From Phellopilus nigrolimitatus (taxonomy: Eukaryota; Basidiomycota; Agaricomycetes; Hymenochaetales; Hymenochaetaceae), in contig JAJOHG010000174.1 in NCBI GenBank assembly GCA_021029095.1, positions 1 through 52,635 of the forward strand: 52,635 nucleotides of DNA, written 5' to 3'. Below the pieces are notes generated by a model, which was given only the letters and a program-made list of their open reading frames with translations, made no database searches and was not told the DNA's origin. Positions 1-52,635 of this stretch are shown here, one piece after another. Positions within the stretch are counted from its first letter, which is position 1. Every line of letters begins with the position of its first letter. Both the position numbers and the translations under genes were made by a program.

Positions 1-194
1 AGACGTGCTGAAAATGTCTTGGATGGCTCAGAGCATCAATTATTCACACGATTGATTCAAATGACACGGATTAGGTACGGAAACCACCCGTATATCCCCC
101 ACTCCATAAAGACGTTTCTAATTACTTCTCAGATCATAACATACTGGGTCTTTGACGAGAATAAGTTCGGTGCCGGGTGGGCGTTGTTTGACTA

Positions 195-893
195 AGCAAG
201 TTGGAGGTCACCCACAATAGCCACAATCCCATTCCTTGTGGGGTTGCAGGATCGCGCGCGGCTGTGCAATCTAGCCACATGGTCCAACGGTAACTGGATA
301 GGTTCCCAATGGTTTGTATATGAGAGAGCAGACTCGCAAAATCGCATTGCTTAGCACTCAGCTCTCAACATACCCGGACCATCTACTTTTCGAAAAGAGA
401 TTAATCGATTTGACGCTGTCGCATCCCGTTATGTCCTCAGGCCCCGCAAATCCCGCCAGCGGCGCACGACAGCATCATTCAGCAGAACGACGACGCCGCA
501 GGCGGTTGTGGCGCACAGCGGTGAACACGCAAACCGACATCAGCGACAAGGCAATGACCACTGCTCGCGGAGGAGAGAGCGGACCGGCTGTGATGCGACT
601 GAGAGGAGGATGTATTTCCTTGTCCTGTGAGTATTTGACCCTTTTCTGCATGATTGCGTAGCCGCTGAGAAACCTGAATTTAAACGTGTTCAGGATGGGT
701 GCCTTTGTTTCCCCTGTTGCTTGCCCTGCTGTCATTGCCGCTATCGGAAGTCGACAACGACAAGCGTTAGTTATTTCGACCCTCAGCATGTCGTGCCGAG
801 CGTCGATTCGGTGCCGTCAAATCCTGCGACCCGGTCCTCAATGAATGCTTCGTTCGAGAGAACGTGCGATTCAATTCATCACAGAATAAAATA
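195..893 (+). pseudogene. RLRGGC/Cys-tail small protein, copy 1 (frameshifted)
   Basis: This is the first of two copies of a small gene, the other being at 2628-3237. The likely start is ATG 431, matching copy 2. The first exon encodes a low-complexity N-terminus and ends in the conserved block RGGESG..AVMRLRGGC. A good donor (GTGAGT) starts at 627 and the acceptor is at 691-693. The second exon would add a Cys-rich tail with the pattern CxCxxCCxxxCCxC and run to about 893. Compared with copy 2 there is one extra T in the run near 614-616, so the exons no longer join in frame and splicing gives an immediate TGA. Without that base the junction would read GCIPCP followed by DGC. I read this as a recent frameshift or, less likely, a sequencing error. 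The promoter region from about 195 is also shared with copy 2. The function of the family is unknown to me. Confidence 0.55.
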
Positions 894-899
894 AATTCA

Positions 900-2620
900 A
901 TAGGATGGAATGAGGTGTTGCCGAAGAGACAAGGGGCCGAAATCTAGAAAAGGGAGTCACGTGTCTGCATATAGGATACTGTGGACTACGTCGTCATTAG
1001 CAATGTTACTTTCAGTGTGGTTTCTGATTAGCGCTCACCACGTCGACCATCCTCGGTGCTCAGCTCGCACTCGCGCGCAGCGAAGGCCACGACGGCGTGC
1101 AAGCTCCCTTTGCTCCGCACGCAGTATTCAACATCCGACAGCAAGTCACGCAGCAGGCCTTCAAACTCTGCCTCAGGCACTAGCGCAAGGTCGAGTTCCG
1201 CTTCTTTGGGGATGGAAACAACTCGCAGGCGTCCCTCATTGTATCCTATCGCAGCAGGTCCATCGCGTCCGAGTATAATGACCTCGACCTCGACGGCGGT
1301 GAAGCACGTCGCACATCTTCTGCATCCTAGTCAGTCCGACGCGCACCGACGGACTCGGGCACTGCGTCAGGAGTCGATCGCGAACACAACCCGCCACCCG
1401 CGGTAGCAGGCGCAAAAACACCCGGTATCCTCCCGCGCCAAGTCCTGCATCGCGCCTCCGCGTAATCTGCGTGCGGTGCATGTCGCTGCGCGTGGTCAAC
1501 CCGGTGGGAGCAGGGCTAGAAGAGAAGGCGCGTCCGATACGCTTGCTGGACAACGAAGTGCTCCCGCGGGGGAAGGAAAGGGCGCACGAGGAGGCACAGG
1601 CGGAGGGCGACGAGGATGAGGAGCTACCCGACCTCGCTGCAAGGTTGCCTATTTGCAGTGTACTTCAGGGTTTCTGGACTGTGTTTTGCATTTTACTTAT
1701 TCGTATGTACTTTTCCTTGCCTTGTACTCCCTCGGCTCATACTTGTACATGTTCTTCCAGTTGAACCGAACCCGTCACTCTTCTCCTCATTCTCGTTAAT
1801 GCCATCCTGCTCACTATACAAGCTGTGCGTTCCTTGACTCTTCCATCATCAAATGACGATTCGAATCCTCTTCCCGCTCCCGAGCATGGTCACTTTCACT
1901 ATGCGCTTTTTGCTCTACTCATCCTCTTCACGTAATAATTTTGTCTTTATCTTTCTTCAATATTCTAACTATGCAGCGCGATATCACAGATTAGAGGTGT
2001 ATGCGTGTATCGTCATGACAAGGTTTGTACTTGACCGGGAGGCGCCCACATCCGCAGTCTATAGGTCTATACTTGCGGACATATGCGGCGCCCTCGCCTT
2101 CCGTCTCGCACGATGTGCAGCCAAACTCGTTCGCAATCCCGAGCTCGAGCTCGTTCGCTTCGAGTCTGACGCCCTGTCCTAACGGAATATTTTGCATTGG
2201 CTGCGCGAAAACAGTGTGTGCCCCTTCACGCCCACGCACTACAGAGCAACCTCCACATCGCTCACGGTTTCGCAAGCAAGCACATGGAGCGACTCGGCAA
2301 TGGTTCGCATCTGTCCTTCAGGAGAAAGGCCCTGATTCAACGCCGTCCTCGACGTTCGCACTGACCCACGTCACCCCACCCCCCGCACCATGTGCCCAAT
2401 CTGCGGGACACGTCGAAGCGCACATTCTTCGCTCGCGCACTGCGGAGTGCTGCCGCGGAGGAGCGAGTGAGCGCGGATGAGTACCTCGTGCTCCCGTTCC
2501 GTTTGAGCGTGTACACCGCACAGGACCACATCGCGCGCAATGTGCCGTACCCGCGCTCTAAGATACTCAAGGCAAGATGGACGATCTTGAAGGCCTAGCT
2601 AGACCTTGAGGCGTTCGAGT
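900..2620. other. Inter-copy region with scattered coding remnants
   Basis: No complete gene could be built here. Short frames with coding-like composition occur on both strands: the minus frame at 1028-1326 (listed separately), a plus frame at about 1429-1640 (acidic, with a CVRC motif) and a minus frame at about 2025-2210 (containing FGCTSC and CGCGR). Their mixed orientation suggests rearranged or decayed gene fragments between the two RLRGGC copies, but I cannot assign them to a family. Confidence 0.4.
1028..1326 (-). pseudogene. Orphan minus-strand coding fragment without start codon
   Basis: An open frame of about 98 codons runs on the minus strand from a CTAG acceptor-like site (1327-1329) to a TAA at 1030-1028. 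It has no in-frame ATG near its beginning. It starts with CRRCATCFTAVEVEV and continues as an acidic, leucine-rich sequence (for example LVPEAEFEGLLRDLL). The opposite-strand frames are Ser/Arg-rich, which is the usual shadow of a real coding strand. No convincing upstream exon was found, so it may be the last exon of a decayed or divergent gene. Family unknown. Confidence 0.35.
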
Positions 2621-2627
2621 TGCTGAC

Positions 2628-2884
2628 TAAGCAAGGTGGAGGTCACCCTTCCGGCGCAATGGAATTCACAATTCCATTCCTTGTTGGGGTTGCAGGATCG
2701 CGCGCGGCTGTGCAATCTAGCCACATGGTTCAACGGTAACTGATCTCTGAGGGATAGGTTTCCAGTGGTTTGTATAAGAGAGCAGACTCGCAAAGTCGCA
2801 TTGCTTAGCATTCAACTCTCAACGTACCCGGACCATCTACTTTTCGAAAAGAGATTAATCGATTTGACACTGTCGCATTCCGCT
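2628..2884 (+). promoter_or_regulatory. Promoter and 5' leader of RLRGGC copy 2 (duplicated)
   Basis: This segment is near-identical to the one at 195-430 upstream of copy 1. It carries the shared string GGATCGCGCGCGGCTGTGCA and a TATA-like element (TATAAGAG, 2773-2780; TATATGAG in copy 1) about 110 nt before the ATG. Its conservation between copies shows that the duplication included regulatory sequence and supports the ATG at 2885 over the in-frame ATG at 2765, which lies upstream of the TATA-like element. Confidence 0.5.
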
Positions 2885-3237
2885 ATGCCCTCTACGACCT
2901 CAGGCTCCGCAAATCCGCCAGCGGCGCACGACAGCATCAGTCAGCGGAACGACGACGCCGCAAGCGGTGTGGCGCACGCGGCGAACGCGCAGCCGACAGC
3001 AGCGACAGGCATGGCCACTACTCGCGGAGGAGAGAGCGGGTCGGCCGCGATGCGACTGAGAGGAGGATGTATTCCTTGTGTTTTGATTCCTCGTCCTTGG
3101 GTATTTGACTTTTTTTCTGCATGACTGCGTAGCCGCTGAGAAACCTGAATTTCAAATGTCTTCAGGATGATGATCATTTCTTCCCCTTCTGGTGTTTCCC
3201 GTGCTGCTGCTGCTGTTGTAAGGAGCCGAGCTTCTAA
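2885..3237 (+). CDS. RLRGGC/Cys-tail small protein, copy 2
   Basis: The model has two exons, 2885-3100 and 3166-3237, and encodes 95 aa. The N-terminal 55 residues are low complexity (Ser/Ala/Pro/Asn/Gln). The conserved block RGGESGSAAMRLRGGCIPC follows. The second exon adds a short acidic and aromatic stretch and a run of six Cys before the terminus KEPSF. The intron (3101-3165) is phase 0. No signal peptide is visible. A C-terminal Cys cluster could be palmitoylated or bind metal, but that is inference. I recognise RLRGGC followed by a Cys tail as a recurrent motif of small basidiomycete proteins of unknown role. The donor GTATTT is weaker than the GTGAGT of copy 1, so the first-exon end is the least certain part. 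Confidence 0.6.
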
Positions 3238-3239
3238 TT

Positions 3240-3830
3240 TGTGTAAAAAGAATACTGCGACTTGCTCGCTCTGTCGTCAACGTACATATTAATGGTCAGG
3301 CGTTTAATGCGCAGTATATACTATTTTGACTACGATATCGAGTGTGCTCGAGCATTTACGGTGGTATAATTGACATTTCAAAATATATTGCACGGCATCT
3401 GATGCGTCGATAGTGACTCCATAAACTCGAGGTATCCGAGAGTACCCTCCGTTGCCTACGGCACACAGCTAACTTGAATCATCCCCAAAATGCATCAATT
3501 TCTCAACCCGCTGTAAGTGTGGCCTACTATAAATAGTATTAATATTAGGGGAGCTCAAAGTTGAGCATGAGAATCTCATCAACTTTGAGCTCACTTACTC
3601 TTGAAACCAGCTCACAGACGGATTCAACGGATGCACTCGCAAGGTAAGTATGTAACTGCCTGTATGTCCCACGCATAAAAGCCTTCAGTTACTAACCGGT
3701 TACCAGAGCCCAACATGCTATGACATGCAGCTCGAAGATCTAAGAAAACGCAGAAATTATACAAACCATCATGGCAGCCACCATCCCCCAGCATGAGACT
3801 AAAACTACATTATATCTTCGGACAATATTA
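3240..3830. other. Intergenic region
   Basis: AT-rich sequence between the RLRGGC copy 2 stop and the convergent MYND gene. I see no gene. It contains a long perfect-arm inverted repeat at 3551-3592, annotated separately. Confidence 0.5.
3551..3592. repeat. Long inverted repeat / hairpin
   Basis: Two 13-nt arms (GAGCTCAAAGTTG and CAACTTTGAGCTC) pair perfectly. Inside them ATGAGA pairs with TCTCAT around a single A. The only unpaired bases are AGC on the 5' side and the central A. The result would be a 19-bp stem with a three-base bulge. It lies outside any recognised gene. Confidence 0.75.
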
Positions 3831-3831
3831 T

Positions 3832-4989
3832 TCAAGTCCTTCTTTCTTCATAGAGATGCTGTCTGCACCACAGCTTGTGTTCCTTCCAGTCCCGTCTCTG
3901 ATGCGCATCGCCGCAGTACCACGCCCCCCGACATGCGCTGCACGTCTTCGTGCCTTCCACAGCACACAACTCGCACGAGCGCTCCACAGCCGCCGTCGCC
4001 AGCAGGACGTTCAGTAGCCTGAACTCCGGGCGCGCGCTGTGCGCGCCATCCCCCTTGCCGATCCAGTCGTCCGACAGCCCGAAGCTCCGAATGACGGCGC
4101 TCTGCGCCGCAGAAGGCTCCCCAAGCCGCTTCGAGCGGATAAGCTGGCGGGCCTCGTCAGAGAGAGTATGGGGGAGACGATACGCCTGCGCATCGAATTG
4201 GAGCTGGAGCGGCGTCGGCTCCGGGGCGTGTCGTGCGTTGAGAAGCGCGCCTACGAACAAGTCCTGCTGTTCCTGCGCGAGCGTGTATTTACCCACGAGA
4301 TCGGGAAACTCGAGCGTCACGGGTACTCTGAAGGAGGGCGTAACCGGCGCGGCGCCTGGCGCAAGCTCGATATACGTGATGTGCCCGGTCCCTTTGTCGA
4401 CGAGGACGGCGCCGGACGCAAGGAGCCGCTCGGAGTCCGTGATGTGCAGGGAGATATCGCGCGCCTGCGCGACCATCCCGAAAAACTCGCGGAAGTCCTT
4501 AATCCAGCCGGCATGGTTAAATTTAGCCGCGCCCGGGTCCGCGTACGCGAAGCCGCGTAGGATGTGTATTTCGAGCTCGCACGGCCGCGCATCCCTCCCC
4601 TCGCAGAACGCAACCTGCTCATCCATGGTCGGGTCTTCGTACCCAGGCCCGCCCGTCACCCAATCGATGAGCGGAATAAAGGTCGTCATGTACATGAAGT
4701 TCGGGGAGTGCGATAGCGTCGTCCGGCCGGTTGTCGGGGAGTGTAAGACAACGACAGTGCATGATGCGACATGATCAGTGCACGCGCCCTTCCCCGGGCT
4801 TTCCGGGGTAATCCGTGCGTAATTGTATTGGGTGACCCGGATGTATTCGGTCTTGTATACCAGTCCACCGCCAGTTCGCGCCTCGAGGTCCTTTCGCCCT
4901 AGGCTAAGCGTCGACACATTAAGGACCATAGCGATATGACTTGGGGACAAGCTGGCTAGAGGGCTTGGGCAAGGCAGCCTTAGGACCAA
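3832..4989 (-). CDS. NTAN1-like amidohydrolase domain fused to a MYND zinc finger
   Basis: Single-exon gene, 385 aa from ATG 4989; an in-frame ATG at 4929 would give 365 aa. Residues about 70-210 resemble protein N-terminal asparagine amidohydrolase (NTAN1): SCTVVVLHS places a candidate catalytic Cys at 77, and strands such as ELEIHILRGFAY follow. NTAN1 deamidates N-terminal Asn for N-degron recognition. The C-terminus (339-375) is a MYND zinc finger, CELC...CSAC...YC...CQ/WC-type, ending ten residues before the stop; MYND fingers usually bind short proline-rich peptides. The combination suggests a substrate-recruited amidohydrolase, which is inference. The MYND call is firm; the NTAN1 call rests on pattern recognition of a short region. 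Confidence 0.75.
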   Translation of the reverse strand: MVLRLPCPSPLASLSPSHIAMVLNVSTLSLGRKDLEARTGGGLVYKTEYIRVTQYNYARITPESPGKGACTDHVASCTVVVLHSPTTGRTTLSHSPNFMYMTTFIPLIDWVTGGPGYEDPTMDEQVAFCEGRDARPCELEIHILRGFAYADPGAAKFNHAGWIKDFREFFGMVAQARDISLHITDSERLLASGAVLVDKGTGHITYIELAPGAAPVTPSFRVPVTLEFPDLVGKYTLAQEQQDLFVGALLNARHAPEPTPLQLQFDAQAYRLPHTLSDEARQLIRSKRLGEPSAAQSAVIRSFGLSDDWIGKGDGAHSARPEFRLLNVLLATAAVERSCELCAVEGTKTCSACRGAWYCGDAHQRRDWKEHKLWCRQHLYEERRT

Positions 4990-5147
4990 TATACACGAAC
5001 ATGCTGGAAAAACGTGTTCGCGGCGATGTAGTTAGGTCAGCTTGATCATTTGCTACGGATTTTCCATAATCAGTGGATGCGCAGAGCTGATGGGCAAGAA
5101 TCCAGACGATAGATATATCTTCGGAGCATAAGTCACATTCAGCACAA

Positions 5148-6015
5148 TTAAAACCCTAGCTCGTCAATCCATTGCTCGATTACATGCGACCTGCTGGGAA
5201 TCTCTCCTCTTTTCGAATGGTTCTCACAGACCTCTGTATAATCGGCGCCTTCTTTCACGAGCCTATTGTTCTTGAGCATGCCCTCAGACGACTGCTGCTC
5301 CACCACGAGAACAGGGAACTTTGGTTCAAATGTAAACTCTGGGAGCGGAAGCGGGAAGCGCTGGAGTAAGCCTGGCCAAGAAGAAAGAGTCTCACATGAA
5401 AGCGGAGGTGAATCTAGAATAAGAGCGGAGACTGGATATGAAGAAACGTAGATCTGAGCAATCAGGCAGCCTAATTGTCGCGCGTAAAGAATGGGTGGGA
5501 AAGGATTCTCGGTCGACGAAATGTGGGACTTCAGATCTGTAAGGAAGAAAACGGATATATGAAATTCAATAATAGTAAGATAACATATATGATACGTACG
5601 AGAAGCAAACCTGTCCATGATTTCTTTTGCGGTGTCTTCTTTTGCTTGCTTGTAGGGAAGATCGAATTGAAAACAGGAGAACCCTCGAGAAGAAGCCTCA
5701 GAACAAAGCTTGTCGCCGAGGCTGCAACAGAAATTAATTAACTTCCCTGATTTTCGAACCCTGATCAATTGAGTCAATCTGAATCCAAGCTCACGAAAGA
5801 AAAGCTCCTCCATCACGTTCGAGTTCAGTCGAGCCGACGAAGACCATCGGTGTCGGGGCAAATCGAGGTGCATTGGGACCGGGAAAGTGTTTGACGACGA
5901 GCGTCCCGTCATTGAAACGTGATTTTTGGCTGCTCCATCTAACAAACCGACGAAGAACGTGAGCCGAGTGACTGGTTTGAGTCAAGCGGTTTCTCAAAAG
6001 AATTTCAGTGAGCAT
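5148..6015 (-). CDS. Alpha/beta-hydrolase-fold protein lacking the nucleophile Ser
   Basis: Three exons on the minus strand: 6015-5795, 5721-5600 and 5536-5148, with introns of 73 and 63 nt; about 243 aa. The N-terminus (MLTEILLRNRLTQ..) is Arg-rich, amphipathic and without acidic residues after Glu4, so it may be a mitochondrial presequence. The core has the beta-strand/turn order of an alpha/beta hydrolase (FSCFQFDLP, then ..GCLIAQIYVSSYPVSALILDSPP), but the nucleophile elbow GxSxG reads ARQLG, with Gln in place of Ser. A C-terminal His is present in SRSHVIEQW. It is therefore probably a non-catalytic or atypical member. It is divergently transcribed from PDX3 with only 58 nt between the two start codons. 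Confidence 0.7.
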
Positions 6016-6073
6016 CGTTGTGGTTGTGGTTGAAGTTCAGTTTGGGGTCAGCAGGTTCTTGCTCGAGTCAGTC
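6016..6073. promoter_or_regulatory. Short bidirectional promoter
   Basis: Only 58 nt separate the start codons of the minus-strand hydrolase-like gene (6015) and PDX3 (6074). The two must share promoter elements, and their 5' leaders probably overlap. An in-frame upstream ATG for PDX3 at 6008 would overlap the neighbour's first codons. Confidence 0.5.
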
Positions 6074-6724
6074 ATGCCACGTCTCAAGCTCATACCACCA
6101 CCACATCTACTTCAAAAATACAGTTTCTCTTCAGTTTCTAAGCCGCACATGGAAGCGCCTACAGGCGACAAAATTCGCGTTTTGTCTCACACACAATACC
6201 ATGCTGCTGACCAGCTTTCGCCATCCTCCGTGCTTCCCTCGCCGCTTGATCAGTTCCGCAAATGGTTCACCGAGGCACAGGAACGCGTAAGCGAACCCGA
6301 GGCAATGTCTGTCTCGACTGCGACTGCTGCGGGCGTGCCTTCGTCGCGCTTCGTCCTTCTCAAGCAGGTCGACCGCACGGGATTCGTGTTTTTCACCAAC
6401 TACTCGTCGCGAAAGTCGCGCGAGATCGCGGAGAACCCCGTCGCCGCGCTCGCGCTGTACTGGCCGGAGATGCACCGCCAGGTGCGTGTCGTCGGACGCG
6501 TCGAGAAGGTTAGCACTGAGGAAAGCGAGGAGTACTTCTGCGGTCGTCCGCTTGGGAGCCGCGTGGGCGCATGGGCGAGTCCGCAGAGCAGCGTTGTAGC
6601 GGAGGGCGAGATGGCGAAAAGGTACAAGGAGGCAGAGGAGAGATTCGAGGTGAAGGATGGGAAGACACAATCCGATGTCCCCCTTCCAGAGTTTTGGGGC
6701 GGGTGGAGAGTGATCCCAAAGTAC

Positions 6725-6755
<31 letters not shown>

Positions 6756-6907
6756 TTCAGTCTTCACTGAATAAAACTTGAACTCAATCCATTCACAGCG
6801 AGGTTGAATTCTGGGCGGGAAAGCCCTCGAGACTCCACGATCGTGTCCGATATACACGTGTAGAGAACGCGGACAACGAATGGAAGGCTGAGCGTCTAGC
6901 TCCCTAA
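6074..6907 (+). CDS. PDX3: Pyridoxamine/pyridoxine 5'-phosphate oxidase
   Basis: Two exons, 6074-6720 and 6799-6907, give 251 aa. The enzyme oxidises pyridoxamine- or pyridoxine-5'-phosphate to pyridoxal phosphate using FMN, the last step of vitamin B6 salvage. The FMN-binding core is clear: [24 protein letters not shown] and [18 protein letters not shown]. The C-terminal dimerisation and substrate region follows, with [15 protein letters not shown] and, after the intron, [15 protein letters not shown]...W..ERLAP, which is the family signature and places the Arg and His substrate-binding residues. The ATG at 6074 is preferred to the in-frame ATG at 6008 because the latter falls inside the divergent neighbour. 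The intron begins with a 27-nt T tract. Confidence 0.93.
6731..6757 (+). repeat. T27 homopolymer inside the PDX3 intron
   Basis: Twenty-seven consecutive T bases start ten bases after the donor of the 78-nt PDX3 intron and end in CAG (6758-6760). That AG would be a frame-breaking alternative acceptor; the in-frame acceptor is at 6796-6798. The tract is a likely site of length polymorphism. Confidence 0.9.
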
Positions 6908-7249
6908 AAAAAAAAAGCTTTCCGGCCGCGAGAAAATATTGCTGTAACACAAGATATCTCTCTTTGGAAAAACATAACAAAACCTGTACTCATGACTAAA
7001 TGCTTTCTGACTTATGCTATCGCATACAATCTCTGCACTTCGGGAACCATCACTGGTTACTCTGATTTCTCGATGACTAGGCTCGCTGGACCTTATTCGT
7101 TTTTCGACCAACTGTATCTGCCTCGTCGCCCTTATCGTTGGCCTTACGCAGGATGTAATGAATGACAAGAATTACAAGTCCGGGAACTTCAATGTTCACA
7201 GTCCCGTTCTTATTTCAACGTGCCCAAAAGAACTAGCTGCTGGAGTATA

Positions 7250-7664
7250 CTACTTGAACCGCTTAAATGCGCACCCTGCAGTGGCAGCAGATAGGCCACC
7301 CGCGATGCCGATCCCCATCCAAGGTAGTGCACCGCCCATTGCAACACTCTGCGCGGTTGCAAAGTAGCCACCGGCTGCAACTGCGCCGCCCATTCCTGCC
7401 TGGATGATGGCAGCCATCGAACCTATCGAAAATGGTTTCGTACATGTCAAACGAGGAACTTTAAAATTGTGGAAGAGACTGACCTGCAATCGGTCCAGCA
7501 GGGCCGAAGCCGATCAAGCCGAGGACCGGGGGTGCGAGGACGGGCGCAAGGACTCCGCCTCCGACAATGGTGCTAGCAACCACGATGGCCACTTTGGTAT
7601 ATACTAGCAAACGGCAAAGTCGTAAATATGATGTCGACTTCTGGAACTTTGGTTCCTTACACAT
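7250..7664 (-). CDS. Stand-alone interferon-inducible 6-16 / ISG12-family protein
   Basis: Three exons, 7664-7661, 7603-7484 and 7422-7250, give 98 aa; the first coding exon is only four nucleotides (ATG plus T). The protein is Gly/Ala-rich and very hydrophobic. GGGVLAPVLAPPVLGLIGF is followed by GPAGPIAGSMAAIIQAGMGG and then FATAQSVAMGG, the ISG12/IFI6-16 pattern. Animal members are small membrane proteins, several mitochondrial, linked to apoptosis and innate immunity; a role in fungi is unknown. The intron after GPIA is at the same place and phase as in the fusion genes at 20-24 kb. A TATA-like TATATTTAAT lies upstream on the minus strand (about 7751-7760). The length matches the usual size of the family. 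Confidence 0.8.
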
Positions 7665-8519
7665 TTATTCAGCTTGTTGGGCGACGAGTGCAAGTAACGA
7701 GGAGGAGGGCGGTGTGGCGTGTGCAAGAGCGTGTTGTTGGATTAAATATAGAGCGCCTGACCTGTCAGGCATTGGCACGCGCCCATCTGACTTCTCACCA
7801 CTAAAGGTATGTCACTTCCTTGCTCATTCGTCTTTCATTAATTTCTACAAAAAGCCTTAGGACATCCTCTTCGGGTATGTGGCTGACGGCAACGTCCCTT
7901 GCTGTCTGTCCGCAAACTTAATGCAAGGACATGCATTGACTAGGCTGTCCCCTCTCAATAGGGCCGGTGCTTAGTCCAGTCCCTGATCACACCTTGGAGA
8001 TAGGAAGTTTTGAGGGGACTCACGAAAAACCCGGTCCTCGGTTGGTTCGGGTTTCTATCAGTCTCTGAAACTTCGTCATTGCTCGACCAAAGTTAATCGA
8101 TGCGGCACATCCAAGCATTTTGGACCGGGAGCCAAAGCGACGAATAGAATCGGTCGAGCTCTCTAATAATAATAATAATAAATACGCACCGCGAGGTGCG
8201 CAAATTCGAAAATCCGTTTGATCGCCGTACCATTAAATACATGACTAAACTAGGGGCATTGTCGTCTAGAAAGGGAGCTGTTGGCGACATTGGCATCGGA
8301 GCTAAAACTATCCGTGATCGCCAGCTCAAGGAAAACATTTCCTCGAATGTTCTCATCTGGTACCGATGCGGACGATTAGTCGCAAAATGCGAAGCTCACG
8401 GAACTGCAAGGGGAGGACACAGCTGTTCGGCGAAGACAAGGATGCAAGGTATTTTTGCATGCCACGGACCTCTGTTACGCATAAAAGACAGCTAACCCCG
8501 AGTCAAGGCAGTAGCTCCC
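7665..8519. other. Intergenic region between ISG12-like gene and terpene synthase
   Basis: Divergent intergenic region serving both genes. No gene recognised. It contains a (TAA)n microsatellite at 8165-8182. Confidence 0.45.
8165..8182 (+). repeat. (TAA)6 microsatellite
   Basis: Six consecutive trinucleotide units in intergenic DNA. Confidence 0.9.
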
Positions 8520-9810
8520 ATGACCATTAAAATGGCTCTCCCTCTCACGTTCAAGCTTCCGGACTTGATCACTATGTGCATCGGCAAACTGTCGTCGTCT
8601 ATACATCCTGCGTACTTGGAGGCAGGTGCAGAGTCTGCTGCGTGGGCAAGTAGCTACGAAGTTCTTGGCCCAAATTCCCGTGTCTTCTTCGCCAAAACTC
8701 TCCTCAGTTCTCTCGCAGGATGTGCCTATCCATACGTCGGCTATGAGGAGTTGAAGCTGTGCTGCGACTATCTCAACTTCGTTTTCGCTTTGGATGAGGT
8801 CACAGACGTTCAGAACGGTGCAGATGCACGCAAGACCATGGACATCCATGTTCGCAGTTTTTCTGGTGAAGCATGCGATGGCTCGGCCATGTCGCAAATG
8901 TCTCATGGGTGAGTTTCGCAACAAACCCTTCCTTGTATATTCACGGATGATATTCTTGTTAACACGCTATATTATTCCCTCAGTCTTCGCTCTAGGTTTT
9001 TCAAACATTTTAGTCCGAGCAGCATCCACCGTTTCCTGGCCGACCATATAGTTTATACAAATGCCGTTATCAGGGAAGCTGAGCAGCGCGACAGAAATGT
9101 GTTGTTAGGACTGGAGGACTACATCGTCTTTCGCAGGGAAATTTCTGGTGTCAAACCCTCTTTTGATCTCATCGAATGTTGCCTTCACTTTTGCCTTCCC
9201 GACGATGTTGCGGAGCACCCGATAGTCAAGCGCATGTGCCATGCAGCCCTCGACCTAGTCGCTTTGTCAAATGTGGGTGCCGGTGCTCAATATTTCCCAA
9301 TCCATTTCTAAGCCCACTTTTTGAACTTTATAGGACGTCTACTCTTATAACATGGAACAATCAAGAGATGGACATTCATTTGCCAATTTTATCACTGTGA
9401 TCATGAAGGAAAAGGGCTGTGCGCTTCAGGAGGCAGTAGGCTACGCCGGCGCACACATACAAGGGCTCATCTCTCAATTCACTGACGACAGAGCCGCTCT
9501 TCCGTCATTTGGCGCTGTCGTTGACAACAACCTGCGGGAATATATCCATGGGCTGGAGACATGGGTCACAGGGAATTTACAGTACAGTTTTATGACACCC
9601 CGATACTTCGGAGACGAACGTGAAGAAGTCAAGAGGACACGTGTCGTCAAGTTAGCAAGAAGGAACCAGAGGCCTTTTAATCCACTATGTGCGTATCCTC
9701 TGGAGAAACTCTCGCCCAATTCCAATTCTGATGATCCTTTTTGCACGAAAGAGAAATCACTGCTTTTGCTTTCTTACGACCGCTACTTCGCCGTTTCTTT
9801 AGATTCCTGA
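8520..9810 (+). CDS. Sesquiterpene synthase (class I terpene cyclase)
   Basis: Three exons, 8520-8908, 8984-9272 and 9334-9810, give 384 aa; ATG 8532 is an alternative start. The metal-binding D(D/E)xxD motif is FALDEVTD (Asp92 to Asp96), and the second NSE motif is NDVYSYNME (Asn226 to Glu234), formed exactly across the second intron. The RY pair near the C-terminus is present in FMTPRYFG, followed by the usual VKRTRVVKL. Members ionise farnesyl diphosphate with three Mg2+ and cyclise it. The motif spacing fits basidiomycete sesquiterpene synthases; the product cannot be told from sequence. All motifs are intact, so the enzyme is probably active. The C-terminal 50 residues after TRVVKL are unusually long and Ser/Leu-rich. 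Neighbours are not typical terpene-tailoring genes, although a WrbA-type reductase is convergent. Confidence 0.9.
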
Positions 9811-9999
9811 GTTTTGAATGTCATATAATAGAGACTTCAGCATGCGAACAAATTTCACGAGGAGTTTTTGATAAATTTCAATTTAAAGAAAAGGCATAAT
9901 TGTTTTTTCAGACATCCGGAAAAGCGAAGGCTTCTAATAATACAAGGTTCCGGAGTTTCTGTTCGACACGTCCTTTCATTATAGGCCATCCACCAAAAT

Positions 10000-10805
10000 T
10001 CAGAAAGAAACCTTCTCGACGGTCTCGTAGAACGTCTTTCCCTGGATATTGGCGATCTCAAGCTCGAGCGCGGTGGGCTGGCGGGAGCCGTCGCCCCCGG
10101 CGAACGTGCCGGCGCCCCAGGCCGAGCCGGCGTGCACCTCCGACAAGTTCGTCAATTGCGCGAAGGTGTGCTTGTAGCCGAGCGGGACGTAGTTGATGCC
10201 GTGGTGGGTGAGCGTCGAAAGCGCGTTCGAGACGGTTGTCTCCTGCCCGCCGCCTGGCGACGCTGTGCTGACGAAGACGCCTGCGTACTTCCCGTGGAGC
10301 GCCCCCGATGCCCAGAGGCCGCCCGTTTGATCCCAGAAGGCCTATTCAGGGCGAAGATGGAGAAGGTAAGACCGCCGTGCTATTTTTGATAGTAAGAAAA
10401 GAAGAGAAAGAACGCACCTTCCACTGGCCCGGGAAGTTGCCGTAGCGTGTTGGGATGCCGAAGAGGAACGCGTCGTAATCCTTGAGACCGTCCGGTGTGA
10501 AGATAGGATAGTCGGGCTTGGCGGGAGCGTGCATCAACTGAAGAACATCCTTGGAGAGCGTCTCGGGAATCCTAAAAAGAGCAAATGAAAAGCGTCAGCA
10601 TCTTCATGAGAGAATGTGAAGGAATACATACTGGTGGATACTGGCACTTCCTCCCGCTGCCCCGACGCCGGCCTTGACAGATTCAGCGACTGCATAGTAT
10701 TACGCATCGTGTCAGTAAATCATTCGTTTGCGCGAGTGCTGCGTACGCACGTTTGGCGACGTGGCCGTACATCGTGTAAATAACGATCGCAACTCTCGGG
10801 GACAT
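10000..10805 (-). CDS. WrbA-type NAD(P)H:quinone oxidoreductase (flavodoxin-like)
   Basis: Four exons, 10805-10751, 10689-10632, 10571-10418 and 10341-10000, give 202 aa. The N-terminus [17 protein letters not shown] is the FMN phosphate-binding loop. [15 protein letters not shown] and [17 protein letters not shown] are WrbA/Pst2/YCP4 signatures, followed by [16 protein letters not shown] and [13 protein letters not shown]. These FMN enzymes reduce quinones by two electrons and protect from oxidative stress; fungal homologues are membrane-associated or eisosomal. Length matches the family. The C-terminus is at 10000, facing the terpene synthase end (9810). Confidence 0.93.
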
Positions 10806-11596
10806 ATCTGTGGACGTGCAAGTGGTTGGAAGGAAGGAGGTAAGTCGGGGTTCTGTGATTGAGGACTCGCTGCTCCTCCTTTTAAGCGGCGACAAGGGTT
10901 TGTCGGTCAGTCAGGTTATGACCTCATTCCCGATACAGTACGACACGTGACGTGAAAGCTTCGAAATGCTTGGACCTGATGTAAGTCGTATTACTTCGTA
11001 CTTGCTACGATTTCTCACAGCTCTGGATGGAAAAAATTGAACAGAAATAAAACCAGAAACCAGATAACAAAGCAGCGTAATATGTATTCGATAATTGATT
11101 TTCGCGGGTCAGCATCGAGCCCGAGTCGGAAGATCAGCGGGTGTCCGTCGATGATCGCCGGTGATCGACGATGAGCACTGGTACTGCCACCCAAGCAAAA
11201 CAAAACCCCCTAAAAAGAAAATTCATGTTTTTCACGCACGTTGCTGCCGGTTGTATTGATTCTGTTCAAAACTTCTTTGAGAATAATAAATCGCACATGA
11301 TACAGGAATAGGGGGTTTGACGTCCATTAGAAAAGAGGAAAGAAAAGGAAAGAAAACGTCCACGTCAAACTGAGGATACAATTGAAAGGTTCGAATGAGG
11401 TGGCGAACGTTGACGAGACAGATAAGCATAACTTATCCGAGTCAGCAGAGAAATGAAGAGGAGGCGGAAGGGAGGAGACGTATTCAAGTTAAGTATACAG
11501 TTGTTTTCGAGATCAAAGAAGAAGAAAGAATTGTCCTCAGCAATAAAAAAGCTTGAGGGTAAGAAAGAAAGTAAAACAAATAATCGAAGATGAGAC
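10806..11596. other. Intergenic region
   Basis: Upstream of the WrbA-type gene and downstream of the zinc-finger gene (both minus strand). No gene or repeat recognised. Confidence 0.45.
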
Positions 11597-13298
11597 TTAG
11601 AAAATGTCCTGCTTGATGTGTGAGAGCGCAGTTTTCACGAGCCTGTTCTTCTCGCTCGCCGGCAGCGAGGCGCGCCATCTCGATTTATCCAGCATGTCGC
11701 GATGGTTCGCGATCTTCTCCTCATAATCCTCGGGCGAGCTGCACATCGCCTGCTTCGGGCGTGTCTTCGAGCACCGGCCCTCCGAGAAGCGCTTCTTCAA
11801 ATGCCTGTGGCAGGCATCGCGGCGCGAGAACTCCATTCCGCAACCCGCCCAGATGGAGCCGTCTCCATCTGCGAATGAAAGGAAAGGAAGTCAGATAAGA
11901 TAGAAAGCGACTTTGGAGCACGCGCGACTCACGGATGACGTTAAGACAGTAGAACTTCTCGCGCTTGAAGCACGTCTTCCAATGGCGGTGGAGGTCAGGT
12001 CTGCGTCCCACAACGACCCCGCAATTGCAGCATTCCCACTTGGCCGCGCGGCGCCCCTTTCTGTCGAGGGCCCAAACTTGCTTTCCGAACTTGCACTCAT
12101 CGCCCTCCTTGCCGTTGTGCGTGGAGTCGAAGTCTGTTGTGGAGAAAGGGGAGTCCACGGAATCGAAGATAGATGGCTTAAAAGACGAGGGAGTAGGACT
12201 TGCGCTCGGCTCGCGGTAAGACTTACGCCGAGAAGCGACAGCACGGATAGGACGTTGTGTCCTCGGACGGCTTGCAGCAGTTCTGAGTTTCGAAGACGAA
12301 CGCGAGGCGACAGGAAGAGGAATAGCGGCTCTTTCGGGCGTCGGGGAAGGGGAAGGGTACTGATGCTCTGGGGTGCTGGGGAAGCAGCTGGATATACGTC
12401 TGCTGCATTCATCAAAGGCGATCTCAACCGTGCTCGGGGTGTGGGGTATGCTACCGCAGCTGTCGACCGGCGACGGATTGATGTGGTCGTGACCGTTAAA
12501 GTCGCGGCAGCTATCGGAAGGGGACGGGAGGCAGTTTCCGAAGAAAAGCTGGGAGTTCATTTGCATCGAGAAATCGAGGTCGGGAGCAGACTGGAACTGG
12601 AGTGAGGGCTGCGTTGAGACGTCCTGCGAGGACGTGAACAGCTGGAGCGCATTTCGAGGAGGGGAGGCTTCTGCTTTTATGGGCGTTACTGGGGATGACG
12701 ATGTTGAGTATGGAGAAGTGAAATCGTAATGGGAAGTGAAAGGCGATATGTTATTCTCAGGGGCAAGGCCGTTGGCGTTCGGCAAGATGCTCAGCTGAAT
12801 GTCCCTTGGAGAGACGGTGGTCGGAGGCTGAAAATGCATCGATGTGGACGGATCGCAGGCGTTATAGTTCGAGAAAAATCCTTGTTGCCCAAATACGGGA
12901 GCAGGAAACGAGTCCGCCATGGAGAATCTATATGTATGTCGGTCAGCACCAATAACAAAGAGAAATTCGCAGAAACGCGACGCGACGAACATATCGTTTT
13001 GTTGAACGAGGGGGAAGCTACTTGTACTTGCGGAATAGCCAGCCCCGACTTCAGATTCTTTGCTCATGCCGTACTTCCCTGACTCAGGAAGTAGGTGTGC
13101 GAAGGAGGCGTCAAGTCCGGCAGAGACGCCTGAATCGAAGGTCGCACCAGGAAAAGAGTCCAGGGGCGAAGAGCAGTACTGGAGCAGCATATAGTCGTAC
13201 AAGTCCTGGTTAGCGGCTGTGTTGTAATCGCTTTCGCTAGACGGCATGATAGCATCGGAGTGGGTGATCGCGGGAGAGTCGAGCTTGGGGAAATTCAT
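11597..13298 (-). CDS. Zinc-finger transcription factor with atypical paired fingers
   Basis: Three exons, 13298-13075, 12927-11933 and 11868-11597, give 496 aa. The N-terminal 300 residues are Ser/Pro/Gln/Phe-rich, typical of an activation region (for example SPFTSHYDFTSPYSTSSSPV). Arg/Lys-rich stretches near 330-350 may be a nuclear localisation signal. The first finger is C374-x2-C377-x12-H390-x3-C394, a C2HC variant. The second, WAGCGMEFSRRDACHRH followed by a Cys, has the FSRRDxxxRH core of C2H2 fingers but lacks the first zinc ligand. The first intron (12928-13074, 147 nt) is long for the window and in frame, so it could be alternatively retained. Target genes are unknown. Confidence 0.75.
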
Positions 13299-13622
13299 GG
13301 TTGGAAACGGAGCGGACTCTGTTGAGGACGCGGGGTGCTTGAGACGCGCGTATGAGGGATAAAGCGGCCTTGAAGTCCATCGTTGTCTTTATATGCACCA
13401 GCGCAGCCCGGGGGAAGGGGGACATGTGCGCGAGCGCGTCCTTTGTAGAGTCCTTTGGGACGCGATCTGCTTCCCCGAAAAGGAAACAATGTCTGTGGTA
13501 AGCAGCCAGGGTCCGACCACGAGGCTCGCGACTCGCCAATCCCAGCCGCGCTGGTGAGTTTCTTTTGCCTCCGTCCCGGAACACCGTACAAAGGACTTCC
13601 GCTGGGCAACTACCGCATCGCA

Positions 13623-13653
<31 letters not shown>

Positions 13654-14978
13654 GAGAGAGAGAGAAACATTCTGAGTGCCAGTTCCTACCAGTGTGATTG
13701 ATGTGGAGTATTTTTAATCCATACACGATGTCTATATCTATACAGCACCGAATGGATAACCAAATATTATCTGACTTCTCTGCTCGCTAAATCATATCGT
13801 ACGACGACTCGACGATCCATTGTCTATTGAGTACACATAGGACACAGCCACAGCAGCCGGCAGAAAGGGGGCTGATCTCGCCAATCTTCTTTCCCTACCC
13901 AACCTTAAATTAGGGGCGGACGGATGGGAGACCACCTGCCTTCCTTTGAGCACAGAGTTCTGTTTCAGAGATAGTTAAAATTTCCTTCATTTTTTACTCG
14001 CTGTGAACGCTAATATTGTGCTGATTGCCTTTATCCTTAACGCACCAGAAGGCTAAATATATTAGAAAGGGTGCGTCATGTTCAAACTATTGCATGCGGT
14101 TTAGGTTGGGCTCCGGACCGTGCGCTGCTGGTTTTGTGTTTCGTTCATCCAATATGCTAGATCTCATGTATTACGAGGCTTTGACGGCGAAGATGTAGTG
14201 ATTTGCATTTCTTTTCCATTGTGTACAAATTACAAGGCAGGTCGAGTCCTATGTGGAGTTTTGACTCTCGTATAGCTGGATCCGAGGAGACAATTGAAAT
14301 TTTGTGAGAAACAGGAATATCGGCCCATTGAAGTCTTAGACAAAGGCCTTCAAGTGCAGATAAACCTCTTCCTATGTGTTCTCTCGAAGAATAGATCGAT
14401 CCGATGATCAATCTACAAGATCTTTTATCTCATCTTTTGATTTGGGCGCGTCAGCGCGAGAGACTGGTGGATTCATTGTGGAAGGCCGGACCAAGGGTCA
14501 ACGTTAATGAGGCGACCTCTCTCTGTCTCGGAACCTTTCTACGGGACTCGGAAGACATCGTAGAATTGATTTTGTAATCAGAGAAAAATTCTTATCTTGC
14601 GGGTTTCAAGAAACAGAAATATACATGCCTGGCTGACGTATTTATGCCTAGGACTACGCATACGTCGGTCAAGATCCTACAAGCTCATTTCTCTAAGATA
14701 TCACAGAAACCGTTTCACAGATTGATTTGTGGCTAGATTACCGCTTGTGTCATTCAGGCGCGGACGGCATGCAAAATCAGCATTACCGGGAGGACGACTA
14801 GCTTAATGACGGAAAGGAGAAAAACACAGAGCGTGACGGCGCATTCGCGCATGGTCGACGATGCAAGCATTAGGCATACAAATGCAACGGTGAAGCTGTA
14901 ATTCGCAGCAGTTATGGGGCTGAATTTATGATTGAAATCAGCATATATTCAGAATCATACATAACTCCACGTCTACAC
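13299..14978. other. Long intergenic region
   Basis: About 1.7 kb with no convincing gene on either strand. It contains the polypyrimidine/GA microsatellite at 13625-13666, close upstream of the zinc-finger gene, where it may be a promoter element. Confidence 0.45.
13625..13666 (+). repeat. Polypyrimidine (CTTTT)n plus (GA)n tract
   Basis: A run of T-rich pentamers is followed directly by seven GA units. On the minus strand this is an AAAAG/TC tract about 330 nt upstream of the zinc-finger gene start. Confidence 0.85.
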
Positions 14979-16001
14979 TTACCCGCCGTCACCTGGAAGC
15001 GCCGGTACGAGAGAAGATATCTTCCAGGCCACGCTTCCAAAACCGGTGCTGACACTCGTCACGGAATACGAAGCCACTCTAATGCTCTTCGTAAACATGC
15101 GAGGGGTCTTTATTCTCAGCACTTCCCCGTGCTCGTCTTGCAAGATCATAAATGAACCTAGTTTCAAGCAACCCTTTTGTAAATCAACACATAGTGGAAA
15201 TTTACCAGGTGAATTTACCAGAAAGAGGCCCAATAGCGATAGTATTGACAGGCTTGCCGACGGAAAATAAAGACTGCTTTTTCTCGACCAAGTCAAGCTT
15301 ATCTTGTAATGGTGTGGGGTCGGTCTTGGCGGTATAAGTCTGGACTGCTTCGACGGCCTTTGCATTTTGCGTGCTGTCCTGGACCTCAGTTGTTTTCTTC
15401 AATTTCCTTGATAGCACTGAAGATCGAATTTGAATCATTGTTAGCAAGACAAAACCACAATAATACTGGACTTACTGTGCGCAAAGCCTTTTCCGACCAC
15501 GCGAAAGGGTCGTGCGCCATTTGAACACGCCACCTTAGCGCTGGAAGCGGTACTCTGGGAAACCGAGCCCCACCAGGTAGACCATGCTATAGTCACTGTA
15601 AGAACAATGAACGGTAGAGAGTTTCTCGGAGAACTCACTGCCATCGCCTCCTCGAGCGTGGACTGAAGGTCAAGAATCGTTAGCCGATTTTTGTGTCAAT
15701 CAGAATGATAGGACTTACTTTCAAGACGCACTAGTGCCTTCTTAAGCGAGTTGACCTCCCACTCCCACTTCTGTCCTGAAACGCACTCAAATGTCACCTT
15801 ATGTTGGTCGAGCTCGCGCCGCGTCTCTGGCGCAAGGCGCATCAGAATAAAGTCAATTGGTTTGACTTTGCGGTGTTTTGTGAGGCGGTACGCCTCATCG
15901 ACGGAGGCCAGCCACTTCGCGACGGAGAGTTTACCGGTGAGCGCATACGGCTCGATGGCGACCGGAACGGGGGTACTGGGGCGGGACTGGCGTGCGCCCA
16001 T
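14979..16001 (-). CDS. Gag-like-module protein with unrelated C-terminal domain
   Basis: Five exons, 16001-15719, 15662-15639, 15595-15476, 15416-15219 and 15157-14979, give 267 aa; the second exon is only 24 nt. Residues about 20-95 align with the N-terminal module of the array genes at 20-24 kb: a Trp-containing helix start (VAKWLASVDEAYRL), PIDFILMRLAPETRRELD, a W-x-W pair and LKKALVRLE. Both end at a phase-1 intron directly after a Glu codon (GAA A|GTAAGT). I read the module as Gag/capsid-like. The rest has no ISG12 domain: it is Ser/Lys-rich and ends in SFMILQDEHGEVLRIKTP..SIRVASYSVTSVSTGFGS, which looks like a small beta-rich domain. Function unknown. The exon sum is a multiple of three. 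Confidence 0.6.
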
Positions 16002-16843
16002 TTTTGCTCGAAGGGGAGCCCAATAAGAGCGATGTTGTTCTTTGGAGTGGGCTTGCTGAGAAGTTTGCTGGGGAGATAAACGACCTATGCGTCTGGATTT
16101 ATACCATTCAGAACGAAAAATAACACCTTAGGTTGTTTCGTAAATGAAACGCATATAGACATACTATTGAGGACCATTCCCATCAACTCACTGGAATATA
16201 TAGATGCGAAGAAACGGCCTAAGAGACCGTATACTAAGACCCATCGCAAAGGCCTTGACTGCACTGCCTAGCCTGTAAAAATGGCCCTGGGTCTATTGGG
16301 CAGAGAAGCCTTAGTCAATTCACAATCGGAACACAAGTAGAGGTAAAACGTTTCCCAAGTTAATAAAAAGTACTTATTTCAGGAAAACTTTGATTCGATT
16401 GAGTCGCTAAAATTTCACTAGTAGCCCTAGATGTTTCCTGCAAAGTCTGCATCACAGCATAGTAGTCTTCCGAACATATTACCCGGAAAAGGCTCGTACA
16501 AGTCCACAGGGTTGTTCAGACCTTTATAAGCTCCTCCCTGGAAGAAGGCAGACCAAAAAATATGCTTTACCCTGCTCCCCATCGGTATAAACAAATGATT
16601 GCAGTCTTTCCAGGAGGGCGAAGCTGACCAATTAGAAGCGCGCGGCGATCATAACCCAATTCAGAATGAAAACAAATAAACGACTAACGATACATAGGAC
16701 CCAGTGCGACATGCAATAAGATAGAGATCAGACAGAAAGTCATCGAAAACAAGAGTGCACAGGACAGCGATGAAGCCAGAGATGAAAGAAAGAGGAGATG
16801 TAGAAGCGAGCCCAACTAACAGAAGAGGCAGTCAGGGGGATGA
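16002..16843. other. Intergenic region
   Basis: AT-rich sequence without a recognisable gene between two minus-strand genes. Confidence 0.45.
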
Positions 16844-18883
16844 CTAGGCATCGACGCCCACGCCCCGCAGACCTGCCCACCCATTCGCGCCGAATATGTC
16901 GAGTCCATAACCATCGAGCAGGTTGAGTGCGCTTGACGCAGATGTCGAAGATGACGCCGCATCTGTAAGCGACGGCCACGCAGCCTCTGATCCAGCTACA
17001 GAACCGGGGTTGGCATCGCCCGTATCGCCCCCTTCATCATCCTCGTCATCCGCACCGCTTGCGATATCCGCAAGCTGCGCAGCAAGTAAAGCCAGGCTTC
17101 CCTGGAGCGCAGCGCGGCTGGAAGCCGGGTCCTGCGACACGCTCGACGTAGTCTCCGGTGCTGCCGTATCTGGGTCCGAATTGGCGCCCACGTTGGACAT
17201 GGCATCTTCGACGCGACTCGCCGCTTGCGCAGACCCTTTTGCGGGTGGGAGAAGTGCCGCCATCGGTGGCGAATTTTGCCCATTTTTGGTTTTGTCCGCT
17301 GTTGAAGCCGACGCGAACGCCCCGATAGAGATGTCGCCTGCAAAAATGGGCGGGGGGAAAGGACTCGCGTTCTTCGGGATCGGGAGCGGAGATATACGTG
17401 TAGTCTTGTCCGTAATGGTATTAGCATCGGTGGTGGCATTGTCTGGTGGCCGATGAATGGCCTCAGTCGCCGGTTCCCCCACATCGACATCTACCCTTGC
17501 CTCTGACGACGCTTCGCCCGCCTTCGGCTGCTTGAGGAGCGAGGTTAGGTTGAGGGCCTGCAAAATGCTCTGCGCTGCCTCCCATGCGTCGCGGTGGCTC
17601 TCCGCGTCCTGCTCGCTCCCGTCAACAGGCAAACCCTCCGCAGGTGGCTGTAGATGCTGCGGGCCTGATGCAGGCGGGGGCGGAGTCTCAGATTGGGACT
17701 TAAGGGTCTGCGTCGCGTGGTGATACGGCCATTGGTAAGATGGGTACGTATGTGTGGTTGCCGTAGGATGAGAGGAGCTACTTGGGTTTGTCGTAGCTTG
17801 GGCATAGGATTGTGGGCGGCGAGTCGTCCGCTTCGACGTCTACATAACGTTTAGAAACATGAAGAACATGCAGCAGCAATAGTAGATACGTACATTTCCG
17901 CCCTCCCATGCCGTATTCAGTCTGTACTTCCCGTCCTTGCTCTTCTCAAACCTCCCACGTTTGAATGCCTTTTGGAGCGCTTGGCTTGCGCTAGGGCGGA
18001 AATTAGCCTGCAGTGGGTAGTGCGCGGCCATCCACTGAAACAGAAGCTTCGGCGCAGTCCCGTCAGGGTCGTTGTACTCCGCAAGTGCCTGCACAAGCAT
18101 CACTTCGTAGGAAGGGAGACTGTTTTCCTCTTCAGATTTCTGCGCGGGCTTTACGGCAGGAGAGTAAGGAGTTGCTCCTTGAGTGTTGGACGTCGCGGAG
18201 TAGGGATACGGATATGGCTGGTGGTTCTGGTTTGAGGAGTGAGGATATGGATAGCCTTGTGGGTAGGCGTATTGCGAATAGGAATGGGACAGCTGGTTTT
18301 GCGACGACGTGGAAGACAACGTAGAAGTATAAGACGACGATGCTGCCTGATACGACGTTGTTGTCGAAGTCATGGGTGGTGTTGGCAGTGCAGAGGACGC
18401 TGTCTCATTGGATACCTTCGCCAGCGCCGGAGATGTAGCAGTCGGCGTCGGCATCGGCGCCAACGCCGGTGAGTGGGCCTGCTGAGATGACTGGACATGT
18501 GGTGGGGCAGCTGGCGGCTCTTCTGCATCCGTCGTAGGTGAGGCATTCCTCTGTGTGTTCGCAGGATCCGGTGGATCGGGAGTTTTGCGCAAGTGGCCGG
18601 CAATACTCACGCCCGACTTCGCGATTGTGGCCATGGCCGTACTGAGGATGGCAGCTTGCATGTTTTGCGGCCATATCTCATTCCTGATGCTTAGAGGAAC
18701 GTGCTCGTCGAGCTTCAAGGCAAGCTCGACAACCTGCTCCGGTGGTAAGAGATTTAACCACACTCGTTTGAATGTCCTGCCGCCATCTTCGGTGCCATCG
18801 ACGGCGGGCACGATGGACGTGCCTGTCGAATAGGACATTAGTCTCGCACAATTAGAGGTAGACATTCGACGAACCAGCTGCAT
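16844..18883 (-). CDS. Nuclear protein with an H15/winged-helix-like domain
   Basis: Two exons, 18883-17894 and 17839-16844, give 661 aa; an in-frame ATG six codons downstream is an alternative start. An N-terminal conserved-looking block (VWLNLLPPEQVVELALKLDE) is followed by a long Ser/Thr/Pro/Tyr-rich disordered region with PYPYS repeats. Residues about 257-323 resemble the globular H15 domain of linker histones: SYEVMLVQALAEYND ... ASQALQKAFKRGRFEKSKDGKYRLN. The second exon starts TSKRTTRRPQ and is disordered, with Ala-rich and acidic (DDEDDEGGD) stretches. A chromatin or transcription role is likely by analogy. The H15 match is by eye. Confidence 0.65.
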
Positions 18884-19179
18884 TATTCTGACCGAAGAAT
18901 GTGTTGAATTAAAGGCGTGGATTGATGAAGCTGAATGAGCTCACCGTCGCATCCGAGTCCATCGCGCACACATGCGAAAAACTGTGCAGTTGCAAAGTCG
19001 TCGGGACAAACTGGCGGCATCAAACTTTGTACACTTTTGTATTCGTGGGAACCAACTCTTTTACTTACACCACGACATGTCTACCGAGACAGCGACTTCC
19101 AAATGCTCCCCATCGTTTTCAAGGTCGCTGGCAGAGGACAGTAACCTTACATTTGAATTCTGGTAAAGCGATTTACAGA
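18884..19179. other. Intergenic region left of the array
   Basis: Short divergent region between the H15 gene and the tandem array; nothing recognised in it. Confidence 0.4.
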
Positions 19180-19446
19180 ACTCTTCATCTTGGAGCTTGT
19201 GCTTAATTTTGCTGGCCGCGGTCCATCTATCTAAGAAGCTGCCATGCTAACGGAACAGGACTTCCTGCTGGAGTTGCCGTTCGTACTTTCCAAATGAACG
19301 TTTTCACCCCTGCACGTTGCACTGGATCCCGCACTTGACGCTTGTCAAACTTAGACTTACGAACCGATACGCTTATAACTGGCATGCATCTTCTCATATC
19401 TGTCCACGAGCCTTTTTTGGAATCTCATAGAGCTACTTGGTTGAAT

Positions 19447-19795
19447 ATGACAACCATTTCAAGTTTCGACGACCAAGACAATCCATAACCTGAATCGGCG
19501 AATTACAAAAAAAAAGTATCTGAGAACAACCGTTCGCAGCACGCTAGAGGAGTCCCTCCTCAGATCCGCTAAAGACGCTGTAGCCATCGCTGTAGCATGC
19601 GTAGCTGACTCGCGCTATTTGTCGGCAGACTCGGTCTTATCGGATGCTATGCAGCTGGTCCTATCGCAGGTTCATCCACTGTGTCCCAAGCACATCTCGC
19701 TGCTAGTTAACAATATTTGGCGATAACGCCTCGTTTGTCGTTGGAGGAGTTTGAACCATCTGCCATGTTGATCGATGAGTTGCTTAAAATTGCGT
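19447..19795 (+). pseudogene. Decayed Gag-like/ISG12 gene, unit A
   Basis: The start region (ATGACAACCATTTCAAGTTT, 19447-) resembles the start of unit D, but most of the Gag-like exon is deleted. The ISG12 segment LFVGRLGLIG..AAGPIAG is readable only after a frame change near 19614, and the middle of the last exon is missing. The C-terminal remnant FEPSAMLIDELLKIA and its TAG are still visible at about 19751-19798. Upstream, a diverged copy of the unit promoter is recognisable at about 19185-19340. Confidence 0.75.
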
Positions 19796-20324
19796 AGCTT
19801 CTTGGTCAGCTGATATTTTGTTTCTTCGGGGAAGACACAAAGGTTTAGGGTTGCCCGAGGCGTTTGTCTCTATATTTGTAGCAGATAACAGTGTTGTTCT
19901 CTTCGTGGATCATGGGCAATTCAACGACCGGACTTCGGTATACACAAGCTTGTACGTAGTTCTGCTGATTTTGCTGACTGCATCGACTGCGGTCCATTTA
20001 CCTCAGAAGCTTCCATGGGAATAGGACGCGCCTTTGAATGTCTGCTCTACCATATCTGTCTTTCTCCGTCCTCAAATGAATGTTCACACCCATGCACGTT
20101 TCAACCGAACTCTACTCATTCGCTGAAATCACAATGGATTTAGGAAGGAGTCTGGTCTAAGCTTCGCTTCGGTAGAGTGCTCGTGACGACCCACGAGACT
20201 CTATCTATGGGATGGATAAAGCCAGTGTTCCTGTCTTGTGGTCGAGGGTTTACTTAAGGCACCCACCTCCTAGTACCTGTCATTCACTTGCTGTCGTCCC
20301 TCACACAAATACTCGATCGAAATT

Positions 20325-20938
20325 ATGGCGGACATTCCGAATTTCAGCGGCCAAGGCAAAGTCGACGATTGGATTGGCGCGATTGATCTACATTTCGAGC
20401 AGAACGGAATACCTGAGAACGAACGACTGGATTTCGCGATGGCGCACCTCATCGCTCCAGCTCGAGATTACGTCGACAGTCTCGCCAATTGTCTGGAGTC
20501 CAAATCTGGAAGAACCTGGGTATGGACGTGGATGAAACTCAAGGCTGCCCTTCGGGGAATTGAAAGTAAGTCGAGGGTGCTAGCTTGCTTCCCCCAAAAT
20601 GCTGAGCGTGCACTACAGAGGACATCTCCTCTTGTTCTACAACTGATTCACACGAGCAAACTCTCAAAAAAGCCGTCCCAAACTTACTCGTTGGTGGAGC
20701 CAGTTTATTTGTTGGCGGAATCACTGCTGCTTTGTTTCCTCCCTTAGGTTGGTATTTACTTCATTCTAGGCTCAACTTGCTACTAGCTAATGGGATCTAA
20801 GCCGTTTTTTGTTTTTTTGGCGCGGGGAAACTCGGGCAAGGCGTGGTGCAGGTGTGCTCCGTTGCATGGAAATCTCATCGAGAGGGTTTCGAACCGTCTA
20901 GCCAGCTGGTCGAGGAACTGCTCAGTCGTTTTATATAA
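20325..20938 (+). CDS. Gag-like/ISG12 fusion, unit B (shortened membrane domain)
   Basis: Three exons, 20325-20565, 20619-20747 and 20802-20938, give 168 aa. Exon 1 (241 nt, exactly as in C and D) encodes the Gag-like module: FSGQGKVDDWIGAIDLHFE, IPENERLDFAMAHLIAP and WVWTWMKLKAALRGIE. Exon 2 uses an earlier acceptor (CACTACAG) than C and D because their AACAAG acceptor reads AGCAAA here. It adds KDISSCSTTDSHEQTLKK and a hydrophobic hairpin (LLVGGASLFVGGITAALFPPL). The last exon has lost the core QSVFYGGAVQAG..CQSAAMGG segment but stays in frame and keeps a C-terminus, GFEPSSQLVEELLSRFI, matching the siblings. It may be a degenerate but open copy, or a functional variant. Membrane location is inferred. 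Confidence 0.6.
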
Positions 20939-21639
20939 GTATTTTGATGGACTAGTTTTATTTGAGTACGGATCGGCAATGTATTTTCATTCAGAGCTAA
21001 AGAAAATGATTGGGGTAGTGCTGCACCTCGGCGAACAGATCATGCTGTGATTGCCTTATGCAAGTAGAATTTCTGAACAAATTCTCTGCATTCCGTGCGG
21101 TTCAAGGTCTAATTGAAAATAAATTAAAATAATAAAATAATATTAAATTAAATTAGAATTAATGACATGGGCGAGTAAGAGAGGCGCGGTGTCGCCTCGT
21201 CTAATGCGATGAAGTTCATGTCGGATGAGAACGAGTTCGACGCGCTTGACATCTGCGAAGCGGGCGGGATCGACAGATGGTATCGAAGAAGTGCAAATCC
21301 TCGACCCGGAAATACAGATCTGCAGTCCGGGTACCAACGGGTTCCAGGGACTCGTGGTATGCACCCACTCACACATTGATCTCTTAACTGCGAGGAGGCA
21401 GTGATGTCTCTGCGCGACACGCGGAGCGCCGGATGACTAGGTTTCTGGCACCCGGGCAAAGTGCTCGTGCACTACGCCCCATGTAGACGAAGCATGAGGT
21501 AAATGTCGACACTTTTGGATATTGTAGTCATCCGCTGGCGAAGATAAGGTGCTGCTGGTCTGACAGGATGCCGCCAACAAGCATCTTCACTTACTGCTAG
21601 GGCATACCACGAGTCTGGGTAGAACCGGGACCAGACGCG
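20939..21639. other. Unique spacer between units B and C
   Basis: No gene recognised. It includes an AT-only tract at about 21118-21162 and a GC-richer block at 21170-21480 that differs in composition from the array. Confidence 0.4.
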
Positions 21640-21794
21640 AAGATTTGGGATTGTATACTACGAGGCGTCTGGTTTTACTTTTGTAACAGATAACAGTGGT
21701 GTTCTCTTTGTGGACAGAAGATTTGTGGTTGTACGAGTTGTCTGGTTTTATTTTTGCAACAGATGACACTGATGTTCTTTCTCTTCGTGGACAG
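21640..21794 (+). repeat. Promoter tandem duplication (2 x 77-78 bp), unit C
   Basis: Two head-to-tail copies begin AAGATTTG and end TGGACAG: 21640-21717 and 21718-21794. Unit B has one copy (about 19838-19912). Confidence 0.75.
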
Positions 21795-22216
21795 ATCATG
21801 GCGAACAACCATACTTCGGTATACACGATCCGCAAAACTTGTCATCCTGGAGCTTAGTTCTGCTAATTTTGCTGACTGCATCGACTGCGGTCCATTTACC
21901 TCAGAAGCTTTCGTGGGAATAGGACGTGCCTTTGAATGTCTGCTCTACTATATCTGTCTTTCTCCGTCCTCAAATGAATGTTCACACCCATGCACGTTTC
22001 AACCGAACTCTACTCGTTCCCTGGAATCACAATGGATTTAGGGAGGAGTCTGGTCTAAGCTTCGTAGAGTGCTCGTGACGACCCACGAGACTCTATCTAT
22101 GAGATGGATGAAGCCGGTGTTCCTCTCTTGCGGTCGAGGGTTTACTCAAGGCACCCACCTCTTTGCACCTGTCATCCGCATCCTGTCGTCCCTCACACAA
22201 ATATTTGATCGAAATT

Positions 22217-23007
22217 ATGGCAGACATTCCCGTCTTCAGCGGCCAAGGCAGTGTCAATGGTTGGATCGGCGCGCTTGAGGGGCACTTTGTGCAGAACGGG
22301 GTACCCGAGAACGAGCGATTGGACCTCGCGATGGGGCACCTGGTCGCTCCAGCTCGAAGTTGCATCGATCGTCTTGCCGGTCTTTTGGAGGCCATCACTG
22401 AAGAAAACTGGAATTGGACGTGGATGAGATTGAGGGTTGCCCTTCAGGGAATCGACGGTAAGTTGGCGGCGCTAGCTTGTTTTCCCCAAATGCTGAGTAT
22501 GCACCACAGGGCAGTTTGACAGATTATGTAGGCCGAATCACGTACATTGTCCTATGACTGACTCACATGAACAAGTCAAAGAATTAATCGTCAAATGCGC
22601 TAAGACAACTGCAGCCATCAGCGCAGCATGTATCGCCGGCCCCGCATTATTTGTTGGTGGACTCAGTCTTATCGGGTTTTCCGCGGTTGGACCTGTCGCA
22701 GGTCAGTATCTACTGCGTTTTAAGTACATTTTACCTAACTAATGCAATTTAAGGTTCGTTTGCCGCGGCCGCCCAATCAGTATTCTACGGGGGCGCGGTC
22801 CAGGCGGGCTCCGCATTTGCTTTCTGCCAGTCAGCGGCCATGGGTGGGTCGGCTCTCGTAGCTGTAGCTGAGGCCAGCGCTGTAGGGACTGCCGCCGTGG
22901 CTACTATGAAGGAGCTTGCGAAGACACCTCCCTCGAGCACTTGGGCGGATGGCCCGGGGTTCAGGCCATCTGCCGGATTGATCAATGCGATACTTGAAGT
23001 TGCGTAG
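22217..23007 (+). CDS. Gag-like/ISG12 fusion, unit C
   Basis: Three exons, 22217-22457, 22576-22701 and 22754-23007, give 206 aa. Residues 1-80 are the Gag-like module (FSGQGSVNGWIGALEGHF, PENERLDLAMGHLVAPAR, NWTWMRLRVALQGID). The ISG12 domain follows: AACIAGPALFVGGLSLIGFS, AVGPVAG (intron here), SFAAAAQSVFYGGAVQAG and CQSAAMGG, then an Ala-rich helix and the conserved end PSAGLINAILEVA. The intron inside the ISG12 domain matches the solo gene at 7.4 kb in position and phase. The first intron could instead end at CACCACAG (22509), which is also in frame and would insert about 22 residues. The likely role is a membrane-inserting protein with an oligomerising N-terminus, by inference. Confidence 0.75.
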
Positions 23008-23048
23008 CTCCTTAATTCGTCAATCATTTGTTTCCTCGTGCGAGATAC

Positions 23049-23198
23049 GAAGACTTAAAATTGTACGAGGCGTCTGGTTCTACCTTTGTAACAGATAACA
23101 GTGGTGTTCTGTTCGTGAACTGAAGATTTGGGGTTGTACGAGAAGTCCGGGTTTACTTTTGTAATAGATAACAATGATTTTCTCTCTTCGTGGACAGG
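23049..23198 (+). repeat. Promoter tandem duplication, unit D
   Basis: The same roughly 75-bp duplication as in unit C: copies at about 23049-23121 and 23122-23198. Confidence 0.7.
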
Positions 23199-23634
23199 TC
23201 GTGGCAATCCAACAATCGGACTTCGGTATACACGATCCGCAAACCTCGTCATCCTGGAGCTTGTATTAGTTCTGCTGATTTTGTTGACTGCGTCGACTGC
23301 GATCTATTTACCTCAGAAGCTTCCATGGGAATAGGACGCGCCTTTGAATGTCTGCTCTACTATTTCCGTCCTCAAATGAATGTTCGCACCCATGCACATT
23401 TCAACCGAATTCTACTCATTCCCTGTCTCAAGTAACCTACATGCTGAGATCACAATAGATTTAGGGAGGAGTCTGGTATAAGCTTCGCTTCGGTAGAGTG
23501 CTCGTCACGAGGCACGAGACTCTATCTATGGGGGTGGATAAGTCGGTATTCCGCTCTTACGGTTGAGAAGTACTTAAGGCACCCACCTGTCATCCACTTC
23601 CTGTCGTCCCTCACAGAGATATTTGATCGAAATT

Positions 23635-24444
23635 ATGGCAGCTATTTCAGACTTCAACGGCCGAGGCAAAGTCAACGTCTGGATCGGCGCGCTCGAAAGG
23701 CATTTTGCGCAGAACAGGATACCTGAGAACGAGCGATTGGAGCTCGCGATGGCGCACCTGATCGCTCCTGTTCGAGGATGTATCAGCAGTCTTGCCGATT
23801 TTCTGGAGGTCATCTCTGAAAAACGATGGATTTGGACATGGATGAGACTGAAGGTTGCCCTTCGGGGAATCGAAGGTAAGTCGGTGGTGTTAATTCATTT
23901 CCACAAAAATGCTGAACATGCACTACAGTGCAGTTTGACAGACAATGTAGGCTGGATCACATCATTATTCTATAGCTGACCGACTCACTCACATGAACAA
24001 GTTTCAGAAGCTATCGCCAGAGCAGCTAAGAGAGCAGCTAAGACAGCTACAATCGCCACCGTAGCATTTGTCGCCGGCCCCGCATTATTTGTTGGTGGAC
24101 TCGCTTGCATTGGGTTTTCTGCGGTTGGACCTGTCGCAGGTCAGTATCTATTGCATTTTAAGCACATTTTGCTGTCAACTAATGTGATTTAAGGCTCGAT
24201 TGCCGCAACCGCCCAATCAGTATTCTACGGGGGCGCGGTCCAGGCGGGCTCCGCGTTTGCTTTCTGCCAGTCTGCGGCCATGGGTGGGTCTGCTGCCCTC
24301 GCAGCTGTAGGTGGTACCAGCGCTACTGCCGCCTTAGCTACTATGAATGCACTTGAAAATGCACCTCCCTCGGGAACTTGGAAGGATGGTATGAATTTCA
24401 CGCCGTCTACCAGGTTGATTAACGAGCTACTTGAAGTTGCGTAG
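23635..24444 (+). CDS. Gag-like/ISG12 fusion, unit D
   Basis: Three exons, 23635-23875, 24002-24139 and 24194-24444, give 209 aa. The N-terminal module reads FNGRGKVNVWIGALERHFAQ, IPENERLELAMAHLIAPVR and WIWTWMRLKVALRGIE. After the phase-1 intron the second exon starts with a basic helix (EAIARAAKRAAKTA) and then VAFVAGPALFVGGLACIGFS. The third exon has SIAATAQSVFYGGAVQAGSA, CQSAAMGG and the shared C-terminus PSTRLINELLEVA. The earlier acceptor usable in B and C leads to a stop here, so the AACAAG acceptor (ending 24001) is required. ATG 23635 has the same context (AAATTATGGCAG) as the siblings. Confidence 0.75.
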
Positions 24445-24515
24445 CTTCTTAATAAGTTAATCATTTGTTTTCTCGTGCGAAAGAAAATTTACAATTGTAA
24501 GAGGCGTCTGATTTT

Positions 24516-25199
24516 TGTTTACTGCTGCACTTGTCTTTGGTTCTATTTTCTTTTGTTTTGGAGATTGATTTCTTAACAGTTGCTCGGCAGTTTGAGGTCG
24601 ACTTGGTAGTGTCCAGATTTACAGATACTGTACCATAAAGTAGGATTATTAGTCAAGTTCAACAGAGATCTGAATTCAACCATGTACACCTTTTGTGAGC
24701 GTTCTGATTTCCCGGGAAGCACGTATGTACATGGTACTTTCCACGGAAAGAAATGATATGGCTTCTTTAACACAACACAAACACGCTTTCTGCAGGTGTC
24801 ACGACTGATCCTACTCGTTCAAGTTGTGGACACGAGAAGGAGTAAAGTTCGACCTCAAGGTTGCACAGTTCGGGTCTGCTATGAGACGAGCTGAGTATTG
24901 AAATTCCGGGCTAGCGCAACGGTCTCCTGAGCACAACATTCTGCAAGTTCATTTCGAAGAGAAAAATAGTCAGATGCTCTTCAAGTTCAAATTGCCGAAG
25001 CCCCACTTTCACGTGACATAAACCACGTGATAATATCTGACGCGTTTGTGACAGTTGTGTCACTCTCGTCGTGACTAGAGGCTGACCCGGAGCCTCTCCT
25101 CTCTTCTTTTTATTTCTTCATTCTCTTCCCTTTCTTTAGCAGAGACACGACTGCGATACCCAAGCCGCGACACTGCACCACCACAACTCCTTGATCACA
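24516..25199. other. Intergenic region upstream of the large membrane-protein gene
   Basis: No gene seen. Two CACGTG boxes lie at 25010-25015 and 25024-25029, followed by a pyrimidine-rich leader. Confidence 0.5.
25010..25029. promoter_or_regulatory. Paired CACGTG (E-box) sites
   Basis: Two palindromic CACGTG hexamers lie 14 bp apart start to start, about 175 nt before the start codon of the large membrane-protein gene. CACGTG is the core site of fungal bHLH factors such as Cbf1/Pho4-type proteins; binding here is inferred. Confidence 0.45.
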
Positions 25200-28100
25200 A
25201 TGAACCCCTTCTTTATTCTTACCCAAATCTTCTTTTCGCTCGTTGCTTTCTCTACATCGGATTACTCGCTGTACGTCACACATAACCTCCACGTCCTGAA
25301 TGAGGTGTATGTGACTCCTGCGGCCGAGAATCTTCATGCTGCTTGCCGTACTATTGAAGGGTACAGCCAGTCTATCGTTCACTATCTCAAAGACCTGTCA
25401 GCCTCTTCCTCATCGCACCCTACCGCGCCCACCTCCGCCGGAAGCAACGACTCCACCCCTAATAGCACGGAAACTGAGGCCAAGAGTAATGATGAGCAGC
25501 TTGTGACCAATGATATTATGATCTTTACCACTCTAGAACCAAGGAATACGCGCTGTGGTGTTATAAGGGCCGAAATCGACATTTCTGAGGCGGCTGCCAG
25601 CCCTGGCAAACCCTTTTTTTCCGTACGGAAAAAAGGCCGTCTGACCACGTTCCGATACGAATGCAGAACCGTGCCTTCAGCTCCATCACCATTCCCTTTC
25701 CACGCTCGCGATGTCAGCTCTGATGCTATACTCGTTGACGCACATCCGGTCGAAGTCCCAGAAACACCGACGCTTCTTCCTTCAATAATCGCGACCCAGG
25801 GCGCTCAACACATCACTGAGGGCCAACCCGTCATTACTAGTCCTCCGCTCGCTTTTCAGGCAATGCCCGTTCGGCTTGCTGCACCCGCACCGCATATTAT
25901 TATCGCCATTGCTGTTTTCCTTGCGTGCTTACTGACCCTTGCGGTTAGTCTCAATTCTGAATTCAACTACCTCCACTCTAAAACCGCTAACATTTGCTGT
26001 ATTTCTGCTCGAATCAGGTCCACAGAAAATCGCGTCTCGCGAAAGCGAGAGAGAATGTGCCTCTCCTTCCTTTCACGGTATGGTTGCCGGTCTTTTCTCA
26101 TAAGTCTCCCCCATTAATCTGTCTCCGCCTGTTGTATCATTGCTAGACTCCTTCCGCATCTGTCGTTAGTCTCGCAGCCATCGCCGAACTCGGTGGTTGG
26201 CGAGGACTTGCCAAGGATGTGTCCGTAAACACGGGTCGCCTCGATGATCAAATTGAACAACCGCTCCAAAACAGGCACTGGCCATGGGCTGGAGCATTGT
26301 CTCCGCCTTTTTACCAGCCTGCCGTTGTTCAGATTGAGCCTGGTGATATCGCGTTTATGAACGATTCGGTGCGAAATTTTTTAAAAAAGCTTTGCGTAGC
26401 GTGCTGATCCAACTGAATAATGAAGGAAACTGAGTCTTCTTTGAAATCTCCCGAGCTCGAATATGTCTTGGCCAATCTGGGTGAAGACAACGAGAACGAA
26501 AGCTCTTTGACGCACATTGCTGAGATTGACACGGTACGCACATTTTTCTTTGAATTTACTTCATCTGGCTAACGGCTTTCGACGTTGGCCAAATTCTGTA
26601 CACAGGACAGCTGCACCGTTATAAAAAGCGAGCCTATGTGCGCACACGCGACTGCAAGCGACAGCAAACGATCGAATGACGAGTCGAACGAGTCGACGCT
26701 GCGTGACGAATTCGCGCGTCGACGTTGCAATGAGGTCAAGCAGCTCTGCGAGTATCAGTTTGACTTCGATATTCACGGGAACGGGTATGCTCGCACAAAC
26801 AAGCCAATGCGCACATTCGTCGCGTCGACAGCTTCGACAGCGGCAATTTTGATGGACGCGACATTGACATCTCCGGGCCCGGCACCTGCATTGGGATTGA
26901 CGTCGGCATCGCCATCGGTGTTGAGATTTTCCCGCTCATCCTCGAGCGGCAAGGCAAAACGTGCACGGGCATTAAAGCGGGCCTTCGAACCCGCAAGGGC
27001 TTTCTTGCGCGAGTTAGAGACTCGTCCGCGCAAGCCAGTGACGCTCGTGCGTTTTGATAGTAAGATAAGCACCAAGCAGAAAGCGCACAAATCGAGTTTC
27101 GACAGCGACGTGACATTAAAGTGCTTATTCAACCCCATGAGATCATTCTTGAACGAATTGGAAGTGCGCAAGCAGCGTACGCCCACGCGCGCTGTTGTGG
27201 GTGCGGTCGTTAACCATGCAGTGCGCAGTAGTCTATTTTTCATTTCAAATTGTTCCTGACTACTGACTGCGAACTTTAGTGTGAACTATTGGAGGCACCC
27301 GTTTCGGCATCGCTGCCGTCTTTCCTACCCGTGGAAGGCCTTCGCGCTCGCACCCGCGTGAAGCGTAAACCGCCCCCGATTTATTCACCAGACCTTTCTG
27401 TCCATATCGTCGAGCCGCATGACGAATGCCTGAAGATCATGGACTCACATGAAGAGGACCGGACCGTCCCGATGGCCAGCATGGATTCGTTCACCGGAGG
27501 TGACAGTGAGGTCTTGGGGTCAGCTCGTGCGTTAACGGGGCTCGAACCTTGGCGGGCACATGTGATTGGACTCATCAAGGAATTATCCGAAGGCATGCAA
27601 GAAGACAACGTCATCGAGAAAATAGACACACTCAACACGGACCTCTCTATTTCTGCTACGATCGGAGAGGCGCCTCTCGCAGACAACTTACAAGGGGACG
27701 AAGTTATCGAGAGAATAGACACGTTCATCGCGGACTTCTCTACCTCTGCTACGATCGGTGAGGTGTCCTTCCTCGCAGACGACGTCCGGAAGCCTGCGCG
27801 ATTCAGAGTGAAGTCGCCTGAAGCGAACACCGACTTCGCTGCAGACCTTTCAGTCACGGCCGTGATCGGGGATACGAGCTTCCTTGACGACAACGTCGAG
27901 AGGAGTCCTCGCCAAAGGGCGGCCAACGATAGCGGAGTAATCAAGTCAAAGCTCAGCGCAGCTCGTGCACGCGTGCGTGCGGAGCGCCTGACGTTCTTGG
28001 GCACGGAAAATTCAGGCGGTAATCAGCTCGACAGATCTGCGCCGAACGCAAACCTCTTGGCCGTCGCTTCGGTCGGTTCAGGGTCTTTCTTTGCGGATGT

Positions 28101-31082
28101 TGACAACGTTCTAGCGGTTCCTGCGAAAGTACGTCCGCTGCTGCAGCTTGAGAGCTGCGCGCGGAACTGGAGCAGTGAGCGAGAGCGACGAGACGTGGTG
28201 GTAGTGTCGGGTGGTCTTGATGCATCTGGAAGTGCGAGTGGAAGTGCTGTCAACTGCTCTACATCGGCCGCTCGCTCCACTATCTCGAACATCTCCGTCG
28301 TGACTATTAACAAGGCTTTCAAGGACGACAACTCTGAATGCGCCCGAAAGAAAGCTCTGACTCGGGCTCGAACTCGGACTCGGAGTGCGCCGGCTCGCGC
28401 GGAGAACCCTGCGGAACACACAGACATTTTTTATGCTGGAAATAGCACCTTAACCGGTTCCATGTTCGCGATGACAAGTGCGCATATCGGCAGCTCAGCA
28501 ATTTCGCAAACACTGGAATCAAGCATTGTAGATTACAATGAAAGCCTCGCCCTACATGGTGCTGGAGGTACCACTGTCGGCGCTAACGCTTCCAGCTCAA
28601 GGCCTGAGCTGACTGGACTCGAAGTCTGTACGACTAACGGCAGTAACGACAACTCTATTCTTGTGACCTCTGGCTCGCAAGATGGTACAAACTTCTTGGA
28701 GTGGCATCTGCCTGCTACGGATGATTGGAGTATTTTTTCTGAAGGCGTTGAATTTGGTCTCTGCGTAGAATCGAATGAGGACGATGTCGATACTTCGCGG
28801 ACTTCTTGGCTAATTCCTGGTTCCATCGAAAATTCTTGTATCGGCTTTCCGGTCGACGAGAGACTTTTGGAGGATGAGAAGGTTGAGGATACAGAGGCTT
28901 TGTCTACGACTGCGGCTCTGGGACTGGTTTCTGATCTGGTACTTGCTAAGAAGAGCTTGGACAACGAGTGCTCAAATGTGGACGTGGAATCTGGATCTGA
29001 TGCTGCAAACGTGGAAAACAAGCAAGGGGGTCACGAAGAGACCTCGATTTTGGATGTCTGCGCAAATGGTGAAGAGATTGGGGGTTCTGTGTCTGATGCT
29101 AGCTCTCGCTCTTGTATTAGTTCTCTTCTGGCTTCTGCCGACGCTGGCATTGAAAACGACGGGCTTGTTCAGAAACAAGAACTGGGGGTTGATACGAACG
29201 TACTTTCATCATCGAACTTCTGGTCCACTGACGCGCTTCTTGATGACACTCTAGATGGTCTATACAGGGTCTCTGGCAACCTAGACTGCGTTGAAGTTGA
29301 GGTAGACGCGCTCGAAGGCACTCTGGGGGAAATCGAAGAGGTGCTGATGCAACTCATGGATGCGCTCGTTGAAGACGTGGTTGCACAGGCCACCTCAGTC
29401 TACCAAGGCAGGGAAGAGCCGCCAAAAACCTTTGGAGAGGCATCGACGTCAACTTCAAGTCTTATGCGAATGGTGATGTATGAAGACGATTTTACGACTG
29501 TGGATTCTCCTGTTTGTGGAGATCTGATAGAGCTTACGCCGACTTTCTCTTTTGAAATGAAAACGACGGAAGGTGACCTTATCGAACTTGAGGAGGATCT
29601 AGCCAATGCGCCGACGTACTTGAACGCCTCGACGTCGACTTCAGCACTCGAACCAGAACGACCTGTTAGTCGGATGTTTATCGACGCATCAACGTCTATC
29701 ATGGCTCTCGCTGACGATGAAGAGGAATCTGTCCGAAGGTTTATCGACACCTCGACTTCGACTATGGGTCTGACTGAGGTGACTATCGGAGGCGTATCTG
29801 ATCTCAGAGAATATCTGGATGCTTCGACTTCAATTTCGACTTTTGAGCAAACTCAGAATGATTCAAATGCGGATCTATCGAGCGACGCGGATTCAGGCTT
29901 GGACATAGCAGCGGCTACTCTTTTACCTACTTCGAACAGCGATGAAGACTTTGACCTTTCGAGATCTGCGGGCCTATACTGCTCTACTGGGTATTCAGCA
30001 ATGGGTTCGTCTACTGGAGACCACGCAACAGCGCAGCTTCTCGAAGATTCTTTACCTATGCCATCGTTGATATTACCTCTCAAAGGTGATGGCAAGTCGC
30101 GGACCCCAGACTTCGTGAACGGTCTTTCGGCTAGCGACGATCTAGTTGATTCTTCTGGTGCTTCGCTTCAAGAGGAACAAGATGCAATTGTGTCCAACAA
30201 GAGCCTAGCTGCACTGAAATATTGCTCGAATGTTCCAGATGCTATTTCTACAGGCGAGTTTCCGTATATCAGATAGCCTACGAGATGCTGAAGCTAACAT
30301 CTCCGCGCGTAGATGGTGAGGAAGTATCGCCGACTTCGGTGGGTCTTGGCACAAGTTCTGGTGAGGAAGTCAATGAACCGTCGACGCGAATCGAGTCTCA
30401 GACGCTGGTCGATTCGCCCAACGACCTTTTTTCAGTTGCTCTCCAACCAGTTAATGATGGGCAGAAGACTGATTTCCGTCCATCCCAAGCACCAACAGCG
30501 ACGTCAGCGGCTCTAAAGCCTCCTCCTGCAGGTGGGCGAGTCCTGGACATGGTCGCGTTTTTCCAACAGCGTGAGCAGATCTTAACCTCGTCGTCTCATG
30601 GTGCGCGCGCTTCGTCTGTGAGGGCACGTATCGAGACGGCCTCTTCACCGTTGACGGCGGTCGATTCACCTGGGCCGTCCGGTCCAGGATCATCGCGGAT
30701 GACGGCTACGCCCGATCGGGGAACGTTTGTGAACTTACGACAACACCTCGAGACGCCTAGATTGAATTTGGGTTTAAGCCACGAGGGGACGCCAGGTTTG
30801 GACTTTGATACGCCCGGGCCGTCGGCGCTGCGGTCGGTGGAGACACCAGCACCGAGCACGCCCTGCAATGACTTGCCAGTCCCAAGCACGTTTGCTTTTT
30901 ACTACGGTGACGGGAAGGTTATCAGACCTAGAAACTGCAGGAATATGACAGAAGAAGTGGCAGAGGCTAGGACACTGGGTAAGAACGCGATTGAGCTGTT
31001 CCCGGAGGTGGCTCAGCGCATTCTCCACAAAGTGAAAGCGAAGCATGTGGTTAATGGCACTGGACGTGACGCTTATACATAA
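25200..31082 (+). CDS. Very large single-pass membrane protein, family unknown
   Basis: Eight exons, 25200-25943, 26018-26077, 26147-26368, 26426-26533, 26606-27220, 27280-30253, 30313-31082 (seven junction-checked blocks), give about 1830 aa. The last intron has a GC donor (CAG|GCGAGT). The N-terminus has a signal-like hydrophobic stretch (FFILTQIFFSLVAF), then a Ser/Thr-rich region. A transmembrane helix, HIIIAIAVFLACLLTLA, lies at about 230-248 and is followed by basic residues (HRKSRLAKAR), predicting a lumenal N-terminus of about 210 residues and a cytosolic tail near 1570 residues. The tail is acidic and Ser/Thr-rich with two internal repeat families and ends in a more conserved-looking segment (FAFYYGDGKVIRPRNCRNM). 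I recognise no enzymatic domain. Every intron except the last is phase 0, which supports the model. Confidence 0.65.
27605..27895 (+). repeat. Internal coding repeats (DLSxSATIGE type)
   Basis: Three units in the large membrane protein share D(L/F)S(I/T/V)(S/T)A(T/V)IG(E/D)...L(A)D(N/D). The first two (27605-27688 and 27698-27783) are about 86 nt long with matching flanks (VIE(K/R)IDT). The third is shorter (27838-27895). Confidence 0.75.
29435..29850 (+). repeat. Internal coding repeats (ASTSTSxL type)
   Basis: Five copies of a (L/I)(N/D)(A/T)STS(T/I)xxL motif occur every 20-60 codons (EASTSTSSL, NASTSTSALE, DASTSIMALA, DTSTSTMGLT, DASTSISTFE), separated by acidic linkers. The pattern looks like recurrent Ser/Thr phosphorylation or docking sites. 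Confidence 0.7.
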
Positions 31083-31431
31083 TCTGTTCATTATAATTCA
31101 TATATCTACTTTGTATTACTTTCTTCTACGGCTCTTATATAAGTTTATATATTTCTTTCCCTCAGATTTTTTTCGTGAGAAACAGTAGCCAAGCTTGAAG
31201 ATGACCGACGCGATGGGTGGATAAACAGCATCAAAGAACGCGTGACGCAGCGTTACACAACGCGTCGCTCGTCCGGCCCAATTCGGAATGGAAATTCTCT
31301 GCCACCGTGGCCTGGTCGCGGATCGTCCCTTGTCTCTTACCTTCAACATCCTCTCCGTCCTCGCAGTGCGGCGTGACCATCTTTGATCCGTATTCCTCTA
31401 CCTCTACCCTATTCGCTGTTGACGGTAGGCA
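31083..31431. other. Intergenic region before RIF1
   Basis: 3' flank of the large membrane-protein gene and presumed promoter and leader of RIF1. Nothing else recognised. Confidence 0.4.
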
Positions 31432-34400
31432 ATGCAACGTATGTCGTCGACACTCCCCACACCACCTAGACCGACAGTGAGCCAGGCTGACAAGGAGAAT
31501 CGCATGGCGACACCGCGCAAGAGCATCGAATGGGCGGTACACAAGGAGGTTTTCACTTTTTCCCCGGCAGTGACACATACGGTGAACGTGTCCAACTCTT
31601 CCCCCGGACCACGCAAATCGATCCTGAAGCCACAGCGCCCGCTGCAGCCTTTTCCCGAGGAAAAGAAACGCGATATCACGCCTCTTCCCGACGATGCGCT
31701 CTCAGATGCTCACTTTCTCGAGTACCCGGTCTCGATGATTACCGCGGAGAGCTCGACACTGCGCGAACTTACCGAGGCGTACTCGATTCTTGCGGCACGC
31801 ATCCGCTCGTCCGTGCCTCAACATTTCTGGTCATATTCGACGCGCGATCCACGCCATCCTTTATTCAACCCTATGAGACAGCACGCAGACGCGTTGGCAG
31901 GTGCAATTGTACGCGACCTCGGACGCGTTTTTGCCGACCCTTTCCAGCTTCCAACACCTACTCCACCTAGCCACACTCCTGAACATGGCGAGGCTGGAAG
32001 TACGAGTCTGCCTACTCCGCAAGAGACGCCAACGAAGAAGGGGGGGATGACAGAGGAACAGGTCAAATATGCTCGGGATTTAAGCACGGTTACAAGCGCG
32101 ACTATCAAATTTCTCATCCTCGCCTTCCAGGTGCCGACTATTTATAATGTTTTCAGCAGTGAGTTCCTCTCGATGTTTTTTTCCCGTTTGATCCACTTGT
32201 CTCTGATTAAAGTTGCCCTTCAGAGAAACAGCTCGACTCTATCTTGACTGCTGTATTGGCTATACCTCTCGCAGAGTCATTGCGTTCACCCAGTGCGCGA
32301 AAGATCTGCGGATTCGCTATTACTTTTCTGCAGTCGCAAAGACTTCCCGAAGTGACTCTTCGCATGGGCAGGGATAGGATGGCATTTGCGCTTCGACGTG
32401 CTATGGATGGCGAGCTTGGCAGGGAAGGCAAAAAAGGCGCTACGGGTGAAGCTTTGCGGGTATGCTTCTACGGATTCCTTTAGCTAAAGCCCGAACTAAT
32501 AAAATTATAGGCAATACACGACCTATCCCTCTTTAAGCCTGAAATCTTCATCCCGGGATTCGAGGCGCACCTTTCTTCCGTCCTTGAGAATCTTCTCGCT
32601 CCGTCACACGCACTACGTGTGCAAGCGGCACATGCCTTGGGAGGTTTCGTGCAAGGAATCACACAGCCTGGAGTCGACTCTGACGATCTTCTCCGTGATA
32701 TCTCGCCTCGTGTCGCGCACTTCTTCTCTCTCAATAGCCCGTCAAGCATTTGCCGGACGTTGGGGGCAGCCCTTCGAACTACTGAACCGGCACACCACGG
32801 CCAAGGTCCTTTCTGGGCTATATCTGTCTTGACGAGTTTCATAATTCTATCCGGGCCCGCGCTGCTGAAAGACCGCCAGCTATTTATGAACTTCCGCGCG
32901 ACTATTGACTTCGGACTAAATTCTAAGAAGAAAGTTGTTCGCGCTGCCACGTCTACGCTCTGGGGCCCGCTCATTTGGGTGTGGCAAAAGTGGCGTGGCT
33001 CGGTCAGCGTCAGCAAAAAGGACGAAGAAGGCGAAGACGATGCCGCTGAGCGTGAGGAGGTCAAGGCATACTTTTCGCAGATGCTCAGGTCAACGACTCA
33101 TCTGCCAATTGGCATATCCTTTATTGGCGCACTCCTCGGCGGCAGCCATTCAACATGTCAGAGACAAGACCTGCTTATGGCTTTCTACAATCTGGGTAGT
33201 TCTGCGAAACAAGGGGGAGACTCGACGCCCAGGGCACTCGAGCTTCTTGATCGTCTCATTAACTCGCGGGAAGACGGCGAGTTCTATACTGGCTGGTCGA
33301 ACAGGTTCCTCACAAAGCTCATCCCCTCACCCCTGCTCTCAGTCTCCCCTGGGTTACTGACAACGGAGATGGGCGGACCGGCCCTTGGCCAGCTGGTTGA
33401 GAGCATAATGGCACATCAACCAAACTACGACGATGTGCGCCCGCTCGCGGACGAGGAGCGTCGCCTGTCAAGTGTGTGGACGCGCGCAAAGGATGCATGG
33501 ATAATGTGCCTTGAGCAACTCGAGATGTCAGAGGGCGAACCAGTTTCGGTAAGTATTTCCGATTGTTGAATTTGATTAATAATCTCATCTTATATGATAG
33601 GAGCTTTTCCTCGATATCTGGACGGGACTGATTCGTATGGGATTGACTGGCCGAGGTACGTGGCCTTCTGGAAACGAGTCATAAGTAAACTCGTCTCAAT
33701 TTATCTAACATTCAGATGAGCCAACTGCCATCAACATTTTCGCCGAGCAATGCTCGAAAGTCCTGACCTCCATACTTAGCAATAAAGCAGTCGACCTCCG
33801 AGAAGTGCCCGACTATCGTGAAGTCAAAGCTCCATCTTCTGACTCCGCCCCTGTGAAGAACGACGCCGGGAAGAGCGAGATTGCAGATGATGGTGCGTGC
33901 TCGGCAGCGAACATGCGTCTCAAGCTTGCCCTCGTGCGTGCGCTTTGGGCCGCTGCGATGGGAGCTCTCCCAGCGTCTTCATTAAGATGGACAGTCAAGC
34001 CAATGCTGCGCTTACTTGTTCAGAAGCATCATGAGCTTGCTCCACCGGCCGAGTCTGACGGAGTCGTGGAGGACGAGGCAAGCGCGGCAGCGTTGAGCGA
34101 GTGGGCGCAATTATGTGCGCAGGTCGCTGCAGTTGGTTCGACTGAAATGACGCCAGCCATATGGGGTCGAAAATGGGAGTGGGACGAGACTATGAGAGCT
34201 CGTGCATGGCGTGGGTATGCACGCGGGTGGGCTGAGGATTCGCGAGGTTCGTGGAAAGGCGCGGCTATCGTGCTTGGCTTGCCGTTCAGGTATATTTCTT
34301 CACTGATCTCTGTATTGATCCACAGCGACTAACCGGTTTTCATCTCCAGGAATGATCAACCATGGGATATGTCGGATGCAGATTTGTCCGCATGGAACAG

Positions 34401-36192
34401 TCTACTCTCCTACGCCGTCGAGAAAGCAGGGAAAGATTACATATCTTTACCCGATGTTCTGGAAGAGGTAGTGCGTTGCATCGAGCGCCAGCATATCATC
34501 TCGTTCGTACTTTGCTCATCTGCATTCTAATGTGTACTAAAATATCATTGCAGTCTGAGCTCCACCCTCCGTGTCGCGGATCATCTTGTCAGCATGTTCG
34601 ACAAAGCAATCGAACGTTGCACCGCACTCCCAAGCGGGCTTATTGATATCGTACACGAGATCCTCATCACATCTTATCCACCACAACCACGAAACAAAAT
34701 TGTCGCAATCTGGCTCTTGCGTTCCCTCCGAACTACCATAGGCAACTGTCCTGTGGAGCTCATCGTCGAGCTACTCGAGACGCTACAGGATGGGTTAGTC
34801 ACCTGGATCACGGACGAGTGTGCTCTGTTCTCAGAGGAAGAGTACTCAAGCGAGATCATTCCTCTCTTCCAAACCATGCTTGTTGCTTTAGAACCGCTCC
34901 CTCCTTCGGTGGAGGTTCTTCAGTCTCTTTCAGCAATCTTTGCATCAGCTCTGCAAGTGGAAACAGAGACGGGTACGATCCCCGACGAGCGTGTGGAGGC
35001 CTTGGTCTCCTTCACGGAGTTTTGGGAGACGAAGTGCTCGGGTCTCGTCGCTCCAAGAGACGGATGGGCGGAAGGCATCGCACAAGCTCTCCTGCTCGCT
35101 TTCCCTGAGAAAAATGCCGTCGGGCAGCCATATGAAAATATGCACGAAGACGATGAAGACATCGACGAGTTAGACGTCCTTCCGCGTACAACGACGCCGC
35201 GTCGTCGCTTGGTCAACGAGGTCCCTTTACCTCCTTCTCCATCCCCAGTCCAGTTCAGATTTGCTGCAGGCGTTCCAACCATGACTACCCCGAAGAAGGT
35301 GACGAAGGCTGCAGCTATGCGCCCACGGCGTTTGACGGCATCGCACTTGCCTGCTCTCTTCGCGGATGAGCCGCTATCTCCCACGGTACAGAGGGAAAAC
35401 CGCCGCAAAAGCACCGGAGGTCGCCTTCCACGCTTGTCTATTGCGTCGGGCTCCGGTCCTGTTTCTTTGTCGTCGGACAGAGATCACACCAGCACAGAGA
35501 AAGAGAATATCATGCCATCTTCTGGTGTCGATAACGTGGTCATTCTTGGAAAGAAGCGGGAACTATCAGCCGCTGATTCAAGCCCCTTGAGGGGAAAGAG
35601 GCAACGTATACAGAGCGGAGGCTCTGATGACAGCGAGGATGCGCACGATCGTGCAGCCGTCGAGGACGTGCTTCTAAATATGTCTGTTACCAGTCCCGCG
35701 CGCACGCCTTTCGGAGATAGCAATATCAATGCGTATGAGATTCCTCAGACTCCGTCGAAGCGTGCGCGCACAGCTACTAGCTCTTCGCTGATGGCCCAGG
35801 CAGCTGGTTCACCTGGCCTCAGTCCTCCCAAGCGCCGGAGGACTCAGGATCACGGACAATCGCCCAAGATCCCGCGCCGTCTCAGCTACTCAAGCGACGA
35901 GGACGAAGATAGCCTTCCCTCATCCGACGTGGAATCCGAAGAGGAGATCTCTGGCTCCTCATCGCCGGTTGGGCCGTTCACGCCGCAGACGCGTCGTGCC
36001 GAATTCGCGTTGAGAATCCAAAGCGACCCGGCTAGCGATGACTCCGTTGTCACTAGCAGCAGCCCGACGAGGAACATCCGTCAGACGGCGCGGGCATCGC
36101 GTCTTTCGTCGTCGATAGCAGTTTCGTATGCCAAAACAAAAACGGGCTTCGCACAGACCGCCGATGCTATCCCACTATCTTTGGAGGGATGA
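31432..36192 (+). CDS. RIF1: RIF1: telomere-length and replication-timing regulator
   Basis: Seven exons, 31432-32158, 32224-32459, 32511-33548, 33601-33655, 33716-34289, 34350-34502 and 34554-36192, give 1473 aa. ATG 31441 is an alternative start. Near the N-terminus there are two PP1-docking motifs: an RVxF-type KSIEW (30-34) and a SILK motif (63-66), in the order and spacing (about 30 residues) known for yeast Rif1. A long alpha-helical HEAT-like region follows (for example LRVQAAHALGGFVQGI and KKVVRAATSTLWGPLIWVW), fitting the Rif1 N-terminal domain. The C-terminal 450 residues are disordered, Ser/Pro-rich and basic (PSKRAR, PPKRRR), with probable nuclear signals. Rif1 brings protein phosphatase 1 to origins and telomeres. 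A recognisable C-terminal tetramerisation domain was not seen. Confidence 0.82.
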
Positions 36193-36914
36193 TGGTGTCC
36201 CTTTTTCCTCCCTTATTCTCCGGATTCATCCCTGCTTCCTCTATCCTTGTTAGAACTTAGCGATACCTTCCCATACCAGCGTCCTTGTGAATTATTTTTC
36301 TAACTATCGTGTCGTGTACATTTCCTGCGCCTTGTTTTGTTATTCCCATCTCGATATGTAACCGTCTACTTGACCCAAAAAAGGGAATTCTGAAATGCCG
36401 TTTTTTTTTTTGCCGTTTTTGCCGAAGCGCCGGCAAACCTTGTGTCCCGCGGGTGGAAAGTGAGCACCTCTGCAGAGCTATCGGTAAGTATGGAGTGAAG
36501 GACCCTCTGCGCAGGAGCTCCTGATGGCCGAGAATGTTACATATAGCTCATTACATACACTTCATATTTAAACTTTGTCTTCTTACATATGAGCAAAGCT
36601 TTGCGGTGCACTCTCGGGAAAAACATGGGGCTCAAACCAGTTCTTGCGTAAAAGATGAGCAGGATATAAGGGTCCAGAAGAATTTCAGGACTACTATGTA
36701 TGCTCGTATAATACATTAGCTTCTGAGCACTTCCTACGAGCTTGTCCTCACTTACGACACCAAGCTGGTGTGTAATAAAACATCGACATGGTCTCAAGAG
36801 TCCTTGCACTCGAGATATGCTCTTTCAGTTTATCTCTGTGCTCTCCACAGAGATCATGTATCCTTTATAAGTAAACCCTGACAGAAAGTACTCAAAATGT
36901 GCTTACATGACTGT
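36193..36914. other. Intergenic region
   Basis: 3' flank of RIF1; T-rich tract at about 36400-36412. No gene recognised. Confidence 0.4.
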
Positions 36915-37581
36915 TTAGAAGAAGCTCTTTTTGGTTTTCTCATAGACTCCCTGAGAGGGGGTCGTCGTTATTATGTAAGCCACTGCCATCATAAGGACTA
37001 CTGCACGGACCCTTCCTTTTCGCACAGGTACGCTATGTCTAGGCATATCTCCCTGATTTTTGGACGCTGGCTCTGAGTACACGAACTTGTCGTTATCCGT
37101 ATCAAGGAGCATATCAACAGACTTCGTCGCATCTTTTGTCACTGTATTCGGCACATACGTACGTCGCAGCAGAAACAGGTCAGCTCTCCATGTAGTCTCT
37201 CGAAGAATCTTACAACTTACATCTAATGCACACCCATGCCCACCCATTGGGACTGGGAAGGTCCTTGTAGTAGAGTTTGAAACCTTGCTCTATGACAGCT
37301 TTGGCTTTAAGGAAAAAACAGAACTGGTCAGCAACGCGGACAAGTGCTAGAAACAGTGTCCAGCATGGGACCAAGCGCTGTCCAGACTACTAACATTTGT
37401 AGATTCTGCTGATCTCTTCCGTGGTGCACCTCAGCTTACCAGGGTTCTCAGCTGTTGCTTCTATATACGGACCTTCTGCGTCGTTTATGTTTCTAATCCG
37501 ACCCTATCGGCGCGTCTCAGGCTCTGGCACTAGCAGCTCTAATCGCAGACTCACCTCGTTGATTTCGGCTTTGGATGACAT
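36915..37581 (-). CDS. Small duplicated protein of unknown function, copy 1
   Basis: Four exons, 37581-37555, 37503-37395, 37304-37221 and 37141-36915, give 148 aa. It begins MSSKAEINE and includes RNINDAEGPYIEATAENP and SKAVIEQGFKLYYKDLP. The last exon is acidic, then basic, with a hydrophobic segment (AVVLMMAVAYIITTT) near the C-terminus that could be a tail anchor. The introns before the third and fourth exons are at the same positions and phase as in copy 2 (37879-38175). The last intron contains a consensus-like branch site (CTGAC). No family recognised. The sum of exons is a multiple of three, but splice choices for the last intron are uncertain. Confidence 0.45.
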
Positions 37582-37710
37582 CTTCAAATTGGTTCTCAAG
37601 CTAAGCTTAGGACTTCTTGGAACTTGTTGAGAGGTTGTGAGGCGGGCTGTTAGCGGGGCTGTTGCACTCGATGGACTCGGAATCCAGAAGAATGTGCGGG
37701 ATTTCATGCG

Positions 37711-37807
37711 CAGTTCCAAGTGAAAAGAACGCGCCGAAGCCCGCCTCGCGGTCATTGCGATGCGCAAAGGTCGCCCACTTTGCGGGGAGGGGAGTATGTG
37801 AAAAATG
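37711..37807 (-). repeat. Duplicated promoter fragment, second copy at 45264-45360
   Basis: About 95 bp upstream of copy 1 is clearly similar to 45264-45360 in the same orientation; both share GCAGTTCC, an AA(C/A)GCGC block, GCCCGCCTCG and ACTTTG(C/T)GGGGAGG. No gene similar to copy 1 was found next to the second fragment. Confidence 0.65.
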
Positions 37808-37878
37808 CAAAAATGTTCTAATCCAAACCCGTTAGTAGCTTTGCAAGATTGACGCGTCTTTATTTGTGCCTTAACCGT

Positions 37879-38175
37879 CTAACGCGGACGCTTGCAACCG
37901 GCGCTTGTTATGTTTTGGCAGATCATTCTGGTGTAGGCCACTGACACCGGCTTTGGCACGGAGTACACGGTCTTGTCTGCACCACTACCAAAAGGTGCTG
38001 TCGGCGTCTTTGTCACTGTGTGTTTGGTACATCCGTATGTATGAGTGCTCTCCACGCATTCTCGGGAGAAAGGTTCACGCCTTACCTCTGATGCAAAGTT
38101 CGTGAACTTCGCGAACGTCCTTACGGGGGAACGTTCTGTAGTAGAGCCCGTGGCCTTCTTTTGTCACAGCTTTGG
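37879..38175 (-). pseudogene. Small duplicated protein of unknown function, copy 2 (5' truncated)
   Basis: Two exons match the last two of copy 1: 38175-38086 (KAVTKEGHGLYYRTFPRKD) and 38015-37879 (VTKTPTAPFGSGADKTVYSV, ending GCKRPR). The first encodes the paralogue of SKAVIEQGFKLYYKDLP. The flanking acceptor region (GCTGACCAGTTCTG) is also conserved. I could not find counterparts of the first two exons upstream, so it is either 5'-truncated or has a different beginning. The C-terminus differs from copy 1 and lacks its hydrophobic segment. Confidence 0.5.
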
Positions 38176-39416
38176 CTTCGGAAAAGATCAGAACTGGTCA
38201 GCAACGCGGTCAATTACTGGAGAACGCGTGCGTGGCGCTGTGCTACCTCTGTGTGCCGCGAATCGCAGCATGACAAGCTGGACGCGGGCTCTCTTCGCTT
38301 GAGGCGGCGGGGGCGTCGGTGCGCATGCGTGATTTGCTGTCCTTCCGGACTTATGCATTCATTGGTACGAACCCAGTAGACTAGTCAGAGGCAGACTGGA
38401 AACGCGGCGTGCCGCAAAAAAGACCGATTCCGAGAGAGACCAAGCCTGCACGGAAAACATGCATCAGAACTAGAATCGTACCTTGTGTTTCCGTTTGTGT
38501 AGCATGGGCCACATGAGTTTCTGCTGAACAAGAATCGTGCTATACAAGCTCCTCCAGGTCTCGGTTTCGGTTTCTCTTTTTGAGTCCGTTTATGCGACTT
38601 GTGGCTCTTAACTTCTAATCTATCTTCTTCTGATTGAAAGCACACCCGAAGGTATGAGGATGCGCAGCGGGTACGCTGTATCGGAGAGCTCGGATATGGC
38701 AGCTCGAGGTGGAGTGAGTCGGCTGAACTGAAAAGGCCAGCCGCTGTGCGCGGAAAGGCATGAGTGTGTACGCCACTGCCGCCCTTGAGCCCGTGGTGGT
38801 GCATTCCGAGGAGAGCGCACGATGGAAGAGGTCATATTTGAAGAATCAATTATCATGGCCGCACGGTTCTAGTTTCCATGTTTTCGGGTGTCTGCACATT
38901 CAAGTTCATGTAAAGTCGACAAGATCTAAGACTTCGTTTGCTTCAATATTCCCTAATTCATTCTATGGATGTGACAAACATTGCTCGTGAAAACAGTGGA
39001 CGGTCGGTGGAACGGGCGGGACGACGAGACGGGATGAGACGGGACGAGACGAATGGCAAGCAGAAGATGATGGTAAGAAGCAACTGTGTCGACGCAATCG
39101 CGTCGCGTCTACAGGCGTGGGACGCTGTTGCCCTTCTATTGCCCCGGCTCCATCGGGTACCAAGCACTCGAACAAGTCATTCGAAAACAGAACAGCTAAA
39201 CGACTCGTTCCCCTCCCGCGTAAAAGTGATGATATGATCTACTTCTCACGTCAGTAATTCGCGTCATAAATAACAACAATAGTGACGCCTACCGCCTAGA
39301 GAACGCGTAGTGAATCCGACTTCGCAATAACAACTAAGAAAAAATCAGGCGCTTATTTTGATATCACAGTCTTTTCGATTCACTCACTAATAATCTGGAA
39401 AAGTAATTTGAAAAAA
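38176..39416. other. Intergenic region
   Basis: No gene recognised. A GACGGGAC-type short repeat (GACGAGACGGGATGAGACGG) occurs at about 39021-39048. Confidence 0.4.
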
Positions 39417-41270
39417 TCAAATGCCGACTTCAGCATCGTCGGACAACCGAAAATAAGCAAAGAGCTGAAACGCACAAATCCACTTGCGCTTGAAGACCTC
39501 GATCTCGCGGCGCCCCTTCTCACCCGCCATGACGTCTGGGTACTCTTCCCGGAGAGTCGGCTCGATCACGTCGGTGAAGTTCTCGAGGAACCGGCGCCGC
39601 CACTCGCGCAGCGTGCGTGCATAGTGTGGGCCGATGTTCGAGACGGAGTCGACTACGAGGCGGCCCTTTGAGCCTGCGGTGAGTGTTTGAATAAGCAGCG
39701 TGAGAGTAGGCAAGAAGCCGCCTGGGAAAACTAGAAATTTGAGTGAGCATTGAAGAACGACGGACGGGAGATCTTAATCAAAATGTATCGCGCGCTTACT
39801 CTGTTGATAACGAATATTTAGTGTACACTCTCGTTATGAGGCATGAAAAGGAATGGGACTGACCCATTTTTGAATGAAGTCGATTTCGCCGACGTATCGC
39901 TCGAATCCTATAAGGCAATAAATAGCATGGCCATCAACAGTTTCATATGCACGTACTAGCTTCAGGTATAGTGATTCCTTGCACGACGCCGACGCCGACG
40001 TCTGTTTTCAGTGCCCAGTCGATCACGCGCCAGTATTCCTCGAGATATTCACGTCCAACGGCTTCGACCATCTCTACGCTCACGACTCTGTCGAACGCGC
40101 CTTTCCATGCAGGCGGCATTGCGCGATAGTCGAGCAGATGTACCGTCACGCGTGCCGCGACGTCCGCGCCCGCCGCGGCGACGCGCGCACGCGCGAGCGC
40201 CTGCTGGTGCACGGAGAGCGTGATCGTGTCGACTCGCGTTCCGGGAAATCGCGTTGCAATCCGCACGGCGAGTGCACCCCACCCGGATCCAATTTCGAGG
40301 ACGCGCTGGCCCGGCGCGAGGCGCGCGCAGCGGATGATATGGTCAAGTTTGCGGAGCTGCGCCTCGTGAAGCGCGTCCGTTTCTCCGGTAACTGGCTCAT
40401 TAGTTGGCGTCGGGGCCGGGGTCAGGAGACCGTTTTTTGCCTTCAGCATATGCGAGGGAATGTTAGTCAGAAGCGGACGTTCGATGTCACCGTCGAGGTC
40501 CTTGAAGATCGCACACGAATATGTCATGTCCTCGGATAAGAAACCTGTAGTTTGATTAGCAAGATATAATATGAATTACAATAACAACCTAGACTTGCCA
40601 GCAAACATCTTGTTCGAGATGTCATAATGAGCTGATATATTGGAGCGAGCGTTTCCGAGTGTGTTCAAGAACCGCATAGACGTGAGCTTTTGTGGAAGAG
40701 TAGACAGGTAGGATAACCGTGAGTCTAAACCCTGGAGTCTCTCGCGGTTGCGAAGAAATATCTTTAGAGAAGATGAGTTTCTAAATTTAAGGGCCCATTC
40801 CAAAAGAGTTATACTCGCCATGAACGTAGAGACCAAATCATCACAATCGACCTCCCCAAACATATACGCCTCAGCAAATCCAAGATCATTCATGGTCGCC
40901 AAACGAATCCAGAATACGTCGTTTAGAACGCGTATCTCGGCCTCCAAACCTTGCGTACTATCGTTGGGAGCGACTGGGAAACTATACGTTGTTGAAGGGG
41001 TTATCACTCGGAGATGACCTTCGGTGACATTCTGCAGGACACTGTTGGGCGAAGTCAATAAGTAGGATTATTCGCATATAAGCTAGATATTTGAGATGAA
41101 ATCCGCAAAAAAAACAGCACTCACGAAATCACCCCAGCTTCCGCCAACTTCGCAACTGGCGACCATGCCACCTGAAAGGCACCTTCACGCGCGCTCTGCC
41201 ACATTCTGTCGACCAATCCCGACAACGAGAAAGAATGCCTAGCGGGCGTGTCAAGGAGCTGTTCGGACAT
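39417..41270 (-). CDS. Cyclopropane-fatty-acyl-phospholipid synthase
   Basis: Exons 41270-41125, 41041-40599, 40544-39957, 39907-39864, a single nucleotide at 39800, and 39730-39417 give 511 aa. The enzyme transfers a methylene from S-adenosylmethionine to cis-unsaturated phospholipid acyl chains. Signatures: GNARSNISAHYDISNKMF then FLSEDMTYSCAIF, the SAM motif VLEIGSGWG (278-286), RVVSVEMVEAVG, RYVGEIDFIQKWIFPGG, and a C-terminal YARTLREWRRRF. The second intron has a GC donor (G|GCAAGT). The IFPGG motif is only obtained if one adenine at 39800 is kept as an exon between introns of 63 and 69 nt. Without it the frame breaks within 30 codons. Length is slightly above bacterial enzymes owing to an N-terminal extension. 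Confidence 0.88.
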
Positions 41271-42545
41271 GTTTGTCTCGGAAAATTAGGACGTTGAGGC
41301 GGTTGTCAAAAACGAGCGACGCTGAAAAGAAACGGAAAGACTTGGAAACTGTCCTCATGGTGAAACGACGAGGGAACATCTATTTCGTAAGCACAGCCTC
41401 CTGATCGCGACGGCAATCCTTATTCAAGTAACGCGGCTACCACATTCGTACTGTATTTCTTCAGTGTCAGCTTGAAAGCAATGTAACCGACAAACTTGGA
41501 TACCTTCTGATACCACTTTTGTTTTTGGAAAAACTACCCTGAACACGGTCTCTCAATAGCAGCTAAATTTCCCTTGGTTTCTCTGAGGGGTCCATCGAAG
41601 TGTGGAGACTCCTCGCTATGAATATATCAAATCAATATATGTGATAACTAACAAACCTGTCTATACCATCTCATGTCAGCAAACAGTATTCTGAGCGCTC
41701 ATAATCCTGCTCTTTCCCACGTGGCGAGCAAAGAGCAGTTAGCACTGCCACCCTACCTTAATCTTAGAACCTTCATTTTGGATCTAGACTAGCCTCTTAT
41801 TATGGGTTTCATATATAATTTATGAAAAGATCGCACGCACAAACCATTCCGCAAAACAATTGAACGCCACATGGTACTGGAGTATATCCGTTGTTGGCAA
41901 ATAATCAATGAGCCAGACGGAATATATACATGTATGGGAAACGGTTACTCTTTGTGACCTATATGCCCCTTCGAAAGGACGCATTGTCGTGGTCGTCCTT
42001 CATGATTGCAGTAAGGTCCTTGTATTAGCCATAGTGGTGAATGGCTTACTGTGTGCGTTATTCTGTAAGCGCACCGTAGGTGTCTCTGCGCTTCAAAACA
42101 GAGTACGTCCTCGATCTTTCACTAAAGGCAGTCCCGGCATAGCGGCCCACTCGGCACTCGTGTAAGTGCTTTCTCAACCGCTGGACGTACACTACTTGGA
42201 TGACTGCAGAGCTAAAGATAGTTCACATGGATTCTATTATGTACTATTCTATTATGTTCCAATGGCTTTACGGATTGAAGCAAACAAAAAATGCAAAGAC
42301 AACATGAAACCAGGCCTTGCTTCTCCCCCAGAAAGACCAAGATCTCGTTTTACAGGGAAAAGGTATTTATGCTAATCTAAAGTAATTGTTCAAAACACGC
42401 TGAGGGGTGCAAGCAACTGTGCCTCCTATACTCTGCAGATCTGTGCTATCCGTTGGAAAGCCCATATATGGTACGAATGACGGATGGCCGTGCTAGTCTC
42501 TACACCAACCTACAGTATCTCCCATCCAGAACAGATCTACCTGCA
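41271..42545. other. Intergenic region
   Basis: No gene recognised. AT-rich, with a short direct repeat TTCTATTATGT at 42231 and 42247. Confidence 0.4.
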
Positions 42546-44682
42546 TCAGAGCGCGTTCATGGGGTAGTCGCTTTTGCGGTCGCCGTACATGGCGATCTCG
42601 GTGTCGCTCTCAGATGGTGTTCGGCCCATCTAAATTTAGTCGAAGAAGGATTGATCCGTCTATTAGCATCGGTCAAATTTGAAAAGAACAATATTATCAG
42701 CAACGCTTACCTTGCCATTCTGCGCCTCCAGATCGCGCGTTGTCTCCGTCTCCGTGTTAACCTTAATGGAAAGCGCGTGCGGGTTGGTGTTCTAAGTCCA
42801 AAGAAAGGGGCGACACGGTCAGTTAGTTCCAGATAGGTTGGGGCTTAGGGCCGAGATACATACCTTTGACATCCCTGGAGCGTCTATCTCGACTGCTCGC
42901 GAACGGAAACGTCCCTGAGATAGTGAGACGCTCTCCTCGCCCGAGCTATCGCCAAGGCCGCCAGAAAGATTTTTCCGGTTGTTTAACCTGATAATTCATT
43001 TAAAGATTGTGAAAAGTTAGTTAAGTCCTTTTGAGTAGCAAGCGGAAGGAGCGCAGCTCACGTAGCAAGGAGAGAATTGGTGTAAACTTTCGGGAGATCC
43101 TTCTATAAGCGAGGGAGTAAAACGTAACTGACCATGAAGGACTTACGTCTGCTGACTGTCACATAGAAAAGGATGTACACGAAAGTGTTGGGAAGGACCG
43201 TAATCTATAACACAAAAGGGGAACGGGATTCAGGATCATCGTCAAATAAAACCTTATTAGTCTACGAAGATAAGCACGTACAGTAATCAATGACAGGACC
43301 GCGTCAAGGCTGGTCAACAAGCCCGTGTTCATAGAAAACATGATCAGGCGGTTGATAATGCTGTCTGAGCGCGAGAAACCTGTCCGCGAGCGCTGCAGGA
43401 GCCAAATGAGCGACATTGCGATCGCGACATCCCCCGCCGCGCCGAAGATGTTGATTGACCTGCTGAGGTTCACAATTTTTGGGAGGTTCGTAAAGGTTCC
43501 GAGCTGTAGGCTATTCACGGATAAAGGAGAATTGGATCTCAGAAACGGAAGGAGGAGCGGTAGATACGCAGGACGTACGCTTTGACCAGGTAGACTGATT
43601 TTTTCAATTATGCGCATCAACTCTCAAGGTGTCTCACTGGATTTCGAAATCACATACCGATCGACACAACGAACTCCGCAGCGACGAGCAAGCACTGTAA
43701 GCCAGCGCATTTTTCATCGGTCAGTATAACTGACCTATGTTAAGTGCACGGAAAGTGTCCCTACCAAGATAACTACCAGCGGAATGCTCTTGTGGCTAAC
43801 TGGATTGGAGAAGCAAGTTATTTTCAGCGCGTGAGAAAAGGGATTATGGAAAAACGTACGCTTCCAGATGCGCATAACGAAGAAAGTTTGCACAGAAAGG
43901 ACGACGAGAGACTACAAATAGGATAGACATCTGCACTTCTCCCGCGTTGAAAAGGAGACAAACGTACATTGAACATAACTTCAATCTACACGCAAGACAA
44001 CGCCAACTTAGTTGGAACTCTCAAAGAGTTAAGAATGGAATGCATACCAAGAGCGTGTCGACGATCGTGTTCAGAAACACGGGGTTGCCGTAGTTAGTGA
44101 TGAGATATGTGTACGCGGAGTGTGTGATCAGCCCCTGATGTACCGTGTCAAGTACCCAAACCCATGCGACCTTTAAAATCATTTCGCGCGCGCCACAAAC
44201 AGATCTCGTTAGTTATTCATTTGCTAGTATTGGCGCCGGTTTAAAGGAACGCACGAGCGTCTTCATCCACCACTCATCCTTTGTATAACGCTATTTTTTC
44301 GTTCGGTCAATCATCAGTGCATGCGTATTACGATTGAAGACGAAGACACTCACATTGAAATAGTAGTAGCATTGCACGCTCCCCGCACCCCATAACCTGT
44401 CCACGCGATGGAAATCCGTATAGTCAGCACCCAATTCTTACCACCACTGGGGCGCATCCCCGAAAGAACCGCGACTCACCCCATGGCAAGGCTAGCAGAT
44501 CACATACTTCAGTTCATTATTTCAGTACACCTAAGTAAGAAGAGACAAACTTACACGACACCAATGAAAAGCACCCCCATCTGCCAAGGGTTCACATCGT
44601 TGTCAGCGATTGAGTTCACAACTCACAAAATGAGACGCACCGTGTTGTCCATAGCAGGAAGACCAGTTGCGGAAGACACCAT
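42546..44682 (-). CDS. Seven-helix membrane protein of the DUF6534 type
   Basis: Seventeen exons from ATG 44682 to TGA 42546 give 348 aa: 44682-44641, 44580-44555, 44491-44480, 44396-44354, 44290-44255, 44170-44048, 43985-43968, 43911-43860, 43799-43765, 43694-43658, 43594-43579, 43510-43282, 43204-43157, 43102-43062, 42987-42864, 42791-42711 and 42629-42546. The family pattern is clear: DNTMGVLFIGVVLAMGLWG, QCYYYFNRYTKDEWWMK, VAWVWVLDTVHQGLI, IPLVVILCLLVAAEF, LLQRSRTGFSRSDSIINRL, NTGLLTSLDAV and VYTNSLLATLNNRK. A hydrophilic cytosolic tail follows. These multi-pass proteins are abundant in agaricomycetes; their role is unknown. The 12-, 16- and 18-nt exons are needed to keep frame and motif continuity. 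Confidence 0.82.
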
Positions 44683-45263
44683 TTTGAGAACGGATGAGAC
44701 GGAGTATCGAAACGTTCGGTGTGTTGGGCAAGCTGACGCTGGTCGTTTTATGGCGAAGGAAATTTGCCAGAAGAGACACGACCGTGGATCCTGCGGGAAA
44801 GGCGGTCACTAAGGGAGGACGGGGGATGGTATGGGGGGATGGCAGCGCGTAAAATGAGTGTCGTTCTTATAAACGCGACGGTATGTCTCAGATCGCGTCG
44901 ATTTGCAGAGCTAGATCTGAGTTTTGTCAGCGGCTGTAGACGAGCTTCGGAGTCTGGAAACTCTGAGAGAGCCTTGCGGGCGAAATACAGTAAACAAGTC
45001 CCGGGAACTGTGTATTTCTAGCGCGAGCTAGAAATAAAAGCGTATCTCGTCGCTACGGGCAGCCCGTCGAAATCCGATGTGGTCGGCAAAGCTGGGACAA
45101 TGGTTAATCGGTTTAGACCTCGCGTGCAAGAAGAAATTATCAGACGACCATGCGCCGCCGCCCTGCCGAAAGCTTCACGAGGTCGACTCCTGCCATCGGT
45201 GCGCAGTCCCTGAGCCTGACATAAGCGTACATAAATCCGAGGCAATCATAGACTCCCGAGAGT

Positions 45264-45360
45264 GCAGTTCCGAGCGGCAAGGAACGCGCGAGGGCCCGCC
45301 TCGAGCCATTATAGTGTACGAAGGTCGCTCACTTTGTGGGGAGGAGGGTGCGAAAATGTG
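45264..45360 (-). repeat. Second copy of the promoter fragment at 37711-37807
   Basis: Similar over about 95 bp to the upstream region of the duplicated small gene. Downstream sequence on the minus strand does not resemble that gene. Confidence 0.6.
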
Positions 45361-46166
45361 TAATGTGTTACAGCGCTTTTAGAAAACCTTGTCAGTGCGC
45401 ACAAAAAAAAAAGTTGCAACAGGTCAACTCAGCCCATAAGAAAGATAAAGCCTCTTTGGGTGCAGGCACGTCGTACACGCAGCGTCCTGACACTTCCGAA
45501 TGCCCTCGAAACTCAACGAGGACTTGACATTCGGAAATCTTTGGTTTCATAACCTTTACCAGGGGTACTAGCATGAACATTCAGAATTTTTAGCCTTTAC
45601 GAACTCAGTTTCTCGTCATGTAACGACGTAGGCCAGCCTAGCACGACGCGCGTCTGTACCAAAGAGGCAATGTTTCCATTTTGGGCTGAGTCGGCCTATC
45701 GCGCGCACTAGCCCATCTCGATTCTGTGGAATTCGAGTCGTTGATAAATTAATATAATGTAGTGCGGCGGGACATAAGTAAAACTGTTTTTAGCGCTGCC
45801 AAATTGGCGTGCGTTAGAGCACTAAGTGCCCTTATTCATATCTTAAAACCTTTCAACACGGGCGCTTGACGGCGCTAAGCAGGCCAAGCACTTGTAAAAT
45901 CGACCTTCCGCAGTTGAACGACTTTGCATAAACCATACAAGACACCTTTAGTTTAATTATATTTTGCTGGTGCCTACGACTCGGAGCGCATAAGCGATAT
46001 GTTAAATATGTGCTAAGCTCCGCAGCGCTGTTCGATAGGTGAACGGTAACTTGAAGTACGATGGCGTGTTTGAGCGCAGCAAACTATCCTGGCGCGGCTG
46101 TCGTGCCCTTTACAAGACACTGACATCTGCAGAAGCTGATAGACTCCGAGTCACACAATAACAACA

Positions 46167-46520
46167 ATGGTGCTTGCGGGTCGGAGAGCGCGGATCACAG
46201 ACCCTGCAGGAGCCCGTAGAAGTAAGGCACACTTCTCAACCACCCATAAGTTTGGCACTCGCTTATACGACGCATTCGTCCAGTCGCGATTAAATACAAT
46301 CTTTGGGGAAATATCCGACGACGACAAGCGGTATACCGTGCGCTGTAAGTCTTCCCAGACTTGGCTACTCGCGTCGAGGACCATTGATCACTCCTTTGTC
46401 CCCCCAGTAGGTAAACTGCTAAATGTGTTTTACGGGCCGCGAAAGAAGGTGGAGGGCACAAGGCTGATTGCGGAGAAGAAGGAGGCTCAAACAGATTTCC
46501 TCGAGAAAGCCTTAGATTAA
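46167..46520 (+). CDS. Hypothetical protein, 117 aa
   Basis: Uninterrupted frame from ATG 46167 to TAA. Composition is balanced and charged (for example FGTRLYDAFVQSRLNTIFGE and GTRLIAEKKEAQTDFLEKAL), unlike the Ser/Arg-rich shadow frames elsewhere. No signal peptide, membrane segment or family recognised. It stands alone in intergenic DNA, so it may be chance or a fragment. Confidence 0.3.
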   Translation: MVLAGRRARITDPAGARRSKAHFSTTHKFGTRLYDAFVQSRLNTIFGEISDDDKRYTVRCKSSQTWLLASRTIDHSFVPPVGKLLNVFYGPRKKVEGTRLIAEKKEAQTDFLEKALD

Positions 46521-46808
46521 GAAAGGGGAGGCGCGTTGTTGCACAGAATTAGAACGTGCAATCCGCCCACGCAACGATGAACGCGGAATTCCTTACAATA
46601 TCTAGTTATTTAATTATGCTTGTGCTTGAAGAAGCAGAATTCCTTCCGTCAGCAAAATGTGAATTTGCTTAAGATCCAGTACAGCCTTGTGAATGCGCGC
46701 ATCTACCAAGACATGGGTATGGTAGATCAGTCTGAGCGTCTTACGTAGATACATATCGCTGATGCCTTTCAGCACCGCTGAGTTCTGTGTAGTTGGTTTG
46801 AGTGAATA

Positions 46809-48080
46809 TTACTTCAATTCCGCCAAAACGGTATCCACGTCGTCAGCAACTGTCCCCTCAAACTCGGGTTCCTTCGGTACCCAACCCAGACCTTTGATAC
46901 GTTCTGGTCGCTCGAGTGAGCTTGAAGAGATAATTCTGATAAAACCGATCAGCTATTTGTCGGAGAGATGATCGCAAGATTTCTCATGGAATTACCTCCC
47001 GAAGAATCCCAGTACCTCTGCAGGGGTTTCCTGAAGCTCGGCGGACTCAAGTTGTCCTCGCCTGTACAATGCCTCGGCAATACACGCGAGCATCGTCTTC
47101 CAATCCTTTTGTACGCTGCTTGCGATGAAAAATCGAGTATACGGACTCGAAGCCAGTGCCACGGACTTTGCCTCGAGCGCGCGATCCAGGACGAGTAGAA
47201 AGACAGGGATGAGGTCTTTGATGTTGATCTGCGAACATTGTTCAGATATTTTGAAGCGGTTTAGTTGAGGCGTCAAAATGCACCCATCCGAAGCGGTTGC
47301 TTCCGTCTCCAACAATAATGCCATGTTTGAGTTTTAGCATATGATTGACAAGCTCTTTGACGACGTGTGCCGTTCGAGCGACCGGGCCGTCTCCAACACC
47401 GTGCACAATAGACGGGCAGACTGTAAAAGTATTGACATACCCCTCTTCACCTGCCTTGAGAATTCTGCCACGCTGACATAAGAACTTCAAATTTCTTTTT
47501 TTTAAAGAAGAGGAGAAATCGTACAGAACATCAACCTGGCCATGCAGCATAGACGGTGTAAGCAGCCTGATATTCTCCTCCGAGTCCTGCGTGAATATCT
47601 TAGGACATATACTGAAGCAAAAAATCATTTTTGCGTACCGTCCACACTTTGGAATTCGGATCGAACTTCGTCATTTTCTCATCCATAAAAATAGCTGTGC
47701 CGCTAGTGTGCAACAAAGTACCAACGCCAAGACTCTTTGTGTGTTTTGCCTTCAAACCCTTCAGAATGGCGAGCGTGAGACCCACGTCGTCGCAATTTCC
47801 CACATTGATTACAATGTCTGCCTGCTCAGATTGCTGGGAAATTGTTTCGACGTCGGCGAAGGATCCCTGGACGATGGTGGCTCCAGCAGCTCTGATAGCT
47901 TCGAAAGATGACTCGGACCGGACGAGAGCTGTATATACGAAATCTGGATATTTCTTCTTGAGTGCAACGAGGAGAGGACCTGTCGACTGACATTAGATTC
48001 CATGCATCATAACTCGTGATCGAGCAGCCCTCCTCACCGCCCAGGTAGCCAGTCGCCCCAACGATGAATACTTTTGTCAT
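46809..48080 (-). CDS. Atypical short-chain dehydrogenase / NmrA-like NAD(P)-binding protein
   Basis: Six exons, 48080-48038, 47979-47639, 47586-47525, 47464-47284, 47228-47016 and 46952-46809, give 327 aa. The N-terminus MTKVFIVGATGYLGG is the Rossmann dinucleotide-binding loop (GxxGYxG). It is followed by VYTALVRSE (Arg suggests NADP preference) and GADIVINVGN-type strand 4 (ADIVINVGN). Later TVCPSIVHGVGDGP and the C-terminal RPERIKGLGWVPKE are typical of extended SDRs of the epimerase/NmrA type. The active-site YxxxK is not evident, so catalysis cannot be assumed. Substrate unknown. Confidence 0.82.
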
Positions 48081-49289
48081 GGTGGGGAAGGATTGAAGAC
48101 TCGGATATCTTGAGTAGAAGATGCACTTGATTTCGGCTTCCAGATAATACTTGCACCTCTTATACTCCACTGAAGTAGGTTCGGCTGAGCAGTCAACCTC
48201 TTTGACAAAAGCGCTTCGTTTCGGGGAGTCGTGTAAAATCAGCGTTCATGCTTACAACTCAGAACCAAGTCCTCGGAAGTTCAGCAAGGCTTTGTAAGAT
48301 AATTTGTCGGAGAGAAAGAGACTATCTGACCCAGAAAGGTAGTTTCCTCATGCTCATGGCTTCGCGTTATTTTTGTGTTTGCATGCTCTGCAAGGCCAAA
48401 GTTCCGAGAAATAATACCGCTTGCTTTTCTCTCAGCAGCATAAGTGTCCTGGTCATTGCCGAACGATACTGTCTAGTGTTTTCGAAGGTTGGGTCTGGTC
48501 AGGTCGGAGCACATTTTGTTTGACCCTGATCCCGACCAGGGTCAGCTTTTCTACTAATTGATGAGATCCGCTGGTCACCCGACCCGGAAAGTCAGGTCAG
48601 GGTCGACCCCGGAGTCGACGCGAACCAGGTTTATTTCGTGATTGCAGACCCTCATCTCCAATTCACCTTGACCTGACCCGCTAGCGACCCGGCCCGGGCG
48701 TCGACCCCGGGTCAGTGACCTTTGAGAACGCTGACTCTCCACCTCGACCAAAAACACGATGAGGTTGCGCAGCTTGCAATTGGATGCCGATCTGAAGACG
48801 GGCTCGCTACAGAAGAAATTGAAGATTCGGCTGTAACATTACCGCGTGACGAGGAAATTCAACAGCGAAAGCTGCAAGGATACTGGGTTGATAGGCACCC
48901 GCCACTTTTATTCCCTCTTTCCTCTGTCGTTATCACGGACTCTGACTGCTATTCACGAGTCTACAAGGAAACAGCATAATATATGATGCGTTTAACCATC
49001 GATTTCTCTCACAATAATACACTAATTAGCTTCTCGAAGGATAGTCATGGCACGCGAGATAAGAGAAAGGTGAATGCATGAGCGTATTCCATTGAGTGAA
49101 GATTTGACTCCGAAAAGACTAAAAAAATATTAACAAAAGAGTTCCACGAATCCTTACTATAGAAAAATAAACGCCTAAAGAACGAGGTACCATGTGGCAC
49201 GTGCGATATATAGGTCCGTACGGTAAAGGATAAACTATGGCGGACATGTATGTACCCAAGAGTAAGATAGTGGACACCAGGAATTGCAC
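48081..49289. other. Intergenic region with GGGTC/GACCC-rich block
   Basis: No gene recognised. The segment 48490-48722 is described separately. Confidence 0.45.
48490..48722. repeat. Dense GGGTC/GACCC inverted-repeat block
   Basis: Many copies of GGGTC, GACCC, GTCGACC and (C)CCGGG(T) occur on both strands, including the short hairpin GACCCTG..CAGGGTC (48523-48546 region), GTCGAC-CCCGGA-GTCGAC (48602-48619) and CCCGGG..CCCCGGG (48692-48713 region). It looks like a degenerate satellite or mobile-element relic; no coding frame was recognised in it. Confidence 0.5.
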
Positions 49290-51565
49290 TCATTTTTTCT
49301 CCCATTTAAGGCCTGAGAGAATCCCAGAATGGTTCGACTCGAAAGGGTGCTCCTCCTCGACTGCGCGGATAAGCGCCTCGGCCTTCGCAGAGCGTGGCGT
49401 GATCGATGTCTTGTATGACACAGGGTGGCTAATGATACCGGGGGTGAACTGCGCAACAGGGTCGACTGCCTTTCCAGTGCCGGCAGCCGGCTTGCGGATG
49501 TCGAATGCCGCGAGACTCATCGCGATGCTGAGGAAGACAGACGAGTCCGCGAGTTCGCGTCCAGGGCAGACGCGCCGCCCGAAGCCGAACGCAATTGAGT
49601 GGGTGTCCATCTCCGGCGCGCGACCGTCGACGCCGAGGAAACGCTCGGGCTTGAAGGTCATCGGGTCATGGAACGTAGCCGGGTCGTGCATGAAGCCCCT
49701 GCACATCAAATAACATCCCGTTATAAAAAAAATTCGAATCAGTTAAATTTAAAGTACATACCAGATGTTTGCCATGAGCAAAGAGCCCTTTGGGATAAAC
49801 ATGCCCTCATATATATCATCCTCTATCGTTTGATGGGGAAGACCCATGGGCGCGACAGGGTGCCAACGGAGAATTTCTTTGACAAGCGCGTTGACATACG
49901 GCAGATCCGCGCGGTCCTCAAACCCTGGGAGACGGTCTGAACCGACCACACGGTCTATTTCCTCCTGCGCCTTGCGCTGTTTCTCCGGGAACAGCATCAT
50001 CGCCAGGAAGAAGCAGTACATCGAAGACACAGTCTATTGACGCAAAAAGGTTATTAATAAGATTAATGAAACGCGGAATGAATGTGAGAAAGGAAAAAGA
50101 ACATACGGTGTCGGCACCACCTGAATAAAGCGACGTGGCGGACCATTTGACAACAAAGTCCTCCTCTGGGCTGAGATCGCCCTTCTCGAGCAGAGCCGAC
50201 GTATACGACGGAATTGCTGTTCCAGCAGCCTTTGAATAGAAATCAGTTTCGTTATTCTTCAACCCAGAAAACGCTAATCAAACCATCTGTTGCTTCACGA
50301 ACTCGTGCGGCTTTTCCGCGAGCTCATCAACGGTCCTCTTCCACCGCAAGGCTGTCCGCTTGAAGCCCGTACCAGGAACCCAGTCCGGGACGTGCCGCAC
50401 TGAACAAAAATAGATTGAGTATACACGAAAGAGCGGAGGGTTCAGGATTGTGTACATACAGATCGGAAGAACATCGACGAGCCATGCTCCGGGCTGAACC
50501 GCAGAGGAGAACTGCGCGAGTGCCTCATCAGCAAGGTTGACGAGGGGATCCGCCTCACGGGGCTCAATCGTGTATCCGTGCGAGATCTTCAAGATGATGG
50601 CACCGGCTTCGCTGTCTCCGTTTCATATTAGTTACCGGAAAACAAAAGAAGACGACGTGAAACTGTAAAACGTACGTCCTGATGTGGTGTTCAAGTTTCT
50701 CGGGCTCTTCGAGGACGCGAAGAAGGAACCGACGGACTTCAGTGTCTTGAAGCGGGTAGAAGCGCGAGACAGCAGACTTCGAGCCAATGACAGCATGGAT
50801 GTTCTTGCGGTAAGCACGGAAACGGTCGGTGTAGTGCTGACTCGAAAGAGCATGTTCCCAGCCACACCTGAAAAGTGGAAAGGAAGTAGATTAGACATAA
50901 AGAGTCGAATGCGAGATAAGTTTGAGAAAAACTAACATTTCACCGCCGAAGACCATAGTAGGCCGGTCGGAATAGGTCGCGGAACGTTTTTCCAGAAGGT
51001 CGTAAGCGATACGCGCTTCATTGAGAATGATGATGTTCTGCCCAAAGACGTTCACAGAGCTGATCGGACCTGCGGACATAACATCAAGTGACATATTCCA
51101 ATTCATCGAGACGCAAATTTCATTGAACTTCAGTCAGTACGCTGGAGACTTCACTACTAGACAGTTTGACACTTGCGTACCATATAGCTCCTTGTGTTTT
51201 CCCCAGAAAATCCATTCCTGTTCACCTGCTGGCGGGAGATCCAGCAAGTTCCCAATCACTGGCTTCGGCTTGGGGCCAGGAGGAAGCGGCGCAGGCGCCT
51301 TCTTGCTTGGAGTCAGGAGGAGGACCTTGATGAGGTAGAGACCAAGTCCGCCGAGCACAACGTCGACGAGAAGAAAACGAGGAGCCCATAGCAACGGGTA
51401 GAGGGGTATGAAGACAGACGTCAGGAGGTCTATACAGACGAAGGATTCAAAGAAAGTGGATGGAAGGTGATGATGGTGTGGAAGAGGAAATGGGGAGGCG
51501 ATATATGAGAGACGCGTCCGAACCTGAGTTTTAAATGCGCTACCCATAACAGTTATCAGGTCCAC
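49290..51565 (-). CDS. Cytochrome P450 monooxygenase
   Basis: Eight exons, 51565-51181, 51069-50937, 50867-50676, 50611-50460, 50399-50284, 50229-50107, 50033-49762 and 49698-49290, give 593 aa (587 from ATG 51547). A membrane anchor (FLLVDVVLGGLGLYLIKVLLL) is followed by the proline hinge PLPPGPKPKPVIGN. The I-helix has GGADTVSS, the ExxR motif is KEILR (Glu420, Arg423), the PERF motif is FKPERFLG, and the heme loop is FGFGRRVCPG with Cys502. The N-terminus is about 60 residues longer than usual and no in-frame ATG lies nearer the anchor. The sequence style fits the large basidiomycete microsomal families often annotated as O-methylsterigmatocystin oxidoreductase-like; the substrate cannot be predicted. 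Confidence 0.93.
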
Positions 51566-52635
51566 ACCCGGCTAGATGTTCGCACCTCTTACATCCATCG
51601 TATAACAAATTGATTAAGCGCCGTCCCGTCCTTCGAATTTAGAACACTGATAAGGAAAGTTAGAGCGAAACGAGGGCACCCTGTAAATCCACCGTTAAAC
51701 GTGTGTTGGGATTGAATGGGACGAGAAGTCCCCCCCTCTGTTACGCGCTGTTTGTCGCCGAACTTTTCATGTCCCGAGCAACGATACTCACCGAGACGCT
51801 ATGCCAGTGTAAGGCACGTCTGTATACACTAGCGTCCTCTGGCGTCAATAAACACACCATATCTATATCATGAGTAAGGGTATCGCGGCGACTTTGCAAC
51901 GTTAACCGAGCTCGCCGAACTTTCAAAAGAATCCGAAAAAAGTCGGAAAAAAAAGAAGGGTCAGGGCGACGGCGACGGAACCAAAGTCCCGGCGCTTCTA
52001 ATCACTTGCAAAATACAGGATCATCCGCAAAAGCAACTTCCTGTCCTTCGGGCTGTGCCACCACTATGCGGCCGACCGCAAGAAGAGGAATGCAGCGGAA
52101 GGAACGAATCCAGCCCGTGGCAGATCAGAAATGAATAAATCCGTGAAATCCGCGGAATTCTAGAAGTTTGACTGTATACGTTGCCGAAACGTTTTGCATC
52201 CGCACCTTCCGCACTGCTTGAAAGAAAAATTCATGTCAAATTCATGTCAAGATTTAGTTGAAAAGAGGAAAGATGAGATGTTTGGTGGTTCGGAAGCTGA
52301 TACACGTGCTGATCGGCTTTGGCCGCCAGATTACACATGATGCCGAACAACACAGTCGGGTACACTGTTGAACAGTTCCGCCAACCCTCTCTTCGTCCCT
52401 CAGATCTCCGCTTTTTTATTCTGTAAGAAGTGACACGCGCGGTTCGCCTGGCTTCTTCCGCAGCATGTCCGAACTTTCTGATCTGGCTTTCGTAATGTGA
52501 CAACAAAATTCAGGCATGTGTGCTTTGCAAAAGTTTGTCTAATATCCGCTAGAGAATCCTTCTTATTGATTTTCATCGCTTCGAATTACCAGGAATGTAT
52601 GCATAACAATTGGGGGGAAATGGAAGAAATACTAG
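51566..52635. other. Region upstream of the P450 gene
   Basis: Promoter side of the P450. No gene recognised up to the window end. Confidence 0.4.

What the first reader, a model, noticed from the sequence alone, without database searches (positions are those of the whole stretch)
20325..24444. Tandem family fusing a Gag/capsid-like module to an ISG12 membrane domain
Seen: three open genes share an N-terminal exon of exactly 241 nt encoding F(S/N)G.G.V..WIGA...F, IPENERL..AM.HL.AP.R and W.WTWM.LK.AL.GI(E/D), then a phase-1 intron, then a Gly/Ala hydrophobic domain with the ISG12 pattern. Known: ISG12/IFI6-16 proteins are small membrane proteins linked to apoptosis and innate immunity in animals; the N-terminal pattern resembles the capsid part of Gag in Ty3-type retroelements, and domesticated Gag can assemble. 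Inference: an oligomerising domain driving a membrane-active domain, possibly a cell-death or allorecognition effector. A Death-fold-like or other helical adaptor is the main alternative for the N-terminus.
Basis: partly seen in the sequence, partly recalled or inferred. Interest (0 to 1): 0.92.

Follow-up and report, generated by a model that had tools for sequence, protein, structure and literature searches.

The report
Capsid-lobe domain fused to ISG12 domain
Two tandem genes of a wood-decay fungus are predicted to join an 80-residue domain, which would fold like one lobe of a retrotransposon capsid protein, to an ISG12-type domain that likely sits in membranes; related fungi carry the same pairing, so a transposon capsid piece has likely been reused by the host.

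Summary
The observation mostly holds. Three tandem copies share a 241-nt first exon with a phase-1 GT donor; two (22217-23007, 23635-24444) continue, by predicted splicing, into a Pfam-recognised ISG12 domain; the first (20325-20938) is degenerate there. The same fusion occurs in Coniferiporia, Sanghuangporus, Fomitiporia and Mycena and in three metagenomic proteins. The N-module also heads a widespread Agaricomycete protein family with another hydrophobic C-terminus, and its member here has a phase-1 intron at the same place. Two AlphaFold models (of relatives, sharing some input rows) give a confident helical module whose Foldseek matches are nearly all Gag capsid lobes (47 of 50 shown; 10 of 10), though at weak E-values. 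Sequence support is modest but concordant: the Arc N-lobe is the best PDB match (E 0.087), and the first half of the module aligns with this genome's LTR Gags above shuffled controls; no Pfam gag model matches. Exon 1 is under purifying selection (omega 0.33-0.55). The window is likely the second haplotype of another scaffold; the array differs between haplotypes. The mechanism, lobe assembly clustering ISG12 at membranes, is inferred; cell death is untested.

The parts
20325..20565 (+). copy 1, exon 1 (241 nt): capsid-lobe-like N-module
   Evidence: 62% and 64% aa identity with copies 2 and 3
20619..20938 (+). copy 1, downstream exons (20619-20747, 20802-20938): degenerate hydrophobic part, no ISG12 match
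   Evidence: reproduces public model P0120; 0 Pfam families
22217..22457 (+). copy 2, exon 1 (241 nt, phase-1 donor): capsid-lobe-like N-module
   Evidence: fold by the homologue P0001, 74% identical
22510..22527 (+). copy 2, probable 18-nt micro-exon (present in the public protein of the counterpart, P0001)
   Evidence: P0001 sequence
22576..22701 (+). copy 2, ISG12 exon a
22754..23007 (+). copy 2, ISG12 exon b and C-terminal tail (W.DG..F.PS..LI), stop included
23635..23875 (+). copy 3, exon 1 (241 nt, phase-1 donor): capsid-lobe-like N-module
23929..23946 (+). copy 3, probable 18-nt micro-exon
24002..24139 (+). copy 3, ISG12 exon a
24194..24444 (+). copy 3, ISG12 exon b and C-terminal tail, stop included
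19500..19800 (+). degenerate remnant of a further copy (ISG12-like stretch), longer in the other haplotype (about L004:481-1005)
   Evidence: by eye

Best explanation
Two of these three genes are predicted to encode a likely host-domesticated Gag capsid lobe (predicted four-helix CA fold) in front of an ISG12/Ifi-6-16 domain, a likely membrane part, and the lobe would bring several such domains, or a partner with the same fold, together at a membrane. Shown: open frames in the two-part order, recurrence of the pairing in other fungi, purifying selection on the first exon, and the ISG12 match. Predicted: splicing and the capsid fold. Inferred: descent from an LTR-retrotransposon Gag, insertion of the Gly/Ala segments in a membrane, and clustering through the lobe as the switch. 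A role in innate immunity, programmed cell death or self/non-self recognition would fit the tandem, copy-variable, conversion-prone array but is untested. The module ends at a phase-1 intron in two families of this genome, so fusion by exon shuffling is the likely route.
Confidence: 0.48

Rival explanations
1. The capsid lobe is a decoy or sensor for LTR-retrotransposon Gag: it co-assembles with newly made capsids and brings them to, or triggers, the ISG12 domain, so the protein is a restriction factor against retroelements.
For: The genome has 84 listed places over the PF03732 cut-off, most in long open frames. A lone lobe is the form of known Gag-derived restriction factors: Ty1 p22 and Drt2 (CA-CTD) appear among the fold matches as titled in the PDB, and RTL8 antagonises PEG10 particles (PMC11684626, title and abstract start in a listing).
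Against: Sequence similarity to the resident Gags is remote, so direct co-assembly is not obvious. No binding data.
Confidence: 0.18
2. The N-module is an unrelated small helical adaptor that resembles a capsid lobe by convergence; the fusion is a fungal adaptor plus membrane anchor with no retroelement ancestry.
Against: Near-uniform capsid hits for two models, co-linear alignment with the Arc N-lobe and with own Gags at the capsid N-lobe start, with reversed, shuffled and unrelated-helical controls lower.
Confidence: 0.22
3. An ordinary fungal membrane protein: the module targets or dimerises a housekeeping ISG12-type protein, for instance at mitochondria, with no role in defence or cell death.
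For: The second family occurs widely in Agaricomycetes, for example Coprinopsis, Schizophyllum and Trametes, which fits a housekeeping role for module plus hydrophobic tail. Fungal ISG12 domains also occur beside RING (P0176), adaptin-like (P0207) and, just below cut-off, kinase-like (P0146) stretches, so ISG12 may be a general membrane part.
Against: The ISG12 fusion itself is tandem, copy-variable between two haplotypes and shows conversion-like mosaicism in exon 1, which fits conflict-type genes better.
Confidence: 0.3
4. Decaying gene copies whose joined frames have no product.
For: Copy 1 has lost the ISG12 domain, the counterpart h2 has a stop in exon 1 and further remnants exist.
Against: Two open copies here and one in the other haplotype, purifying selection on exon 1, fusions in other genera.
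Confidence: 0.05

Closest known systems
Arc / dArc, PEG10, PNMA2 (domesticated Ty3-type Gag capsid proteins of animals)
   Same: Predicted CA-lobe fold; best PDB sequence hit is the Arc N-lobe (4x3h, E 0.087); dARC1 heads the VIA list for both models, within 1 Z unit of Copia, and of PEG10 for the second.
   Different: One lobe only, no CA-CTD or nucleocapsid part; fused to an ISG12 domain; in fungi; capsid formation unknown.
ISG12 / IFI27 / IFI6 (FAM14 family, Pfam PF06140)
   Same: Copies 2 and 3 pass the Pfam cut-off.
   Different: Animal members are small proteins without a capsid-like domain (recalled; abstract starts on some in listing); the proteins here carry an N-terminal module and a C-terminal tail.
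Gag fused to PEX14 in fungi (Wang and Han 2021, known here only through a passage in PMC10799480)
   Same: A Gag sequence fused to a host gene in fungi with an intron acquired.
   Different: Other host gene, said to be Bel-Pao derived; not compared here.
Ty1 p22 and Drt2 restriction factors
   Same: Single Gag capsid lobes; among the fold matches.
   Different: They are CA-CTD pieces (PDB titles); close to their target and without a membrane domain (recalled).
Fungal HeLo-domain and gasdermin cell-death effectors (PMC12881547, passages)
   Same: Proposed logic: regulated assembly of a membrane-active domain.
   Different: Different domains; that review does not contain the terms gag, ISG12 or 6-16.

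Membership tests
LTR-retrotransposon Gag capsid / domesticated Gag | CA fold (four-helix bundle lobe) | tested here: inconclusive
   Predicted models only; matches nearly all capsid lobes but at weak E and middling Z, so it points to met without proving it; Ty3 CA-NTD as four-helix bundle from PMC6525542 passages
LTR-retrotransposon Gag capsid / domesticated Gag | significant sequence relation to bona fide Gag | tested here: inconclusive
   hhalign to own Gags E 9.5e-5 for a single comparison, above controls, first half only; Arc N-lobe E 0.087; no Pfam gag match
complete Gag | second capsid lobe (CA-CTD) and nucleocapsid downstream | tested here: not met
   An intron and the ISG12 domain follow exon 1; so it is at most a single-lobe derivative, not a Gag
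domesticated Gag | assembly into capsids or oligomers | not testable with these tools
ISG12 / Ifi-6-16 (PF06140) | Pfam model above gathering cut-off | tested here: met
   copy 2 31.7 bits, copy 3 31.0 bits, cut-off 29.1; copy 1 has no match (P0120)
ISG12 / Ifi-6-16 (PF06140) | membrane insertion of the Gly/Ala hydrophobic segments | tested here: inconclusive
   Kyte-Doolittle 19-residue windows of 1.4 or more over residues 84-129 and 143-174 of copy 2 and 92-133 of copy 3, but also 42-60 inside the module of copy 3; no experiment; low pLDDT there
Death-fold adaptor | Death-superfamily fold | tested here: inconclusive
   no Death-fold entry among listed matches, which does not exclude it
fungal allorecognition (het) locus | incompatibility reaction between unlike alleles | not testable with these tools
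   only two haplotypes compared

The most novel reading that the evidence does not exclude
A transposon capsid lobe has become the assembly switch of a fungal membrane executioner: capsid-type packing of the lobe, by itself or on meeting a retroelement capsid, gathers ISG12 domains in a membrane and kills or arrests the cell, and reshuffling of lobe variants in a tandem array sets self/non-self specificity.
Probability: 0.17. Interest if true: 0.93.

Novelty: new variant of a known kind. Interest (0 to 1): 0.74.

Why it matters
Domesticated Gag genes are best known in animals (recalled). A capsid lobe found widely in Agaricomycetes in front of hydrophobic C-termini, and fused to ISG12 in several lineages, would be an old and little-noticed case of capsid reuse in fungi, and would link transposon-derived assembly folds to ISG12, a family studied in animal antiviral immunity. 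It makes testable whether capsid packing can act as a signalling switch, and what ISG12 domains do outside animals.

Tried and rejected
Pfam scans of exon-1 translations, of 69 members of the second family and of 10 further proteins: no gag family near its cut-off. PDB sequence search with the second family's full alignment: two chance hits. BFVD viral structures: noise, Gag fragment at row 7. Death-fold, HeLo and gasdermin: no entry in the listed fold matches; this is absence from lists, not exclusion. C-terminus of the second family as a remote ISG12: hhalign 17.7 against a maximum of 17.2 in 50 shuffles, so not established. Positive selection on exon 1: not seen in pairwise omega; the high exon-1 divergence between haplotypes (80.1% identity against 97.5% in intron 1, though intron 2, 52 bases, has 86.5%) is better explained by a conversion-like tract, since h1 is closer to h2 than to g2 only at exon-1 positions 101-220 of the windows scanned. 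Own-genome search by the module alignment was not accepted and single-protein versions did not complete, so the number of module genes in this genome is known only from one query (6 matches, 5 in the array and its counterpart, 1 at C533). Literature: ten searches listed no paper whose title or abstract start describes this fusion; some listings were cut (15 of 149; 12 of 15; 12 of 19) and only the held open library was covered. The splice model without micro-exon was kept as an alternative; both read in frame. Rows left out before counts: of 9 Gag stretches fetched, 6 were used (one was truncated, two were near-duplicates); 69 of the 107 proteins were aligned, 13 of those used again.
Full report
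WHAT IS THERE. The window equals one whole contig (G000:C84, 52,635 bases). Public protein names retrieved with matching contig lengths (P0001 on 723,276 bases, P0120 on 52,635 bases) identify the genome as Phellopilus nigrolimitatus, a wood-decay basidiomycete of the Hymenochaetales (recalled, and in passages and listings). Three tandem copies lie at 20325-20938, 22217-23007 and 23635-24444. Each begins with a 241-nt exon ending before GTAAGT in phase 1. Copies 2 and 3 splice in frame into an Ifi-6-16 (ISG12) domain that passes Pfam's cut-off. Copy 1 has an open exon 1 but a degenerate remainder: its public model P0120 has no Pfam match. A probable 18-nt micro-exon separates exon 1 from the ISG12 exons; with it every intron is 48-55 nt, and the counterpart's public protein P0001 contains it. 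Splicing rests on prediction and public models; I saw no transcript.

THE SECOND HAPLOTYPE. The window matches C68:150-209 kb at 95.9-97.7% identity over 687-19744 and 36920-52635, and at 93.4% over 21717-36724, the block that holds copies 2 and 3, so C84 is best read as the alternative haplotype. There the array has one intact fusion (h1 = P0001) and one copy with a stop in exon 1 (h2), against three exon-1 copies here. Between g2 and h1 the identity is 92.0% upstream, 80.1% in exon 1, 97.5% in intron 1, 90.5% and 88.2% in the ISG12 exons, 86.5% in the short intron 2, and 97.2% at 25203-25900 downstream. In exon 1 the affinity of h1 switches from g2 to h2 over positions 101-220 and back in the intron: a conversion-like mosaic. 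With five sequences this is suggestive only.

SELECTION. Exon 1 pairwise omega is 0.33-0.55 in 6 of 6 pairs among g1, g2, g3, h1; one-sided Fisher p on rounded counts is below 0.05 in 5 of 6 and 0.066 in the sixth; the pairs are not independent. The ISG12 exons give omega 0.73-1.29 in three pairs, so they are not clearly constrained among these copies, although the domain is highly alike in Coniferiporia.

RELATIVES. A search with copy 2 listed six proteins: P0001, P0002 (Coniferiporia weirii, 50% identity over the full length), P0003 (public model at the counterpart locus, without the module), P0004 (metagenomic, ISG12, without the module) and two weak ascomycete proteins. A profile search added Sanghuangporus weigelae, S. 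sanghuang, S. vaninii and Fomitiporia mediterranea (P0114-P0117) among 110 proteins with E<=1; only the 7,998 candidates sharing most words were scored. An HMM of 9 Hymenochaetales N-modules run on those 110 proteins finds the module in 11: seven Hymenochaetales proteins, all of them represented in the HMM, and 4 of the other 103, namely three metagenomic proteins (P0118, P0119, P0122) and P0165 of Mycena indigotica (E 9e-4 or better; the next protein is at 0.025). With the other modules in the HMM, left-out E-values are 9.8e-17, 9.6e-7, 4.8e-12 and 8.8e-8 for these four. An HMM of the second family finds 10 of the 11, P0119 falling at 0.046. Since the 110 were retrieved with a profile that contains the module, 11 of 110 is no estimate of its frequency among fungal ISG12 proteins. 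Other fungal ISG12 proteins carry other neighbours: RING in P0176, adaptin-like in P0207, part of a kinase model in P0146 just below cut-off.

A SECOND FAMILY WITH THE SAME MODULE. A weak own-genome match at C533 (E 0.022) turned out to be P0007, one of 107 proteins with E<=1, the named ones from Agaricomycetes; 69 were aligned, and not every one of the 107 was checked for the module. Its N-terminus is homologous to the window module (hhalign 65.3; 50 shuffles max 16.1), a phase-1 intron follows at the equivalent place, and after a variable linker comes a different hydrophobic segment whose relation to ISG12 is not established. Domain end and exon end coincide in both families, which favours exon shuffling.

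MECHANISM. Shown: a recurrent pairing of module and ISG12. Inferred: ISG12 as the membrane part, the lobe as the part that assembles or recruits. I commit to assembly-driven clustering at a membrane, with a conflict-type role somewhat more likely than not for the ISG12 form because of its tandem, haplotype-variable nature. Main rivals: a decoy against LTR elements, of which 84 Gag places are listed here; a housekeeping membrane protein; convergence.

KNOWN WORK. A fungal screen for transposon co-option (PMC10799480, passages) mentions a Gag-PEX14 fusion and does not contain the word interferon; a fungal NLR effector survey (PMC9815663) contains none of gag, ISG12, 6-16, interferon, retrotrans; a fungal cell-death review (PMC12881547) lacks gag, ISG12, 6-16 and interferon. 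Ten literature searches listed no title or abstract start describing this fusion. Wang and Han 2021 could not be read, so prior mention there is not excluded.

Noticed in passing
L012:1441-2341 (G000:C533) and further proteins: A widespread Agaricomycete family of unknown function pairs the same capsid-lobe-like module with a variable linker and a conserved hydrophobic C-terminus; none of the 25 Pfam families shown for 69 members covers it well.
   Followed up: partly
window 19700-24500 against C68:174-178 kb: The tandem array differs between two haplotypes in copy number and shows a conversion-like mosaic in exon 1, with exon 1 more divergent than intron 1.
   Followed up: partly
P0176, P0207, P0146: Fungal ISG12 domains sit beside varied domains (RING, adaptin-like, partial kinase-like), as if ISG12 were a general membrane part in fungi.
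   Followed up: partly
P0001 residues 181-212; ends of window copies 2 and 3: The C-terminal tail with W.DG..F.PS..LI recurs in the Hymenochaetales fusions and in P0122 and P0004 and is predicted with pLDDT 87-97; it might dock on the capsid-like lobe.
   Followed up: no
G000, 84 places: 84 listed LTR-retrotransposon Gag matches over the Pfam cut-off, most in frames of about 300 codons or more; at least six types by eye among the stretches read.
   Followed up: partly
window 3832-5031 (-), 5981-6730 (+), 31400-36200 (+): Open frames by eye like a MYND-finger protein, a pyridoxamine-phosphate-oxidase-like protein and a large HEAT-like nuclear protein lie around the array; labels recalled, not tested.
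   Followed up: no
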